A DNA stretch of 64,000 nucleotides from Aquibacillus rhizosphaerae (GTDB lineage: Bacteria > Bacillota > Bacilli > Bacillales > Amphibacillaceae): the NCBI RefSeq assembly GCF_030282825.1, contig NZ_JASTZU010000063.1:124001-188000 (forward strand), given 5' to 3'. Positions 1 to 64,000 of this stretch are shown one piece after another. Position numbers and translations under genes: made by a program. Within the stretch, counting starts at the first letter, position 1. Every line of letters begins with the position of its first letter. The notes under the pieces were generated by a model that did no database searches, was not told the DNA's origin, and saw nothing but the letters and a program-made list of their open reading frames with translations.

Positions 1-704
1 GTTTGTCCTTTGTTTATCCGCATCATCATGCTTCCATGTATCGTGCTAAACAATCAGTTACTGAAATAAAACGACAACGGGAAGTGAAGGATGAATACAG
101 TGATTCGCAACTAGTAGAACCATTCAAAGCACCAATTGTGAATCGGCCAAAATTCATGCAAAAAGAGAAAAAAATAACAGCAGCAGAGAAAGGAACTGTA
201 CTTCATACGGTAATGCAACACCTACCGCTCAAGAAGGTCATGAGTGTTGAAGAAATTGATGAATTTGTTCAGTATATGGTTACGAAGGAGTTACTAACAA
301 GTGAGGAAGCAGCTGTAGTTGATGTTGCTGCGATTCATCAATTTTTCGAGTCAACTATGGGTGGACGTTTGATAGAGTCACCGACTATTCATCGAGAGAT
401 TCCATTTAGTTATACCATTAATGCAGGTGAAATTTACCATGAATGGCAAGACCAAACAGAGGAAAGAGTACTAATTCAAGGTGTCATTGACTGTCTAATT
501 CCTGTTGATGGTGGTTTAGTATTACTAGACTATAAGACAGACACAATAGCAGAGGAGATTACTCCTGAATTGCTAGAACGATTAAAGAATAGATACCATG
601 TTCAGTTAGAGTTATATGAAAAAGCGCTAGCTTCAATTTGGAAACAACCAATTAAAGAAAAGTACTTATATTTCTTTGATAAAGCATTGCTCATAGAAGG
701 TTAA
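1..704 (+). CDS. addA: ATP-dependent helicase/nuclease subunit A, 3' end only (AddA)
   Basis: This is the C-terminal part of AddA, the helicase and nuclease subunit of the AddAB enzyme that processes double-strand breaks for recombination. The reading frame is open from the window edge, so the start lies upstream. The visible 230 or so residues are the RecB-family nuclease domain: a GVID segment, then LLDYKTD with the metal-binding Asp and Lys, then a Q-x-x-x-Y-type segment (HVQLELYEKAL). A good intrinsic terminator follows. In B. subtilis addA lies near gerP, as it does here, but sbcD and sbcC, which separate them there, are absent. Family assignment is firm; only completeness is limited. 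Confidence 0.93.
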   Translation, partial: LSFVYPHHHASMYRAKQSVTEIKRQREVKDEYSDSQLVEPFKAPIVNRPKFMQKEKKITAAEKGTVLHTVMQHLPLKKVMSVEEIDEFVQYMVTKELLTSEEAAVVDVAAIHQFFESTMGGRLIESPTIHREIPFSYTINAGEIYHEWQDQTEERVLIQGVIDCLIPVDGGLVLLDYKTDTIAEEITPELLERLKNRYHVQLELYEKALASIWKQPIKEKYLYFFDKALLIEG

Positions 705-728
705 ATAGGGCACTTATTTGTAACTTTA

Positions 729-770
729 TCAACACAATAATAAACTGTTTATTATTGTGTTGATTTTTTG
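729..770 (+). terminator. Rho-independent terminator after addA
   Basis: A long perfect inverted repeat (TCAACACAATAATAAAC and its complement around a short loop) is followed by a T-rich tract. It lies just after the addA stop codon. Confidence 0.8.
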
Positions 771-857
771 TAAAAAAAAGTAAGACTTTTATTGCCATCT
801 TACAAATTTTAGTATAAGATATATCATAATACCTCAATATTCTAGGTAGGTGAAAAT

Positions 858-1190
858 ATGTTTAATCGTGAGCTTGTAAAAGGAAGTACGTCTTTGCTTG
901 TTTTGCAATTATTAACCGAACGCGATATGTATGGTTATGAATTAGTAAAAGAAATGGATAACCGAAGCGATCATAACTTTCAAATTAAAGAAGGAACGTT
1001 ATATCCCGCGCTACATAAGCTCGAAAAGCAGGAGTACATTGAGTGCTATTGGGAAAAGCAAACAAAGGGGCCGGCACGTAAATATTACCGGATAACAACA
1101 GAGGGGCAAAGTATCCTTGATGAAAAAACCAGTGAGTGGTATCGCTATGTGCAAGTAATGAATAGTCTCATCAGGAGAAATGAATCGTGA
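858..1190 (+). CDS. PadR family transcriptional regulator
   Basis: The product is a 110-residue winged-helix regulator of the PadR family. The start [19 protein letters not shown], the segment YGYELVKEM and the typical [14 protein letters not shown] recognition region are all present. Small PadR proteins of this kind usually repress a neighbouring membrane-protein or transporter operon and respond to membrane or drug stress. An AGGTAGGTG ribosome-binding site precedes the ATG. The stop codon overlaps the GTG start of the next gene, so the two are translationally coupled, a common pairing of PadR with HAAS-domain membrane proteins. The ligand is unknown. Confidence 0.9.
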
Positions 1191-1819
1191 ACGCCGAACA
1201 ACATTTTTTAGAACAGTTAGATCAATCACTAGGTCCATTTCCTAATAAACAAGAAATTATTTCAGAGTATGAAATCCATTTATATGAGATTTTTAATGAG
1301 ATTGAAATCCAGGATGAAACAGAAGCATATGAAACAATTGAGAAACGGCTAGGAACTCCAAAAGAGATTGCAAAAATGTGGATGCAGGAAGTTCGGATAA
1401 CACCGAAGAAAACTCAGTGGATTTTTGTCACTTTTAACCTTTGTTTATTTGTAGGTGGAGGATTATTAACAGTTGGATACAACTTATTTGATTGGAATTG
1501 GATAGATTTCACATGGAGACAACTAACCGCCATTCCATCGATTATAATCATGTTATATTTAGTGTTTTGGGGGTTGTTGGGCTATGAAATAGGAAAAGAA
1601 TTTGGACATCGTGGTAGAAAGTTATTACGTAATACATTTTTAATTTGTATTGCTCCTAATGTTCTATTGGCAAATGTCACAGTTTTTCAACTTATTCCAA
1701 GTCAATGGTTTCAGCCTTTGCTAAGTGTGCCATTCATTTTAGTCTGTATTGGTTTTACTGCGTTACTTTACCCGATAAGCTGGATGGGCTACCAATGGGG
1801 GAAAAAAGCTTCTGTATAA
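1187..1819 (+). CDS. HAAS (DUF1700-like) domain membrane protein
   Basis: This 210-residue protein has a soluble N-terminal HAAS-type domain (residues about 1-70, helical, with the [15 protein letters not shown] segment) followed by four hydrophobic segments. Such proteins are encoded directly behind PadR regulators and are thought to sense or transmit membrane state, but no biochemical role is established. Translation starts at a GTG overlapping the padR stop (GTGA), with AGGAG upstream. A GC-containing inverted repeat (CCACGG...CCGTGG, about 1819-1850) follows and may be a weak terminator. Family placement rests on domain appearance and on the PadR pairing. Confidence 0.75.
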
Positions 1820-1873
1820 CCACGGTGCTTCCCTTTCTAAAGTGCCGTGGGATAACGAACTATTTTTTTAATT

Positions 1874-1898
1874 ATATACATAGAATTACTATGTATAT
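1874..1898. promoter_or_regulatory. Perfect 10+5+10 inverted repeat, possible operator
   Basis: ATATACATAG and its exact complement CTATGTATAT are separated by five bases. The repeat sits about 30 bases before the start of the membrane-protein gene at 1927. Its size and position suggest a regulator binding site, perhaps for the PadR protein encoded just upstream. No match to a defined operator is claimed. Confidence 0.4.
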
Positions 1899-1926
1899 AG
1901 AATAACAATGTTAGGTGGTTGATTTA

Positions 1927-3402
1927 ATGGATATTCGGATTGTTAAAAATGACGTATTGTTTTTAATTGTTTGCATAGGGTTAGCTATATTAGCAGAATT
2001 AAGCTTCTTTCATGGAATGATAGGTGTTTCTTATTTAATTTTTATTACTGGGTTTTATGCTGTGTTTTTTGTAAGGTATCGTGCAACAATTTTCACGCAT
2101 CGACGAATTGGATTACTCTTAATGGTATCCATTTGGTTATTATCTGCAAGTTACTTTTTTTTAGATCCACCATTTTTCCTTTACTCACTTAATATTTTTA
2201 TCATCCCTTTTCTGATTTTCGCTCATATTATTTTAATTACTTCACCAAAACAACTGGAATGGTGTACACCGAAATTTATTCGATTAATGGCAATAAAAGT
2301 AGGTTTAGCTTTGAATTATGATTTTTTGTTTATTAGCCATTGTTTCAACGCTGTCTTCAAGCAAATGGATGAGGAAAAAGCACAGATAGTAAAAAGAATA
2401 TTGCTTGGTTTAGCGATAGGGATTCCAATCCTAGCTGTTGTAACACCCTTACTTATGTCTGCTGATACTGTCTTTGAAAATATGCTCGGTGAAATACCTG
2501 AATTTTTCGTGAACCTAAACATACAAGAACAACTTTTTCGTTCGATCATTGTATTTTTATATTTAGTAATCTTCTTTGGCACTTTTCAAATACTAACGTG
2601 GGAAAAGATTAGAAGTAATGGAATTACGGAACAACAAAATGCAGAAAAGTTTTCATTTGATAGTATTGTTGTGCTTACTGTTTTATTTTTACTAAATGGA
2701 ATTTATTTGCTATTTACTGTTGTGCAATTTACGTACTTTTTTGGAACAGCAGTACAAGAAGGTTATACGTATGCAACCTATGCTCGAAAAGGTTTTTCCG
2801 AGTTAATCATGGTGACATTAGTAAATTGGACAATCTTGATAACGGCATTGTCCGTTGTAAAAGAAACGAGAACGAAGTTGAAAATCACACTTCAAATTAT
2901 GTACTCGATTCTAATTGGTGTCAGTGGGGTAATGCTTGCATCAGCATTTCAACGCTTAAGCTTATATGAATCAGCTTATGGCTTTACAATTGATCGCATA
3001 TTAGCACATGCATTTATGATATTTTTAATGATTATCTTTACCTACACCTTTATCCGAATATGGATAGAAAAATTATCATTAATTCACTTTTATATCATAG
3101 CTAGTTTATTGTTTTATACTGCTATTAATGTTGTCTCTTTAGAAAATATAATTGTTGATAATAACATAGAACGTTATGAACAAACAGGAAAAATTGATGT
3201 TGATTATTTAAGCAGGCTTTCCTCATCTGGTTTAGAAGGAATGATACAATTATATGAAAAAGATCCCAATTACCCTGATTTGCAAATGCTATTAATAGAG
3301 AAAAAAGAAGCCATCAAGTATGACGATCAAAATTGGCAATCATATAATATACAAAAGCATCAGGTCCGTCAAAAGTTGCTTGGTTTAGATTTAGACAATT
3401 AA
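1927..3402 (+). CDS. Polytopic membrane protein, DUF4153/DUF4173-like
   Basis: The 491-residue product has about eleven to twelve membrane-spanning segments in residues 1-400. It ends in a soluble tail rich in charged residues (from about NNIERYEQTGKIDVDYLSRL onward). This organisation is that of the DUF4153/DUF4173 family of Bacillus membrane proteins, whose function is unknown. The tail with its DxxYLSRL segment is typical of that family. The ATG at 1927 is chosen because AGGTGG lies nine bases before it; an in-frame GTG at 1915 lies inside that ribosome-binding site. Confidence 0.65.
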   Translation: MDIRIVKNDVLFLIVCIGLAILAELSFFHGMIGVSYLIFITGFYAVFFVRYRATIFTHRRIGLLLMVSIWLLSASYFFLDPPFFLYSLNIFIIPFLIFAHIILITSPKQLEWCTPKFIRLMAIKVGLALNYDFLFISHCFNAVFKQMDEEKAQIVKRILLGLAIGIPILAVVTPLLMSADTVFENMLGEIPEFFVNLNIQEQLFRSIIVFLYLVIFFGTFQILTWEKIRSNGITEQQNAEKFSFDSIVVLTVLFLLNGIYLLFTVVQFTYFFGTAVQEGYTYATYARKGFSELIMVTLVNWTILITALSVVKETRTKLKITLQIMYSILIGVSGVMLASAFQRLSLYESAYGFTIDRILAHAFMIFLMIIFTYTFIRIWIEKLSLIHFYIIASLLFYTAINVVSLENIIVDNNIERYEQTGKIDVDYLSRLSSSGLEGMIQLYEKDPNYPDLQMLLIEKKEAIKYDDQNWQSYNIQKHQVRQKLLGLDLDN

Positions 3403-3430
3403 ACTGTTGAAAAAATCACGTCACATTAAA

Positions 3431-3902
3431 TATAAAGTGCGCATTAACTATTCTTAACTTTTGTTAAATTCTTTTCCATTGCAATGATGATTGAGTGGTA
3501 ATACATCGTTACGGCAGAATACTACGCTTTCCACGGGCACGGCCTCAGCCTCCTCAGAAGCAAAGAGCGCTTCTTCCGGGGTCTTCACCTCGCGCTGTTC
3601 CCATAGGAGTCTGCGCATTCCGCCTCCACTGTTTTAATATTCTATTTAATGACGAGTTTATATCCCAAAATTACTGTTTGTGGTGTAATTCACTTCTCTA
3701 TAAGAAAAATTATTCAAGCGGAGAAAAAATGCGAGACTGCAGTGGGAAAGGAACAGTCTGAAGGGCCCGCAGGGAGCGTCCTTTGCGAGCGAGGAGACTG
3801 AAGCGTTCCCCACGGAAAGCGAGTGTTTTTTCATAGCGCTTGATCAATACTCATCTTGTAAAGACAGAAGAAAATCATACTAAGATTAATGCGTACTTTA
3901 TA
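3431..3902. repeat. MITE-like element, long copy (472 bp) with terminal inverted repeats
   Basis: The ends TATAAAGTGCGCATTAA (3431-3447) and its near-complement TTAATGCGTACTTTATA (3886-3902) form terminal inverted repeats matching at 16 of 17 positions. The interior is much more GC-rich than its surroundings. It holds two roughly complementary arms, one near 3520-3630 and one near 3730-3830. The left arm carries the GCTTTCCACGGGCACGGC-type sequence that I recognise as a common extragenic repeat in the Oceanobacillus group. A shorter related copy lies at 28044-28209. This element accounts for most of the gene-free stretch 3403-3953. An apparent ORF inside it is not a gene. Confidence 0.8.
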
Positions 3903-3953
3903 GTAACAGCTCAGTAAAAAAAACAGCACTTCAATGAGTGCTGTTCTCTTATT

Positions 3954-4172
3954 TCAAGCATTCCCACCAACGATTTGGTCAGCTGCATCGGGGTCAATCG
4001 CATTGGTTGCATTCATACCGTTAGTCGTATTAATAAAGTCGCCGGTATTAAAGGCACCAGATCCAGCGGCAGTCTTAGAAGCGCTCTTTGGTGATAGATA
4101 AAAACTATCTCCAAAATTAATTACGCCTCCCCCGACACTATTAATTTTAATTGGTCCTACAATCGATGGCAT
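3954..4172 (-). CDS. gerPF: Spore germination protein GerPF, second copy
   Basis: This 72-residue GerPA/GerPF-family protein begins MPSIVGPIKINSV and contains GDSFYLSPKSASKT, NTGDF and a DPDAADQ segment near the end. GerP proteins are made in the mother cell and let germinants cross the spore coat. It is a tandem duplicate of the neighbouring gene at 4206-4424; most residues, including a long central block, are identical. The differences are concentrated near the N-terminus and the C-terminal end. The start at 4172 is chosen because AGAGGTG precedes it; an upstream GTG overlaps that site. It is the last gene of the gerP operon, and no clear terminator is seen behind it. Confidence 0.9.
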   Translation of the reverse strand: MPSIVGPIKINSVGGGVINFGDSFYLSPKSASKTAAGSGAFNTGDFINTTNGMNATNAIDPDAADQIVGGNA

Positions 4173-4205
4173 AGTGTACACCTCTTTAATATTAGAAAGG
4201 TAAAG

Positions 4206-4424
4206 TTACGCATTTCCACTAACTACTTGGTCAACTGCATCTGGATCAAATGAGTTGGTTGCATTCATGCCGTTATTAGTATTAATAAAGTCACCGGTAT
4301 TAAAGGCACCAGATCCAGCGGCAGTTTTAGAAGCACTTTTTGGAGATAGGTAAAAACTGTCTCCAAAATTAATCACGCCTCCATCAACACTGTTAATTTT
4401 AATTGGTCCTACAACAGATGGCAT
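4206..4424 (-). CDS. gerPF: Spore germination protein GerPF, first copy
   Basis: This 72-residue protein begins MPSVVGPIKINSVDGG and carries the family hallmarks GDSFYLSPKSASKT, GAFNTGDF and DPDAVDQVV. It occupies the position of gerPF, following gerPE, and is followed 33 bases later by a close duplicate. AGAAGG stands eight bases before the ATG at 4424; the upstream GTG is too close to that site. Like the other GerP proteins it has no signal peptide. It acts in spore coat assembly or permeability in the sporangium mother cell. Confidence 0.92.
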   Translation of the reverse strand: MPSVVGPIKINSVDGGVINFGDSFYLSPKSASKTAAGSGAFNTGDFINTNNGMNATNSFDPDAVDQVVSGNA

Positions 4425-4472
4425 ATAAAACACCTTCTTATTCTGTATTTATATCATTATATTGATTTATTA

Positions 4473-4850
4473 TTAAAATTGTTCCTGTTTCAATACACGA
4501 ATGTGCTTTATCCTAGCTTCCGCATCGATCGTTTGAAGGCTTCCTATTTGGACCATAGAAGAAGCAGAAACCCCTGTTATATCTATGTTATTCACGTAAA
4601 TAGTTGAGTCGTGGTGAACTGTCTTTTTTTGAATGGGTATTTGCTGAAAAGGAGTTTCTATAATTTTTCGATCAAAGATTTCATATCTATCAAAATCAAA
4701 GCCTTCATCTGTGCGAACTCCACCTTGTTTTTGGACAGCTATGGCAAACGCTTTTGGAGTAAACGTTCTTGCGTCACCAATTTCAAAAATAGAACTATAT
4801 GATAATGAATTCAGACTTGCCTTTTTTACGTTGGCAATCCGTTTATTCAT
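4473..4850 (-). CDS. gerPE: Spore germination protein GerPE
   Basis: This 125-residue protein matches GerPE by size, by position between gerPD and gerPF, and by its content: an N-terminal SSIFEIGDA segment and a C-terminal ISSI-like ASSMVQIGSLQTIDAEARIKHIR. The repeated hydrophobic x-SS-x-hxIG pattern is shared by GerPA, PB and PD. The ATG at 4850 is preferred, with AGGAAG nine bases upstream. An alternative ATG at 4859 is directly abutted by that site. Its start overlaps the end of gerPD by eight bases, indicating coupled translation. Confidence 0.88.
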   Translation of the reverse strand: MNKRIANVKKASLNSLSYSSIFEIGDARTFTPKAFAIAVQKQGGVRTDEGFDFDRYEIFDRKIIETPFQQIPIQKKTVHHDSTIYVNNIDITGVSASSMVQIGSLQTIDAEARIKHIRVLKQEQF

Positions 4851-5046
4851 GAGAGTCATCTTCCTGCTTTGACCTGCTTAATGGAACTAGGGAACCTCCA
4901 ACAATATAAGAATCAGGTGGCGTGTCGTACATGGAAGTAAGGCTGATTGATTCATTATCCCCAATTAAAAAAACAGACGATGAGGATACCCCTGTAATTT
5001 CTACATTGCCGACATGTAGATCCCAGTTATGGACTTCATAATTCAT
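4843..5046 (-). CDS. gerPD: Spore germination protein GerPD
   Basis: This 67-residue protein begins MNYEVHNWDLHVGNVEI and contains the family's SSSSVFLIGD segment, followed by a polar tail. It is in the gerPD position: only two bases separate it from the gerPC stop codon, and it overlaps gerPE. The ribosome-binding site AAGGGAG lies inside the end of gerPC. It is one of the small soluble GerP proteins needed for normal germinant access to the spore inner membrane. Confidence 0.9.
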   Translation of the reverse strand: MNYEVHNWDLHVGNVEITGVSSSSVFLIGDNESISLTSMYDTPPDSYIVGGSLVPLSRSKQEDDSHE

Positions 5047-5048
5047 AT

Positions 5049-5639
5049 TTATTGATCTCCCTTAGTTTTTTCATTTTCGAAAAATTGTTGTAAAGAATAA
5101 TTGATTTCACTTTTAACTTGCTCATATATATAGTTAGATAACTGTTTATCATTATTTAATGATGATTCGTTCCTTGCATTTTTTTCATAGTGTGCAACTC
5201 TTTCTGGTAATTGCTTACGTACATCATTTAACATCATTTCTTGATAGGACTCGTTAACTGGATAATTATAATCATTGGAAAGCTGGTTCAAGAAACTAGG
5301 TCCCTGTTCGGATAAATAAGAGTCTAGCTGAGAGACTGTTTGTTGTTTTATAGAATGTGGTTGTTGAAAGTTAGAGAGTGGCTGTTGATTCAGTGAAAGG
5401 TCATCAATTTTTGAAAGGTCATCAGGTGATACACCAATATGGAGTGTTCCATCTAGCCTTTCAATTTTTAATTGATCGAAATTATACTCTAACTTTTCGA
5501 TGGTTGTATGTTTGGCGTTCGCCTGATTATTTTCCACTTGTGAGAGTCGCTGTTCTAATTGATTTACTCTTTTATCTTGTTGTTCTACATATTTTTGTAA
5601 GTTATATACATATTCATACCATGGGTTTGAGTGATTCAT
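5049..5639 (-). CDS. gerPC: Spore germination protein GerPC
   Basis: At 196 residues this is the long member of the operon. A coiled coil (about residues 13-45, with VEQQDKRVNQLEQRLSQVE) is followed by a small beta-rich segment (DGTLHIGVSP) and a mostly charged C-terminal half. It matches GerPC in length, order and the ExLxYxFDQLKIExLDGTLxIG region. AGGAGGGG precedes the ATG. A 67-base gap separates it from gerPB. The product is a coat-associated protein in sporulating cells. Confidence 0.9.
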   Translation of the reverse strand: MNHSNPWYEYVYNLQKYVEQQDKRVNQLEQRLSQVENNQANAKHTTIEKLEYNFDQLKIERLDGTLHIGVSPDDLSKIDDLSLNQQPLSNFQQPHSIKQQTVSQLDSYLSEQGPSFLNQLSNDYNYPVNESYQEMMLNDVRKQLPERVAHYEKNARNESSLNNDKQLSNYIYEQVKSEINYSLQQFFENEKTKGDQ

Positions 5640-5706
5640 TTCGAAGACCCCTCCTAGGCTATGACCTAATTACTACCTAGTTTATGCAGTGGGCTATTTA
5701 GTGTGA

Positions 5707-5916
5707 CTAAGAAGTTGGACCAATAAGTGGAACGAGAGGAGTTTCAGCCCCTTCTGGCGAAATGGGTTCTGCTAATTCTGTGTATTCACCGGTATTATAA
5801 AGTTTCGCAGAAGCTTGAATACTCCCAGCACTTCCTATTTGTAAAACGGATGAATTCGAAACACTGCCCACTTTTAACATATGAATATTAATGGATTGAT
5901 GAATAGTCAAATGCAT
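5707..5916 (-). CDS. gerPB: Spore germination protein GerPB
   Basis: This 69-residue protein begins MHLTIHQSINIHMLKVGSV and continues with SNSSVLQIGSAGSIQASAK, the diagnostic GerPB block, and a Pro/Glu-rich tail. The start at 5916 is chosen because GAGGTGG lies five bases before it; an in-frame GTG nine bases upstream is part of that site. It follows gerPA by ten bases and belongs to the same operon. Confidence 0.92.
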   Translation of the reverse strand: MHLTIHQSINIHMLKVGSVSNSSVLQIGSAGSIQASAKLYNTGEYTELAEPISPEGAETPLVPLIGPTS

Positions 5917-5926
5917 ACTTTCCACC

Positions 5927-6145
5927 TCACATTCCGGTAACTATTTGATCAAATTTATCTCTATCGTAAACGTTTGATTTCGATTGGTTCAAGTTAATTC
6001 TGATGCCATCACCGGTATTAAACGAACCGCCTCCTGCGAACGTTTTGGCTGTCGCATATGGACTCATTGCATAAACGTCACCAATGTTAAATATACTTGA
6101 TGAACTTATCGTAATAACTTTTACAGCTCCTACAACTGCGGGCAT
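5927..6145 (-). CDS. gerPA: Spore germination protein GerPA
   Basis: The first gene of the operon encodes 72 residues beginning MPAVVGAVKVITISSSSIFNIGD and including GGGSFNTGDG, as in GerPA. The ATG at 6145 has a near-perfect AAGGAGGAAT ribosome-binding site. A longer frame from a TTG at 6211 reads through the promoter and lacks such a site. GerPA, with the other five products, alters the spore coat so that nutrients reach the germinant receptors. Confidence 0.92.
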   Translation of the reverse strand: MPAVVGAVKVITISSSSIFNIGDVYAMSPYATAKTFAGGGSFNTGDGIRINLNQSKSNVYDRDKFDQIVTGM

Positions 6146-6166
6146 GACGATTCCTCCTTCTAGAAT

Positions 6167-6194
6167 TAGTTTATGAGCATTAATAATTTCTGTT
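6167..6194 (-). promoter_or_regulatory. Candidate sigma-K promoter of the gerP operon
   Basis: On the minus strand CATAAACTA is an exact match to the sigma-K -10 consensus CATAnnnTA. AACA, fitting the short -35 element, lies 15 bases before it. The gerP operon of B. subtilis is transcribed late in the mother cell, so the factor is right. The predicted transcript would start very close to the ribosome-binding site, which is unusual but possible. Confidence 0.5.
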
Positions 6195-6268
6195 AAATAT
6201 TTTTCTATCAATATCTCTAATTATTGGTACAATGAAGGAAAAGTGCAATTGTTGAAAGGGGAATAATA

Positions 6269-7456
6269 ATGGACAAAGTAGGTTCGCCATTAACGGCAAA
6301 TCAAAGATTACAGTGGATTGACGCAGCAAGAGGGTTTGCTATTCTAGGTATATTTATGGTTAATGTACCAGCATTTAATGCACCATTTTTTCTTTATGGT
6401 GGTGAAGAACAATATTGGGCATCCCAAATTGATGTAACGGTCCGAGCTATCATTGATATTTTCTTCCAAGCAAGTTTCTATACATTATTTTCATTTTTAT
6501 TTGGTTTTGGTATGCAAATCATTGTCGAGAAACTAAACGACAGGCAATTAAAGGTTAATGAATTTATTTTCCGGAGATTAGCAATCTTGATAGGGTTTGG
6601 TTTGATTCACGCATTTTTAATTTGGCATGGCGATATATTACTTACTTATGGAATAATCGGGATGTTTTTACTTTTATTTTTTAACAGGGCAGATAATACA
6701 TTGCTGTACTGGGCTTTTGGATTATTGTTTATACCAACTATGCTTTATTCTGTCTTATTATTGCTCGCAAGCTTGCTTGGTCCAATCGATTTAACCAATT
6801 ATGAAGCAATAAACCAGGCATTTGACAATTACGGGAACGGAACAATTATTGATATTTGGCAACAAAACTACCAAGACTGGTCCTACAGTAATGGTGTATT
6901 TTCTTACATTATTTTGACGTGTAACTTATTACCTCTATTTTTATTTGGGGTTTACACAGCAAGAAAGAAGTGGTTACATCACGTAAACCAACATAAGAAG
7001 GTTTTAAAAAAGATTTGGCTGATCACCCTAATTATTTTTATCGTGTTAAAGGGAGGACCATATGTAGTTGGAAATCCTTATTGGTTAACGATGCTTCAGG
7101 ACTTCATTGGTGGTTCCGCATCGGCAATTTTCTATCTCGTATCTATCACACTCGCATTTCAAACAGAAAGATGGAAAAAGTTATTACTTCCATTTACGTA
7201 TGTTGGTAAGATGTCGTTATCAAACTATATCTTCCAATCCCTTTTTAGCTTTATTTTATTTTATTCGGTAGGTTTTGGGTTATATGGGGATATAAGTCCC
7301 TTAGTAAGCGTAATTATCGTTGTAGTCGTATTTGTTATTCAGATATTTCTAAGTAAGTGGTGGCTTGCAAAGTATCGCTTTGGGCCTTTAGAATGGGTAT
7401 GGAGACGTCTTATGTATCGGGAGAAATTACCAATAAAACGAAAGGTTGATGAGTGA
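6269..7456 (+). CDS. DUF418 family membrane protein (YeiB-like)
   Basis: The 395-residue product starts with RLQWIDAARGFAILGIFMVN, the signature opening of DUF418 proteins, and has about ten membrane segments. The C-terminal part (GKMSLSNYIFQSLFSFILFY... and a KWWLAKYRFGPLEWVWR end) is the DUF418 domain itself. The family resembles membrane acyltransferases in its first helix (D-x-R-G-h-A-h-x-G), but its reaction is unknown. AAAGGGG precedes the ATG. It overlaps the next gene by four bases. Confidence 0.88.
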   Translation: MDKVGSPLTANQRLQWIDAARGFAILGIFMVNVPAFNAPFFLYGGEEQYWASQIDVTVRAIIDIFFQASFYTLFSFLFGFGMQIIVEKLNDRQLKVNEFIFRRLAILIGFGLIHAFLIWHGDILLTYGIIGMFLLLFFNRADNTLLYWAFGLLFIPTMLYSVLLLLASLLGPIDLTNYEAINQAFDNYGNGTIIDIWQQNYQDWSYSNGVFSYIILTCNLLPLFLFGVYTARKKWLHHVNQHKKVLKKIWLITLIIFIVLKGGPYVVGNPYWLTMLQDFIGGSASAIFYLVSITLAFQTERWKKLLLPFTYVGKMSLSNYIFQSLFSFILFYSVGFGLYGDISPLVSVIIVVVVFVIQIFLSKWWLAKYRFGPLEWVWRRLMYREKLPIKRKVDE

Positions 7457-8667
7457 GGATGAATCGTGATTCACTCAAGAAAGAGTCGTTGAAGTGGTTA
7501 AATGAAGGTATAATTACGGAGGAACAACAAAAACAAATTTTAAATCGGTACCCTGCAAAAAAACGGACTTCATTGTTATTGACTTTTGCTAGTCTGTTTA
7601 TTGGTTTAGGATTTTTAACATTGATTGCCTCCAATTGGTCACTAATTCCCCAACTTGGAAAAATGAGTGTAATTCTTGTATTTATGCTAGCATTCTATTT
7701 AACTGGGGATTGGGTTTACCGAAATAAGTCTGCTCGTGTTGGATTGAGCTTTATTACAATAGGATTATTTATCTTTGGTGCCGGTATCTTTTTAACTGGC
7801 CAAATGTATAACTATATGTATTTTCAAGCAATTCCATTTTTAATATGGGCAATTGCTGCAATTGCTTTATTTATATTGTATCAACATCCTTCCCTATTTG
7901 TTATCGCAATGACGATTACTACGGTTGGTCAGCTTTATAGTGCATGGGTTTATGGTTCATTTTATATAGTGTTATTTGTAATTTTTGTATTAGCATTTGG
8001 TCATTACACTTATCATCAAGCTAGAGGTTTATACGGTTATTTATTTTCAGTTAGCTTTGTCATTCATGTACTTGTTTTAACCTTTTCCACGGGCCAGGGT
8101 TATTATTGGTTACTAATTTATTTTCTAGTTCTATATGTAATTGGTGATGTAGTTGGTAAGCAAGACATAAGATTACCTTTTAAATCAGTTAGTGTCATCT
8201 CAGTATTTTTATTAAGTATTATTGAAGTGTTTTTATTAAGTAATTCATACTTCTATGAAAATATCGATAAAAGTGTGAGTTTCATGTTTATTTGGTTGAG
8301 CATATTTGTCATTACAATTGTATTAAAAATAGTAAAAAAACAATCATGGCAATTGATTGACTTGGTGTTATTTTTACCTGTTTTTTACGTAACTTTTGGA
8401 GACATGTTTTCAATGCTGTGCCTATTTGCTTTCTCTTTAGGATTGTTACTTTTAGGTTATAAAGAGGAGGATCATGCAAGAGTAACGAATGGAACCATTA
8501 CATTTTTAATAAGTACTTTAATTGCTTACGTCCACCTTGCTTGGGCTTTTCTGGATAAGTCGTTATTTTTCTTTGTTGGCGGTGCATTACTGTTTGTTCT
8601 TAGTTACTTCTTGGAAAAGAAAAGGAGAACAGTGAAAAACGAGGTCCAAGGAGGAGACGGGAAATGA
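7453..8667 (+). CDS. DUF2157 domain membrane protein
   Basis: The 404-residue protein opens with a soluble helical region (ESLKWLNEGIITEEQQKQIL, about residues 5-45), the DUF2157 hallmark. About twelve hydrophobic segments follow, with very few loops. The GTG at 7453 overlaps the stop of the upstream DUF418 gene (GTGA) with AAAGG at a suitable distance; an ATG at 7459 is an alternative. It overlaps the following GDYXXLXY gene by four bases, a combination found together in many bacteria and thought to form a membrane complex of unknown role. Confidence 0.85.
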   Translation: MRMNRDSLKKESLKWLNEGIITEEQQKQILNRYPAKKRTSLLLTFASLFIGLGFLTLIASNWSLIPQLGKMSVILVFMLAFYLTGDWVYRNKSARVGLSFITIGLFIFGAGIFLTGQMYNYMYFQAIPFLIWAIAAIALFILYQHPSLFVIAMTITTVGQLYSAWVYGSFYIVLFVIFVLAFGHYTYHQARGLYGYLFSVSFVIHVLVLTFSTGQGYYWLLIYFLVLYVIGDVVGKQDIRLPFKSVSVISVFLLSIIEVFLLSNSYFYENIDKSVSFMFIWLSIFVITIVLKIVKKQSWQLIDLVLFLPVFYVTFGDMFSMLCLFAFSLGLLLLGYKEEDHARVTNGTITFLISTLIAYVHLAWAFLDKSLFFFVGGALLFVLSYFLEKKRRTVKNEVQGGDGK

Positions 8668-9164
8668 AGCGAATCCTTTTTTATTTAACCATCGGCTTAC
8701 AATGTTTATTTTTAATTGGTTTAGCTGTATCGTTCTATCTTATTGATTATTTTGGGGAGACGATAAAGCTCGAAACGTTGCCAGTAGATCCTCAAGATAT
8801 TTTTTATGGAGATTACGTAACGTTACGCTATCAAATTGAAGAAATACCGGACGCAAAATGGGATGCTGAAAAGGATCCAGAATATGGAGAGACTATTTAT
8901 GTGCTACTAGAAAAAGGGACAGAGAGTAACTATCAAGTAGCCAAGGCATCTTCAGAAAAGATGGGTACGACGAACGAACAAGTAATAATGAAAGCTAAAG
9001 TTGACTATTATGACTCCACGACAAAAGTACATTATGTTGATTATGGACTTGGTCGCTATTATATAGAGGATAATACAGGTGGGAAGTTTGAACAAAGTGG
9101 ACAGATGAGTGTGACTGTCGCCATAGCGCCATGGGGTCAGAAAAAAATTGTTGGTATTGAATAA
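8664..9164 (+). CDS. GDYXXLXY domain protein
   Basis: This 166-residue protein has one N-terminal membrane anchor (residues about 6-27) and an extracytoplasmic domain holding the family motif GDYVTLRY near residue 50. A second conserved stretch, GLGRYYIEDN, lies near residue 127. These proteins accompany DUF2157/DUF4401 membrane proteins, and the overlap with the upstream gene fits this. The function is unknown. A GC-rich hairpin (9176-9198) follows but lacks a strong T tract, so termination there is uncertain. Confidence 0.88.
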   Translation: MKRILFYLTIGLQCLFLIGLAVSFYLIDYFGETIKLETLPVDPQDIFYGDYVTLRYQIEEIPDAKWDAEKDPEYGETIYVLLEKGTESNYQVAKASSEKMGTTNEQVIMKAKVDYYDSTTKVHYVDYGLGRYYIEDNTGGKFEQSGQMSVTVAIAPWGQKKIVGIE

Positions 9165-9277
9165 CAACTAAAAACCCCGCTCATAACCAAGGAGCGGGTA
9201 TTCTAAGCTTTAATATATGAAATTAACATTAAAAAATGATATGATATGCTTGACCTTTAATTAGGAGGAGATAATTT

Positions 9278-9643
9278 ATGGTACACTTACATATTACGGC
9301 ATGGGTTTTAGCGTTAATCTTATTTTTTGTAGCGAGAATGTTTTATAAAAAAGGGAATAAAGCAGGTAAAATTCTTCATATGATTCTAAGGTTAGATTAT
9401 TTGTTGATTCTATACTCAGGCGGCTCTTTATTTACGGAGTATCTTGGTACTAGTTTTATACCTGAAGTAATTGTAAAAAGTTTAGCAGGTATTTGGGTAA
9501 TTGCTTCATTAGAAATGATATTAGTTAAAATGACAAAAGACAAACCAACAAAAAGCTTTTGGATTCAACTGGCAATATCTTTAGTTCTAGTATTAGTATT
9601 AGGATTTGGGCGATTACCAGGTGGACTGTTACCAATGAGCTAA
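9278..9643 (+). CDS. yisL: YisL family (UPF0344) membrane protein
   Basis: The 121-residue protein starts MVHLHITAWVLALILFFVA and has four predicted membrane helices, with LHMILRLDYLLILYSGG between the first and second, as in B. subtilis YisL. An AGGAGGAG site precedes the ATG. Its place between gerP and an asnO-like gene matches B. subtilis gene order. The function is unknown. Confidence 0.88.
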   Translation: MVHLHITAWVLALILFFVARMFYKKGNKAGKILHMILRLDYLLILYSGGSLFTEYLGTSFIPEVIVKSLAGIWVIASLEMILVKMTKDKPTKSFWIQLAISLVLVLVLGFGRLPGGLLPMS

Positions 9644-9654
9644 TGAACAAAGTA

Positions 9655-9690
9655 AACCCTCTAACAAAAAATGTTAGAGGGTTATTTTTA
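9655..9690 (+). terminator. Rho-independent terminator after yisL
   Basis: AACCCTCTAACA pairs with its complement TGTTAGAGGGTT around a short A-rich loop and is followed by a T tract. Confidence 0.85.
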
Positions 9691-9824
9691 TAAAAGTTAT
9701 TTTGTTTTTTAAACTGCGTAGTCAACGTAACTACATTGTTACGCTGAAAGTAGAGCTAGCTAGGTCACCACCAACCTAATAAAGTATTGTAAGAAACGAG
9801 ATAAAAGTTATAGATTGTTAGTTT

Positions 9825-9941
9825 AATCAATTTTATAATACCAATATTGTCGTCACTTACAACAATATATAGTTGGATAAAACCATTTCCAAACTATATA
9901 TTGTCTTAGATGACTGAATAAGGTAATTATGAAATTGACTC
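9825..9941. repeat. Dispersed palindromic element, copy 1 (about 117 bp)
   Basis: The outer ends (AATCAATTTTATAATACC and the complement-like GGTAATTATGAAATTGACT) form an inverted repeat. The centre, ACAATATATAGTTGGA and TCCAAACTATATATTGT, forms a second strong stem. Related copies lie at 49593-49673 and 56748-56863. This copy fills much of the gene-free region 9644-10059. The remainder of that region holds the yisL terminator and AT-rich leader sequence in which I see no further gene. Confidence 0.8.
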
Positions 9942-10059
9942 CGTTAGCAATATATAATTTTTTAGAAAACAATATCATATCATTGCTTTCACACTCTAGG
10001 CACTTTTGTCATATATATGTACAGTGACGAACAAGTTAGGAAAGGGTGTTGATTATAAT

Positions 10060-11907
10060 ATGTGTGGTATTACAGGTTGGATTGATTTTAAGCGAGATTT
10101 ATCTCAGGAAATAGATAACGTAAGGAAAATGGCAAATGCAATTCAACATCGAGGGCCGGATCAGCATAATGAATGGATTTCTGATCATGTGGCCTTTGGA
10201 CATCAACGCCTTATCGTTGTCGATCCAGATGGTGGAAAGCAACCAATGGAGTGTAAAAAAAACGACTCAAACTATGTTCTCGTTTATAATGGCGAGCTAT
10301 ACAATACAGAAGACATTAGAAAATCACTACTTAATAAGGGTTGGATATTTAATTCCCATTCGGATACGGAAGTGTTATTAAAAAGCTATATCGAATGGGG
10401 AGGAGCGTGTGTTGATAAATTGAATGGTATTTTTGCCTTTAGTATATGGGATGCTAAGAATGAACAATTATTTTTAGCAAGGGATCGCTTAGGTGTGAAG
10501 CCTTTATTTTATACAGAAAAAGATGGTGGACTTCTTTTTGCATCGGAGCTAAAGGGGTTAATCGCACATGATGAAATTGAGCCGATATTAGATCAAGAAG
10601 GCCTTAGTGAAATTCTAGCTTTAGGGCCATCACGTACACCGGGTCATGGTGTGTTTAAAGGTGTTAATGAATTGCGTGCAGGTCATATTGGTATTTTTGA
10701 TAAGAATGGTTTCCGTACAAAACGATATTGGAATGTTACGAGTACAGCACATACGGATGATGTCGAAGAAACAGCTGATACCATCCGATATCTATTAACG
10801 GATGCTGTTGAACGTCAATTAATATCTGATGTCCCTTTAGGTACTTTTTTATCAGGAGGAGTAGATTCAAGTGCGATTACTGCTATCGCATCGAATTATT
10901 TAAAGAGACATAAAAAGGATCAACTGAAAACATTTTCGATTGATTATGAGGACAACGATAAGTACTTTGAAAAAAGTGATTTCCAACCGAATAGTGATCA
11001 GGATTTTATTGGAACTGTCGTAGAAGCGCATAATACCGAACACCATAATTTTGTAATTGATAATAAAAAGTTAGCTGATATGCTGAAAGAGGCTGTAGAA
11101 CTACGAGATCTACCTGGGATGGCAGATGTCGATTCTTCCTTGCTGTGGTTTTGTAGACAAACAAAAGAGGAAGTAACAGTAGCCTTGTCTGGAGAGTGTG
11201 CGGATGAAATTTTTGGAGGATACCCTTGGTTTTACCGAGAAGAAGATTTAAAACGGGAAGGATTCCCTTGGATTCGTTCAGCTGATGTGAGAAAATCATT
11301 ATTAAATGATGAATGGCAAAAAAAATTAAATTTACGAGATTATATGCTCAAAAGATATCAAGAAACAATTGATGAAACTCCTGAATTTGAAGGGGATAGT
11401 GAGATGGAAAGACATCGTAGGAAAATGTTTTATTTGAATATGCATTGGTTTATGCCAACATTATTAGATCGAAAAGATCGTATGAGTATGGGTGCTAGCT
11501 TTGAAGCGCGCGTGCCGTTCAGTGATCACCGACTTGTTGAATATGTGTGGAATGTTCCATGGGAGATGAAAACATATAAAGGCAGAGAAAAAGGTATTCT
11601 AAGAAAAGCGTTAGAAGGGTTATTACCTGATGAAATTTTATATAGAAAGAAAAGCCCCTATCCAAAGACGCATAATCCTGAATATAAAAATGCTGTAATT
11701 GAATGGGTAAATGAAATCTTAGATGATCCAAGAGCGCGTCTTTTTGAAATTTTTGATAAAGACGCAGTTCGCAAGTTAGTCGAAACAGAAGGAAAAGAAA
11801 TAGAAGCACCATGGTTTGGTCAATTAATGACAGGACCACAATTACTTGCTCATTTAGGTCAAATCGATCATTGGCTCAGAAAATATGATATTATAATTGA
11901 ACATTAA
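10060..11907 (+). CDS. asnO: Glutamine-hydrolysing asparagine synthetase (AsnO/AsnB type)
   Basis: The enzyme makes asparagine from aspartate, ATP and glutamine. The ATG at 10060 is required because the next codon is the catalytic Cys2 of the class II glutaminase domain (MCGITGW); a longer frame from 10006 would bury it. RGPDQHNEW, YNGELYN and SDTEVLL mark the glutaminase half. SGGVDSSA is the ATP pyrophosphatase loop of the synthetase half, and FGGYPWFYREED follows. The 615-residue length and the position after yisL suit the sporulation-linked AsnO of B. subtilis rather than AsnB or AsnH, but paralogue assignment is an inference. AAAGGGTG is the ribosome-binding site. Confidence 0.9.
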   Translation: MCGITGWIDFKRDLSQEIDNVRKMANAIQHRGPDQHNEWISDHVAFGHQRLIVVDPDGGKQPMECKKNDSNYVLVYNGELYNTEDIRKSLLNKGWIFNSHSDTEVLLKSYIEWGGACVDKLNGIFAFSIWDAKNEQLFLARDRLGVKPLFYTEKDGGLLFASELKGLIAHDEIEPILDQEGLSEILALGPSRTPGHGVFKGVNELRAGHIGIFDKNGFRTKRYWNVTSTAHTDDVEETADTIRYLLTDAVERQLISDVPLGTFLSGGVDSSAITAIASNYLKRHKKDQLKTFSIDYEDNDKYFEKSDFQPNSDQDFIGTVVEAHNTEHHNFVIDNKKLADMLKEAVELRDLPGMADVDSSLLWFCRQTKEEVTVALSGECADEIFGGYPWFYREEDLKREGFPWIRSADVRKSLLNDEWQKKLNLRDYMLKRYQETIDETPEFEGDSEMERHRRKMFYLNMHWFMPTLLDRKDRMSMGASFEARVPFSDHRLVEYVWNVPWEMKTYKGREKGILRKALEGLLPDEILYRKKSPYPKTHNPEYKNAVIEWVNEILDDPRARLFEIFDKDAVRKLVETEGKEIEAPWFGQLMTGPQLLAHLGQIDHWLRKYDIIIEH

Positions 11908-11913
11908 CTTTTT

Positions 11914-11950
11914 AGCGTGTGATTTTCTAGTGAAAATCACACGCTTTTAA
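11914..11950 (+). terminator. Rho-independent terminator after asnO
   Basis: AGCGTGTGATTTT pairs with AAAATCACACGCT around a short loop and is followed by TTTT. Confidence 0.85.
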
Positions 11951-12020
11951 TGGTAAGCTTTTATTAAGTTAATAATAGAAACGAAGCTCATATTAAAGGT
12001 ATTCTTTTTGGAGGATTAAA

Positions 12021-13484
12021 ATGAAAAAAAATATAACGTTGATTTTAAGTTTATTGGTATTTTTAGGACTTACCACAAGTGTGTATGCAGATGAGGATAG
12101 TAATTGGAAGGATGAAACAGTTTATTACATATTAGTTGATCGATTTGTTAACGGAGATTCGGAAAACGACTATAACATAGATATTAATGATGCGAGTTCT
12201 TTTCATGGTGGAGATATCCAAGGGATTATAAATAGATTGGATTATATCAAGGAACTTGGATTTACTACCATTAATTTAAGTCCAATCATGAGTAATGACC
12301 CAAAAGGTTACCACGGATTTTTAATTGATGATTTTCAGAAAATAAATGAACAGTTTGGAACGATGGAGGATGTGCGTGAGTTAGTGCGTCAGGCACGTGA
12401 TCGAGATCTGAAGGTGATCTTAGATTTCGTCGTTACGCATGTTAGTGAAGAGCATAGCTGGCTAACTTCGAATCCAACTTGGATAGAGGATAATAAAGAC
12501 TTAATCTGGGGTGATGCTTTACCAACTCCAGCATTGGACAAACCGGTGGTAAGTGATTACTTTATGGAGTCAGCTTCTTATTGGATTAATCAAACAGATG
12601 TAGATGGATACCGGTTGTATATTGATTCATCAACACCAAATCAATTTATCAGTGATTTTGCTACATACATCAAATCACAAGATTCTAATTTAATTGTGTT
12701 CACGGACACAAGTGATCAGATGGTGATTGATCATGCAGTAGCTTCTAACGAAATGGTTATAAATCATGAGGTAAGTCAAGTGATGTCAACAGTTTTCAGT
12801 AAGTCAGGTAATTCACTAGAACCTTTAGTTGAGTTCTGGGACGGCCAAAATAATCAGCGGGGTTTGTATATGGATAGTCTTGTGACTCCGAGGTTTACAA
12901 GGGAAGCCGTTAAGCAAGGTGAAAATCCTTTGACTAGATGGAAGTTAGCTTTAACTTATCTTTATACGATTCCTGGAACACCAATTATTTACCAAGGTTC
13001 AGAAACTACGATGGACAATGGAATGGACGCGCCTGACCATCGGATGGCACAGCTTAATAGTGGCGATGAAGAATTGAAAAACTACATGGAACAGTTGGCA
13101 GCTATCCGTAAACAATTTCCTGCCATAACAAAAGGAGATATAGAGTTAGTTGAAAATAACGATGGAATGACTATGTTTAAGCGAACTTTTGAAGGTGAGA
13201 CCATTTATGTTGCAATAAATAATGATACAGAAACAAAAACGATAACACTAAGTGATGTTCCGGAAGGCATGCAACTTACAGGTCTACTGCAGGATAATAT
13301 TGTTAGAAAACAACAGGATGGGGTATTCAAAATAGCGCTGGAGCGAGAAACTGCTGATATATTTATGATAGAAGAAGATACAGGTATTAATTGGCTATTC
13401 GTTTCCTTTGTTGTACTAGTGTTGGGTGGATTTGTCACTAGTGTAGTGATTCTAAGTAGAAAGTCCAAAAAGCAAGAAAAATAA
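12021..13484 (+). CDS. Surface-anchored alpha-amylase homologue lacking catalytic residues (GH13 pseudoenzyme)
   Basis: The 487-residue product has a signal peptide (residues 1-23, cut near VYADE), a GH13 TIM-barrel fold (WKDETVYYILVDRFVNGD, SFHGGDIQGI, QFGTMEDV) and a C-terminal membrane helix followed by RKSKKQEK. The protein should therefore face outward on the membrane. The fold is well preserved but the catalytic machinery is not. The region II nucleophile position reads GYRLY with Tyr200, and the region III acid/base site reads FTD with Asp229. The region IV NHD triplet is replaced by SLV (286-288), and region I has Thr139 where Asn is usual. It probably binds rather than cleaves glucans. 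The frame is intact with a GGAGG site. Confidence 0.8.
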   Translation: MKKNITLILSLLVFLGLTTSVYADEDSNWKDETVYYILVDRFVNGDSENDYNIDINDASSFHGGDIQGIINRLDYIKELGFTTINLSPIMSNDPKGYHGFLIDDFQKINEQFGTMEDVRELVRQARDRDLKVILDFVVTHVSEEHSWLTSNPTWIEDNKDLIWGDALPTPALDKPVVSDYFMESASYWINQTDVDGYRLYIDSSTPNQFISDFATYIKSQDSNLIVFTDTSDQMVIDHAVASNEMVINHEVSQVMSTVFSKSGNSLEPLVEFWDGQNNQRGLYMDSLVTPRFTREAVKQGENPLTRWKLALTYLYTIPGTPIIYQGSETTMDNGMDAPDHRMAQLNSGDEELKNYMEQLAAIRKQFPAITKGDIELVENNDGMTMFKRTFEGETIYVAINNDTETKTITLSDVPEGMQLTGLLQDNIVRKQQDGVFKIALERETADIFMIEEDTGINWLFVSFVVLVLGGFVTSVVILSRKSKKQEK

Positions 13485-13541
13485 TTGTTAGACAAGAAGC
13501 TATACAATCAGTATTGTTGCTTTTGAGAAGGGGTGGGTAGT

Positions 13542-15608
13542 TTGGATTTTCCTTTAAGTGATCCGGTTCTTATTTTTGGATTGACAGTTATTATTTTTCT
13601 TGTTTTTCCACTAATGATGAAAAAATTCCGTTTGCCAGCAATCATTGGACCGATTATTGCGGGAATTATTGTAGGTCCAAATGGATTACACATATTACAA
13701 CGTGGAAGTACGATTGAATTGTTAGGAACAGTAGGGTTACTATTTATTATTTTTATTGCTGGTCTGGAACTAGATATGGAAGGTTTTAAAAAGTACCGCA
13801 ATCGAAGTCTTTTATTTGGCCTACTATCGTTTAACATCCCATTGGTTATTGGTACTGTAATCGGTTTAAGTTTAGGCTTTAGTTGGGCTGCCTCTATTTT
13901 GATTGGTTCAATTATTGGTTCGCATACTTTATTAGGCTATCCTATAGCTAGTAGGTTAGGCGTTTCAAAAAATAAGGCAGTCACGACTGCTATTGGAGGA
14001 ACACTTGTTACCGATACCCTGGCTATGTTGGTTCTAGCTGTCATAACAGGTACTTCTGAAGGGGAAGTGAATTTTAGTTTTTGGTTAAAATTAATTGTAT
14101 CAACACTAATTTTTACAATTGTAATATTATTCGGAACTCCATTATTGTCTAAATGGTTCTTTAAAAATTCAAATAACGATGGCACCTTTGAATTTAATTA
14201 TGTCCTAGTAATTTTGTTTACCTCAGGAGCTTTAGCTCTTTTTGCTGGACTGCAACCAATTATTGGAGCCTTTTTGGCGGGGTTATCCTTGAACCGGTAT
14301 ATAATTGACCATGGTCCTTTAATGAACAGGCTAAGGTTTTCTGCAAATGCTCTATTCATTCCATTTTTCCTTTTATCTGTAGGTATGCTGATGGATTTAA
14401 GAGTGCTTATTTCCAATCCAAGTGCATGGATAGTTACCTTGTTAATTTTAATTTCAGTTGTTTTTGGAAAAGCATTTTCAGGTTGGATTACAAGTAAAAT
14501 ATATAATTATTCAAGTACAGAAAATAAGCTTGTTTTTGGACTTTCCATTTCGCAAGCTGCTGCTACGTTAGCGTCCACATTAGTAGGTTATGAGATTGGT
14601 TTGTTAAATCAGGAAACAGTTAATGCTGTAATTGTAATGATACTAGTAACTTGTGTTCTGGGTCCATATTTCACGGAAAAGTACGCTAGGAAACTTGCTG
14701 TACAAGGAAACCTTGAGTCTAAAAAAGTTGAAAAAAAACCGGAGCGGATTCTTATTCCATTAGCAAATCCAAATACAATGGAGTCATTATTGGATCTTGG
14801 ATTTATAATTAGAAAAGCAAAGGGAACCGAAGAACCCATATATCCTCTTACAGTTGTTCCAAAAGCAATAAAAAAGGCTGATAGACAAGTTGCTGAAGCG
14901 GAGAAAATGTTGGGGCATACGGTTATGTATGCATCTGGAGCTGAAGTCCCAATTCGCTTGTTAACACGCGTCGATGAAAATATTGGTAGAGGACTAGAAA
15001 GAGCTGTAATAGAAGAAAGAATAACAACTACAATCGTTGGTTGGAATGGGAAGAAATCAGTTAGTCAAAAACTATTTGGTGGTATAATAGATAATTTTTT
15101 AGACCATACAAATCAGCGAATTATAGTCGCGAAATTAGTTAATCCATTAAACACAACGGATCGCATTATATTAGTTCTTCCAAAATATATAATTAGCAAG
15201 CCGGGATTTCATAATGCATTAGCTATCATTAAAGGGATTGCTATTCAATTAAGTGCTAGTATTCATTGTGTAATTATAAAAAATTCAATAGAAGAATATA
15301 GAGATGTTTACGAGAAAGTAAAACCTTCCGTTAAAACAGACTTTTTTCAGATAAACACAATTGACTCTTTATTTTCTGATTATATGGGTAAGGTTAGGAA
15401 AGATGATTTAATTATAATAATGAGTGCTAGGAAAGGTACAATTGCTTGGAAACCAGAATTAGAAGTTCTACCTGGTAAGCTAACTGAATTAACATCAAGT
15501 AGTTACTTGGTCTTTTATCCCTCCGAAAGTGATGAGATTGATGTCCGGGGTACAAGGGGAACTGAATTACCTAAAGAAGTATTATTCAAGAAAGACTATA
15601 ACGATTAA
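13542..15608 (+). CDS. CPA2-family cation:proton antiporter with C-terminal UspA-like region
   Basis: About twelve membrane helices (residues 5-385) carry Na+/H+ exchanger features, including RLPAIIGPIIAGIIVGP near the start and FIAGLELDMEGF. A cytoplasmic tail of roughly 290 residues follows, with universal-stress-protein-like segments (TRVDENIGRGLERAVIEERITTTIVGWNG). Such proteins exchange Na+ or K+ for protons. No RCK/TrkA-N domain is seen, so it is not a standard KefB/C. The TTG at 13542 is preferred because AAGGGGTGG lies just upstream; a GTG at 13533 would sit inside that site. The exported cation cannot be told from sequence. Confidence 0.82.
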   Translation: MDFPLSDPVLIFGLTVIIFLVFPLMMKKFRLPAIIGPIIAGIIVGPNGLHILQRGSTIELLGTVGLLFIIFIAGLELDMEGFKKYRNRSLLFGLLSFNIPLVIGTVIGLSLGFSWAASILIGSIIGSHTLLGYPIASRLGVSKNKAVTTAIGGTLVTDTLAMLVLAVITGTSEGEVNFSFWLKLIVSTLIFTIVILFGTPLLSKWFFKNSNNDGTFEFNYVLVILFTSGALALFAGLQPIIGAFLAGLSLNRYIIDHGPLMNRLRFSANALFIPFFLLSVGMLMDLRVLISNPSAWIVTLLILISVVFGKAFSGWITSKIYNYSSTENKLVFGLSISQAAATLASTLVGYEIGLLNQETVNAVIVMILVTCVLGPYFTEKYARKLAVQGNLESKKVEKKPERILIPLANPNTMESLLDLGFIIRKAKGTEEPIYPLTVVPKAIKKADRQVAEAEKMLGHTVMYASGAEVPIRLLTRVDENIGRGLERAVIEERITTTIVGWNGKKSVSQKLFGGIIDNFLDHTNQRIIVAKLVNPLNTTDRIILVLPKYIISKPGFHNALAIIKGIAIQLSASIHCVIIKNSIEEYRDVYEKVKPSVKTDFFQINTIDSLFSDYMGKVRKDDLIIIMSARKGTIAWKPELEVLPGKLTELTSSSYLVFYPSESDEIDVRGTRGTELPKEVLFKKDYND

Positions 15609-15613
15609 CAGAA

Positions 15614-15655
15614 AGAAACCCATGATGTCATGTATTGACGCCATGGGTTTTCTTC
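15614..15655. terminator. Bidirectional terminator between convergent genes
   Basis: GAAACCCATG and CATGGGTTTTC pair across a loop, with T-rich sequence on both strands. It serves the antiporter gene on the plus strand and the MATE gene on the minus strand. Confidence 0.7.
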
Positions 15656-15657
15656 TA

Positions 15658-17016
15658 TTAGACTGTAGATTTTTCCTTTTTAACAAAGGCTTTTCGTATC
15701 CATACTTTGGATCTCCACCTGTGTAACATAATGATGCCACGTAACCATTCGTCAGCGATAAATCCAATCCAAACACCGATAAGTCCTAGGTCTAGTACAA
15801 TTCCAAAAAACCAAGCGAATGTTACACTTACACCCCACATCGATAAAATACCCACAAACACAGGGAATTTTACATCCCCAGTAGCTCGTAAACAATTTAT
15901 CACCACTAGATTAAAGGCTCGACCAGGCTCCAATATAATTGTAACCAGTAGAAGCAAAGCGCCTTTTTCAATTATGGTTGTATCCTCTGTAAAAATACCT
16001 AACAAAAAGTCGCTTGAAAAGTAGACTATAACAGCAGCAACAGTACTTATTATAATAGATATTTGTAGACTTTTTATACACCGTTTATAGGCTTTCTCTA
16101 CTTCACCAGCACCTATCATGTGACCAATTAGTATTTGAGAACCCTGGCCAATAGCGATTGAAAACAGAAGAATAAACATCATAATGTTTTGTACATAGAC
16201 TTTTGTTGTTAAAGCAACAGTGCCAAGCTGAGCGATAAAATACGTTATGACCATTTGGCTACCGTTATAGGAAAGCTGTTCTCCAGCTGAAGGAACTCCA
16301 ATACCTAGCAAATCTTTAACGTGTTCTTTTTTGTATTTAAAGAACGAAGTGAATGGTAATTGTTTATTACTTCTTTTTATTAAAATGAGAAGTAGGGCAA
16401 CGAAACCTAGAAATCTACTAATCATGGTTGAGTAAGCTACTCCTTCAACACCAAGAATCGGAAATCCAAAGGGGCCAAAGATAACAAAATAATTTCCCAC
16501 AACATTTACAATATTCATGGCAATCGTTACATACATCGTATCTTTGGTAAATCCATAACTTCTTAAAATAGCAGCTACGGTCATGATTAGAGCTTGAACA
16601 AAGATGAATCCACCTACAATTGCCATATATGTGTTTGCTTCTCCCATTATTTCATTTGGAAGGTCCATCATGACAAGAATATTTTCGCTGAATAGGTATA
16701 AGCCAATGCTCAAGAACAATGAAAACCACAGATTAAGACTGATAGAAGTTACAGCTATCCTCCCAGCGGTTGTTGGTTGATTAGCCCCAAGGTTTTGAGC
16801 AACAAGAATTGATGCGCCAGCTGCGACAAATCCAAACATGACGATTATAACAGAGATAATTTGATTGGCTACACCAACAGCAGCTACTGCATGATCGGAA
16901 TATTGGCTTAACATAAGTGTATCAGCATTCCCCATCAACATATGAAGCATTATTTCAATAAATATTGGCCAAGTTAATGCAAATAGAGTTAACTTTTGTT
17001 GTTTTGACTCTCCCAT
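15658..17016 (-). CDS. MATE family efflux transporter
   Basis: The 452-residue protein has twelve membrane segments in two similar halves, as in multidrug and toxic-compound extrusion exporters. Typical MATE sequences are present near the N-terminus: WPIFIEIMLHMLMGNADTLML, then AVGVANQI and ASILVAQNLGA. It would export organic cations or drugs using a Na+ or H+ gradient; the substrate is unknown. The ATG follows AGGAGGAGAA. It lies downstream of the maltodextrin enzyme genes on the same strand with about an 80-base gap, and probably is not functionally tied to them. Confidence 0.88.
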   Translation of the reverse strand: MGESKQQKLTLFALTWPIFIEIMLHMLMGNADTLMLSQYSDHAVAAVGVANQIISVIIVMFGFVAAGASILVAQNLGANQPTTAGRIAVTSISLNLWFSLFLSIGLYLFSENILVMMDLPNEIMGEANTYMAIVGGFIFVQALIMTVAAILRSYGFTKDTMYVTIAMNIVNVVGNYFVIFGPFGFPILGVEGVAYSTMISRFLGFVALLLILIKRSNKQLPFTSFFKYKKEHVKDLLGIGVPSAGEQLSYNGSQMVITYFIAQLGTVALTTKVYVQNIMMFILLFSIAIGQGSQILIGHMIGAGEVEKAYKRCIKSLQISIIISTVAAVIVYFSSDFLLGIFTEDTTIIEKGALLLLVTIILEPGRAFNLVVINCLRATGDVKFPVFVGILSMWGVSVTFAWFFGIVLDLGLIGVWIGFIADEWLRGIIMLHRWRSKVWIRKAFVKKEKSTV

Positions 17017-17096
17017 TGATGATCATTCTCCTCCTAAAGCAGACAATGAATAGAAGGAGCTATAAAATCCAACGCTTACATCCATAATCAATCATG

Positions 17097-18776
17097 TTAT
17101 TTGCTAAAGTAGTAAACACGTGTTTCATACGGTTGAAGTGAGATATCTTCTAATTCATCTGTTGCTTCATAATTACTTATTAATAATTTATGAGTACGAT
17201 ATAACTTTACATCTATAGGTGTAGAAAAGGCAACTTGTTTTTCTGTGAAATTACTAATAATCAAAAGCTTTTCACTACCTAGCTGACGTGTATAAGCAAA
17301 GATATCTTGATTGTCTTCTAATAGTAAGTCATATGCGCCGTACACAATAATGTCATATTTCTTTCGGAGTTGAATCAATTGTTTGTAATAGTGAAAAATG
17401 GAATTAGAATCCTGGATAGCTTGTTTGACATTAATATCAGTATAATTCGGGTTTACTTGAATCCATGGTTCCCCCTCGGTAAAACCAGCGTTTGTTGTAG
17501 TATCCCATTGCATCGGTGTTCGTGCATTATCCCTAGATTTAATATGGATAGCTTGCATAATTTTATCCACAGGCCAACCTTCTGTAACTTTTTCTTTATA
17601 TGCGTTTAGTGTTTCGATATCTCTGTACTTACTGATAGTTGAAAAACGAACATTAGTCATCCCAATTTCCTCACCTTGATAAATATAAGGAGTACCTTTC
17701 ATCATATGCAAGGTAGTAGCTAGCATTTTTGCTGATTTATTCCTATATTCATCATCATGACCAAATCTCGACACAACACGGGGTTGGTCATGATTATTCC
17801 AATATAAACTATTCCATCCATCATGCTCCAATTTATATTGCCATTTAGATAATATTTCTTTTAATGTGATGAGTGACCATGGTTTTACATCCCATTTCCC
17901 TCCAAAACCCGAGTCGATGTCCATGTGCTCGAAATGAAATACCATATTTAATTCATCACGTCTTTCGCCAGTATAAAGTACAGCTTCCTCAGGTGTTGCA
18001 CCGGGCATTTCTCCTACTGTCATGACGTCGTACTTCGATAATACGTTTTTATTCATTTCTTGTAAGTAATCATGGATTTTAGGACCATTCATAAAGTATT
18101 TTGCCCCCGAAACATACTTTTTCCCTTCAGGGTTTTCTCCATCTGGAAAATTAGTATCCTTGGAGATAAAGTTAATAACATCCATTCGTAAACCATCAAC
18201 GCCTTTATCTAACCACCATGTAATCATAGAATAAATTTCTTTTCGTAAAGTAGTGTTTTCCCAATTCAAATCAGGCTGTTTTTTAGAAAAAAGATGAAGG
18301 AAATAGTCATCTGTTTCTTTATTATATTGCCAAGCAGAACCACTAAAAGCTGATTCCCAATTATTAGGTTCGTAACCATCTTTGCCAGGGCGCCAGATAT
18401 AATAATCGCGATAGGCGTTTTCTTTTGATTTTCTTGATTCCACAAACCATGAATGCTCATCAGAAGAATGATTGATGACTAAGTCCATCATCAATTTCAT
18501 GTCACGACGATGTATTTCTTTTAAAAGTTGATTCCAATCTGCCATTGTTCCAAACTCAGCCATAATTGCCTGATAATTACTAATGTCATAGCCATTATCA
18601 TCATTCGGAGATTCGTAGACTGGTGAAAGCCAGATTACATCAATACCTAGGTCTTTTAAATAATCAAGCTTTTCTATAATTCCAAGAATATCACCAATAC
18701 CATCATTGTTACTATCATTGAAACTACGTGGGTAGATTTGATAAACAACACTTTCTTTCCACCATGCTTTATTCAT
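17097..18776 (-). CDS. malL: Oligo-1,6-glucosidase (GH13 subfamily 31)
   Basis: This intracellular GH13 enzyme has 559 residues and hydrolyses alpha-1,6-linked glucose ends of isomaltose and maltodextrins. All catalytic positions are present: Asp199 in GLRMDV, Glu256 in VGEMPGA and Asp330 in NNHDQPR. Val200 directly after the nucleophile is the residue associated with alpha-1,6 rather than alpha-1,4 specificity in this subfamily, and the numbering agrees with Bacillus oligo-1,6-glucosidase. The ATG at 18776 has TTAGGAGGAT upstream; a longer frame lacks support. Nineteen bases separate it from the upstream maltogenic amylase gene, so they form one operon, controlled from the divergent promoter region near 20.6 kb. 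Confidence 0.92.
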   Translation of the reverse strand: MNKAWWKESVVYQIYPRSFNDSNNDGIGDILGIIEKLDYLKDLGIDVIWLSPVYESPNDDNGYDISNYQAIMAEFGTMADWNQLLKEIHRRDMKLMMDLVINHSSDEHSWFVESRKSKENAYRDYYIWRPGKDGYEPNNWESAFSGSAWQYNKETDDYFLHLFSKKQPDLNWENTTLRKEIYSMITWWLDKGVDGLRMDVINFISKDTNFPDGENPEGKKYVSGAKYFMNGPKIHDYLQEMNKNVLSKYDVMTVGEMPGATPEEAVLYTGERRDELNMVFHFEHMDIDSGFGGKWDVKPWSLITLKEILSKWQYKLEHDGWNSLYWNNHDQPRVVSRFGHDDEYRNKSAKMLATTLHMMKGTPYIYQGEEIGMTNVRFSTISKYRDIETLNAYKEKVTEGWPVDKIMQAIHIKSRDNARTPMQWDTTTNAGFTEGEPWIQVNPNYTDINVKQAIQDSNSIFHYYKQLIQLRKKYDIIVYGAYDLLLEDNQDIFAYTRQLGSEKLLIISNFTEKQVAFSTPIDVKLYRTHKLLISNYEATDELEDISLQPYETRVYYFSK

Positions 18777-18795
18777 TCTATGTATCCTCCTAATT

Positions 18796-20622
<1,827 letters not shown>

Positions 20623-20633
20623 TCACTTGTTAC

Positions 20634-20662
20634 AATATAAACCAACTAATCATTTAATACAA
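20634..20662 (-). promoter_or_regulatory. Predicted sigma-A promoter for the leftward maltodextrin operon
   Basis: On the minus strand TTGTAT (20662-20657) and TATATT (20639-20634) are separated by exactly 17 bases. The predicted MalR operator lies downstream in the leader. Confidence 0.5.
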
Positions 20663-20685
20663 TTATAATAAAAAAGAAAGAATAT

Positions 20686-20699
20686 TGAAAGCGTTAACC
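20686..20699. promoter_or_regulatory. Predicted cre site (CcpA)
   Basis: TGAAAGCGTTAACC fits the consensus TGWAANCGNTNWCA at 13 of 14 positions. It lies in the divergent region between the two maltodextrin operons, upstream of both promoters. Carbon catabolite control is expected for such genes. The rest of the gene-free stretch 20554-20866 is accounted for by the promoters and operators listed here. Confidence 0.65.
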
Positions 20700-20760
20700 A
20701 TCTTTATATGATGATATTTACATTAAATTAATGATTTTAAAAAAAAGATAAAAAATAGGG

Positions 20761-20789
20761 TTGTCAAACAATTGGAGGGTATGTATAAT
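20761..20789 (+). promoter_or_regulatory. Sigma-A promoter of the malEFG operon
   Basis: TTGTCA and a perfect TATAAT are separated by 17 bases. The MalR-type operator begins 13 bases after the -10 box. Confidence 0.8.
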
Positions 20790-20802
20790 AAAAATCAAGA
20801 AA

Positions 20803-20820
20803 TGCGCAATCGTTTTCACA
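20803..20820. promoter_or_regulatory. Predicted MalR operator, malE operon
   Basis: TGCGCAATCGTTTTCACA overlaps the start of the malE transcript, where a bound repressor would block initiation or early elongation. It shares the core TGCGCAAYCGTTT with the site before the divergent operon. Confidence 0.6.
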
Positions 20821-20866
20821 GATAAGACGCATGTCGAACATTTAAAAACTTGGGAGGGTTAATTAC

Positions 20867-22168
20867 ATGAAAAAATGGTTGGGAACACTACTTGGTTTAA
20901 TTTTAATTATAGGTCTTTTGGCTGCTTGTGGTCCAGAAGAATCTGAACCGACAGATACAGAAAGCGGAACAGAGACAGACACAGATGGAAATGATAGTGG
21001 CGGAGAAGCTGAAATGCCAGAAAAGCCTGAAAAATTAACCGTATGGGTAAATGCTGAAGAGAAACAAGAAGAGGCGGTTACGCAAATTACTGATAAATAT
21101 ACAGAAGAAACAGGTATTGCGGTAGAATTAATTCCGATTAACATGTTAGATCAGGTCGAAAAATTAGATGTTGAGGGTCCTGCTGGAAATGGACCGGACG
21201 TCATTTTCCAACCACACGACCGGGTTGGAGATTTAGCGATGCGTGGTTTAGTTGACGCTGTTGACTTAGGTGATAGTGAATCACAATATACACAAACTGC
21301 ATTAGACGCTTTTACTATTGAGGGTAAATATTATGCTGCACCAGCGGTAACAGAAACATACGCATTGATGTACAACAAAGCTCTTATTGATGAAGCACCA
21401 GCAACAATGGAAGAATTAATGACAATTGCAGAAGAGGATACAAATACTGGAGAAGATAAATTTGGATTCTTAATGGAAGCAGCAAACTTCTATTTTACTT
21501 ATCCTTTTTATATTGATAGAGGCGCGTATATTTTTGCAAATGAAAATGGCAACTATGATATAAATGATATAGGTTTAAATAACGAAGGCGCTGTTGAAGC
21601 AGGGAAAATGATTCAGTCGTGGTTCGAAAACGGATACATTCCACAGGATTTAACTCCAGACATAATGAATGGTTTATTTAAAGAAGGAAAAGTGACTGCC
21701 GTTATTAATGGACCATGGATGGTCAGAGAGTACCAAGATGCGTTAGGTGATGATTTAGGAGTTGCAACACTTCCAGTAAATGAAGATGGAGACCCGCAAC
21801 CATCAGCTGTTGGCGTAAAGGGTTATTTACTCTCTTATTACTCTGAAAACAAAGAGTGGGCTACAGATTTGATGACTTATATTACGAATGCTGAAAATTC
21901 AATGTTATATTATGATGTTGCTGGTGAAATTCCTGCACATATTGAAGCAGCTTCAGATCCTGCTATTGCAGATGACCCAATTTATCAACCATTTGCTGAA
22001 CAAGCTAGTTATGGTCAAGCGATGCCGGGTGTTCCAGCAGTTCAACAAATTTGGGATCCAATTAATGAAGCAGCAACATTTTTCTCAAAAGGTGAACCCG
22101 TAGAAGAAGTATTAGATGAAGCTGTTCAACAAATTTCTGACAATATTGCAGCGTCTGGTGCTCAATAA
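20867..22168 (+). CDS. malE: Maltodextrin-binding lipoprotein of an ABC importer (MalE/MdxE)
   Basis: The 433-residue product has a lipoprotein signal ending LLAACG, so the mature protein is lipid-anchored at the Cys near residue 22. An acidic, Thr/Glu-rich linker follows, then a family-1 solute-binding fold (LTVWVNAEEKQEEAV, NGPDVIFQPHDRVGDLA, TAVINGPWMV). It captures maltodextrins and delivers them to MalFG. GGGAGG precedes the ATG. A hairpin after the gene probably tunes expression relative to the permeases, which are needed in smaller amounts. The acidic composition of the mature protein fits a salt-tolerant organism. Confidence 0.92.
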   Translation: MKKWLGTLLGLILIIGLLAACGPEESEPTDTESGTETDTDGNDSGGEAEMPEKPEKLTVWVNAEEKQEEAVTQITDKYTEETGIAVELIPINMLDQVEKLDVEGPAGNGPDVIFQPHDRVGDLAMRGLVDAVDLGDSESQYTQTALDAFTIEGKYYAAPAVTETYALMYNKALIDEAPATMEELMTIAEEDTNTGEDKFGFLMEAANFYFTYPFYIDRGAYIFANENGNYDINDIGLNNEGAVEAGKMIQSWFENGYIPQDLTPDIMNGLFKEGKVTAVINGPWMVREYQDALGDDLGVATLPVNEDGDPQPSAVGVKGYLLSYYSENKEWATDLMTYITNAENSMLYYDVAGEIPAHIEAASDPAIADDPIYQPFAEQASYGQAMPGVPAVQQIWDPINEAATFFSKGEPVEEVLDEAVQQISDNIAASGAQ

Positions 22169-22179
22169 ATAATTAATAA

Positions 22180-22220
22180 AATGATATATGGAAAGTGATA
22201 AACTTTCCATATATCATTTT
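22180..22220 (+). terminator. Intercistronic hairpin between malE and malF
   Basis: AATGATATATGGAAAGT pairs with ACTTTCCATATATCATT and is followed by TTTTCT. It probably acts as a partial terminator or a 3' stabiliser of the malE message. Confidence 0.75.
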
Positions 22221-22247
22221 CTATCTATATAAGAGGAGGAACAAAAA

Positions 22248-23546
22248 ATGGCTTCATCAAATGATAGTAGTAAATATAGTTTGAAACGCCCTAGAAATCT
22301 AGCTACTTTATTATCCATTATTGTTCCAGGTCTAGGTCAGATGTACAATAGACGCTTTTTAAAAGGAATATTTCTTTTTATTATTGCCACATCTTTCCTA
22401 ATAACTACTTGGGACTTTTTAGATATTGGTATCTGGGGATTGTTTACACTTGGAACAATCCCTAGAGAACATCATTCTGTACAACTGCTAATTCAAGGTT
22501 TAATTTCTGTTATCGTGTTGTTATTTGGTATAGCGATTTATCTATTCAATATAAAAGATGCGAGAAGCGATGCGGTAGCGAAAGAGAATGGAAAGCCGAA
22601 TCCAGGTCTTTTAAAAGGCTTTACTAATTTTTATAATGATGGTTTTCCTTATTTCATGATTTTACCTGGATTAATTATGTTAATTTTTATCGTAGTATTA
22701 CCTCTGGCATTTATGATTGGTATAGCTTTTACTGATTATACCCAATACAACGCACCTCCTAGAAATTTATTGAGTTGGGTTGGATTTGATAATTTCATAG
22801 ATTTATTTAGCTTAGATATTTGGAAAAATACTTTTATTAATGTATTTACTTGGACTATTGTTTGGACAGTTGTTGCAACAACCTTGCAAATTGTTCTTGG
22901 TTTATTTTTAGCTCTGTTGGTAAATGACAAGCGAATCAAGTTTAAAAGGACTATTCGTACCGTACTTATACTACCTTGGGCTGTACCGGCATTTGTTTCG
23001 ATACTAATTTTTTCAGCATTATTTAATCCAACCTTTGGTGCAATAAATCGAGATATTCTGAGTCAATTTAATTTGATTATTCCTTGGTTGTCAGATCCAT
23101 TTTGGGCAAAAGTTGCAATTATTATGATTCAAACATGGCTTGGATTCCCATTTGTTTTTGCTCTATTTACAGGTGTTTTGCAAAGTGTACCAGCAGACAT
23201 GTACGAAGCAGCTGATGTAGATGGAGGTACAAGGTGGCAAAAGTTAAAATTTATTACAATGCCACATCTTCTATTTGCGACAGCACCATTATTAATTATG
23301 CAATACGCTCAGAATTTCAATAACTTTAACATTATTTATCTATTTAATGAAGGTGACCCAGCAGTTAGGGGACAAAATGCTGGTGGAACTGATATTTTAA
23401 TTTCATGGGTTTATAAGCTTACTTTTGAAACGAACAACTATAATATGGCTGCCGCAATTACGATAATTATGGGGTTAATGATATCTATATTTGCTTTCTT
23501 CCAATTCCGTAAAACCGCAGCATTTAAAGAGGAGGGGCGTTACTAA
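22248..23546 (+). CDS. malF: Maltodextrin ABC transporter permease (MalF/MdxF)
   Basis: The 432-residue permease has an extra N-terminal module with membrane helices (residues about 15-105) before the core domain, as in Bacillus MdxF. The coupling-loop EAA motif is present as EAADVDGGTRWQKLKFITMP. Together with MalG it forms the membrane channel for maltodextrins. AGAGGAGG precedes the ATG. Its TAA overlaps the ATG of malG (TAATG). No ATPase gene is present; these importers usually borrow a shared MsmX-type ATPase encoded elsewhere. Confidence 0.92.
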   Translation: MASSNDSSKYSLKRPRNLATLLSIIVPGLGQMYNRRFLKGIFLFIIATSFLITTWDFLDIGIWGLFTLGTIPREHHSVQLLIQGLISVIVLLFGIAIYLFNIKDARSDAVAKENGKPNPGLLKGFTNFYNDGFPYFMILPGLIMLIFIVVLPLAFMIGIAFTDYTQYNAPPRNLLSWVGFDNFIDLFSLDIWKNTFINVFTWTIVWTVVATTLQIVLGLFLALLVNDKRIKFKRTIRTVLILPWAVPAFVSILIFSALFNPTFGAINRDILSQFNLIIPWLSDPFWAKVAIIMIQTWLGFPFVFALFTGVLQSVPADMYEAADVDGGTRWQKLKFITMPHLLFATAPLLIMQYAQNFNNFNIIYLFNEGDPAVRGQNAGGTDILISWVYKLTFETNNYNMAAAITIIMGLMISIFAFFQFRKTAAFKEEGRY

Positions 23547-24394
23547 TGGCGATGAAACAAAAAACAAAATCAAAAATAGAAGTAACGTTCATATATTTAT
23601 TTTTCTTATTAATGTTTATCGTTATTGCTTATCCTTTGTTATGGACAGTAATGATGAGTATAAATCCTGGATCTAATATGTTAGTAACACAATTGTTTCC
23701 TAAGAATCCCACATTAGAACATTACAAATGGTTATTTACAAGTCCTAATAGTGATTACTTAACTTGGTATAAAAATAGTTTAGGTGTAGCAATTGCTAAC
23801 TCGTTAGGTTCAATTGTACTTACTTCATTAATAGCTTATGCGTTCTCAAGATTCAAATTTGTAGGTAGAAAATATGGTTTATATATGTTTTTATTACTGC
23901 AAATGTTTCCGGTATTAATGGGAATGGTCGCATTATACATTTTACTAACGACAATTGGTTTGAATGATTCTTTAGTGGGTTTAACCCTAATTTACCTTGG
24001 TGGACAGATTCCATTTAATGCATGGCTAGTTAAAGGTTATCTAGATACGATTCCTAAGGAACTTGATGAAGCTGCAAAAATTGATGGTGCAGGCCATTTG
24101 CGAATCTTTTGGACGATTATACTTCCACTTGCAAAACCTATTCTAGCTGTTGTTGCATTATTCAATTTCATGGCACCATTTATGGACTTTTTGTTACCAA
24201 AGATTGTTTTAACTAGTCCAGAGAAATATACGCTAGCTCTTGGATTATATAACTTTATAAATGATCAGTTCTCGACAAACTTTACACAGTTTGCTGCAGG
24301 TTCAATTTTAATTGCAGTACCAATAGCACTTGTGTTTCTACTATTACAAAAATACTTGATAGGTGGTTTGACAGCGGGTGCAACAAAAGGTTAA
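23546..24394 (+). CDS. malG: Maltodextrin ABC transporter permease (MalG/MdxG)
   Basis: This 282-residue permease has six membrane helices and the EAA loop EAAKIDGAGHLRIFWTIILP. The end, LQKYLIGGLTAGATKG, is typical of MalG. It starts within the malF stop codon, so translation is coupled, with GAGGAGGGG upstream. It completes the importer encoded by malE-malF-malG. Confidence 0.93.
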   Translation: MAMKQKTKSKIEVTFIYLFFLLMFIVIAYPLLWTVMMSINPGSNMLVTQLFPKNPTLEHYKWLFTSPNSDYLTWYKNSLGVAIANSLGSIVLTSLIAYAFSRFKFVGRKYGLYMFLLLQMFPVLMGMVALYILLTTIGLNDSLVGLTLIYLGGQIPFNAWLVKGYLDTIPKELDEAAKIDGAGHLRIFWTIILPLAKPILAVVALFNFMAPFMDFLLPKIVLTSPEKYTLALGLYNFINDQFSTNFTQFAAGSILIAVPIALVFLLLQKYLIGGLTAGATKG

Positions 24395-24405
24395 GTAAGT
24401 CAAGG

Positions 24406-24452
24406 AGAAACAAAGGCATTAGTAACATATTAGTGACTATTCTTTTGTTTCT
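24406..24452 (+). other. Hairpin between malG and the GH31 gene
   Basis: AGAAACAAA and TTTGTTTCT pair across a 29-base loop just after malG. No T tract follows, so it is more likely an RNA processing or stability element than a terminator. Confidence 0.35.
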
Positions 24453-24512
24453 GTTCATATCCTACTTATTATTAAGTGTCCATAGTGAAATAGCGAATAG
24501 GAGGAAGAGTGA

Positions 24513-26873
24513 ATGTTAGAAGATACTAGTTTTGCCATCCATCCTGGAAAAAAGCAGGTTATGGATGAACAAGCGTATATTGATATCGGAAGGTTACAAA
24601 GTGTTGAGCAAAAACATGACTATTTTTTGTTCCATTGCGAAAAGGGTAGTGTGACGATTGCTTTTTATCGTGATGATATAGTTCGGATAACTATGCAAAC
24701 TAGTAATCAAACAACAACCTACCCGTCAAGGGCAGTGGTTGTGAAACCAAATCATGTTAATCTTACTTATTCTGAAACTGATGATAAAGTAAAGCTTAAT
24801 TCAAAGAAATTAACCATTGAAGCTAAGAAAAGTCCTTTTCGGATTAAGATTGTAGACTGTAATAATAATTTATTAGTTGAAGAGGGAAAATATGGTATGG
24901 GTTTAAAGGAAAATGGAGAAGTGATTTGTTTTAAAGAAATGGATGAAAACAATCACTTTTATGGCTTTGGTGAGAAAACAGGGTTTCTTGATAAACGAGG
25001 TGAGCGTTATCAAATGTGGAATTCGGATGTTTATGCACCACATAATCCGGAAACCGATCCTTTGTATGAATCAATCCCATATTTTATGACACTTCGTGAT
25101 GGATTAGCACACGGAATCTTCTTTGATAATTCATACCGAACTACATTTGATATGAAGTCACTTCAAGATCAATACTCATTTAAGGCTGAAGGTGGTCAAC
25201 TGGATTATTACGTTTTTGCCGGTCCTACGCCAAAAGATGTTGTAGAACAATATAGTTATCTTACAGGTAGAATGCCGATTCCTCCAAAGTGGTCACTGGG
25301 CTATCATCAATCCAGGTATAGTTACGAAACAGAAGCTGAAGTACGAGAGTTAGTTAAAATGTTCATTGAAAAAGAAATCCCTGTCGATGCTATTTATCTT
25401 GATATCCACTATATGGATGAATATCGCGTATTCACATTCGACAAAGACCGATTCCCAAATCCAAAAAAACTAATAGATGATTTAATAGAACTAGGAATTA
25501 GAATTGTTCCTATCGTTGATCCAGGTGTGAAAAAGGATCCGGAATATTCGATATACAAAGAAGGCATACTAGCAAATCACTTTTGTAAGTATATAGAGGG
25601 AAACCATTATTTTGGAGAAGTTTGGCCTGGCATTAGTGCTTTTCCAGATTTCACGGATGAAAAGGTGAGAAGCTGGTGGGGAGATAAGCATAAATTTTAT
25701 AGTGATTTAGGAATAGAAGGTATTTGGAATGATATGAATGAACCAGCTGTATTTAATGAAACAAAAACGATGGACATAGATGTAATTCATCGAAATGATG
25801 GTAGTCCAGATACCCATCGAGCACTTCATAATATATATGGATTAATGATGGGCCAAGCGACATATGATGGAATGAAGAGTCTTTTAAACGGTAAACGTCC
25901 ATTTCTATTGACTAGAGCTGGGTATTCTGGTGTGCAACGCTACGCATCCGTTTGGACAGGAGACAACCGAAGTTTTTGGGAGCATTTGCAAATGTCGTTA
26001 CCGATGTGTATGAATTTAGGATTATCAGGTATTCCATTTACTGGTCCTGACGTTGGTGGATTTGCCCATGATACAAATGCGGAGTTACTTACTCGATGGA
26101 CGCAAGTTGGGGCATTCATGCCATATTTTAGAAATCATTCAGCAATAGGAACTGTTTATCAGGAACCGTGGCAGTTTGGCGAAAAGTATGAGCAAATCAT
26201 GAAGAAGTATATTCAATTACGTTATAAATGGATGCCCCAGTTATATTCATTATTCTATATAGCTAGTAGTCAAGGCCTTCCAGTCATGCGGCCACTTATG
26301 ATGGAATTTCCGTTTGATGTCAAAACATATAATCTCAATGACCAATTTATGATTGGAGATAATGTTGTCATTGCTCCTATTATGAATCCCGGAATTACAG
26401 ATCGTGCAGTTTATTTGCCTGAAGGGGATTGGGTTGATTATGAAACCAATCAAACGTATCATGGCAGTCAAACGCACTTGATTCATGCTAATCTCGATCA
26501 ACTTCCGATTTTTATTAAGAATGGTACAGCTATTACTCATGGTAAAGTTGTATCTTCACTAAAAGAGAAACAAGAAGAACTGATTCTTCATGTATACACC
26601 CATGATAAAGACAGTAATTATATCCACACATTTTATGAAGATGATGGTGAAACTTTCAGTTATGAAAATCAAGAATATTTGTATTTAATGTTTGAAATTA
26701 TTAATACATCCAAGTATGTGGAAATAAATCTTATAAAACATACAGGGAATTATCCATTACCTTCAAATAAAATGAAGTTGGACCTGCATAATTTACAAGA
26801 GAAAAGTGTTTTCGTGAACAAGAAAAAGATTGAAAATCTGACTGAAGGTGTATTTATTTCTCTAGTAGATTAG
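24513..26873 (+). CDS. Family 31 alpha-glucosidase
   Basis: The 786-residue enzyme contains the GH31 nucleophile motif GIWNDMNEPAVF with Asp407. An N-terminal beta-sandwich includes HFYGFGEKTG, the barrel start is PIPPKWSLGYHQSRYSY, and the acid/base region is WTGDNRSFWEHLQMS. It removes glucose from non-reducing ends of maltodextrins taken up by the importer. It lacks a signal peptide and so acts in the cytoplasm. AGGAGGAAG precedes the ATG. It lies between malG and malR and probably is transcribed with them. Confidence 0.93.
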   Translation: MLEDTSFAIHPGKKQVMDEQAYIDIGRLQSVEQKHDYFLFHCEKGSVTIAFYRDDIVRITMQTSNQTTTYPSRAVVVKPNHVNLTYSETDDKVKLNSKKLTIEAKKSPFRIKIVDCNNNLLVEEGKYGMGLKENGEVICFKEMDENNHFYGFGEKTGFLDKRGERYQMWNSDVYAPHNPETDPLYESIPYFMTLRDGLAHGIFFDNSYRTTFDMKSLQDQYSFKAEGGQLDYYVFAGPTPKDVVEQYSYLTGRMPIPPKWSLGYHQSRYSYETEAEVRELVKMFIEKEIPVDAIYLDIHYMDEYRVFTFDKDRFPNPKKLIDDLIELGIRIVPIVDPGVKKDPEYSIYKEGILANHFCKYIEGNHYFGEVWPGISAFPDFTDEKVRSWWGDKHKFYSDLGIEGIWNDMNEPAVFNETKTMDIDVIHRNDGSPDTHRALHNIYGLMMGQATYDGMKSLLNGKRPFLLTRAGYSGVQRYASVWTGDNRSFWEHLQMSLPMCMNLGLSGIPFTGPDVGGFAHDTNAELLTRWTQVGAFMPYFRNHSAIGTVYQEPWQFGEKYEQIMKKYIQLRYKWMPQLYSLFYIASSQGLPVMRPLMMEFPFDVKTYNLNDQFMIGDNVVIAPIMNPGITDRAVYLPEGDWVDYETNQTYHGSQTHLIHANLDQLPIFIKNGTAITHGKVVSSLKEKQEELILHVYTHDKDSNYIHTFYEDDGETFSYENQEYLYLMFEIINTSKYVEINLIKHTGNYPLPSNKMKLDLHNLQEKSVFVNKKKIENLTEGVFISLVD

Positions 26874-26947
26874 CTTATAATATATTTGGTAGGCTTGTAA
26901 ACTTTACCAGTTGAAAGCATCTAACAATTAATCAAAGGGTGAAAACG

Positions 26948-27985
26948 ATGGCAGTTACAATCAAAGATGTAGCTAGGATAGCAGGTGTTGCTCCTTCTAC
27001 TGTTTCTAGAGTTATTGCCGATAATTCGCGCATTAGTTTAGAAACTAAAAAAAGAGTTCGTAAAGCGATGAAGGAATTAGGGTACCATCCTAATGTGAAT
27101 GCTAGAAATTTAGCAATTCGATCTACACAAGCTATTGGAGTGGTTATGCCCTCATCTGCTGATAAAGCATTGCAAAACCCATTTTTTCCTGAGGTTTTGC
27201 GAGGTATTGGTTCTGTCGCCCATGAAATGGAATATTCGTTATATGTTTCAACTGGTGGAACAGAGCAGGAATTATTTGAGGAAATAAAACGGATGGTTCA
27301 TGGTAATCGAGTGGATGGAATTATCCTACTTTATTCTCGGATGAATGATGTAGTTGTTGACTTTTTATTGGAAAGAAAATTTCCATTTGTTGTAGTAGGT
27401 AAACCGTATGATCAGGAAAATGAAATTACTTATGTGGATAATGATAATTTCAAGGCTAGTAAGGAGATAACTGAACATTTAATTGAACTTGGTCATAAAA
27501 ATATAGCATTTATTGGGGGTTCGACAGATTTAGTTGTTACTGTCGATAGAATGTCTGGCTATGAATCTGCAATAAAGCAAGCTGGATTGCCAAGTCCTGA
27601 TGAGTATAAAATTCACACTGAATTTTTGAAATCGGGTGGTAGAGAAGCGGTTGAACATTTATTTTCTTTGGAAAACCCACCAACGGGGTTAGTTATTGCT
27701 GATGACCTAATGAGTTTAGGTGTTATTACAATGTTGGAAGAGTTTGGGTTAAATGTTCCTCGTGATGTATCTATAACAAGTTTTAATAATGTTTACTTAT
27801 CAGAAATTACTAGGCCACCACTTACGACCGTAGACATACAAATTTATGAACTAGGTGTCCATGCTTCTAGATGTCTAATTGAAAAAGTGAAAAATAAAGA
27901 AGAGTTAGCAAAGCGGGTAATCATTCCGTATAAAATTAAATATAGACAATCAACAAATAAAAGAGAAGAAGTTACGAAAAAATAG
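26948..27985 (+). CDS. malR: LacI family regulator, predicted maltodextrin repressor MalR
   Basis: The protein has an N-terminal LacI helix-turn-helix (TIKDVARIAGVAPSTVSRVI) with hinge ARNLA, then a periplasmic-binding-like sugar domain (GVVMPSS, VDGIILLYSR, FIGGSTDLVVTVDR, TSFNNVYLSEITRPPLTTV). Length is 345 residues from the ATG at 26948, which has AAAGGG eight bases upstream; a GTG nine bases earlier is too close to that site. Its place at the end of the maltodextrin locus and the two LacI-type operators near 20.6-20.8 kb make it the likely local repressor. Confidence 0.85.
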   Translation: MAVTIKDVARIAGVAPSTVSRVIADNSRISLETKKRVRKAMKELGYHPNVNARNLAIRSTQAIGVVMPSSADKALQNPFFPEVLRGIGSVAHEMEYSLYVSTGGTEQELFEEIKRMVHGNRVDGIILLYSRMNDVVVDFLLERKFPFVVVGKPYDQENEITYVDNDNFKASKEITEHLIELGHKNIAFIGGSTDLVVTVDRMSGYESAIKQAGLPSPDEYKIHTEFLKSGGREAVEHLFSLENPPTGLVIADDLMSLGVITMLEEFGLNVPRDVSITSFNNVYLSEITRPPLTTVDIQIYELGVHASRCLIEKVKNKEELAKRVIIPYKIKYRQSTNKREEVTKK

Positions 27986-28001
27986 TAACTTCTTTTTTTT
28001 G
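27966..28001 (+). terminator. Rho-independent terminator of the maltodextrin operon
   Basis: AGAAGTTAC pairs with GTAACTTCT around an A-rich loop and is followed by eight T. It overlaps the last codons of malR. Confidence 0.85.
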
Positions 28002-28043
28002 ATCTTTTCACAAGACTTTTTGCTTATGAATCTCGCAATGAAA

Positions 28044-28209
28044 TATAAAGTTTGCACTAAGTATTCTTAAATTTTGTGAACTTCTTTTCCATTGCAATGA
28101 GTCTTGAGTGGTAATACTCCGTTCCGGCAGAATACCCCGCTTTCCACGGGCACGGCTTCAGCTAACTCAGAAGAAAATCATAACTAAAGGTAGTTAGTGC
28201 AGACTTTAT
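28044..28209. repeat. MITE-like element, short copy (166 bp)
   Basis: The terminal inverted repeats TATAAAGTTTGCACTAA and TTAGTGCAGACTTTAT match at 15 of 16 positions. The left 100 bases align with the left end of the element at 3431, including CTTTTCCATTGCAATGA, GAGTGGTAATAC and GCTTTCCACGGGCACGGC. The sequence then jumps to the right end (CAGAAGAAAATCATA). It is an internally deleted sibling of the long copy. Confidence 0.8.
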
Positions 28210-28267
28210 CTATTTTTAGCAATAAGCCTTGTTTTGTTTTTGAACAAGAACGTAGTACAGGTCACAC

Positions 28268-29134
28268 CTATCCATTAACCACAATGCCGCCATTAACATG
28301 AATCATTTGACCGGTAACATAACTAGAGTCACCACTAGCTAAATAAACATATGCCGGTGCTAGTTCATATGTTTGTCCTGGTCTTCCCATAGGTGTATCT
28401 GAACCAAACTCTGACACTTGCTGTTCATCAAAGCTAGCAGGAATTAGTGGGGTCCAAATTGGTCCTGGTGCAACACCATTTACACGAATCCCTTTTTTAA
28501 CTAAAGATTGGGACAGAGCTCTAGTGAAAGAAGTTATGGCCCCTTTTGTACTAGTGTAATCAATTAATGATTCATTTCCTTTATATGCTGTGATAGAGGA
28601 AGTGTTGATAATCGAGCTACCTTGTTTCATATGTGGTAATACCGATTTAGTCATATAGAAGAAGGAAAATATGTTGACTTTAAATGTTTTTTCAAGTTGT
28701 TCGTTAGTAATATCCAAGATATCGTTCTGTGGATATTGTACCGCGGCATTATTAACAAGAATATCAATCTTATTAAACTCTCCGATAATATTCTCAACGG
28801 AGGAATGACAAAAATCGGGATCACTTACATCTCCACTTATTAATATACATTTACGTCCCTCTTTTTCAACCAAACTTTTAGTTTCTTCAGCATCTTTATG
28901 TTCATCGAAATAAATGATGGCAACATCTGCACCTTCTTTGGCAAAGTAGATACTGACAGCTCTACCTATTCCACTATCTCCACCAGTAATTACAGCTACT
29001 TTATTAAGTAGTTTTTCACTGCCTTTATAGTTAGGATCGATATATTTTGGTAATGGATCCATCTTATATTCATAACCTGGTTGTTTATTTTGATGTTGTT
29101 TTGGTAGAACTTGTTTTTTATTATTTGAAGACAT
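28268..29134 (-). CDS. Short-chain dehydrogenase/reductase, general-stress type
   Basis: This 288-residue SDR has a 40-residue N-terminal extension (KQHQNKQPGYEYKMDPLP) as in B. subtilis YhxC/YhxD/YdaD-type stress enzymes. The NAD(P)-binding motif TGGDSGIG, the NNAA segment and the catalytic Ser and YTSTK (Tyr-x-x-x-Lys) are present. The substrate is unknown. TTTAGGAGG precedes the ATG. A sigma-B-like promoter lies upstream, consistent with the family's stress induction. Confidence 0.9.
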   Translation of the reverse strand: MSSNNKKQVLPKQHQNKQPGYEYKMDPLPKYIDPNYKGSEKLLNKVAVITGGDSGIGRAVSIYFAKEGADVAIIYFDEHKDAEETKSLVEKEGRKCILISGDVSDPDFCHSSVENIIGEFNKIDILVNNAAVQYPQNDILDITNEQLEKTFKVNIFSFFYMTKSVLPHMKQGSSIINTSSITAYKGNESLIDYTSTKGAITSFTRALSQSLVKKGIRVNGVAPGPIWTPLIPASFDEQQVSEFGSDTPMGRPGQTYELAPAYVYLASGDSSYVTGQMIHVNGGIVVNG

Positions 29135-29178
29135 TTTAAAACCTCCTAAATTATTAAATAAATACTATGTAAATAGTA

Positions 29179-29203
29179 CTTCCCATAATAAATGAGATTA
29201 AAT
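29179..29203 (-). promoter_or_regulatory. Candidate sigma-B promoter of the SDR gene
   Basis: On the minus strand ATTTAA is followed 13 bases later by GGGAAG. The consensus is GTTTAA-N12-15-GGGWAW, giving one mismatch in each half. Confidence 0.45.
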
Positions 29204-29259
29204 CATAGAAATTGTGACCGGTTTTTGTTAAAAGATCTTATTTTTTAAATGAAAATGAC

Positions 29260-29293
29260 AAAAGAGAAAGGCAGTATGTGCCTTTCTCTTTTT
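29260..29293 (-). terminator. Terminator after the DegV gene
   Basis: AAAAGAGAAAGGCA pairs with TGCCTTTCTCTTTT around a five-base loop. The run of A on the plus strand gives a T tract on the minus strand after degV. Confidence 0.75.
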
Positions 29294-29316
29294 CTGTTCA
29301 TATGTGGATGTTTAAA

Positions 29317-30186
29317 TTATTTATAATCTCGATTCAAGAAAAATAATGCAATAGTTCCTGGACCTGAATGTGAACCAATAGATGAGCCCACCATCTCAAT
29401 ATGAATATTAGTTGCACCAAATTGTTCCTTAATTAGACTAGCTAATTGTTCGGCTCTTTCTAAGTCATCTCCGTGACTAATGCCTATTGGTTGATTGGTA
29501 AAGTCTTGTCCTCTTTCTTCCATAACATCCAACATTCGTTTCAACACTTTTTTAGAACCTCGGATTTTTTCCAATGGTATTAATCTACCTTTATCTACAT
29601 GTAGTAAAGGCTTTATTTTTAGTAACGTTCCAACAAATGCTGCAGTTTTACTTACGCGACCACCTCGGAACAAGTATTCCAAGTCATCAACGGTAAAGAT
29701 ATGTTCCATGTGTTCTGCGTGGTACGTAGCAATTTCCGAAATTTCTTTCATACTAGCACCTTCTTGCGCTAACTGAGCAGCGCGCAAAACAACTAATCCA
29801 TAACCTAGGGAAGCACATTTTGTGTCGATTATTTGCAAGTCCCAATTTGGATAATCTTCCTTTAGTTCAGATTCTGCTAACTTAGCTGATTGGTATGTTC
29901 CAGAAAGTTCAGATGAAAAGGAAAGATAAAGACAAGCTTGATCATTTTTAGCATACTTTTCAAAAGTATCTTTAAAAGCTTGTGGTGTCACTTGTGAAGT
30001 TTTAGGTGATTTTCCTTCTCGCATTGAATCATAAACTGTTTTAGCTGAAATTGTTTTCCCATCTTCATAGTTTTTTTCATCCAATTGAACAGTTAATGAT
30101 ACGATATCAATATCATACTGCTCATAGCTTTTTTTTGATAAATCACTTGCTGAATCTGCAATAATTTTAACTGTCAAATCATTCAC
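29317..30186 (-). CDS. yitS: DegV family fatty-acid-binding protein (YitS-like)
   Basis: The 289-residue protein is a DegV/FakB-type fatty-acid-binding protein that presents fatty acids to a kinase for phospholipid synthesis. The N-terminal KIIADSASDLS, the central SSELSGTYQSA, LEYLFRGGRVS and the C-terminal IGSHSGPGTIALFF are all family hallmarks. A GGAGGTGAAT site precedes the ATG. Position beside yitT supports the YitS assignment, but Bacillus species carry several DegV paralogues. Confidence 0.88.
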   Translation of the reverse strand: MNDLTVKIIADSASDLSKKSYEQYDIDIVSLTVQLDEKNYEDGKTISAKTVYDSMREGKSPKTSQVTPQAFKDTFEKYAKNDQACLYLSFSSELSGTYQSAKLAESELKEDYPNWDLQIIDTKCASLGYGLVVLRAAQLAQEGASMKEISEIATYHAEHMEHIFTVDDLEYLFRGGRVSKTAAFVGTLLKIKPLLHVDKGRLIPLEKIRGSKKVLKRMLDVMEERGQDFTNQPIGISHGDDLERAEQLASLIKEQFGATNIHIEMVGSSIGSHSGPGTIALFFLNRDYK

Positions 30187-30467
30187 CTCCGAGGGTAGAA
30201 TTATATAATGTGTAGTTTAAAGAAACGTATGTATAAATAAAAGATGTGAATAATATTAAATAATGTATGAGCTATTAGAGTAATGGAAGTTATATATGCA
30301 TTACACCGACTATTCACTTCTTAGTTTACTGGTAGCGAACCGTATAGTCAAAATATATTTTCGCTATTTTACTTTTAAAGGGGTTACCCTGTAAGATTGA
30401 CGGGTATGTAAACAGAGAATAGCATACATAGAAAATTATTTGTTAGAAGTTATACAGGGGGGATTTT

Positions 30468-31313
30468 ATGTTTTTATTTGAAGCAAAAAGAATTATTGTT
30501 GTGATGTTAGGAGCTTTGCTAAATGCGATTGCATTGAACTTCTTCCTAATCGGAGCAAACGTATATGCAAGTGGTTTTACAGGTATTGCCCAATTATTAT
30601 CTAGTATCTTTGCTGACCTTTTGAATATTCAAGGCATAAGTACAGGTATTATACTATTAATTTTAAATATTCCAGTTGCGATTTTAGGTTGGCTGAAAGT
30701 TGGTAGAGGGTTTACGATATATAGTTTTCTCTCTGTTCTGTTTACAACTATATTTTTAGCCGTATTACCTATTATAGAAATTTCAGGCGATATCATGTTA
30801 AATGCTGTATTTGGTGGTGTCATTGGTGGCGTTGGTATAGGAATCACATTAAAGTGGGGTGCTTCTACTGGCGGTTCTGACATCGTTGCAATGGTTTTAT
30901 CACGTTTAAAAGATAAACCTATTGGTGGTTATCTAATGCTAATTAACGGGATAATCATCCTTCTTGCAGGTATTATTTATGAGCCGGAAAATGCTCTCTA
31001 TACATTATTGGCTTTCTATGTTACGACAAGAGTTATTGACGGATTACACACGAGACATGAAAAAGTAACAGCAATGATTGTTACACGCAAAGCAGATGAG
31101 TTGCAAAAAGAAATTCATAATACAATGGTCAGAGGGATTACGATTCTGCCTGCTCGAGGTGCCTATACGAAGGAAGATAAGGATATGATGATTCTAGTTA
31201 TTACAAGATATGAATTGTATGACTTAGAAAGAATTATTAATGAGGTTGATCCTCAGGCATTTACCAATGTCGTTGAAACTGCAGGTATTTTTGGGTTCTT
31301 TAGGAGAGATTAA
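30468..31313 (+). CDS. yitT: YitT family membrane protein (DUF2179)
   Basis: This 281-residue protein has five or six N-terminal membrane helices (NAIALNFFLIGANVYASGFTGIAQLL, GIGITLKWGASTGGSDIVAMVL). A cytoplasmic DUF2179 domain follows (about residues 205-281, with VTRKADELQKEIHNTMVRGITILPARGAYT). The family's function is unclear. A GGGGGG site precedes the ATG. Next to degV it reproduces the yitS-yitT order of B. subtilis, although the two are divergent here. Confidence 0.9.
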   Translation: MFLFEAKRIIVVMLGALLNAIALNFFLIGANVYASGFTGIAQLLSSIFADLLNIQGISTGIILLILNIPVAILGWLKVGRGFTIYSFLSVLFTTIFLAVLPIIEISGDIMLNAVFGGVIGGVGIGITLKWGASTGGSDIVAMVLSRLKDKPIGGYLMLINGIIILLAGIIYEPENALYTLLAFYVTTRVIDGLHTRHEKVTAMIVTRKADELQKEIHNTMVRGITILPARGAYTKEDKDMMILVITRYELYDLERIINEVDPQAFTNVVETAGIFGFFRRD

Positions 31314-31357
31314 GTTAACTGATTTGTAAACAGTAAGCATAGACAAAACATACAATG

Positions 31358-31401
31358 ACCCTATAGAGTAGATGAACATGTCTATCTATAGGGTTTTTTT
31401 T
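31358..31401 (+). terminator. Rho-independent terminator after yitT
   Basis: ACCCTATAG and CTATAGGGT form the base of a long hairpin, followed by eight T. Confidence 0.85.
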
Positions 31402-31411
31402 AACTCATCAT

Positions 31412-31427
31412 TCAAATTTATGTTTGA
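31412..31427. promoter_or_regulatory. Upstream CadC-type operator
   Basis: TCAAATTTATGTTTGA has the same TCAAA-N6-TTTGA arrangement as the second site at 31461-31476. It overlaps a plausible -35 region (TTGATT, 17 bases, TATGCT) for cadCA. Confidence 0.5.
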
Positions 31428-31458
31428 TTAAAGCGTTTTATTACTATATGCTATATTT

Positions 31459-31478
31459 AATCAAATATATATTTGATT
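31459..31478. promoter_or_regulatory. CadC operator, perfect 20-bp palindrome
   Basis: AATCAAATATATATTTGATT is a perfect palindrome just before the cadC ribosome-binding site. Its core TCAAAT-N4-ATTTGA is the sequence bound by CadC in staphylococcal cad operons. Metal binding to CadC would release it and induce cadCA. Confidence 0.75.
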
Positions 31479-31495
31479 GAAAGGTGTTGTTAGTT

Positions 31496-31864
31496 TTGAA
31501 AAGCAAGGATACCTGTGAGATTTATTGTTACAATCAAGAAAAAGTGAATCAAGTCCAAAATAAAATAGAAAATGTTGATATATCTAGCGTATCTCGATTA
31601 TTTAAAGCAATTGCTGATGATAATAGGGCTAAAATCACCTATGCTTTGTGTCAGGAAGAAGAGTTATGTGTATGTGATCTAGCTAATATTATAGGAGCAC
31701 CGGTAGCAAATACCTCCCATCATTTACGGTTACTCCATAAACAGGGAATTGTGAAATTTCGCAAACAAGGCAAACTGGCTTTTTATTCGATAAATAACCC
31801 AGATATAAAACAGTTAATTAAGATTGGTTTAGCTTTTGGAAAAGAGGTGAAAGTGGATGCCTGA
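31496..31864 (+). CDS. cadC: Cd/Pb/Zn-responsive ArsR-family repressor CadC
   Basis: The 122-residue product has exactly the length of CadC and all four cysteines of its soft-metal site at the known positions: Cys7 and Cys11 in DTCEIYC, Cys58 and Cys60 in ELCVCD. The winged helix includes ANTSHHLRLLHKQGIV. A TTG at 31496 is the start, with GAAAGGTG eight bases upstream; earlier in-frame codons would overlap that site. Its end overlaps the cadA start (ATG at 31857). It represses cadCA through the palindromes upstream until Cd2+, Pb2+ or Zn2+ binds. Confidence 0.94.
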   Translation: MKSKDTCEIYCYNQEKVNQVQNKIENVDISSVSRLFKAIADDNRAKITYALCQEEELCVCDLANIIGAPVANTSHHLRLLHKQGIVKFRKQGKLAFYSINNPDIKQLIKIGLAFGKEVKVDA

Positions 31865-34007
31865 GTACAACAAAAACAATCAAGAGACCCAAACGTACCG
31901 AGTTCAAGGATTCACCTGAGCAGGGTGCGCAAAAACGTTCGAGACGAACGTTAAACACCTGGAAGGTGTTTCAGATGCAAAAGTTAATTTTGGTGCATCA
32001 AAATTAACGATAACTGGTCATGCAACGAAAGAAGAACTTGAAAAAGCAGGTTCTTTTGAAAATTTAAAAGTACGAGGCGAAAAAGAAAAAATAGAGAAAA
32101 AAGAATCTTTTTGGAAACAAAAACAAAATATTAAAGTATATATATCTGCCTTGTTACTATTAATTAGTTGGCTTTTGGGTGAACAACTTGGTGAAGAGAA
32201 TGTCCTACCTACAGTTGGTTTTACTCTATCTATTCTAATAGGTGGTTATACACTTTTTATAAAGGGCTTAAAAAATTTAGCAAAACTTAATTTTGATATG
32301 AACACGTTAATGACTATAGCGATTTTAGGGGCTATGGTGATAGGTGAATGGGGAGAGGCAGCAACTGTAGTTATCTTGTTTGCTATTAGTGAGGCATTAG
32401 AGCGGTATTCAATGGATAAAGCTCGTCAGTCCATTGAATCACTGATGGACATTGCTCCTAAAGAAGCAGTTGTAATTCGTGACAATAGAGAAATGACAGT
32501 TAATGTGGAATCCATTCAAATTAATGATATTATGGTTGTCAAACCTGGAAAGAAATTAGCTATGGATGGGATAGTTCAAAAAGGTACATCTACCATTAAC
32601 CAAGCTGCGATAACAGGAGAAAGTGTGCCTGTTAGCAAAGCACCTGACGACGAGGTGTTTGCAGGAACGTTGAATGAAGAAGGTTTGTTACATGTATTGG
32701 TAACAAAACGAGTAGAAGATACAACATTAGCAAAGATTATTCATTTAGTGGAAGAGGCGCAAGCTGAACGTGCACCTTCGCAAGCGTTTGTTGATAAGTT
32801 TGCAAAATACTATACACCAGCTATTATTATACTAGCTTTCCTTGTTGCTATTATTCCACCTCTATTTTTGGGAGGAATATGGCAAGAATGGGTGTATCAA
32901 GGTTTAGCGGTATTAGTTGTTGGTTGTCCCTGTGCATTAGTTGTATCTACACCAATCGCGGTAGTAACAGCAATTGGGAATGCTGCGAGAAGCGGAGTTC
33001 TAATTAAAGGCGGGATTCATTTAGAGGAAGCGGGAAGTTTAAAAGTTATTGCTTTTGATAAAACGGGTACTCTGACGAAAGGAATTCCAGTAGTAACTGA
33101 TATAATCACTTACCGTGGTAATGAAGATGAATGGATAGCAATAACAGCAGCAATTGAAAAAGGCTCACAACATCCACTAGCCTCAGCGATATTAAAAAAG
33201 GCAGACGCGTTTAAGTTGAACTATGAAGACATTTCTATTTCAGATTTTCAATCTATTACGGGTAAAGGAATAAGAGCAAAAATTGATAGTGAAATGTATT
33301 ATGTTGGTAGCCCAGTACTTTTTCAAGAATTGAATCCAAATAGTATAACAAAAGAGAAAGACGAACAAATAAAACAATTACAAGTACAAGGAAAAACAGT
33401 GATGGTTTTAGGGACCGACAATGAGATTATCAGTATAATTGCCGTAGCTGATCAAGTAAGGGAATCGACAAAAGATATTATTAGCAAACTGCACCAGCTT
33501 GGTATTAAAAAAACGATAATGCTTACAGGCGATAACTACCAAACGGCTACAGCAATTGGTAAACAAGTTGGTGTGTCAGATGTGCAAGCTGATTTGCTTC
33601 CAGAACAAAAGCTGAATTTCATAAAAAAACTACGCGAAGAATTTACTAGTGTCGCAATGGTTGGTGATGGGGTAAATGATGCACCTGCGTTAGCTGCATC
33701 TACAGTTGGAGTTGCTATGGGCGGAGCGGGTACTGATACTGCCTTAGAAACTGCTGATATTGCGCTAATGTCAGATGATTTAAGTAAGCTACCATATACA
33801 ATAAAATTAAGTAGAAAAGCTCTAACGATAATAAAACAAAATATCACTTTTTCACTGGCAATAAAAGCTATTGCTTTACTCCTTGTTATACCTGGTTGGT
33901 TAACATTGTGGATAGCGATTTTTGCTGATATGGGTGCAACTTTATTAGTGACGTTAAACAGTTTAAGATTATTAAAGGTTAAAGTTAAACAACGTAAAAA
34001 AACATAA
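31857..34007 (+). CDS. cadA: Cd2+/Zn2+-exporting P1B-type ATPase with in-frame TGA at its metal-binding CxxC (possible selenoprotein)
   Basis: CadA pumps Cd2+, Zn2+ and Pb2+ out of the cell. From the ATG at 31857, which overlaps cadC and has GAGGTG upstream, the frame reads QTYRVQGFT, then TGA (31917-31919), then [17 protein letters not shown]. It stays open to the stop at 34007. The TGA is codon 21, the place of the first Cys of the HMA-domain CxxC. All P-type ATPase motifs are intact: TGES, CPC (357-359), DKTGTLT with Asp401, SQHPLA and GDGVNDAPA. The length of 717 codons is normal. A strong RNA hairpin directly follows the TGA. Read-through as selenocysteine, re-initiation downstream giving a truncated pump, or a nonsense mutation are all possible. 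Confidence 0.85.
31920..31971 (+). promoter_or_regulatory. SECIS-like stem-loop and second hairpin directly after the cadA TGA
   Basis: AACGTTCG (31934-31941) pairs perfectly with CGAACGTT (31945-31952) around the loop AGA. CAGGGTG (31921-31927) can pair with CACCTG (31956-31961), with one bulged G, to lengthen the stem. The loop begins 22 bases after the TGA and has G among its first two bases, within the spacing and loop rules used for bacterial SECIS elements. A second perfect 8-bp hairpin, AAACACCT/AGGTGTTT with loop GGA, occupies 31953-31971; it competes with the extended lower stem. Confidence 0.5.
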
Positions 34008-34024
34008 TTATAGATTTAGTATTA

Positions 34025-34125
34025 TAAGAAGAAATGCCCAGGTAGATTGCTTACCACATAGATGTTAGTTTGACTCGGGGAAACGCAGGAACTGGACATA
34101 GCTATTTCTGCATGTTATCTACACT
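34025..34125. repeat. Degenerate REP-like element, inverted relative of 42632-42798
   Basis: On the minus strand this stretch reads approximately TCCAGTTCCTGCG, CGAGTCAAAC and AACATCTATGTGGTA. It resembles, in order, TCCAGTACCTACC, AAGTCGAAC and AACATCTTTATGGTA of the element before the response regulator gene. The match is gapped and weak. Confidence 0.3.
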
Positions 34126-34156
34126 AAGATAATTTTCTAATCTCCTGGATAATCAA

Positions 34157-34193
34157 AAAAAACACCTATGGTTTAATAACCATAGGTGTTTAG
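34157..34193 (-). terminator. Terminator of the Nfu-like gene
   Basis: AACACCTATGGTT pairs with AACCATAGGTGTT and is followed on the minus strand by a T tract. It overlaps the last codons of the gene. Confidence 0.8.
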
Positions 34194-34436
34194 TACGTCT
34201 TGTACACGGGAAGTCAAAGATTCCCATTCTACATCCATTTTTTTATTCACAGTTATAAAGTTTTGAAATCCGAATACGTTATCAACACCGTCTAACGCCA
34301 TTAAGTCATTAAGTATTTTATGTTCACTAGTTTGCCCGGGCATGACCGAAATACTACTATTCCCTTCAAAAATCAGTGAGTCTGTTGTGAATTTCATTGC
34401 ATTTGGGTTTGGTGTAGCTTCAATATGAACACTCAT
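34173..34436 (-). CDS. Nfu/NifU N-terminal domain protein
   Basis: This 87-residue protein is a stand-alone Nfu N-terminal domain (HIEATPNPNAMKFTT at the start, GVDNVFGFQNFITV in the middle). In larger proteins this domain accompanies the Fe-S scaffold NifU C-terminal domain. Here no CxxC scaffold domain is present, so a direct cluster-binding role is doubtful. The ATG at 34436 is chosen for its AGGAGG eight bases upstream. It is a single-gene unit. Confidence 0.85.
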   Translation of the reverse strand: MSVHIEATPNPNAMKFTTDSLIFEGNSSISVMPGQTSEHKILNDLMALDGVDNVFGFQNFITVNKKMDVEWESLTSRVQDVLNTYGY

Positions 34437-34694
34437 CAATATTTCCTCCTAGATTTCTTGCTTATATGCTATATGATAGCAGAAAAGTATTAAATACAAA
34501 AGAAACATTAACTTTTTATAAAATGATTTAAATATTTGAAAAATTATAGTTGGAAATTTTCTTTTTTTGTACTAAATATGATGGTACTTGTTACTGTAGT
34601 GCAAGACAAACATGGTGAGATTAATAGTGGGTTTGACCGAAAGAAGAATAGGGAAATTTCAATTAATTAAGTAATTTTGGAGGAATCAAATATT

Positions 34695-35123
34695 GTGGCA
34701 TTTAAAAGTTTATTTGCTGGAACTGTTGCAGGTTTAATTTTAGCTATATTTTTATTTGTAATTGAATGGATAACTGGTAATAGGGTTTATACCTTACTTA
34801 TGAATGTGGATTTTGTTATTAATGATATACCACTAATATTAGAGTGGTTATTACATATGACTATTTCCTGGGGAATATCATTGATTTTTGTCGTCTTAAT
34901 ACGAATGAAGACATATCCGAGTATAAAAATACAATGGAGTATTGTCTGCATTTTAAGTGGATTAGCCTCACTATCTTATTTTCCATTAACAATTATAGCT
35001 AAAAAAGAAACACCGTCAGTTCTAGATATGGAGGCAATTTTCTATTGGTTAATTGGGCATATACTGTATGCAATTATTTTCATGAAAGTTTTCCGGAGTA
35101 ATGTAAAAATTGGTTGTAGATAA
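34695..35123 (+). CDS. Small four-helix membrane protein, function unknown
   Basis: The 142-residue product has four hydrophobic helices (about residues 5-30, 45-70, 80-105, 115-135) separated by short polar loops. I do not recognise a characterised family; it distantly recalls the YqhR-type membrane proteins of Bacillus. The GTG at 34695 is preferred because GGAGG lies ten bases before it; a TTG at 34677 overlaps that site. It precedes the HEAT-repeat and glycosyltransferase genes by about 60 bases and may or may not belong to their unit. Confidence 0.55.
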   Translation: MAFKSLFAGTVAGLILAIFLFVIEWITGNRVYTLLMNVDFVINDIPLILEWLLHMTISWGISLIFVVLIRMKTYPSIKIQWSIVCILSGLASLSYFPLTIIAKKETPSVLDMEAIFYWLIGHILYAIIFMKVFRSNVKIGCR

Positions 35124-35186
35124 TAGCATATCTTTGAATTATGATAGAATGAAACAGTGTGGAAAAAAGCGAGTAGGATGGGGTTT

Positions 35187-36242
35187 ATGGATTTCCAAAG
35201 CAAAGTCGTTTTAATATTTTTAAACGTTTCTATTTTATTTTTATTGTTGTTGTTCTTAAGTTATTTGCTAATAGTAAAAGATAGAAGAACAAAGAAAGAA
35301 AATGAAATGAAGCAAATTAATTTGTTTATGGATCCTTATGTTAAAGCATTTGTATTTAATGGAGAAATAATTCCGAGAACTCTGTTTAAACAAAGAGGTA
35401 TTTATTTTGAAGTGCTAGAAAAACAATTATATCAACTATATAGCTATGTAAATAAAGAAAATGAAAAAGATAGAATAGACAACTTAGTTCAAGCCTATTT
35501 ATTAGAATATTATCAAGAAAAATTAAAACATAGACGTCTATCGATTCGAATGAATGCATTGTATTATATAGAGGATTTTAATATAACTTATTTCGAGAAA
35601 GAACTTATGAAAAGATATCGACAAAATAATTATGAGGATCTAAGTGAAAAGTATCAAGTGATGCGAGTGTTGAGTAGCAATCAAAGTTATGATTACTTTA
35701 ATTTCTCTGTACTTGATAAAGAAGAACATCCTAAATTTATCTATAAAGATATGTTGCAACGTTTCGATAAATCCTATTCCCTCCAGTATATTAATTTTTT
35801 CTCGTTACTCCCTATGAACTTTAAAAAAGCCATCTTGGAATGGATTGGTGAGGTGAAAGAACTATCAAAGATTTCTTTTATCGAAGCGACCCTTCATGAT
35901 AAGCAAGATGAAATTAGAATAAGTGCACTGAAGGCTTTATATCATCTTGGAGTGGTTTCTGATGTGAATTTGATTGTAGAATTTTCTAGTTCGGAACTTT
36001 ATCAAGAACGTGTTTTGTTTGCTAGATTAGCTATGATTATGCAAAAGCAGCGATTAAAGTCATTGTTAATTCAAATGGTCACTGACTCTAATTGGTTTGT
36101 TAGGCAAGCGGTTGGTGAAGCAATAGCTAGTTATTCTGACGGGAATATTATATTAGAATACATTTTGGAATCACATCAAGATCGTTTTGCTCGTGATTTA
36201 GCTGTTCAATGGTTAGAAGTAGGTGATCAAGTTTGGATTTAA
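35187..36242 (+). CDS. Membrane-anchored HEAT-repeat protein
   Basis: A single N-terminal membrane helix (VVLIFLNVSILFLLLLFLSYLL) is followed by a long helical cytoplasmic region. Its last 120 residues show HEAT-like repeats: SFIEATLHDKQDEIRISALKALYHLG, then QMVTDSNWFVRQAVGEAIASY. HEAT arrays are protein-interaction scaffolds. The gene overlaps the glycosyltransferase gene by ten bases, so the two products are made together and probably interact. The start is uncertain: ATG 35187 follows GGATGGGG, while ATG 35178 and GTG 35157 are in frame upstream. Confidence 0.7.
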   Translation: MDFQSKVVLIFLNVSILFLLLLFLSYLLIVKDRRTKKENEMKQINLFMDPYVKAFVFNGEIIPRTLFKQRGIYFEVLEKQLYQLYSYVNKENEKDRIDNLVQAYLLEYYQEKLKHRRLSIRMNALYYIEDFNITYFEKELMKRYRQNNYEDLSEKYQVMRVLSSNQSYDYFNFSVLDKEEHPKFIYKDMLQRFDKSYSLQYINFFSLLPMNFKKAILEWIGEVKELSKISFIEATLHDKQDEIRISALKALYHLGVVSDVNLIVEFSSSELYQERVLFARLAMIMQKQRLKSLLIQMVTDSNWFVRQAVGEAIASYSDGNIILEYILESHQDRFARDLAVQWLEVGDQVWI

Positions 36243-37651
36243 TTCTTAATGTAACATCCTATATATTTACGGTATTTGTATGGCTTTCTATTGCTTATAT
36301 GGTGCTCAGTATTAGTATATATGTTGTTATTTTTTTAGTTTCTGCAAAACAACTAAGGAAAAGTTATTTGTTGCATGAACAGCAACCGTATCAAGATTAT
36401 CTTACTTCATATGACACCAAACCACTTACTGTTATAGTTCCAGCATATAATGAAGAAAGAGGTATATATAACAGTGTTCGTTCGTTGTTAAGTATGAATT
36501 ATCCAGAGTACGAAATCATTATTGTGAATGATGGTAGTAAGGACAGAACACTACCGCTAACAATTGAAAAGTTTAGTATGAAACCAATTAACTATCCTGT
36601 AAGAAAACGTCTGCTTTCAAAACCGATAAAACAAGTCTATCAATCACGCACAAATCCAAATGTGTATTTGGTGGATAAAGAAAATGGAGGAAAAGCAGAT
36701 GCATTAAATGCTGGTATTAATCTATCTCAATATCCATATTTCTGTTCGATAGATGGAGATTCCGTGTTAGATAGAAATGCATTTTTAAAAGTAATGAAAC
36801 CTATCATAGAGTCTAATGAAAAAGTTATAGCTACTGGTGGCAGTATTCGAATTGCGAACGGTTGTGTGATTAAGCGTGGAGAGATTATGAAAATTGCACT
36901 CCCAAAGTCTCCGCTTGTAATCATGCAAGTAATTGAATATTTACGAGCGTTTTTAATTGGGCGCAATGGACTAAGTAAGTTTAATCTTTTATTAATTATT
37001 TCTGGAGCATTTGGTGTATTCAATAAAGAATGGGTTATTAAATCTGGTGGATATAGAACCGACACGGTTGGCGAAGATATGGAATTAGTTGTGAAATTAC
37101 ATCAATTAATTAAAGATCAAAAGTCTGATAAGAAAATTATTTATGTTCCAGATCCAGTTTGCTGGACGGAAGCTCCTTATTCCACAAAAATCTTAAGACG
37201 ACAACGAAGTAGATGGCAAAGAGGATTGTTTGAATCACTATGGAATCATAAACATATGATAGGAAATCCAAAATACGGTTTAGTAGGAATGGCCTCGATG
37301 CCATTCTATCTAATATTTGAGTTGTTTGGGGTGATTATTGAAGTAATCGGTTATTTTATTGTACCTTTTGGTCTTTTATTTTCGATGATTAATTTGCCAA
37401 TTGCATTATTAATGTTTTCATTATCTGTTATTTTAGGTTCTTTCTTATCAATGGCAGCGGTTTTGCTTGAGGAATGGAGCGTAAACCGCTATCCGACTAA
37501 AAAGAACTTAATTGTTTTATTTTTATATGCATTAACAGAAAGCTTATGGTACAAGCCAATGACGGTGTATTGGAGGTTTGAAGGCATAATCCAAGCTTTT
37601 CAAAAATCTTCTTCTTGGGGAGAAATGGATAGAAAAGGTATATCTGAATAA
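36233..37651 (+). CDS. Processive family-2 glycosyltransferase (exopolysaccharide synthase type)
   Basis: The 472-residue protein has an N-terminal membrane helix, a GT2 domain and three to four C-terminal helices, the layout of PgaC/IcaA-like polymerases. Catalytic motifs are complete: VIVPAYNEE, VNDGSKD, GKADALNAGI, DGDSVLD (the DxD), GEDMELV and QRSRW in RRQRSRWQRG (the QxxRW of processive enzymes). It should polymerise a polysaccharide at the membrane, with UDP-GlcNAc a common donor in this family but unproven here. TTG 36233 is the start with AGGTGA six bases upstream; it overlaps the HEAT gene. Confidence 0.88.
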   Translation: MDLILNVTSYIFTVFVWLSIAYMVLSISIYVVIFLVSAKQLRKSYLLHEQQPYQDYLTSYDTKPLTVIVPAYNEERGIYNSVRSLLSMNYPEYEIIIVNDGSKDRTLPLTIEKFSMKPINYPVRKRLLSKPIKQVYQSRTNPNVYLVDKENGGKADALNAGINLSQYPYFCSIDGDSVLDRNAFLKVMKPIIESNEKVIATGGSIRIANGCVIKRGEIMKIALPKSPLVIMQVIEYLRAFLIGRNGLSKFNLLLIISGAFGVFNKEWVIKSGGYRTDTVGEDMELVVKLHQLIKDQKSDKKIIYVPDPVCWTEAPYSTKILRRQRSRWQRGLFESLWNHKHMIGNPKYGLVGMASMPFYLIFELFGVIIEVIGYFIVPFGLLFSMINLPIALLMFSLSVILGSFLSMAAVLLEEWSVNRYPTKKNLIVLFLYALTESLWYKPMTVYWRFEGIIQAFQKSSSWGEMDRKGISE

Positions 37652-37652
37652 A

Positions 37653-37688
37653 GAAAAAGCGAGCGCAAAGGCTCGCTTTTCTTTATTT
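37653..37688. terminator. Bidirectional terminator between convergent genes
   Basis: AAAAAGCGAGC and GCTCGCTTTT pair around GCAAAG, with A and T tracts on each side. It ends both the glycosyltransferase gene and the convergent hydrolase gene. Confidence 0.85.
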
Positions 37689-40600
37689 AGGTGTGAATGC
37701 TTCTTGCATAATGTAGTAGGATTTTTTTAATCTTTCTTTATATTTAGGCAAATCCCAAGTATTCCATGTATGCGAATATAAAGTTGGTCTCACTGTATTT
37801 TGTTCTTCTGCTAGAACCGTGGGCTTATTTTTGTTTAAGTAGCTAACAAAACCAATGGAAATATCATCGATAAATTGTTCACTATCCAACCCATCTTTTC
37901 GAATGTCACCTAATATTTTTCGTTGACTAGGATCTTTTACATGAAGTAAAAGCCAAGGTATGCGAATTTCTAATACTCCATTTTTTTCGTTAAAATTATA
38001 ATCTGTCAAAGAATTATAATTGTCTTGAGTTGGATTAGCTGTTCCTTCAGTAAGAACTCCCGTTTCATAGTATTCAAAAGCTAGTAGCTCATCTTTAATC
38101 GGTATTGTCATTTGTTTGTTTAAGGCTAGACGAATTGGGTGATACTTGCCACTATTTACAGTTAGTGTTTCTGTACTTTCCTGATTAAGTTCATTACCGT
38201 ATTGAACATCAAAAGCATCATAGTAACCATCTACTAATACGTTTGCTTTATTTTCAGAAAGTTGGACGATGAAGTCTATGCCCTTGTCTAAGGTTATATT
38301 TTGATCAAATGGTACTGTTTTATTACCTTGATTAGGTATTGTATTTAATAATAAATAGCTATCTGGTAGCCCTTGAGCAATTTGATTTGAATCAAATTGA
38401 ACGGAAGTATATAAATACGTTTCATCCTGTGTAACCTGAATAGTATCTATACCTTTTTGTTGGCCCGAAATAGTTGTTACTTCTTTTGCCTCTTTCCAAT
38501 CAGAAAGCTCACCATCAACATTAATTTTGAAACGGTCAAAACTCAGCAAACCAAAACGTTGTTCATTTGTTTGAACATTTGACCAATAAGGTCTACGATC
38601 AGGATCGTCAAGCTCCATCGTATTCCATGTTCGTTTGAACCACTCATCCTGCCAAGAGAACAACAATCCACCCATGTAATCTTGATTTGTTATGTCTTCG
38701 TATAAGTGTTTGTTAATGTTCCCTTGCTCCTCTTCAGATAGTCCACCTTGATTCCATCCATATGGATTTGAATGCGTTTTGCCCCGACTAGCGGGAACGC
38801 CAAACTCTGCAACAAGTACAGGCATGTTGTGTGCCTGTTTCAAGTCATTTAGATAGCCTGCATAGCTGTTTTGTTCACCACGATGATCCGTATAACTTAA
38901 GTAACCCGGTGTATGGTTTAGAAAGTCTGGATAATACGGATAAACGTGATAAGAAGCAAACAGTCCTGGTAAGTGTGAACTTGTACCGGTTATATGATTT
39001 GGGTCAACACTAACAAGATCTTCTTCATCAAGTGGTTCATAAGGATGATCTAGTAAATCAGTAGTTACCCAATTTGTAAAACTTAATGGACGTTGCCAGT
39101 TATAGTTCTCCTGCTCATATATTGCTGTATGATCAAGCATGGAACCTAACCAATATTCAAAAGGATTAGCATCTTTAGTCTGAATGAACGTTCCGTTAAA
39201 TTGTCCATATTCCTTATTTAAGTGATTTGTATTTTCAACCATAAGTGGGTCCCACTCAATGCCAATTATATATCCTATAACATAAGGTGAGATATCTGCT
39301 TGATAGAGTCCGCTAGCATGTCCATCACGTTCAGGTAGATTTGCATTACCATGAATGACATCAATGGTATCTTCAATATTTTGCTCAAAGGAACGACTGA
39401 TTGTTGCATCTAGAGCGTTCGGTGTTTCCTGGAAAGGCTCTTCCTCAATCCAGACCCCATGTAGTACATATAAAGGGCTTGCCGATTGTTGGTTGTATCT
39501 ATTTAGCGCGCGATAAAACCCAGGTGGGTGTATGGTATAAACCCGAAGCGTATTCGCATTCATTTCTCCAATCAGTTCAAACCATCTAAAATACTCTTCT
39601 TCTGTTATAGCCGCTTCACCTGGAAAATAACCAGGCTTAGCCATCCCTATGTTAACTCCTTTTATTAGTATAGAACTCCATTTATCATCTGTGTAAATCT
39701 CCATGCGGGCATCTTTAAGCCTAGCTGTTTGTTTTACTTCCTCTTCTTCGTATATAGAAACCTCATTTTCTTCCTCAACGATTGGCAAAGGGTGTTTAAG
39801 TAATTCTTGTACCATTGGCATATAAGTCCTCCAAAAGAAAGCCTTTTGGGTATCTTGTGTAAACATGCTTTTTAACTGATGGAATAGTGGTAGTCCCTTA
39901 TATTGATAAAAAGAAGGGATACTCCCAATATCAACGAAGTCACCAGCAAAATAGTAAAGCATTGAATTATGATACTGACTTGAAAATACAGCAGGAAAAG
40001 TAGATGGTATTCCTTCCTCTTCTAATATCTTTAATTGTTCATCATTGAGTTCTAATTTATATTCTGCTAAGACGTTATTTGTATCCTTTGATACATGAAT
40101 ATCAAACCAATAACCATACGCTTGACTGTTTTTTATACCGGTAATTTCTTCACCGATATCGGTGAAAGAAAATAAGATGCCGTCGTTTGTATTGTTGTGT
40201 TCTATGATAATAATTCGACCATCTTCGTGTGTGAATACAAACCCACCATTAGTAAAAGACCATGACTGGTTATATTGTTCTTGGTAGTTTCTTTCAATCC
40301 ATTCAGGGATTTCATTCTCTGTATCTAAATCAAGTGTGGAAAAGTAACGTCCTGTCCAACCTGTCCATTCTGTATCAAGCATGGAAGTAACTTGTTGTCT
40401 TACAGAAGAGGAAGTTGGAGATGCAAAAGTGTTAAATTCCATAAACAACTTTGTGGGATCTTGTTGCAATTTGTTATCAATAATTGCTAATTCCTCTTCG
40501 CTTAAGCCACCAGTTATTTTGTTAGTGGTGATCTGCTCTCCATCGTCTTCTTGTTCATAAACACCATACGTATCTGCAATGTAGATGATATCACTTTGAT

Positions 40601-40886
40601 TAACTTCGTCTTTAAGTATATCAATACTATCCATTGAATCAGAAGTTGGTTTATAACCAATATAATCTCGTTCAGGGTCTAAAGATTTGTCATGATTGGG
40701 AGTAGCGTAATGTAAGTAATTCATGATCCAGGTTAGGCCGTGATGTTCACGATAGTCCTCTGATGGCACAGTTTTGTCGATGATTGTTATTTTTTTACCC
40801 ATGGAGGAATCTATCAACTTCCAAAAAAGGTAAGGGAGTATTATTATAAAAGTAACAATTAAACATATAAGGAAAACTTTTTTCAT
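37683..40886 (-). CDS. Large membrane-anchored clan GH-A-like glycoside hydrolase with CBM9-like tail
   Basis: The 1067-residue protein has an N-terminal membrane helix (residues 4-24) and is otherwise extracytoplasmic. Residues about 35-240 resemble a DUF4350-like sensor or lid domain (QSDIIYIADTYGVY). Residues about 400-790 look like a TIM-barrel hydrolase: KGVNIGMAKPGYFPGEAA, NANTLRVYTIHPPGFYRAL, and candidate acid/base Glu544 in IGIEWDP and nucleophile Glu694 in VAEFGVPAS. The last 250 residues include a CBM9/DOMON-like start (INVDGELSDWKEA). It probably trims or releases the polymer made by the convergent synthase, but no substrate is known. Confidence 0.65.
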   Translation of the reverse strand: MKKVFLICLIVTFIIILPYLFWKLIDSSMGKKITIIDKTVPSEDYREHHGLTWIMNYLHYATPNHDKSLDPERDYIGYKPTSDSMDSIDILKDEVNQSDIIYIADTYGVYEQEDDGEQITTNKITGGLSEEELAIIDNKLQQDPTKLFMEFNTFASPTSSSVRQQVTSMLDTEWTGWTGRYFSTLDLDTENEIPEWIERNYQEQYNQSWSFTNGGFVFTHEDGRIIIIEHNNTNDGILFSFTDIGEEITGIKNSQAYGYWFDIHVSKDTNNVLAEYKLELNDEQLKILEEEGIPSTFPAVFSSQYHNSMLYYFAGDFVDIGSIPSFYQYKGLPLFHQLKSMFTQDTQKAFFWRTYMPMVQELLKHPLPIVEEENEVSIYEEEEVKQTARLKDARMEIYTDDKWSSILIKGVNIGMAKPGYFPGEAAITEEEYFRWFELIGEMNANTLRVYTIHPPGFYRALNRYNQQSASPLYVLHGVWIEEEPFQETPNALDATISRSFEQNIEDTIDVIHGNANLPERDGHASGLYQADISPYVIGYIIGIEWDPLMVENTNHLNKEYGQFNGTFIQTKDANPFEYWLGSMLDHTAIYEQENYNWQRPLSFTNWVTTDLLDHPYEPLDEEDLVSVDPNHITGTSSHLPGLFASYHVYPYYPDFLNHTPGYLSYTDHRGEQNSYAGYLNDLKQAHNMPVLVAEFGVPASRGKTHSNPYGWNQGGLSEEEQGNINKHLYEDITNQDYMGGLLFSWQDEWFKRTWNTMELDDPDRRPYWSNVQTNEQRFGLLSFDRFKINVDGELSDWKEAKEVTTISGQQKGIDTIQVTQDETYLYTSVQFDSNQIAQGLPDSYLLLNTIPNQGNKTVPFDQNITLDKGIDFIVQLSENKANVLVDGYYDAFDVQYGNELNQESTETLTVNSGKYHPIRLALNKQMTIPIKDELLAFEYYETGVLTEGTANPTQDNYNSLTDYNFNEKNGVLEIRIPWLLLHVKDPSQRKILGDIRKDGLDSEQFIDDISIGFVSYLNKNKPTVLAEEQNTVRPTLYSHTWNTWDLPKYKERLKKSYYIMQEAFTPK

Positions 40887-40999
40887 GTTATCACACTCAT
40901 TAAATTAGTATAGTATCAATAATTCACATAATATCATAATTCGACTTTTAGTATCTGTGTTAGAATAATAAAGTAGTTTTAAAATTAGGGGTGAATGTT

Positions 41000-42619
41000 T
41001 TGAAAAAGTATCAAATGATGTTTCTAAAGCGGTATAAAGATATGCTTGAACAATGGAAACAAAAACAAGTGATCACCAACCAAGAATTATATCGCTTTTT
41101 GCATTCGATAAAAGGAACCGCATCTTCGATAGAACTTCACAACTTAACTGAGGCGTCAAATGAATTACTTGAGAAAATAAATAAAGATGAAGAGTCGATG
41201 TGGCAATTAGATGAGTGGGTTGATTTTATCCAACCACTAGCTTTGTTATTCGATGAAAATATAGAGCAACCAAAAGAAAATTCAGAGATATCAGTAGAAG
41301 ATAATCTTTCCAGGAATACAATCTTGATTTTAAATGATGATATCGATTTGCTTAACGATTTAAAAGATGCTTTAGAAGATAATAATTTCATGGTGTTTAT
41401 TGCTACTACACTAGAGCGTGGAATCCAGTTGTTTTATGATCACCATCCAGATTTAGTAATTATCGACTTTTATATAAAAAATAAGCAAGGGCTAGATTTT
41501 CTTAAGCAAGTTGAAAAAAATGTCTTAAGTACATTTACTCCTGTTATGTTTATTAGTGATGAAGTTTCGATTGACTCTAAGAAGAAGGTATATAATGCTA
41601 ATGCACATGATATCATAGAAAAACCAATCGATCATGGTTTACTTTTAAGTATTATTGAAAATCGTTTGCGCCAGAAGGAATGGTTTAAAAAACGTGTAAT
41701 GATTGATGAGTTAACCAATGCATATAACCGAGTTTTCTTAAACGATAAATGGAAAGACTTACACAAAAGCTTTCGAGAAAGTAACTCTCCTTTTAGCTTT
41801 GCTTTGTTAGACTTAGATCGTTTTAAGCAAGTCAATGATCGCTATGGACATGCCGTAGGTGATATGGTTCTAGCAAAATTTTCACAATTGATATTGAGAA
41901 ACATCCGACCTGAGGATTATCTTGTTCGTTATGGTGGAGAAGAATTTTTGTTGATTTTGCAGGATACAAGACAAGAAGAGGCTATCGATATCGTTAAAAG
42001 GTTGTTGTATAAGTTTATGGATGACAGAACAGAAGTAAATGGTGTAAATCTGAAACTGAGCTTCACATCCGGTGTGGCAGAAATGAAACAATCTGTTCAA
42101 TCACTTGAGCAGCTCATTGTTCAGAGTGACCTCGCTTTATATTACGGAAAGCAAAATGGAAGACAATCTGTTCATGGATATCATCCTGACCTGCAGAAAA
42201 ACAGTCAATTAGTAAAAAAAGACAATTCATTACGAATTGCGATCGTTGATGATGATCGAGTTATTCAAGAATTACTCTATGATCAATTATCCAAGATGGC
42301 TATTCAAAACTTTGACATTGAAGTAAAAGCCTTTAGGGAAGGCGAATCCTTTTTAGAAACTGATTGGTATAAAGAATCAGGTAAGTACATTATTTTGCTT
42401 GATGGAATAATGCCTCGAATGGATGGTTTAGAAGTGCTATCCCAATTAAGAAAAACTGAAAATGAAAAAAATATGGGAATTATCATGCTTACTGGTCGTC
42501 AAAAAGATAAAGACATCGTTAAAGCATTAGAGCTCGGAGCTGATGATTATATTACTAAACCCTTCAGTTTACAGCAATTAGAAGCACGCATTAAAAGGTT
42601 AGTAAACAGACTTTTTTAG
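41000..42619 (+). CDS. Hpt-REC-GGDEF-REC signalling protein (diguanylate cyclase)
   Basis: Four domains are visible in 539 residues. An N-terminal histidine phosphotransfer domain has His35 in HSIKGTAS. A receiver has Asp156 in VIIDFYIK. A GGDEF cyclase has the active-site GGEEF (312-316) and an intact RPED inhibitory I-site five residues before it. A C-terminal receiver has Asp468 in LLDGIMPRMDG. It should make c-di-GMP in response to phosphorelay input. The TTG at 41000 is preferred, with AGGGGTG upstream; a GTG at 40991 overlaps that site. The kinase encoded downstream is the obvious partner. Confidence 0.9.
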   Translation: MKKYQMMFLKRYKDMLEQWKQKQVITNQELYRFLHSIKGTASSIELHNLTEASNELLEKINKDEESMWQLDEWVDFIQPLALLFDENIEQPKENSEISVEDNLSRNTILILNDDIDLLNDLKDALEDNNFMVFIATTLERGIQLFYDHHPDLVIIDFYIKNKQGLDFLKQVEKNVLSTFTPVMFISDEVSIDSKKKVYNANAHDIIEKPIDHGLLLSIIENRLRQKEWFKKRVMIDELTNAYNRVFLNDKWKDLHKSFRESNSPFSFALLDLDRFKQVNDRYGHAVGDMVLAKFSQLILRNIRPEDYLVRYGGEEFLLILQDTRQEEAIDIVKRLLYKFMDDRTEVNGVNLKLSFTSGVAEMKQSVQSLEQLIVQSDLALYYGKQNGRQSVHGYHPDLQKNSQLVKKDNSLRIAIVDDDRVIQELLYDQLSKMAIQNFDIEVKAFREGESFLETDWYKESGKYIILLDGIMPRMDGLEVLSQLRKTENEKNMGIIMLTGRQKDKDIVKALELGADDYITKPFSLQQLEARIKRLVNRLF

Positions 42620-42631
42620 TTTGGGAAAATG

Positions 42632-42798
42632 TGATGATGTCTAGCTCCAGTACCTACCCAAGTCGAACATCTTTATGGTAGAGAACACCACATAGATATT
42701 TGTCTTCATTGCCTTAGGTGAGCACAAAGGGATACTTCATAGAAAGACATCACAGAAACAAGGCTTTTCCTTGTTTCGAAGGCGCCCCGCGCTTTTAT
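42632..42798. repeat. REP-like extragenic element between signalling genes
   Basis: The stretch opens with TGATGTCTAGCTCCAGTACC and closes with GGCGCCCCGCGCTTTTA. I recognise this pairing of ends as a repeat family widespread in Bacillaceae intergenic regions. It contains several short inverted repeats. A weak relative lies at 34025-34125. It fills the gap between the GGDEF protein gene and the lone receiver gene. Confidence 0.6.
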
Positions 42799-42826
42799 TA
42801 ATGGGGATGTAAAGGAGAATTAATTT

Positions 42827-43189
42827 ATGGCTAAAATCTTAGTAGCAGATGATGAAGAAGTACTTCGAATGTTAATAACGGATACATTGGAAGATGAAGG
42901 ACATGAGGTTGTTGAGGCTGTAGACGGACAAGACGCATTATTACATATAAATAAGGATATATTTGATTTAGTAATTTTGGATTATATGATGCCTGGATTA
43001 ACAGGGATTGAAGTCGCGCAGCAATTGGACGATGATTGGAAAAAAAATCATCCAATTTTAATGCTTACTGCTAAAACACAGCAATCGGATTTAGAGGAAT
43101 CAAGGCAGGCTGGCATCCCTTTTTATATGGCAAAGCCGTTTAGTCCAGCCCAACTAGTATTATTGGTGGAGGATATTCTAGATGCCTAA
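42827..43189 (+). CDS. Single-domain response regulator (CheY-like)
   Basis: This 120-residue protein is a receiver domain alone. It has the acidic pocket DDEE near residue 7, the phospho-acceptor Asp52 in LVILDYMMPG, a Thr in MLTAK and Lys in AKPFSP. With no output domain it probably shuttles phosphate within the relay formed by the neighbouring hybrid kinase and the Hpt-REC-GGDEF-REC protein. AAGGAG precedes the ATG. It overlaps the kinase start by eight bases. Confidence 0.92.
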   Translation: MAKILVADDEEVLRMLITDTLEDEGHEVVEAVDGQDALLHINKDIFDLVILDYMMPGLTGIEVAQQLDDDWKKNHPILMLTAKTQQSDLEESRQAGIPFYMAKPFSPAQLVLLVEDILDA

Positions 43190-46013
43190 TTTTTTGAAAC
43201 GCACAATTCGCCGCCAATTTTTCTTTTTAATGATGGGTGTTTCAGTAACTGCTTTTATAGGTATTGCGGGAATTTTTATCTTTACTAATGCAGTTAAGAC
43301 AGAATATTTTGAGCAAAGGGAAGAGTTAACTGAAAAAGGTAGCCTACTTAGTGATATGCAGGAAAATGTCTACCAAATGGTGGTCCATATGCGCGGATAT
43401 GCTGCATTTGGAAACACAGATGAATTAAGTAAATCGGAATTCTACAATGAAAATTTACAAAAGAATCTTGTTGAATATCAACAATTAAATCTTTCGGAAG
43501 AAGAACGAGTCATTGTTAATGAAATGGAAGCATTTCAAGATAGTTACTGGAACGACTTATTACCTTTCATGCAACCATTGATTGAATCGAATGATTACCA
43601 GGCATTAAAAGAAGCGAGTAGAACTACATCATCTACAACACTAGTGAATGAGTTATTAGATGAAATTGGTGAAGTGAATAGCAGTATAGAAGTTAAACTT
43701 ATGGATAGTCAAGACTCCTTTCTGAACACCATAAACTATACAAATTATTTTCTCTTATTATTTTTAGTGTTAATTTTTCTTGTGTTAAGTCTTGCTGCTA
43801 GAAGTTTAACAAAAATGATTGCTAATCCTATTTCAGAGCTTTCTAAAGCATCTAAATTACTAGCCAAAGGCGAACATATAAAAGTTACTCGTCTTAATCG
43901 GTTAGATGAGCTTGGAACACTGTCACATAGTTTTGCAGATATGGCTTATGAGATTAAGGATAGAGAAGATAATTTATCAAAACAAAATAATCAATTAAAA
44001 GTGCAAGCGGTCCAACTAGAAAATACGAAGCAAACACTTGAAAGGTATAATCAATTAAATCATGCATTATCAATTGCACAAAATCAACAACAGTTGTTAG
44101 ACCAAGTAATTGGTGATCTAGCAGTTATTTACCACTTTGACCATGGTGTGTTATTTACGCTAGAATCTGAAGATTTTGCTACAATTGGCATAGAAGCTGA
44201 TACGTTTAAAGGTTCTATTCAATCTTATTTTGCGACGGTTATTCATCGCTTGAAAAAAAACTCTCAACCATTTGTGACAGAAAGGGAAGCGATTCAAGGA
44301 GAATTTGGTTACAAAACAAATGCTATTTGCTATGATTTTCATGCGCCGATTATTAGTGCTGACAAGGAATTAATAGCAGTACTTGTTTGTACAAGAGTTG
44401 CTAGTAACTTTACAGACTCTGAAATAGAAGAATTGTTAGGAATACTAAATCGTGTCTCGCTCTCACTAGAAAAGATCACCTATTTTGAGCAAACAGAAAA
44501 TAGTCGTCAATTAAATCAAGATATTATAGATAACATAAATGAAGGAATACAGTTTGTAGATGTGCAAGGGGACTTAGTCCAATTTAATCAAAAATGGTTG
44601 GAATTCTTTCAACTTAATGAAACCTATCATATTAATAAATTGTACACAGGATCAGTTTGGTTAGAACAAACTGCAAGGCATGTCAAAAGCAAAGATGGAT
44701 TCATCACCTATTTACAAAATGTAATGTTCACAGATAATCATAGTGGTACACATTATCAATTTGAGGTAGAAAACAGCCATAGTAGCAGAGTGATCATTGT
44801 TTATTCTGAGGCGGTGTATCGTCAGGATACAAGAATAGGAACTTTATTTGTCTACCGGGATATCACTGCAGAGTATGAAGTTGATCAAATGAAGTCTGAC
44901 TTAGTAAGTACGGTAAGTCATGAATTAAGAACACCACTCGCAAGTGTTTTGGGATATACAGAACTGATGATAAACAAAGAACTAAAACCAGATAGACAAG
45001 AACGTTATTTGAAAACAATTCATAAAGAAGCCCAAAGGTTAACAAATTTAATTAATGATTTTCTGGATTTACAACGAATGGAAGCTGGTCGTCAAGAATA
45101 TAAATTTGAAAAAGTTGACATGATTGAGGTTGCTAGTGAAGTAGTTGAATCTTTCCAAGTAAATCACACTACTCACTCTATCAAGTTAATCGATCAAAGT
45201 AATATATCTTTCGTCCAAGCTGACCCACAAAGTCTAAGACAGTTATTTAATAATTTAATTGGTAACGCAATTAAATTTTCCCCTGATGGTGGGGATGTGG
45301 TACTTTCATTTAATAACAGTAATGAAAATTTATTTGTTCACATATCGGATAAAGGTATCGGGATTCCTGATTATGAGCTAAAACGGTTGTTTACGAAATT
45401 TCATCGTATTGATAATTCGAGTCAGAGGAAAATAGGAGGGACTGGTTTAGGACTAGCCATTTGTAAAGAAATCGTTGAAGCACATGGCGGTAAAATTGCT
45501 GTAAGGTCCGAACTTAATAAAGGTAGTGTGTTCACAATAACTATTCCACTAGATCAAACAGTAAAAAATTTAGAAATTATTGATGAAAATCATTTACTAC
45601 CCGAAATTATTTTAATCGAAGACGATGAGAGTTTATCACAATTATTGGAGGATGAATTAAGGGATTCTGGATTCTTTGTTAAAAAGTACACGGACGGAGA
45701 ATCAGTAATAAAATCTCTTGATAGCATTAAACCAGATGGTTTTGTCGTCGATCTAATGCTAGGAAAAGGTATGACTGGCTGGGATGTTATTCAAGAAATT
45801 AAAAAACAAGACCATCTATCGAATATACCTATATTTATTTCGAGTGCACTTGAGCAAAATGAAAAGGGACAAGAGCTTGGTATTGAGCATTATTTAACGA
45901 AGCCGTATCCACCAAATAAGCTATCAACAGTTATTTTACAAACCATGTTACAGTATGAAAAGACTGGCCAAATCTTATATGCAAAAGATTATAATGATAA
46001 TACCCCTTCATAA
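43182..46013 (+). CDS. Hybrid sensor histidine kinase (HAMP-GAF-PAS-HisKA-HATPase-REC)
   Basis: The 943-residue kinase has two membrane helices (about residues 15-37 and 183-207) bracketing an extracellular helical sensor. A HAMP segment, a GAF-like domain (about 290-430) and a PAS-like domain (about 445-565) follow. The dimerisation helix carries His580 in STVSHELRTP. The ATPase has N, G1 and G2 boxes (NLIGNAIKFS, DKGIGIP, GTGLGLAICKEI), and the C-terminal receiver has Asp857 in VVDLMLGKG. It likely drives the adjacent regulators. The signal is unknown. A terminator overlaps its 3' end. Confidence 0.92.
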   Translation: MPNFLKRTIRRQFFFLMMGVSVTAFIGIAGIFIFTNAVKTEYFEQREELTEKGSLLSDMQENVYQMVVHMRGYAAFGNTDELSKSEFYNENLQKNLVEYQQLNLSEEERVIVNEMEAFQDSYWNDLLPFMQPLIESNDYQALKEASRTTSSTTLVNELLDEIGEVNSSIEVKLMDSQDSFLNTINYTNYFLLLFLVLIFLVLSLAARSLTKMIANPISELSKASKLLAKGEHIKVTRLNRLDELGTLSHSFADMAYEIKDREDNLSKQNNQLKVQAVQLENTKQTLERYNQLNHALSIAQNQQQLLDQVIGDLAVIYHFDHGVLFTLESEDFATIGIEADTFKGSIQSYFATVIHRLKKNSQPFVTEREAIQGEFGYKTNAICYDFHAPIISADKELIAVLVCTRVASNFTDSEIEELLGILNRVSLSLEKITYFEQTENSRQLNQDIIDNINEGIQFVDVQGDLVQFNQKWLEFFQLNETYHINKLYTGSVWLEQTARHVKSKDGFITYLQNVMFTDNHSGTHYQFEVENSHSSRVIIVYSEAVYRQDTRIGTLFVYRDITAEYEVDQMKSDLVSTVSHELRTPLASVLGYTELMINKELKPDRQERYLKTIHKEAQRLTNLINDFLDLQRMEAGRQEYKFEKVDMIEVASEVVESFQVNHTTHSIKLIDQSNISFVQADPQSLRQLFNNLIGNAIKFSPDGGDVVLSFNNSNENLFVHISDKGIGIPDYELKRLFTKFHRIDNSSQRKIGGTGLGLAICKEIVEAHGGKIAVRSELNKGSVFTITIPLDQTVKNLEIIDENHLLPEIILIEDDESLSQLLEDELRDSGFFVKKYTDGESVIKSLDSIKPDGFVVDLMLGKGMTGWDVIQEIKKQDHLSNIPIFISSALEQNEKGQELGIEHYLTKPYPPNKLSTVILQTMLQYEKTGQILYAKDYNDNTPS

Positions 46014-46030
46014 TGAAGGGGTATTATCAT
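45994..46030. terminator. Terminator at the end of the kinase gene
   Basis: ATGATAATACCCCTTCA pairs with TGAAGGGGTATTATCAT around TAA. It is a strong hairpin between convergent genes, although the T tract is poor. Confidence 0.65.
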
Positions 46031-46038
46031 GTTAGAGG

Positions 46039-46239
46039 TTATTTAATTTCATTTTGTTGCTCAAGCTGTTGTTCTAGTTGTTGCAACTCTTGTTGTTCTT
46101 CTGGTGTAGCATTTGTATAAGCAGACTGAATAGCATTCCTTGCGGCTTGCTTATCGCTTTCGTCAAAGGTTTGACCACCCGTCATACGGTTAACAGCATT
46201 TTTAGCCTGTTGAAATAAATTATTTGCCATGTTAGCCAT
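46039..46239 (-). CDS. yizC: DUF3813 family small protein (YizC-like)
   Basis: This 66-residue protein begins MANMANNLFQQAKNAVNRM and ends in a Gln/Glu-rich helix (EEQQELQQLEQQLEQQ). It matches the small DUF3813 proteins encoded beside yitU in Bacillus. The function is unknown. The ATG at 46239 lies nine bases after AGGAGG; a GTG one codon earlier is an alternative. It follows the next small gene directly. Confidence 0.8.
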   Translation of the reverse strand: MANMANNLFQQAKNAVNRMTGGQTFDESDKQAARNAIQSAYTNATPEEQQELQQLEQQLEQQNEIK

Positions 46240-46241
46240 CA

Positions 46242-46391
46242 CTAAAAACCTCCTAAAGTTTGCTTATCAGCTTTCTCTTTTGACTCTTGAACGTCAGAAA
46301 AGCGTTCGTGATAAGGAAAGCGTTCATCATGTTGCTTAACGGAATCTGCACCTTGTTGAGTAAAACGTTTCGATTTACTTTTTCTACTCAT
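46242..46391 (-). CDS. Small basic protein, function unknown
   Basis: This 49-residue protein begins MSRKSKSKRFTQQGAD and is very polar with no hydrophobic segment. The start at 46391 is supported by GGGAGG at a good distance; a longer frame to 46469 has no such site. It ends just before the yizC start, suggesting a two-gene unit. I cannot assign a family; its size and composition are common among conserved Bacillaceae small proteins. Confidence 0.6.
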   Translation of the reverse strand: MSRKSKSKRFTQQGADSVKQHDERFPYHERFSDVQESKEKADKQTLGGF

Positions 46392-46504
46392 CAGTAATTC
46401 CTCCCAGTTTGAACAACTAAAATGAAAAAGCCTGAACGCAATATTACGTTCAAGCTTAGTATGGTACAATCTTATGTGATAAATGAAATGTATTTTATGG
46501 AAAA

Positions 46505-47338
46505 TTAAAGTGTCTTTACATTGAGTTTTAAATAATCCTCAAGAAAATAGCCAATTCCATCCTCTTCATTGGATGCAGCTATATGTTTTGCTAGACCTTT
46601 TAGTTGGTCAATTCCATTAGCCATAGCAACACCAACACCAGCATACTCAATCATTTCAAGGTCGTTATCTTCATCGCCGAAAGCAATAACATTTTCTTGT
46701 GGAATATGGTAATAATGGGCAATTCGTTTTAAACCCACAGCTTTATTCATACCTTTTCGAACGATTTCAATGACATTCCAAGGAGCACCCCAATTTCGGT
46801 GTTCAATCACGGACGCATGTTCGTCATCTAACTTTTGACGAAGTTCTTGAATATGATCTTCACGTGGGTGAATAAGTAATGAAGTAGGATCGTCTCGTAG
46901 TTCGTTCTTTAAACTACCGATTATAATTGGCTGATCTTCCTTTGTACCATGAAGAATATCAAAAAGTTCCTTATCATAACGGTCTAAGTACATATCGTCT
47001 TTAATTTCGGCAAATATATTTTTGACTTTTAGTTCATAGCATGTCTGGATAATTTTTAATGCAGTACGGTTCGGAAGTGGACTGTGCAGCGCATCCCACT
47101 TTTTATCTGTAGGGTGGTGGATTAATGCACCATTAAAGTTAACCATAGGTGTATCTAAACCAAGTTCATGATAATAATCAATACTAGCACGGTGGGGTCT
47201 TCCGGTTGCGATAACAACAATATGGCCTGCTTCTTTTGCCTTAAGTACAATTTGTTTTGTCCGGTTACTAATCACTTTATTATCAGTTAAAAGTGTTCCA
47301 TCAAGATCTAATGCAATTAGATGTCTGTTTTTTTCCAT
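46505..47338 (-). CDS. yitU: Cof-type HAD-IIB sugar phosphatase family protein (YitU)
   Basis: The 277-residue protein carries the HAD motifs in order: LDLDGTLL near the start (nucleophile Asp), ATGR, a lysine in the KGMNKAVGLKRI segment and GDEDNDLEMIEYAG. The insert between motifs II and III is the type IIB cap. Such enzymes dephosphorylate sugar phosphates or flavin intermediates; the substrate here is unknown. AGAGGTG precedes the ATG. Position among yizC, yitV and yitW supports YitU. Confidence 0.9.
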   Translation of the reverse strand: MEKNRHLIALDLDGTLLTDNKVISNRTKQIVLKAKEAGHIVVIATGRPHRASIDYYHELGLDTPMVNFNGALIHHPTDKKWDALHSPLPNRTALKIIQTCYELKVKNIFAEIKDDMYLDRYDKELFDILHGTKEDQPIIIGSLKNELRDDPTSLLIHPREDHIQELRQKLDDEHASVIEHRNWGAPWNVIEIVRKGMNKAVGLKRIAHYYHIPQENVIAFGDEDNDLEMIEYAGVGVAMANGIDQLKGLAKHIAASNEEDGIGYFLEDYLKLNVKTL

Positions 47339-47513
47339 AGCAATTCACCTCTTATTAGTATATATAGTGTAAAACGGAAATGTATATATGTAAAGAATCT
47401 GTATATTATCTCCTATTTTTTGCAAGTTTTCAAATCAAATTATATGATAGTAGTATGAGATTTATTTGGAAGTAGTTTTTATATTATCATCATTAGGAGA
47501 GGAATTAAGTTAT

Positions 47514-48278
47514 ATGATAGAAATTCATAAAGAATATTGGGAAGATATACCGGTATTAATAGCAGTTAAATCTGAGTATCAAGACCAACCGTTACCAGTG
47601 CTTACGTATTTTCATGGATTTACAAGTGCAAAGGAAAATAATTTGCCGTTAGCCTATTTATTAGCAGAAAAAGGTTACCGAGTTATATTGCCAGATAGCT
47701 TGTACCATGGTGAAAGGGAAAGTGATATTCCTAATGATCAAAGGCAACTTCAGTTCTTTAAAATTGTGGAGCAAAACCTTAAAGATTTACAAATAATAAA
47801 AGATGAGTTAACAAAAAGAGCGCTGATTAAGAATCAACGTTTTGGTATTGCTGGTACGAGTATGGGAGGTATTACAACAGCTGCGGCATTAACACAGTTT
47901 GATTGGGTTAAAGCGGCTGCAGTGCTTATGGGCTCGCCAAAAATATCTGATTATGCAAGAGAATTAGTTGCTAATATAAAAGAAGTAAGAGGAGAATTAC
48001 CGATAGCGGTGGAAGAGCTCGAAGCAATATATAATTCATTAGAACAAATTGATTTATCAAAACAAATCGAAAAGTTAAATGAACGACCGTTGTTTTTCTG
48101 GCATGGTGAAAATGATTCCGTTGTACCTTTTGCTCATTCATATGACTTTTATGAAGAAGCTACGAAACTTTATAAAAATCCAGAGAATATTCGGTTCCTG
48201 AGAGAAGTAAACCGTGATCATAAGGTAAGTCGATTTGCGATTATCGAAACAGTAAATTGGTTTGAACTACAATTGTAA
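47514..48278 (+). CDS. yitV: Alpha/beta hydrolase, YitV-type esterase
   Basis: The 254-residue protein has an alpha/beta hydrolase fold: TYFHGFTSAKENN oxyanion region, GTSMGG nucleophile elbow with the catalytic Ser, and a late HGENDSVVPF acid segment and RDHKVS histidine. It is cytoplasmic. The ATG at 47514 is preferred because AGGAGAGG lies upstream; the longer frame from 47466 lacks a site. It corresponds to B. subtilis YitV. The ester substrate is unknown. Confidence 0.86.
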   Translation: MIEIHKEYWEDIPVLIAVKSEYQDQPLPVLTYFHGFTSAKENNLPLAYLLAEKGYRVILPDSLYHGERESDIPNDQRQLQFFKIVEQNLKDLQIIKDELTKRALIKNQRFGIAGTSMGGITTAAALTQFDWVKAAAVLMGSPKISDYARELVANIKEVRGELPIAVEELEAIYNSLEQIDLSKQIEKLNERPLFFWHGENDSVVPFAHSYDFYEEATKLYKNPENIRFLREVNRDHKVSRFAIIETVNWFELQL

Positions 48279-48319
48279 TCGCAACTTAAATCAAACAGTT
48301 TCATAAATATTTCATAAGT

Positions 48320-48335
48320 AGTGATTTAAATCATT
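48320..48335. promoter_or_regulatory. Fnr-type box upstream of yitW
   Basis: AGTGATTTAAATCATT fits the Crp/Fnr pattern TGTGA-N6-TCACA, with a perfect inner palindrome TGATTTAAATCA. It lies about 60 bases before the yitW start. Two similar boxes precede the genes at 49844 and 50265. Confidence 0.55.
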
Positions 48336-48395
48336 TAATTTTATGAACATTTATGTTTATAATAATAAATAAGATAATAAAGGAGGTTTATTGGT

Positions 48396-48707
48396 ATGGA
48401 AGAGGCATTACAAGAAAATCTAATGGGTGCTTTGGAGAATGTTATTGATCCAGAGCTTGGTATAGATATCGTTAATTTAGGATTAGTATATGGTGTAGAC
48501 TTGAATGATGAAGGTATTGCAACTGTGACAATGACGCTCACTGCAATGGGTTGTCCTTTAGCTGCTCACATTGAATCAGATGTAAAACGCGTATTAGAGG
48601 ATCTTCCAGAAGTACAAGATACTAAAGTGGATATTGTTTGGAATCCACCATGGACAAAGGACCGTATGTCACGTTATGCAAAAATTGCATTAGGTATTCC
48701 AGATTGA
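48396..48707 (+). CDS. yitW: MIP18/PaaD-like iron-sulfur assembly factor (YitW)
   Basis: This 103-residue DUF59 protein contains the family core VIDPELGIDIVNLGLVYG, the conserved Cys in TAMGCPLA and WNPPWTKDRMS. DUF59 proteins help mature Fe-S proteins, and the homologue YitW is involved in cluster maturation. AAAGGAGG precedes the ATG. A Fnr-type box upstream suggests induction at low oxygen, which would suit supply of clusters to the radical SAM enzyme encoded nearby. A terminator follows. Confidence 0.9.
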   Translation: MEEALQENLMGALENVIDPELGIDIVNLGLVYGVDLNDEGIATVTMTLTAMGCPLAAHIESDVKRVLEDLPEVQDTKVDIVWNPPWTKDRMSRYAKIALGIPD

Positions 48708-48723
48708 TTTTATAGGTAAATCA

Positions 48724-48760
48724 AAACCGACTCGTATTAACTTTACGAGTCGGTTTTTCT
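48724..48760 (+). terminator. Rho-independent terminator after yitW
   Basis: AAAACCGACTCGTA pairs with TACGAGTCGGTTTT around a short loop and runs into a T tract. Confidence 0.88.
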
Positions 48761-48803
48761 GAATATCTTGTTTGCTACTTCTCCAGAAGCGTCAGTGCTA
48801 TTG

Positions 48804-49496
48804 TTAAAATAGCTCCTTCTCTAAAACTTCTCTATTTAAGAGTATATCTCCTTTTTTATTGGTAGATATTAACTTTTCCTTTTTTAGTTGTGTTAGCGTT
48901 CTACTAACTGTTTCTCTGCTTGAACCTATCATATTAGCTAGTTCACGGTTTGAAAAATTCATACTTAATTTAAATGTGTCATCTTCTAACTTTTCTCCAT
49001 AGTTTTCGGTCAAACGCAACAAAAGCATAATGATTTGTTCATACGTATTATGTAAGATTTGCTCTTCTAAACGCTTTTGTAAGTCTACTATTAAATCACC
49101 TAAAACTTTAAACAATTTAACGCAGATAGCTGGATTATTCATCAAAAAGTTTTCAAATAAGTGTATCGGAATGTATAGCAACGTCGCGTCCTCAGTTACT
49201 TCAGCATGAGCTGGGCACTTGTCTTGCCTGAAAAATCCTTGATGTGGAAACATATTGCCTGGTTGTAAAACGTTAACGATCTGTTCTTTACCGTGAAAGT
49301 CAGTCTTGTATATTTTCACTTTCCCTATATGGATGAAGTACACATTCGATAATGGATCACCTTGCATAAAAATATGGGTACCACGTCGATATCTTCTTGA
49401 CTGAGCAAGTTCAATAATAGGGTTTATTTCATCAATGGTTAGATCTTTAAAGAGAGGGACTTTTTGCAACAAATCTTGAATTGATTTTGAATTCAT
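48804..49496 (-). CDS. Crp/Fnr family regulator without Fe-S cysteines
   Basis: The 230-residue protein has an N-terminal cyclic-nucleotide-type sensory domain (RRGTHIFMQGDPLSNVYFIHIGKVKIYK, QPGNMFPHQGFF) and a C-terminal winged helix with NRELANMIGSSRETVSRTLTQL. No cysteine cluster is present at either end, so it does not sense oxygen in the Fnr manner. It could be an ArcR-type or NO-responsive member. AGGAAGG precedes the ATG. It diverges from the DUF2249 gene, sharing an intergenic region with a Fnr-type box and a dispersed repeat. Confidence 0.85.
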   Translation of the reverse strand: MNSKSIQDLLQKVPLFKDLTIDEINPIIELAQSRRYRRGTHIFMQGDPLSNVYFIHIGKVKIYKTDFHGKEQIVNVLQPGNMFPHQGFFRQDKCPAHAEVTEDATLLYIPIHLFENFLMNNPAICVKLFKVLGDLIVDLQKRLEEQILHNTYEQIIMLLLRLTENYGEKLEDDTFKLSMNFSNRELANMIGSSRETVSRTLTQLKKEKLISTNKKGDILLNREVLEKELF

Positions 49497-49592
49497 TATA
49501 CCTTCCTTTCCTCAGTAAAATAACAGCGACTAGTTTAATCCGAATATCGGAATTGGCTTGTCTTCATTTTTATTATTTTATCTAATATAAAT

Positions 49593-49673
49593 GAGTCAAT
49601 TTCATAATTACCTTATTCAGTCATCTGCGACAATGTTGTAGGTGACGACAAAATTGGTATTATGAAATTGATT
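49593..49673. repeat. Dispersed palindromic element, copy 2 (81 bp, inverted and shortened)
   Basis: The ends GAGTCAATTTCATAATTACC and GGTATTATGAAATTGATT match the termini of the copies at 9825 and 56748 in reverse orientation, and TTATTCAGTCATCTG matches an inner segment. The central stem found in the other copies is missing. It lies in the gene-free stretch 49497-49843, which otherwise holds the Fnr-type box at 49739 and AT-rich promoter sequence. Confidence 0.75.
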
Positions 49674-49738
49674 AAAATAGAAGTTCCATTCACGTTTATT
49701 ATTGTACTTATATCATACTATTGATCAAAATCCAAGGG

Positions 49739-49754
49739 TGTGATTAAAATCATA
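49739..49754. promoter_or_regulatory. Fnr-type box upstream of the DUF2249 gene
   Basis: TGTGATTAAAATCATA matches TGTGA-N6-TCACA at eight of ten fixed positions. It is about 90 bases before the DUF2249 start and lies in the region shared with the divergent Crp/Fnr gene. Confidence 0.65.
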
Positions 49755-49843
49755 GAGATTTGTTGTTGTACCTCACTCCATAACAATTAGCAAATATATA
49801 ACCTAGGTATAGAAAAACATTTCTATTAGGAGGTACAAATAGT

Positions 49844-50086
49844 ATGAGTCAAGTAAACTATGCAGCAAAAATTAACGCACCTGAAATAGAGCCAAGGTTT
49901 CGTCATCCAATGATACTTGAAACTTTTGATGGTTTACAAGCAGGTGAAGTGATGGAATTAACAAATGATCACGATCCCAAACCACTTCACTATCAATTTA
50001 TGATTGAACGCGAAGGAACGTTTAATTGGGAGTATTTGCAAGAGGGTCCAACGACTTGGTGTGTAGCTATTTCAAAATTAAAGTAA
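49844..50086 (+). CDS. DUF2249 domain protein
   Basis: This 80-residue protein has the DUF2249 pattern: EPRFRHPMILETFDGLQAGEVMEL, the NDHDPKPLHYQF segment and a C-terminal W-x-V-x-I-x-K-like stretch (TWCVAISKLK). The domain is often encoded with genes for nitrogen-oxide respiration and low-oxygen metabolism, and resembles TusA-like small proteins, but no activity is proven. AGGAGG precedes the ATG. A Fnr-type box lies upstream and a hairpin downstream. Confidence 0.88.
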   Translation: MSQVNYAAKINAPEIEPRFRHPMILETFDGLQAGEVMELTNDHDPKPLHYQFMIEREGTFNWEYLQEGPTTWCVAISKLK

Positions 50087-50120
50087 GTTTTTTCACATAG
50101 TACAATAATATATTTATTTT

Positions 50121-50158
50121 AAGCTATTCCACTAGTTTACTTAGAATTGGAATAGCTT
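50121..50158 (+). terminator. Hairpin terminator after the DUF2249 gene
   Basis: AAGCTATTCCA and TGGAATAGCTT pair across a loop and are followed by TATTC. The T tract is short. Confidence 0.6.
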
Positions 50159-50193
50159 TATTCATCTAGAAAGTTATTTGAAATGAAACTACC

Positions 50194-50209
50194 TGTGAAT
50201 AAAATCACT
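50194..50209. promoter_or_regulatory. Fnr-type box upstream of the radical SAM gene
   Basis: TGTGAATAAAATCACT matches TGTGA-N6-TCACA at nine of ten fixed positions. It lies 55 bases before the start codon, a position suited to activation. Confidence 0.75.
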
Positions 50210-50264
50210 TTAATAAACTCTAAAGACGGTTACAATAAATCAATGTAATTAGGAGGGGATTAAT

Positions 50265-51389
50265 ATGAAAGCACGTGATTATAATAAGGATCCTTTTATT
50301 GTTATATGGGAACTTACCCGAGCTTGTGAGTTGAAATGTTTACATTGTCGTGCTGATGCGCAGTATCACCGTCACCCAAGTGAATTGAACCTTCAAGAAG
50401 GTAAAAGATTAATTGATCAAATTATAGAAATGAATAATCCAATGCTTGTCTTCACTGGTGGGGACCCGTTAATGCGTCCGGATGTTTTTGAAATTGCAGC
50501 ATATGCAATAAACAAAGGCGTTCGTGTGTCCATGACACCGTCAGCAACTCCAAATGTAACGAAGGAGGCGATGAACAAAGCTAAAGAGGTTGGTTTATCT
50601 AGATGGGCGTTTAGTCTGGATGGACATTGCGCTGAAATTCATGATCACTTCAGAGGAACGAGTGGTTCTTTTGATTTAACAATGAATGCTATTCGGTACT
50701 TGCATGAATTGGAAATGCCACTTCAAATTAATACTGTGATTTCACGGTACAATGTTGACTATTTAGAAGAAATGGCATCATTGATGGAGGAATTAAATTG
50801 TGTCCTATGGAGTGTCTTTTTCCTTGTACCAATAGGAAGAGGGCAGGAGAAGGACATGATTAGCGCTGTAGAGCATGAGCGCGTATTTAGGTGGTTGTAC
50901 AAGTTATCGAAAAAAGTACCATTTGACATAAAAACAACAGCTGGTCAACATTATAGGCGTGTAGTGATTCAAAATAAGATTCGAGAAAACAAAGATGGAA
51001 ATAGTAAACCAGACATTAATTATCAGGATGCATTAACTAAAGGGGAAACTGGTGGCATTGATGGACTTGGGCGAGCGCCCAAAGGTGTAAATGATGGCAA
51101 TGGCTTTATATTTATTTCTCATATTGGAGATGTTTATCCAAGTGGATTACTTCCTGTCAAAGTTGGAAATGTAAGAGATCAACCATTACCAGAAATATAT
51201 CGTGATTCTGATATTTTAAAAAATCTTAGAAATCCAGATAAGTATAAAGGGAAATGTGGAGTTTGTGAATTTCGTCATGTATGTGGTGGTTCTAGATCAA
51301 GAGCGTATGCAGTAACAGGAGATTATCTGGAAAGTGAACCATATTGCACTTATATTCCAAAGGTGATGCGTCAACAGAAGCGTGCCTAA
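50265..51389 (+). CDS. Radical SAM/SPASM domain protein of the NirJ/AhbD-like group
   Basis: The 374-residue enzyme has the radical SAM cluster motif CELKCLHC (CxxxCxxC) near residue 25, GGDPLMRPDVFE, a SAM-binding barrel, and a C-terminal SPASM region with CGVCEFRHVCGG and a final CxY for auxiliary Fe-S clusters. Its closest recognisable relatives are the TIGR04053-type and heme-modifying NirJ/AhbD enzymes. The substrate is unknown; heme or peptide modification are candidates. AGGAGGGG precedes the ATG. A Fnr-type box upstream fits its oxygen sensitivity. The YwiC-like gene follows after 26 bases. Confidence 0.88.
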   Translation: MKARDYNKDPFIVIWELTRACELKCLHCRADAQYHRHPSELNLQEGKRLIDQIIEMNNPMLVFTGGDPLMRPDVFEIAAYAINKGVRVSMTPSATPNVTKEAMNKAKEVGLSRWAFSLDGHCAEIHDHFRGTSGSFDLTMNAIRYLHELEMPLQINTVISRYNVDYLEEMASLMEELNCVLWSVFFLVPIGRGQEKDMISAVEHERVFRWLYKLSKKVPFDIKTTAGQHYRRVVIQNKIRENKDGNSKPDINYQDALTKGETGGIDGLGRAPKGVNDGNGFIFISHIGDVYPSGLLPVKVGNVRDQPLPEIYRDSDILKNLRNPDKYKGKCGVCEFRHVCGGSRSRAYAVTGDYLESEPYCTYIPKVMRQQKRA

Positions 51390-51415
51390 AGGAGAACAAC
51401 GTTTGAGGTGATTAA

Positions 51416-52132
51416 ATGAAATTATTTTTGCCAAAACAACACGGCGCATGGGCAATGCTTATCGTACCGTTTGGATTAGGGATTGTTTCCGGAGGGATGG
51501 ATTGGTTACAGATACCGCTTGGCGTGGCTTGGATTGCTCTATATTTATCAACCTATCCATTATTATTAGCTGTAAAGAAGAAAAAAATTAAATTTCACTT
51601 AAAATGGTCGGCAATATATTTTATTATAGCACTAATATTCATTACTCCAGTCATGCTTAAAGAACCAGTTATCATTATTGTTGGCTTATTAATGACGCCT
51701 TTCTTTTTCTTAAACTTGTATTTCAGTAGGAAAAAAAAGGATCGTCTTTTCTTAAATGACTTAAGTGCGATAATTGCTTTTTCTTTAAGCGGATTAGCTA
51801 CCTACTACCTTGGAACAAATCAATGGAATGCCACTGCTTGGGTAGTAGCTAGTGTATGTATTTTGTTTTTTGTAGGGAGTACTTTTTTTATAAAGACGTT
51901 AATAAGAGAAAAGAAAAATCCAGCATATCGCTGGATCTCTTGGACTTATCATAGTATCTTGTGTCTTGCTTTAATTATTATTGGAAATGGCTTAATGGCT
52001 TTAGCCTTTATACCAAGCTTAATTCGTTCTATCTATTTTCCTGGAAAAACATTAAAACCAATGAACATGGGTATTATTGAAATAGTAAATTCGGCTATTT
52101 TTTTTATTGTCATGTCAATTTACTTTTATTAA
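51416..52132 (+). CDS. ywiC: YwiC-like membrane protein
   Basis: This 238-residue protein has about eight membrane helices and opens with FLPKQHGAWAMLIVPFGLG, the signature of YwiC-like proteins. In B. subtilis ywiC lies beside fnr and the nitrate reductase genes, and fnr is the next gene here too. The function is unknown. GAGGTGA precedes the ATG. Its stop codon overlaps that of the convergent fnr gene by four bases. Confidence 0.88.
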   Translation: MKLFLPKQHGAWAMLIVPFGLGIVSGGMDWLQIPLGVAWIALYLSTYPLLLAVKKKKIKFHLKWSAIYFIIALIFITPVMLKEPVIIIVGLLMTPFFFLNLYFSRKKKDRLFLNDLSAIIAFSLSGLATYYLGTNQWNATAWVVASVCILFFVGSTFFIKTLIREKKNPAYRWISWTYHSILCLALIIIGNGLMALAFIPSLIRSIYFPGKTLKPMNMGIIEIVNSAIFFIVMSIYFY

Positions 52133-52830
52133 TCAATACTGCATAGGACAACAGGACAATCCTCGCAGTTAATTTCGTCTTTTAAGTATTGTAAGTCATG
52201 AATTGTTATTTTACTTTTATTAATAGATAAAATATTACTTCTCTTTAAGTCATTTAATAGGCGATTGACACTTTCTCTTGATGTACCACAGAAATTAGCG
52301 AGCTCTTGATTGGTAAGAATAATATCAATCAATATTCCGTCTTTTTGTTTAACCCCGTAACTGTTTGTCAAACGGATTAAAGTGGAATAGAGAGCTCCTT
52401 TTTTGCCATGAAGTACTAAATCGCGAAATTTTGTTTGATCTCTGCGATAATTCACGCTCATTATTTTCATGAATTCCATTGCTAGTTTACTGTCAGTGAG
52501 AAGCTTTTCTTCCAGTGTGTTTTTCTTTATTACAGCAACTTCACCATCTTCGGTCACTTTTGCATTTAAGATATATTTGACTTCTTCTGAATCAAAGGAT
52601 AATTCGCCTACAATATCTCCCTTTGTACAAATACGGAGTGTTAACTCTCTTCCGTCAGGAGAAATTTTACCAATCTGAACTCTCCCCGATAAAATGATAT
52701 ATAACTCTGTTACTTCTTCACCTTGTTGAAAAAGGAAGCTGTTTTTTTCTATTTTCATGGTATGATCGACAGTAGATAAAATCGAAGCAAGGTCTTCTGA
52801 CATTCTATGATTTTTCAAAATTTCGTTCAT
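52129..52830 (-). CDS. fnr: Oxygen-sensing regulator Fnr, Bacillus type
   Basis: The 233-residue Crp/Fnr protein ends in CEDCPVVLC, the C-x2-C-x4-C cluster that, with an aspartate (probably Asp137 in KFRD), binds a [4Fe-4S] cluster in Bacillus Fnr. Cysteines are at 222, 225 and 230. The helix-turn-helix is NQELANFCGTSRESVNRLLNDL. With an intact cluster it activates anaerobic genes through TGTGA-N6-TCACA boxes, three of which lie in this cluster. The ATG at 52830 follows AAAGGAGG by ten bases; a TTG three codons earlier is too close. Confidence 0.92.
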   Translation of the reverse strand: MNEILKNHRMSEDLASILSTVDHTMKIEKNSFLFQQGEEVTELYIILSGRVQIGKISPDGRELTLRICTKGDIVGELSFDSEEVKYILNAKVTEDGEVAVIKKNTLEEKLLTDSKLAMEFMKIMSVNYRRDQTKFRDLVLHGKKGALYSTLIRLTNSYGVKQKDGILIDIILTNQELANFCGTSRESVNRLLNDLKRSNILSINKSKITIHDLQYLKDEINCEDCPVVLCSID

Positions 52831-52881
52831 ATGAATCAAGCCTCCTTTTAAAAGGTTTCTTAAACACCTATGATTATCACA

Positions 52882-53703
52882 TTATAATAATAGATAGGCA
52901 AGTGTCCCAACGATGAAGCAGTAAAATGCAAAGTACTTGAGATTGCCTTTAGCCATTATATTCATAAACCACTTAAGTGAATAATAAGTCGCAATTATCG
53001 AGGCAATAAAGGCTAATGTATAAGGTATCCACATTACATTAAACGCTGGATCGTTAATGATATCCCCAATGGATAATACAAGTGTACCGAGGCTAATTGG
53101 GATAAATAATAGAAATGAAAACCTTAACGCTGTTTCTTGTTTCATTCCAATTAACATCGCAGCAACAATGGTTGCACCTGATCTACTAATGCCTGGAATT
53201 AATGCGACAGATTGTGCAAGTCCAACAATAATGGCATCCCTTATTGTTAACGCCCCATCACTTTTACTTCCTCTTAAGTTACGAATAATCCATAAAGCGA
53301 TACCAGTGATTATTAAGGTAATGCCAATCATTTTTGATGTATCAAAGATATCACCAATTTGGTCTTCAAATAGAATTCCAATTACTCCTGCAGGAATGGT
53401 GGCAATAACTAAATATAAAATAAAATTAAAATCATCTTTCGCTTCAGGTTTTTTAGTAGTGATATAAATCATTCCATTTTGTATTAAACGCAAAATGTCT
53501 TTACGATATATTGTTAATACCGCAATTAAAGATCCAAAGTTAACTAAAATCTCAAATGATAAATTATCCATTTTTACATTAAATAAGTTTTGTACAATAA
53601 CTAAATGTCCACTAGATGATATTGGAATTGGTTCGGTAAATCCTTGCACCAACCCAAGAAAAATATATTTTATTAGTAATCCAATATCTGCTAAGCTTTC
53701 CAT
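52882..53703 (-). CDS. uppP: Undecaprenyl-diphosphate phosphatase (UppP/BacA)
   Basis: The enzyme recycles the lipid carrier for cell-wall synthesis by removing a phosphate from undecaprenyl diphosphate; extra copies give bacitracin resistance. The 273 residues include [19 protein letters not shown], with the catalytic Glu and Ser-rich motif, and the conserved [13 protein letters not shown] loop. Eight membrane helices are predicted. The ATG at 53703 follows GGGGG; the frame extends upstream without a good site. It diverges from a small gene and precedes fnr on the same strand. Confidence 0.93.
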
Positions 53704-53801
53704 ATCTTTTCCCCCAAAAAATTTAATGTTAGTTGCCTCCGCTATTGTCACAAACTTTTTCATTTTCGAATAAGTTAAAAAGTGAAAAGGAGGAGATAAA
53801 A

Positions 53802-54128
53802 ATGTATCGACCACATAACTATCATCATATGTATGACCTATGTGAAAAGCATATTCATGCCTATGTATTAATTCAATTAAATGATGGTAATAGCATAGAT
53901 GGGATTATTACTGGTTTAGATGAAGAATATGTTTACATGGCTGTTCCTAATTTCGGAAATCAACGTGACGAAGAAAGGATATCTCCAATTGGATTTCCTG
54001 GTTACGGATTTGGATATGGGTATGGACCTTACCCATACCCACCGGTAGCTTATCCTGGTGCTCGCTTTAGACGGCTTGTCTTGCCACTAGCAGCATTAAC
54101 AGCGCTAAGTGCTTTACCATGGTATTAA
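53802..54128 (+). CDS. Small spore-coat-like protein with Gly/Tyr/Pro-rich tail
   Basis: The 108-residue protein starts [19 protein letters not shown] and contains a short beta domain ([29 protein letters not shown]) of the Sm-like type. [21 protein letters not shown] segment and a hydrophobic end follow. Proteins of this kind are conserved in spore formers and are suspected coat or spore-surface components, though no role is proven. The ATG at 53802 has AAGGAGGAG upstream. Confidence 0.75.
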
Positions 54129-54298
54129 GTGCTATTTTATTACCAAACTGTTTTCTTGTATTTCATTCCGAGGATGTTGTATGAAAACTTGCATCTTAGG
54201 AGATTAGGTACTGCAGATTTGTCTCTAACTTCATAGTAAACAAATTAAACCCTTGCCAGTCCTTGAAGGCAAGGGTTTAAACATACGAAAATACATTT

Positions 54299-54484
54299 TT
54301 ATTTCTTATCTTCCTTTAATATACCGTCGCCAACTATAAAAGTGACAATACTAAAAATTGCAACTAAGAAGAAAATTGGTGCCATTCGTAACTCTTCCCC
54401 TGCCATACTTGTAAGTACATAAGAAATAACTAAACTAATTAATAGTGCCCAGATTATTGTAATTAAATAACGCACATTTTCCAC
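54299..54484 (-). CDS. yjzD: DUF2929 family small membrane protein (YjzD-like)
   Basis: The 61-residue protein has two membrane helices (about residues 6-27 and 35-55) with a short polar loop, like the DUF2929 protein YjzD. GAGGTGG precedes the ATG. It sits next to the yjaV-like gene, as in B. subtilis. The function is unknown. A T-rich hairpin upstream of its 3' end (about 54247-54278, CCCTTGCC...GGCAAGGG) probably ends transcription on this side. Confidence 0.75.
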   Translation of the reverse strand: MENVRYLITIIWALLISLVISYVLTSMAGEELRMAPIFFLVAIFSIVTFIVGDGILKEDKK

Positions 54485-54594
54485 CTCATTTTCGCATTCT
54501 TTATATAGTTTACCAAATCCCAGTAAGAAAATAAATAATATTTGTATTTTCTACATAGATAATTAGTAACGATAATAACAAAGAGGTGAAAAAC

Positions 54595-55245
54595 TTGTAT
54601 TTAGTTTTAGGGTGTTATCACTGGATAGGCTTTCATATTACAAATAAGTTATTAAAAGAAGGATATCATGTAATTGGTTTTGATGAAGGTGATGCAGAAA
54701 AAGAAGATGAGTTGTCAATGTTCTTTGGACGTAATAGTTTGTTTACTAAATTGGATAATAAAGAGGATATAGTTAAAGGGTATAAGTCAAAGAAATTTAA
54801 CGCATGTTTTAATCTATTGGATCAAAAAAGTGTTGAGGGATTACTGAGAATGAAAGTAGGAAGATGGTTTCAATTAGGAACTCCTAACAAGCTTAATTTA
54901 AATAATAAAATTGTTATTGATTTACCACTGTTGTTTGGCGAATGGATGCCTAGAAAAAAATCAGGCTTTATCTATGGGAAAGATTTTATTTATTTCAATT
55001 CAGGAGATTTTAAGAGGAAAGCACTTTATATTGAAGATTTTGTAGATGCAATATTTCAATTGGTTCAATCATCCCACATTCCAAGCCATATACAACTTAA
55101 GCCTTTTAAAGAAAACAATCAAGGACATCAAGGGGAACGTATAGAATATCAGACAATATTTGTACGTGAAGGAGAACACGTGGATCAAAGGTTAGAAAAA
55201 ATTAAAACACATTATGAACAATTTCATTCTTTTTATGATTCATAG
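54595..55245 (+). CDS. yjaV: YjaV-like NAD(P)-binding-fold protein
   Basis: The 216-residue product begins MYLVLGCYHWIGFHITNKLL, a degenerate dinucleotide-binding turn (GxxxxxG), followed by VIGFDEGD after the second strand. It looks like a short, divergent member of the NAD-dependent epimerase/dehydratase superfamily without a visible YxxxK. It fits B. subtilis YjaV in size and place before med. The TTG at 54595 is preferred, six bases after AGAGGTG; a GTG at 54586 lies inside that site. Confidence 0.7.
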   Translation: MYLVLGCYHWIGFHITNKLLKEGYHVIGFDEGDAEKEDELSMFFGRNSLFTKLDNKEDIVKGYKSKKFNACFNLLDQKSVEGLLRMKVGRWFQLGTPNKLNLNNKIVIDLPLLFGEWMPRKKSGFIYGKDFIYFNSGDFKRKALYIEDFVDAIFQLVQSSHIPSHIQLKPFKENNQGHQGERIEYQTIFVREGEHVDQRLEKIKTHYEQFHSFYDS

Positions 55246-55382
55246 TAATTTCAAAATACGAATCATATAGAAGAAGTTTACATCTGTAATAAACTTGTAA
55301 AACCTAAATACATTTACGTGTGTCACTTTAGACGGTAGAATAGGACTATGAATAAGTCCTTATTTGAATAGGAGTGCACGTG

Positions 55383-56345
55383 TTGAGAAATCATGTTGCT
55401 TTATTAATTGTAATTATATTTTTTCTTTTCATATTAACGGGTTGCAATTCTTACTTTAATCAAGGTGAAATTGATAAAGTAGGAATGCTTGTAGAAAACT
55501 CAGTCAATGATCAGACTTGGGGAAATAAAGGTTATAAAGGGTTACTTGAAATTAAAGAAGAATTTGATGTAGATGTGTATTTTAAAGAAGAAATTCAAAC
55601 ACAACAGGAAGTTAATCGTGCAGTGGAAGAGTTTTCTGCTAAAGGGGTTAATTTAGTATTTGGACATAGTAGCATATACGGTAAAATGTTCGAAAGTATA
55701 AGTAGTTCTTATCCAAATATTCATTTTGTTTATTTTAACGGGGGATATTATGATGACAATTTAACCAGTCTTAATTTTAATTCTCACGCTATGGGATTCT
55801 TTGCTGGTATGGTTGCTGGAGAAATGACGGAAACAAATCAAGTCGGAATCATAGCAGCTTATGAGTGGCAACCAGAGGTAGAAGGCTTTTACGAAGGGGT
55901 GCATTATCAAAATGAAGATGCATACGTTTCCATGAACTTTGTTAATAACTGGGATAATGAAGAAAGAGCATTTCAATTATTTAACGAAATGAATAGTCAA
56001 GGTGTCGATGTGTTTTATCCAGCAGGAGACACATTTAGTGTCTCTATAATAGAAAAAGTAAAAGAAATTGATAAGTATGGGATTGGTTTTGTAGCAGACC
56101 AGTCTAACGTTGCTGGTGATAATGTATTGACGAGTACTTTACAACATGTGGACCATTTATATTTATTAGCAGCTGAGAAATTTAATGAAGGTGAGCTAGC
56201 AGGAGGTATCTTCACCTACGATTTTCAAGATGATGTTATATCATTAACTGAATACAGTCCCAGGGTACCTGAGAGTTTTCAAAAACAAATGAATAAAGCG
56301 GTTGAAGATTATATTGAAACCGGCTTATTACCAAACGAAATGTAA
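55383..56345 (+). CDS. med: BMP-family lipoprotein, Med (positive regulator of comK) type
   Basis: This 320-residue lipoprotein has a signal ending ILTGC, so a lipid anchor at Cys near residue 22. A family-1 periplasmic-binding fold of the BMP/Med group follows (VGMLVENSVNDQTWGNKGYKG, FGHSSIYG, AMGFFAGMVAGEM). B. subtilis Med lies in this position upstream of fabH and raises ComK levels. A comZ gene normally following it is not seen here. AGGAG precedes the start; TTG 55383 and GTG 55380 are both possible. Confidence 0.82.
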   Translation: MRNHVALLIVIIFFLFILTGCNSYFNQGEIDKVGMLVENSVNDQTWGNKGYKGLLEIKEEFDVDVYFKEEIQTQQEVNRAVEEFSAKGVNLVFGHSSIYGKMFESISSSYPNIHFVYFNGGYYDDNLTSLNFNSHAMGFFAGMVAGEMTETNQVGIIAAYEWQPEVEGFYEGVHYQNEDAYVSMNFVNNWDNEERAFQLFNEMNSQGVDVFYPAGDTFSVSIIEKVKEIDKYGIGFVADQSNVAGDNVLTSTLQHVDHLYLLAAEKFNEGELAGGIFTYDFQDDVISLTEYSPRVPESFQKQMNKAVEDYIETGLLPNEM

Positions 56346-56367
56346 AAGTGTGGATGTATTTATTATA

Positions 56368-56405
56368 AAAAAGGACAGGAGCGTGAATGGCTTCTGTCCT
56401 TTTTC
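56368..56405. terminator. Bidirectional terminator after med
   Basis: AAAAAGGACAGGA pairs with TTCTGTCCTTTTT (one mismatch), with A and T tracts on both sides, between convergent genes. Confidence 0.82.
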
Positions 56406-56418
56406 CGCATCTTAATCT

Positions 56419-56661
56419 TTAGGATTTGAATTTTTTGAACATTCCAGAAATCCCTTTTACATAAGGCGATAATTGCTTATACGTTTCAGCCATTGTTTGA
56501 GCGGTATTAAACAAATCAAAGGATTGTTCCTCCTCATTGTTTTCAAGTGCTTCATCTTGATTTTGTTTTGAACTGATGGATTGTCTAGGTGGGCGTTGAC
56601 CAAACATTAATTGGTCAAAGGGATTTACTGATTGGTTTTTACTATCCGTTTTATCAGGCAT
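56419..56661 (-). CDS. Small hydrophilic protein, function unknown
   Basis: This 80-residue protein is polar with an FDQLMFGQRPPRQS segment near residue 15 and an end TAQTMAETYKQLSPYVKGISGMFKKF. The latter is a pattern seen in conserved Bacillaceae proteins of unknown role, some annotated as spore-coat related. AAGGAGGTG precedes the ATG, so it is a real gene. It lies between med and fabH, where B. subtilis has comZ and yjzB; orthology to YjzB is possible but not shown. Confidence 0.65.
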   Translation of the reverse strand: MPDKTDSKNQSVNPFDQLMFGQRPPRQSISSKQNQDEALENNEEEQSFDLFNTAQTMAETYKQLSPYVKGISGMFKKFKS

Positions 56662-56747
56662 AGAAACACCTCCTTATTATTCATCATATTATTTTTAAAA
56701 GAAAAAGATAAGGCTATTGTCCACTATCTCAAGTAAACAATATAAAT

Positions 56748-56863
56748 AATCAATTTCATACTACCTATTTTAACGCCGTTCACAACAAAATATAGTTGGA
56801 TAAAAACAATTCCAACTATATTTTGTTGTAGATGGCTGTATAAGGTAATTATGAAATTGACTC
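56748..56863. repeat. Dispersed palindromic element, copy 3 (about 116 bp)
   Basis: The outer ends AATCAATTTCATACTACC and AAGGTAATTATGAAATTGACTC pair, and the inner arms CAACAAAATATAGTTGGA and TCCAACTATATTTTGTTG form a nearly perfect stem. Sequence and order match the copy at 9825-9941. It lies upstream of the fabH promoter. Confidence 0.8.
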
Positions 56864-56870
56864 AAAAAAC

Positions 56871-56899
56871 TTGATTAAAACTTTTATTTCAATTAAAAT
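56871..56899 (+). promoter_or_regulatory. Sigma-A promoter of fabH-fabF
   Basis: TTGATT and TAAAAT are separated by 17 bases. The FapR site begins at the end of the -10 box. Confidence 0.55.
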
Positions 56900-56915
56900 T
56901 AGTACCAAGTCTTAA
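56899..56915. promoter_or_regulatory. FapR operator of fabH-fabF
   Basis: TTAGTACCAAGTCTTAA agrees with the 17-bp FapR recognition pattern (TTAGTACC...GTCTTAA). FapR represses fatty-acid synthesis genes and is released by malonyl-CoA. The site covers the predicted transcription start. Confidence 0.8.
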
Positions 56916-56955
56916 TATTTGATATAAATTTTAACTCCCTGAGAGGATGATATAG

Positions 56956-57891
56956 ATGAACGCTGGTATTATAGGTACTGGTCATTACGTTCCAGAAAAG
57001 ATTTTAACCAATGCCGATTTAGAAAAAATTGTTGACACAAATGATGAGTGGATTCGAACTAGAACTGGTATTGAAGAAAGAAGAATAGCAGAAGATTCAA
57101 TGGATACTTCTGACATGGCTTATTTAGCAGCAGTTAATGCATTAGAAGATGCAAAAGTTACTGCTGAGGAATTAGATATGATATTAGTTGCAACAGTTAC
57201 TCCGGACACTTCTTTCCCATCTGTTGCTTGTATGCTTCAAGATCGATTAGGCGCAAGGAAGGTAGCGGCAATGGATTTAAGTGCAGCTTGTTCAGGTTTT
57301 ATGTATGGTATGATCACTGCAAAGCAATTTATTGAAACAGGATCATATAAAAATATATTAGTAGTAGGTGTGGAAAAACTTTCAAAAATAACAGATTGGT
57401 CTGATCGTAACACATGTGTACTTTTCGGTGATGGAGCTGGCGCTGCTGTAGTTGGTCCGGTTAGTGAGGGAAAAGGAATTCTTTCTTTTGAGTTAGGTGC
57501 AGATGGTAGCGGTGGAAAATATTTGTTTCAAGATAAAGATTATTTAAGTATGAACGGCCGAGAAGTGTTTAAATTTGCTGTAAGGCAAATGCCTGAATCA
57601 TCTGTTAATGTTGTAGAAAAAGCTGGGTTTAAAAAAGAAGATGTAGATTATTTAATTCCACACCAAGCAAACATTCGAATCATGGATGCAGCCAGAGAAA
57701 GACTTGGGATATCTGAAGATAAAATGGCTACATCGGTGAAGAAATACGGCAATACTTCTGCAGCTTCCATAGCAATTGCGTTATCTGAAGACGTGAAAAA
57801 CGGTAAGATAAAAGAAAATGATTTAGTAGTTTTAGTAGGTTTTGGTGGTGGCTTAACTTGGGGAGCGGTAGCCATTCGTTGGGGCAAGTAA
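56956..57891 (+). CDS. fabH: Beta-ketoacyl-ACP synthase III (FabH)
   Basis: FabH condenses acyl-CoA with malonyl-ACP to start each fatty acid. The 311 residues contain the catalytic triad: Cys112 in AACSGF, His in PHQANIRI and Asn in YGNTSAAS. The N-terminal [12 protein letters not shown] and the C-terminal [11 protein letters not shown] are typical. It is under predicted FapR control and precedes fabF by 71 bases, the same order as fabHA-fabF in B. subtilis. GAGAGGATG precedes the ATG. Confidence 0.96.
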
Positions 57892-57962
57892 ACTAAACTA
57901 TCTTTAATAAGTAAATCAATAAAATAAATTATCAGATATGTAAGGATAAGGAGGAGACCTTA

Positions 57963-59201
57963 ATGGAAAAAAAGCGTGTAGTAGTTACTGGAATTGGAGC
58001 TGTAACACCTCTTGGTAATACAATTGATCAGTTATGGAACAACCTTGTTCAAGGTAAATCAGGTATTGATTATCTCACCAAGGTAAACAAAGATGACTTT
58101 CCTGCAAAAGTTTCCGCAGAAATTAAGGACTGGGATCCGACACTTTATATGGAAAGAAAAGAATCGAAACGGATGGATCCTTTTACTCAATATGCTGTCG
58201 CTTCAGCTAAAATAGCTGTAGAAGATGCGAAGTTAGAAATAACGGAGGAAAATGCATCAAGAGTTGGGGTTTGGATAGGATCAGGTATTGGTGGCATGGC
58301 TACTTATGAAGAGCAATTCAAGAAGTTTAATGAAAAAGGATATCGAAGAGTTAGTCCGTTTTTTGTTCCAATGCTAATTCCGGATATGGCTTCAGGTCAG
58401 GTTTCTATCCAATTAGGTGCAAAGGGAATTAATTCATGTACAGTCACAGCTTGTGCCTCTGGAACAAATTCGATTGGTGATGCCTTCAAAGTGATTCAAC
58501 GTGGTGATGCTGATGTTATGATTACTGGTGGAGCAGAAGCGCCACTTACAAATATGGCATTTGCAGGATTTTCTTCTGCTAAAGCATTGTCTACGAATGA
58601 AGATCCTGCAACAGCAAGTCGTCCTTTTGATAAAAATCGGAATGGTTTTGTTATGGGAGAAGGTGCTGGTACATTAATCATTGAATCGTTAGAATCAGCA
58701 CAAAAACGTGGAGCTAAAATTTATGCTGAATTAGTCGGGTATGGGTCAGCAGGAGATGCTCACCATATTACTTCTCCAGCTCCTGAAGGGGAAGGTGCTG
58801 TAAGAGCTATGAATCAAGCAATTGAGGATGCTGGAATTGAATCTAGTTCGATTGACTATGTGAACGCACATGGTACAAGTACGGAACTAAATGATTCATT
58901 TGAAACAAAAGCAATTAAAAAGGTTTTTGGTGATTATGCGTATAATCTTTCTATTTCATCTACAAAGTCAATGACTGGACATCTTCTTGGAGCTGCTGGT
59001 GCTGTAGAAGCAATTGCATGTATTAAATCAATCCAAGATAGCATTATTCCACCTACAATTAATTATGAAACGCCAGATCCGGAATGTGATCTTGATTATG
59101 TTCCGAATACAGCAAAGAAACAAAATGTGAATGTTGCCTTAAGTAATTCATTAGGTTTTGGTGGCCACAACGCAACATTAATATTTAAAAAATATGAATA
59201 A
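57963..59201 (+). CDS. fabF: Beta-ketoacyl-ACP synthase II (FabF)
   Basis: FabF performs the elongating condensations of fatty-acid synthesis. The 412 residues contain the Cys-His-His triad: Cys164 in TACASGTNS, His in NAHGTST and His in [18 protein letters not shown] loop near the end is also conserved. AAGGAGGAG precedes the ATG. It forms an operon with fabH and is followed by a strong terminator. Confidence 0.96.
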
Positions 59202-59211
59202 AACATGTTTT

Positions 59212-59252
59212 AAGAGCCTAAGTTGCAATTTTGCAACTTAGGCTCTTTTTTT
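59212..59252 (+). terminator. Rho-independent terminator after fabF
   Basis: AAGAGCCTAAGTTGCAA pairs perfectly with TTGCAACTTAGGCTCTT around a short loop, followed by T residues. Confidence 0.92.
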
Positions 59253-59337
59253 AGTTACTCAAAATTGATAGACATGTTCCACTGTTTTCTATCATATAGT
59301 TATAGTAAATATTATCGGACAAGCAGGGGTGATAGAA

Positions 59338-59550
59338 TTGTTCTATTTTTTATTTTTTCTAATAGGATTCGGTTTAACTGTCTCAGGAGGAATTTCAATC
59401 ATATTATATTTAAACTTCATCCCAGCAGGATTGTCATGGACGGAGTATTTTGTCTTTATTCAAGGAAGAATAGAGTGTTATTTTTTAATTGTTGGACTCA
59501 TTATCATGGCAATTACAATAAATAAATTTACGAATATACCTGTTAAATAA
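59338..59550 (+). CDS. Small two-helix membrane protein, function unknown
   Basis: The 70-residue product has two hydrophobic segments (about residues 1-26 and 45-62) separated by GLSWTEYFVFIQGR. The TTG at 59338 is preferred, eight bases after AGGGG; a GTG at 59329 overlaps that site. It lies between fabF and yjbA. I recognise no family. Confidence 0.55.
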   Translation: MFYFLFFLIGFGLTVSGGISIILYLNFIPAGLSWTEYFVFIQGRIECYFLIVGLIIMAITINKFTNIPVK

Positions 59551-59630
59551 TAGGATACGTAGAATAAATTTTCCTGATTTGGTCATAATGATTATTAACA
59601 GATTTAAAAAGCAAAGCGAGGGTTCTACAC

Positions 59631-60401
59631 ATGTTATATTTACACGATGTATGGGTGAACTGGTTTGAAGGAGAAGAAAATGGGTACAATGTTTGTCATT
59701 TTCATGAATGGCGAAAAGAAGATGGTATCGAACTTCTTGATCAAGTACCGATACTATACATAGATGATGTATTGTACCATTATATTGAAAATGACCTGCA
59801 AGATTTACCAAAACCCTTGTTAGACAGCATTTATAAGCGTGGTTATTTAAGAAAAAATCAAGAAAGGATTTCACTAGACTATGCATGTATTGTAACAAAT
59901 GGCGAGTCAGTTATTGTCTTTGATACGATGGGATATAATCTACCTGTTCGAAAAAGTCGGTTGATTCCAAGACAAGAACGATTGGTTTACGATATGATCG
60001 AAGGGACAAATGCCCATGAATTTTCTTTTCAGGATAATCAAGACGATAAAGAATATCATATTTTGTCATTGCCACCGAATACAATGTTAGGTCTTACTAG
60101 AAAAGAAAGACAATTAAAACAGTTATTGATGATGGCGTTAGATCAGTTAGAGAGTACTAAAAATAGTGAAGAAGTACGATATTGGTTAACAGAATGGAAT
60201 CCAGACAAGTATCCGGAAATAAGAAATATGAACTTTGAGCAAGCATGGAATGCATTATATCAGGGTGTATTTGAAGGTTGGAGTAGAGCACATGAGGACC
60301 TATGTGGGAAGTTAATAAAAGGACAACCTTTCTTTGAGAAGATGTGGGAATTAGAACAGGGCAGTGAACAATATAATAATACCTATAAACGAATGATTTA
60401 A
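59631..60401 (+). CDS. yjbA: YjbA family (UPF0736) protein
   Basis: This 256-residue soluble protein begins [29 protein letters not shown]-like, as in B. subtilis YjbA. It also contains [16 protein letters not shown] and a C-terminal [17 protein letters not shown] segment. The position before trpS matches B. subtilis. No function is known. GCGAGGG lies upstream of the ATG. Confidence 0.88.
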
Positions 60402-60409
60402 AATCTACC

Positions 60410-60453
60410 TATAAGAAAAGGGGTGTTCCCATATGAACACCCCTTTTCTTATA
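60410..60453. terminator. Bidirectional terminator between yjbA and trpS
   Basis: ATAAGAAAAGGGGTGTTC pairs with GAACACCCCTTTTCTTAT around a short loop. It serves both convergent genes. Confidence 0.88.
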
Positions 60454-60459
60454 TTAAGT

Positions 60460-61461
<1,002 letters not shown>

Positions 61462-61504
61462 TCACCTTTCAAAGTATATTTGTTTTTAAGGAAAGAGCAA
61501 AATA

Positions 61505-61755
61505 TAAACGCAAAAAAAGCCCATTCTATTCCCCTCGGAAAGGGACGAATGAACCGCGGTGCCACCCTTATTATCTCTATAATAGAGATCACTTATCGCC
61601 AATTGGCCTCAGTTAACGCCTGACATACGGTGTTATAGAAACACATAGCTCCAAAGTCCATTTCCAAAATTCCTTGGTGTCTGTTTTCACCAACCACAGA
61701 CTCTCTAAATAACCAATAGGAATAAGTACTAACCTTTATCATCGCTTCATTTTAG
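61505..61755 (-). promoter_or_regulatory. T-box riboswitch leader of trpS
   Basis: On the minus strand the leader contains the T-box core AGGGTGGCACCGCGG (61568-61554). A terminator hairpin follows (CATTCG...GAATG near 61550-61520) with a T tract at 61518-61512. Upstream lie stem I elements, and UGG followed by A in AAATGGACTTTGGAGC is the probable specifier codon. Uncharged tRNA-Trp would favour the antiterminator. Together with its promoter this fills the stretch 61456-61808. Confidence 0.93.
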
Positions 61756-61768
61756 CTTGTTGATTTGG

Positions 61769-61797
61769 ATTATATATAAATTTTTAGTGGAATGCAA
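61769..61797 (-). promoter_or_regulatory. Sigma-A promoter of trpS
   Basis: On the minus strand TTGCAT and a perfect TATAAT are separated by 17 bases, just before the T-box leader. Confidence 0.75.
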
Positions 61798-61808
61798 GAT
61801 ACTCTCCA

Positions 61809-62177
61809 TTATAAATAGTAAATAAATAATAAAACTATCATTACAATAGTAAGGGTTATTCCTTGAAAAGAAATTAGTTTAAGAAAAGGAGAGCTTATCC
61901 TTTCTGATGGTAGCTGATGTTCTTGCCAATCATCCAACAAGTCTTTATTTCGAGCTAAGCGACTAGCGAACCTTCTAAATCCATAGGTAATTCCATCAAA
62001 AAAACCTCTACTAATTACAAATAAAAGAATAGATAGAGATAGATAGGTGTATCCAACATAAAAAATATAATTAATTAAATGCATTAAGTTGTATATTGGA
62101 GCAAAAAGTAGGAACAATATGAAACATAAAATTATATTTATAAAAAAAATCAACCAATTTCGTTTACTAGTAAACAA
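61809..62177 (-). CDS. DUF3899 family membrane protein
   Basis: The product has about 122 residues with three membrane helices (about residues 7-27, 37-57, 100-120). A cytoplasmic loop, GITYGFRRFASRLARNKDLLDDW, lies between the second and third and is typical of DUF3899. The function is unknown. The start is uncertain: TTG 62177 has GGGTGA at a good distance, while GTG 62189 overlaps that site. It lies between trpS and oppA. Confidence 0.75.
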   Translation of the reverse strand: MFTSKRNWLIFFINIILCFILFLLFAPIYNLMHLINYIFYVGYTYLSLSILLFVISRGFFDGITYGFRRFASRLARNKDLLDDWQEHQLPSERISSPFLKLISFQGITLTIVMIVLLFIYYL

Positions 62178-62457
62178 TTTAATATTCACCCTTTCATAAA
62201 AGATTCGATTGTGTTCGACAAAGTACGATATTTATTATACATCAATATACGTAAAAAAAATAATCTCAGAAAAAATGCATAAAATAGAGTATAGCACGTT
62301 ATAGTAAGGACAAGTCACCTGTTTGTAAGATTGTTTAACGAGTATTTTTCATACATGTTAGGTAATTAGTCCTATCTTTTTTCATCTAAATGCATGAAAT
62401 ATGCAGTTTTCCATATTTTTATGAAAAAAAAATAATGCAAAATTGTTAGAAAACTTG

Positions 62458-62487
62458 TATAATTCAATTTGTGGATTAAATAATCCA
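62458..62487 (+). promoter_or_regulatory. Possible oppA -10 box and operator
   Basis: TATAAT (62458-62463) is followed eight bases later by the inverted repeat TGGATTA-AA-TAATCCA (62472-62487). The -35 region is poor (ATGCAA at 17 bases). The arrangement suggests a repressor site over the transcription start. Nothing else is recognisable in the gene-free stretch 62190-62522. Confidence 0.4.
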
Positions 62488-62522
62488 TAAAAATATAAAA
62501 AATTTGGGGAGGTCATCACTAC

Positions 62523-64000
62523 ATGAGAAACAAACATTGGCTTTTATTAGTACTAGCTTTAATGCTTAGTGCGGTTCTAGTTGCTTGTTCTGGAAATGAT
62601 GATACAACAGAGGAAGATACAGGCGACACAGATACAACGGAAGAAGGAACAGAAGGCGAAGCAACTGACGGAGAAAATGTTTTACGTATCGCGTCTACTT
62701 CTGATATTCCAACAATGGACCCGCCATTAGCAGAAGATAACGTTTCAATTCAGTACACAGATACTGTATTGGAAGGTTTATACCGTTTAGCTCCAGGTGG
62801 AGAAATTGTTTCTGGTATCGCTAATAAAGACGAAACAGAAGTAAGTGAAGATGGATTAACATATACTTTCCATTTACGTGAAGATGCGCAATGGGAAAAC
62901 GGAGATCCTGTGACTGCTAATGATTTTGTATATGGGTGGCAACGTGCGATTGACCCTGCTACTGCGTCATTTTATGCAGATTACTTAATGAGTGGTAAAA
63001 TTGTAAATGCTGCAGAAATTTATGCAGGTGAGATGGCACCTACAGAACTAGGTGTAACTGCAGAAGATGATTATACTTTAGTGGTAGAATTATTAACTCC
63101 TGTACCATATTTTGAATCGTTTGCTGCATTCCCAACATTCTTACCAGCAAACCAAGCGTTTGTAGAAGAACAAGGGGAAAATTATGCACTTTCTGCTGAT
63201 TCAATCCTTTCTAACGGACCGTTCACGATGGCTAGCTGGGAAGCTGAAGCTGGATGGGAACTTGAGAAAAATGATACGTATTGGGATGCTGAAAATGTAG
63301 CTCTAGATGGTATCTCTGTAAAAGTAGTAAAAGATTCTGACACGGCTCTTGCTAACTATGAAGTTGGAGAAATTGATCGTACGTCGTTATCTGGTACTCA
63401 GGTAAATGATAATAAAACTAGTCCTGATTTCAACTCTTTAGCTGAAACTTCTGTGTTTTGGATGAAGTTTAACCAAGGCTCTGAAACTGCTGGAGAAGAA
63501 ATGCAAAATGTAAACTTCCGAAAAGCACTTGCAAAAGCTTTTAATAAACAATCTTATATAGATGTTGTTTATGGAAATGATTCAAACCCTGTAAATTTCT
63601 TTGTACCTGAACAATTTGTAGAACACCCAGAAACAGGAGAAGACTTCCAAACTGGTAGTGATGTTCTTGAATATGACGTAGAAGCTGCACAAGAATTTTG
63701 GGCAACTGCAAAAGAAGAATTAGGTTTTGAAGAAATTACATTAAGTTTCTTAAGTGGTGATACTGATGTGTCTAAGGCAATCAGTGAATTTATGAAAACT
63801 GAATTAGAAACAAACCTTGAAGGACTTACAATTGAAACAGTAAACGTACCTTGGGGTGAGCAATTAGAAATTATGAAAGAACAAACTTATGAATTAGCTG
63901 TATCTGGTTGGGGTCCTGACTATGCTGATGCAATTTCATTTGTTGACTTATGGGTAACAGGTGGAGCAAATAATGACATTAGTTATTCTAATGAAGAATA
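62523..64000 (+). CDS. oppA: Oligopeptide-binding lipoprotein OppA, 5' part
   Basis: The open frame of 492 codons runs off the window. A lipoprotein signal ends VLVACSG, with the anchor Cys at about residue 22, followed by an acidic Thr/Glu/Asp-rich linker. The family-5 solute-binding fold shows LRIASTSDIPTMDPPLAED, TFHLREDAQWENGDPVTANDFVYGWQRAIDP and SNGPFTMASW, as in OppA. It binds oligopeptides for the Opp ABC importer. GGGGAGG precedes the ATG at 62523. Position after trpS matches B. subtilis oppA. Confidence 0.93.
   Translation, partial: MRNKHWLLLVLALMLSAVLVACSGNDDTTEEDTGDTDTTEEGTEGEATDGENVLRIASTSDIPTMDPPLAEDNVSIQYTDTVLEGLYRLAPGGEIVSGIANKDETEVSEDGLTYTFHLREDAQWENGDPVTANDFVYGWQRAIDPATASFYADYLMSGKIVNAAEIYAGEMAPTELGVTAEDDYTLVVELLTPVPYFESFAAFPTFLPANQAFVEEQGENYALSADSILSNGPFTMASWEAEAGWELEKNDTYWDAENVALDGISVKVVKDSDTALANYEVGEIDRTSLSGTQVNDNKTSPDFNSLAETSVFWMKFNQGSETAGEEMQNVNFRKALAKAFNKQSYIDVVYGNDSNPVNFFVPEQFVEHPETGEDFQTGSDVLEYDVEAAQEFWATAKEELGFEEITLSFLSGDTDVSKAISEFMKTELETNLEGLTIETVNVPWGEQLEIMKEQTYELAVSGWGPDYADAISFVDLWVTGGANNDISYSNEE

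Follow-up and report, generated by a model that had tools for sequence, protein, structure and literature searches.

A membrane-anchored pseudo-amylase of the GH13_45 lineage, probably kept for a catalysis-independent function

The closest described relatives of the protein analyzed here are the GH13_45 α-amylases, such as BaqA, GTA, and ASKA/ADTA, which resemble it in fold, domain order, signal peptide, and C-terminal membrane helix. In many relatives, these enzymes also share their chromosomal neighborhood with triad-lost copies, that is, copies in which at least one of the three catalytic triad residues is replaced. Unlike the GH13_45 amylases, our protein lacks the catalytic acids, the LPD motif, and the NHD motif, and its gene lies outside the mal operon. 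Catalytically odd GH13_45 proteins are already known, because Sarian et al. (2017; PMC5347038) listed seven relatives (Nos 28-34) in which all of the triad is substituted, with no obvious pattern. The subfamily member BmaN1 has an aberrant triad and was reported to be active on starch (PMC5347038 and PMC11448133). BmaN1 and the groups of Sarian et al. are like our protein in being GH13_45 relatives with a substituted triad, but BmaN1 keeps the acid/base Glu and an Asp beside the nucleophile site. Gene context, a selection test, and a noncatalytic proposal were not found in the available part of PMC5347038, and among the matches listed in a literature search, no paper connected triad loss with the loss of the mal operon. 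Taken as an analogy only, the nearest known kind of GH13-like, membrane-anchored, non-enzymatic protein would be the SLC3 heavy subunits 4F2hc and rBAT, which combine a single-helix anchor with an α-amylase-family ectodomain; 4F2hc lacks the whole triad, and SLC3 function lies mainly in transporter stability and trafficking (PMC8537225). Unlike our protein, the SLC3 subunits have an N-terminal anchor and a covalently linked SLC7 partner and belong to vertebrates.

The protein encoded in the window (the whole 64,000-nucleotide stretch of Aquibacillus rhizosphaerae DNA analyzed; Table 1) matched PF00128 with 145 bits against a cut-off of 22 and also matched PF22026, the α-amylase C-terminal domain. 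The closest solved structures by sequence were the Anoxybacillus α-amylase 5a2b/5a2a (E ~1e-108) and Geobacillus GTA 4e2o, and those closest by structure were 5a2c, 5a2a, and 4e2o. An AlphaFold2 model based on 46 sequences (pLDDT 88.5, pTM 0.85) superposed on Anoxybacillus amylase 5a2c with a Z score of 50.4 and 1.6 Å over 422 residues; therefore, the α-amylase fold is kept in the window protein. By Kyte-Doolittle hydropathy, the N-terminus is hydrophobic and the C-terminal helix has Lys/Arg residues after it, and the model contains a C-terminal helix at residues 458-486. The open frame, the superposition, the hydropathy, and the model helix bear out the preliminary description of an intact gene for a GH13 fold with a signal peptide and a C-terminal anchor.

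Table 1. Coordinates of the pseudo-amylase gene, its parts, and its neighbors in the window.
Feature	Position	Strand	Basis
yisL-like gene (DUF1516; we take yisL to be its name), frequent neighbor	9278..9643	+	
Asparagine synthase gene (asnO), frequent neighbor	10006..11907	+	
Perfect 14-bp hairpin with 4-nt loop, then TTTT; terminator-like, between asnO and the pseudo-amylase gene	11914..11945	+	By eye
Ribosome-binding site GGAGG	12010..12014	+	By eye
GH13_45-lineage pseudo-amylase gene, 487 aa; intact frame from ATG 12021 to stop at 13484	12021..13484	+	ORF, Pfam, alignment, predicted structure
Signal peptide, residues 1-24 (end by eye)	12021..12092	+	Hydropathy; model helix 2-16
Codon 200, Tyr at nucleophile position	12618..12620	+	Alignment
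Codon 229, Asp at acid/base position	12705..12707	+	Alignment
Codons 286-288, SLV replacing NHD	12876..12884	+	Alignment
Domain C, residues 372-452 (PF22026 match 372-448), constraint kept in triad-lost copies	13134..13376	+	
Juxtamembrane part, membrane helix, and basic tail, residues 453-486	13377..13478	+	Hydropathy, model
CPA2-type cation/proton antiporter gene, between pseudo-amylase and MATE genes	13533-15608		
MATE gene	15658-17016		
Two GH13 genes, maltodextrin regulon	17097..20553	-	
malE/malF/malG-like, GH31, and lacI-family genes	20867..27982	+	

The terminator-like hairpin suggests that the pseudo-amylase gene is transcribed separately from asnO; it is absent from the list of the terminator scan because the rule of that scan was five T. 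A promoter scan of positions 11850-13600 gave four sites, none of them upstream of the pseudo-amylase gene, and shuffled sequences averaged 7.1. The asparagine synthase frame is listed from a TTG codon, and an in-frame ATG at 10060 gives a Met-Cys start. Since class II amidotransferases usually start with Met-Cys, this gene likely begins at that ATG. The antiporter gene did not cluster with any gene of the other neighborhoods fetched. In 8 of 70 loci, one of them the window's, a MATE gene is found no more than two genes away from the copy; all eight are in or near the window's subclade, and in the rows shown the MATE gene lies on the strand opposite to the copy. It is no specific sign, because MATE genes also stand beside intact mal loci.

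Catalytic and pocket positions were read from an alignment of 68 relatives' rows with the window protein and 5a2b. The nucleophile Asp is replaced by Tyr200, the acid/base Glu by Asp229, and the transition-state Asp by Val288, and the NHD motif has become S286-L287-V288, so that the earlier claim that all three catalytic acids are replaced agrees with the alignment; the triad positions were confirmed, and the predicted fold matches 5a2c. The region I Asn is Thr139, and Asp135 and His140 (both region I) and Arg198 (region II) of the active site are still present. The protein thus departs from the Asp/Glu/Asp triad of active GH13 enzymes, and its PF00128 match and amylase TIM-barrel fold place it in the GH13 fold and family. 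Its nearest relatives by both sequence and structure are GH13_45 enzymes, the label for 5a2b, 5a2a, 5a2c, and 4e2o being taken from PMC11448133. The LPDlx motif in CSR-V is a GH13_45 feature (PMC11239784) that the window protein lacks, having L167-P168-T169; L, P, and D occur in all 37 intact rows, a count that leaves out the PDB row and four outgroup rows. Two adjacent Trp residues in helix α-3 are another such feature (PMC5347038 and PMC11448133), and the window protein has Y187-W188 there. This feature is weak, because W187 is found in only 24 of the 37 intact rows. The C-terminal segment of about 30 residues with about five aromatics is present as judged by aromatic count. The BmaN1-type arrangement, with Lys-Asp at the nucleophile site, Glu as acid/base, and His as stabilizer, is absent, and Y200-I201, D229, and V288 stand in its place.

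From these residues we infer that the window protein would be catalytically inactive; missing triad residues alone are not proof of this, because BmaN1 with its aberrant triad was reported to be active on starch. The protein might still be an α-glucan enzyme with an unorthodox and perhaps slow active site, as proposed for BmaN1, in which a neighboring Asp would act as nucleophile and other residues would take over the remaining roles. BmaN1 belongs to the same subfamily and was reported active with K202/D203, E231, and H294, and in the window's subclade D229 and D135 persist with D202 nearby. The window protein, however, has no acid/base Glu, no Asp at the position after the nucleophile (I201), and Val at the stabilizer site, and position 202 varies among Asp, Asn, Glu, and Leu across the 13 rows of the subclade. 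In the larger sister clade, several rows have S, T, G, or N at position 229. In addition, the copy was the sole PF00128 protein in 10 of the 18 family genomes checked, which had been picked for few GH13 matches, leaving no other such protein to use a product. We consider an unorthodox enzyme improbable.

The occurrence of triad loss was surveyed in two sets of relatives. A single-sequence search of genome contigs found no relative, but an alignment-based search did. The relatives' set came from 100 relatives searched and comprises 68 full-length rows from 67 genomes. Excluded before counting were a broken second copy (L077, in genome G007); the interrupted copies of G060, split over two frames, and of G079, with one TAG; two divergent frames without interruption, in G077 (451 aa) and G082 (466 aa), each of which was matched as two pieces; and three GH13 frames that were not orthologous. 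With the window and PDB rows left out, 17 of the 68 rows have Asp/Glu/Asp and 51 are triad-lost, all three residues being replaced in 44. The second set, the best 80 of the matches listed by the alignment-based search and nearly all from Bacillales, contains 40 intact and 40 triad-lost loci (31 of them lost at all three positions), a split that is not a census; the two sets share organisms, and their counts are not to be summed. Triad-lost genera are, in the 80-locus set, Oceanobacillus, Virgibacillus, Lentibacillus, Halobacillus, Aquibacillus, Saliterribacillus, Sediminibacillus, Paucisalibacillus, Ornithinibacillus, and Cerasibacillus, together with Neobacillus, Peribacillus, Mesobacillus, Cytobacillus, Heyndrickxia, Lederbergia, Domibacillus, and several species still named Bacillus. 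Some genera with triad-lost copies have intact ones too. This survey of the substitutions, which the preliminary description had proposed as a check, showed that open frames with substituted triads recur in dozens of relatives, and therefore the loss is more than chance. The replacing residues vary by group: Tyr or His in the window's family, Pro in Neobacillus, and Ser in the B. badius group. Four copies of the 80-locus set have lost a single residue (L130 of Peribacillus saganii, L151 of Mesobacillus maritimus, and L144 and L147 of Bacillus sp.).

Phylogenetic trees were built without the catalytic columns, and selected rows were used for the 94-row and 64-row trees. The copies of the window's family came together as a single lost group (47 rows, support 96/94), and in a larger quick tree an intact Thalassobacillus copy joins the base of this group at a poorly supported fork. 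The other lost copies lie among intact Bacillaceae copies. A single clade of all lost copies was rejected, its log-likelihood being lower by 121 (p-AU 0.00018; 36 lost and 28 intact rows). The varied replacing residues and the four single-residue losses fit repeated loss.

Gene context largely separated the intact copies from the lost ones. The gene names in the neighborhood clusters are our own assignments, made by reading. Intact genes stand mostly after malG in a malE-malF-malG-amylase-(GH31)-lacI operon, which adjoins SDR-degV-yitT in many genomes and asnO in some. Triad-lost genes mostly occupy the same place without the operon, as yisL-(asnO)-[copy]-(SDR)-degV-yitT. In the relatives' set, with the window counted as lost, malG lies within two genes upstream of 16 of 17 intact copies vs 2 of 52 lost ones; the exceptions are the triad-lost L068 and L072 inside a mal operon and the intact L058 outside one. 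Among the best 80 loci listed, two of which had no called gene order, malF or malG lies within six genes of 35 of 38 intact copies vs none of 40 lost ones. By reading, 33 of these 35 are directly after malG, and the three intact exceptions are all outside Bacillales. An independent-pairs test of triad loss against operon context found three pairs, too few to reach 0.05; locus counts thus support the operon link strongly, whereas the independent events behind it are few. Both kinds of copy, a triad-lost one at the yisL locus and an intact amylase beside mal genes, occur together in G033 (L082 and L070) and in Paucisalibacillus globulus (L134 and L152).

In the window, a mal regulon is present, with no amylase between malG and GH31, where relatives have an intact GH13_45 gene; the triad-lost copy sits between asnO and the antiporter gene, outside the operon, although the six-gene rule would class it as near mal genes. 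The nearest regulon GH13 gene (17097) is 3.6 kb downstream of the pseudo-amylase gene, and the malE-like gene is 7.4 kb downstream. The distance of about 4 kb to a maltodextrin regulon given in the preliminary description is therefore right as to nearness, but it fits an ancestral operon site rather than a present role. This bears on whether the protein is a surface α-glucan-binding protein that feeds the neighboring regulon, for which the regulon at 3.6-14.5 kb and the retention of Tyr97 and His98 in the window's subclade would speak. Tyr97 presumably stacks on the -1 sugar. Against this, proximity is explained by the ancestral operon site, and two members of the window's subclade (G030 and G040) keep the triad-lost copy without a close malF. 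The ten genomes with no other PF00128 protein count against a starch role: four of them have no MalF match and the others have only distant ones (best E 2.3e-30), compared with 1e-156 or better for MalF of operon copies. Moreover, domain B and the pocket lose the most conservation in triad-lost copies. The surface glucan binding that had been offered as an example is not supported by these results, and we regard a glucan binder as quite improbable.

The C-terminal aromatic residues of GH13_45 have been proposed to bind starch (PMC11448133). They are as frequent in lost as in intact copies, with means in 453-480 of 5.19 in intact rows and 5.62 and 5.12 in the two lost sets. Because triad-lost copies keep this segment, its reading as a starch-binding motif is questioned, and the aromatics suit a membrane or partner role better than starch binding.

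The triad-lost relatives are under purifying selection. Five distinct close triad-lost pairs gave dN/dS values of 0.047, 0.050, 0.057, 0.081, and 0.088, with dS often saturated (above 1 in four of the five); these pairs are relatives' copies, the nearest homologue of the window gene being at 58-59%. Domain identities were compared at matched divergence of the neighboring DegV protein, used as a clock, for pairs within each lost group and in five DegV identity bins from 0.5 to 0.8; YitT and HAD, as extra clocks, had too few intact pairs to rely on. Domain C identity was 0.44-0.55 in intact copies, 0.45-0.57 in the Bacillaceae lost group, and 0.41-0.55 in the window's family. The corresponding values were 0.64-0.76, 0.42-0.61, and 0.37-0.52 for the barrel and 0.67-0.80, 0.39-0.62, and 0.22-0.41 for domain B, and both of these regions are relaxed in the lost groups. 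For the membrane segment, identity was 0.34-0.55 in intact copies, 0.45-0.54 in the window's family, and 0.35-0.39 in the Bacillaceae lost group, which at closer DegV distances had 0.36-0.39 vs 0.43-0.55 in intact copies. Pairs pooled across the two lost groups at DegV 0.50-0.60 gave domain C identities of 0.36 and 0.40 vs 0.44 in intact pairs. None of 2000 label shuffles, a procedure that takes no account of kinship, reached the observed ratio of domain C to barrel identity. Dividing dN in domain C and the membrane segment by dN in the barrel and domain B gave 0.40-1.01 in the five distinct lost pairs and a median of 1.69 in 17 intact close pairs. Thus, constraint has moved from the active site to domain C and, in the window's family, to the anchor.

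These values also weigh on the idea that the gene is a decaying relic without function. Catalytic loss itself, the broken L077, the gene of G060 split over two frames, the TAG in G079, and the absence of the gene from 14 of 59 family relatives would all be expected of a relic. However, 46 of 60 family genomes, the window's included, keep a full-length frame, dN/dS is only 0.05-0.09 in relatives, and domain C constraint is close to that of intact enzymes within groups; decay is thus very improbable. L077, at positions 5232-6774 in G007, is a second pseudo-amylase copy in two overlapping frames, and an intact frame lies elsewhere in that genome. The retained non-enzymatic role first proposed for the window protein stands as far as anchored retention is concerned, given the fold, the low dN/dS, and the constraint on domain C; its glucan-binding example is not supported.

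Another explanation is a receptor or sensor whose pocket was rebuilt for another small ligand or sugar. Against this, pocket identity was low when all lost copies of each family were taken together (0.36 and 0.33 vs 0.96 in intact copies), and no dedicated signaling partner was recognized beside the gene. Individual lost subclades nevertheless have conserved sets of their own. In the window's subclade, N85, Y97, H98, D135, and H340 are conserved in 13 of 13 rows and D229 in 12 of 13, and in the H-type sister subclade (30 rows) H98-G99 and E135 are invariant, position 200 is mostly His, and pocket identity (0.59) is above the subclade's own average of 0.53. These residues and this identity indicate that the pocket may not be idle, and ligand binding by the pocket of triad-lost copies is possible; a rebuilt receptor pocket as the explanation of retention is nonetheless rather unlikely. 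A rebuilt catalytic triad in the large sister clade was also considered and rejected, because E135 is invariant there but positions 200 and 229 vary.

Two genomic correlates were set aside. Sporulation did not separate carriers from non-carriers: among the 59 family relatives, spoIIIAA exceeded the cut-off in 56, and 11 of these were among the 14 that lack the pseudo-amylase. A COX1 frame of 617-634 aa, called CtaD-like by frame length read from rows and not by a typed model, was present in 45 of 45 carriers and none of the 14 non-carriers among the 59 family relatives; nine of the latter had no COX1 match, and five had only one frame of 652-663 aa. The window's genome has a COX1 frame of 623 aa. 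Because the non-carriers form only two groups on a gyrB tree, and 12 of 14 non-carriers searched outside the family have a COX1 frame of 610-640 aa, the link is at most a family-level one with two events and is not used as evidence. A shorter COX1 frame (~555-570 aa) lies ~3.5-14 kb from the pseudo-amylase in eleven genomes (G014, G019, G020, G027, G029, G032, G038, G039, G041, G046, and G059), in some of which a SCO-like gene, named by eye, stands between the two.

We consider it probable that the window protein is a surface pseudoenzyme of the GH13_45 lineage whose retained function does not depend on catalysis; domain C and the anchor would probably serve in binding or scaffolding. The ancestral amylase may already have had a second, catalysis-independent function on the outer face of the membrane, one that depended mainly on domain C and, in the window's family at least, also on the anchor. 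Once the locus no longer held the mal operon, the gene would have been kept for this second function, and the active site would have been freed to change. The most likely action would be binding to a partner or an envelope ligand, with the protein serving as scaffold or co-receptor. More tentatively, and with the balance leaning against it, GH13_45 anchored amylases in general may have an unrecognized second function in domain C and the anchor that survives mal operon loss as a pseudoenzyme, which would be an independently evolved bacterial counterpart, in kind, to the SLC3 heavy chains. The breadth of triad loss, the operon link, the selection pattern, and the noncatalytic reading were not found among the literature matches listed and are new relative to them. 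If our interpretation is true, this lineage would provide a pseudoenzyme that is widespread in bacteria and under selection for its function. Its loss of catalysis, which happened more than once, could be compared with operon loss, and the protein could be studied beside active cousins. Many genes likely annotated as "alpha-amylase" in Oceanobacillus, Virgibacillus, Neobacillus, and their relatives may then not cut starch.
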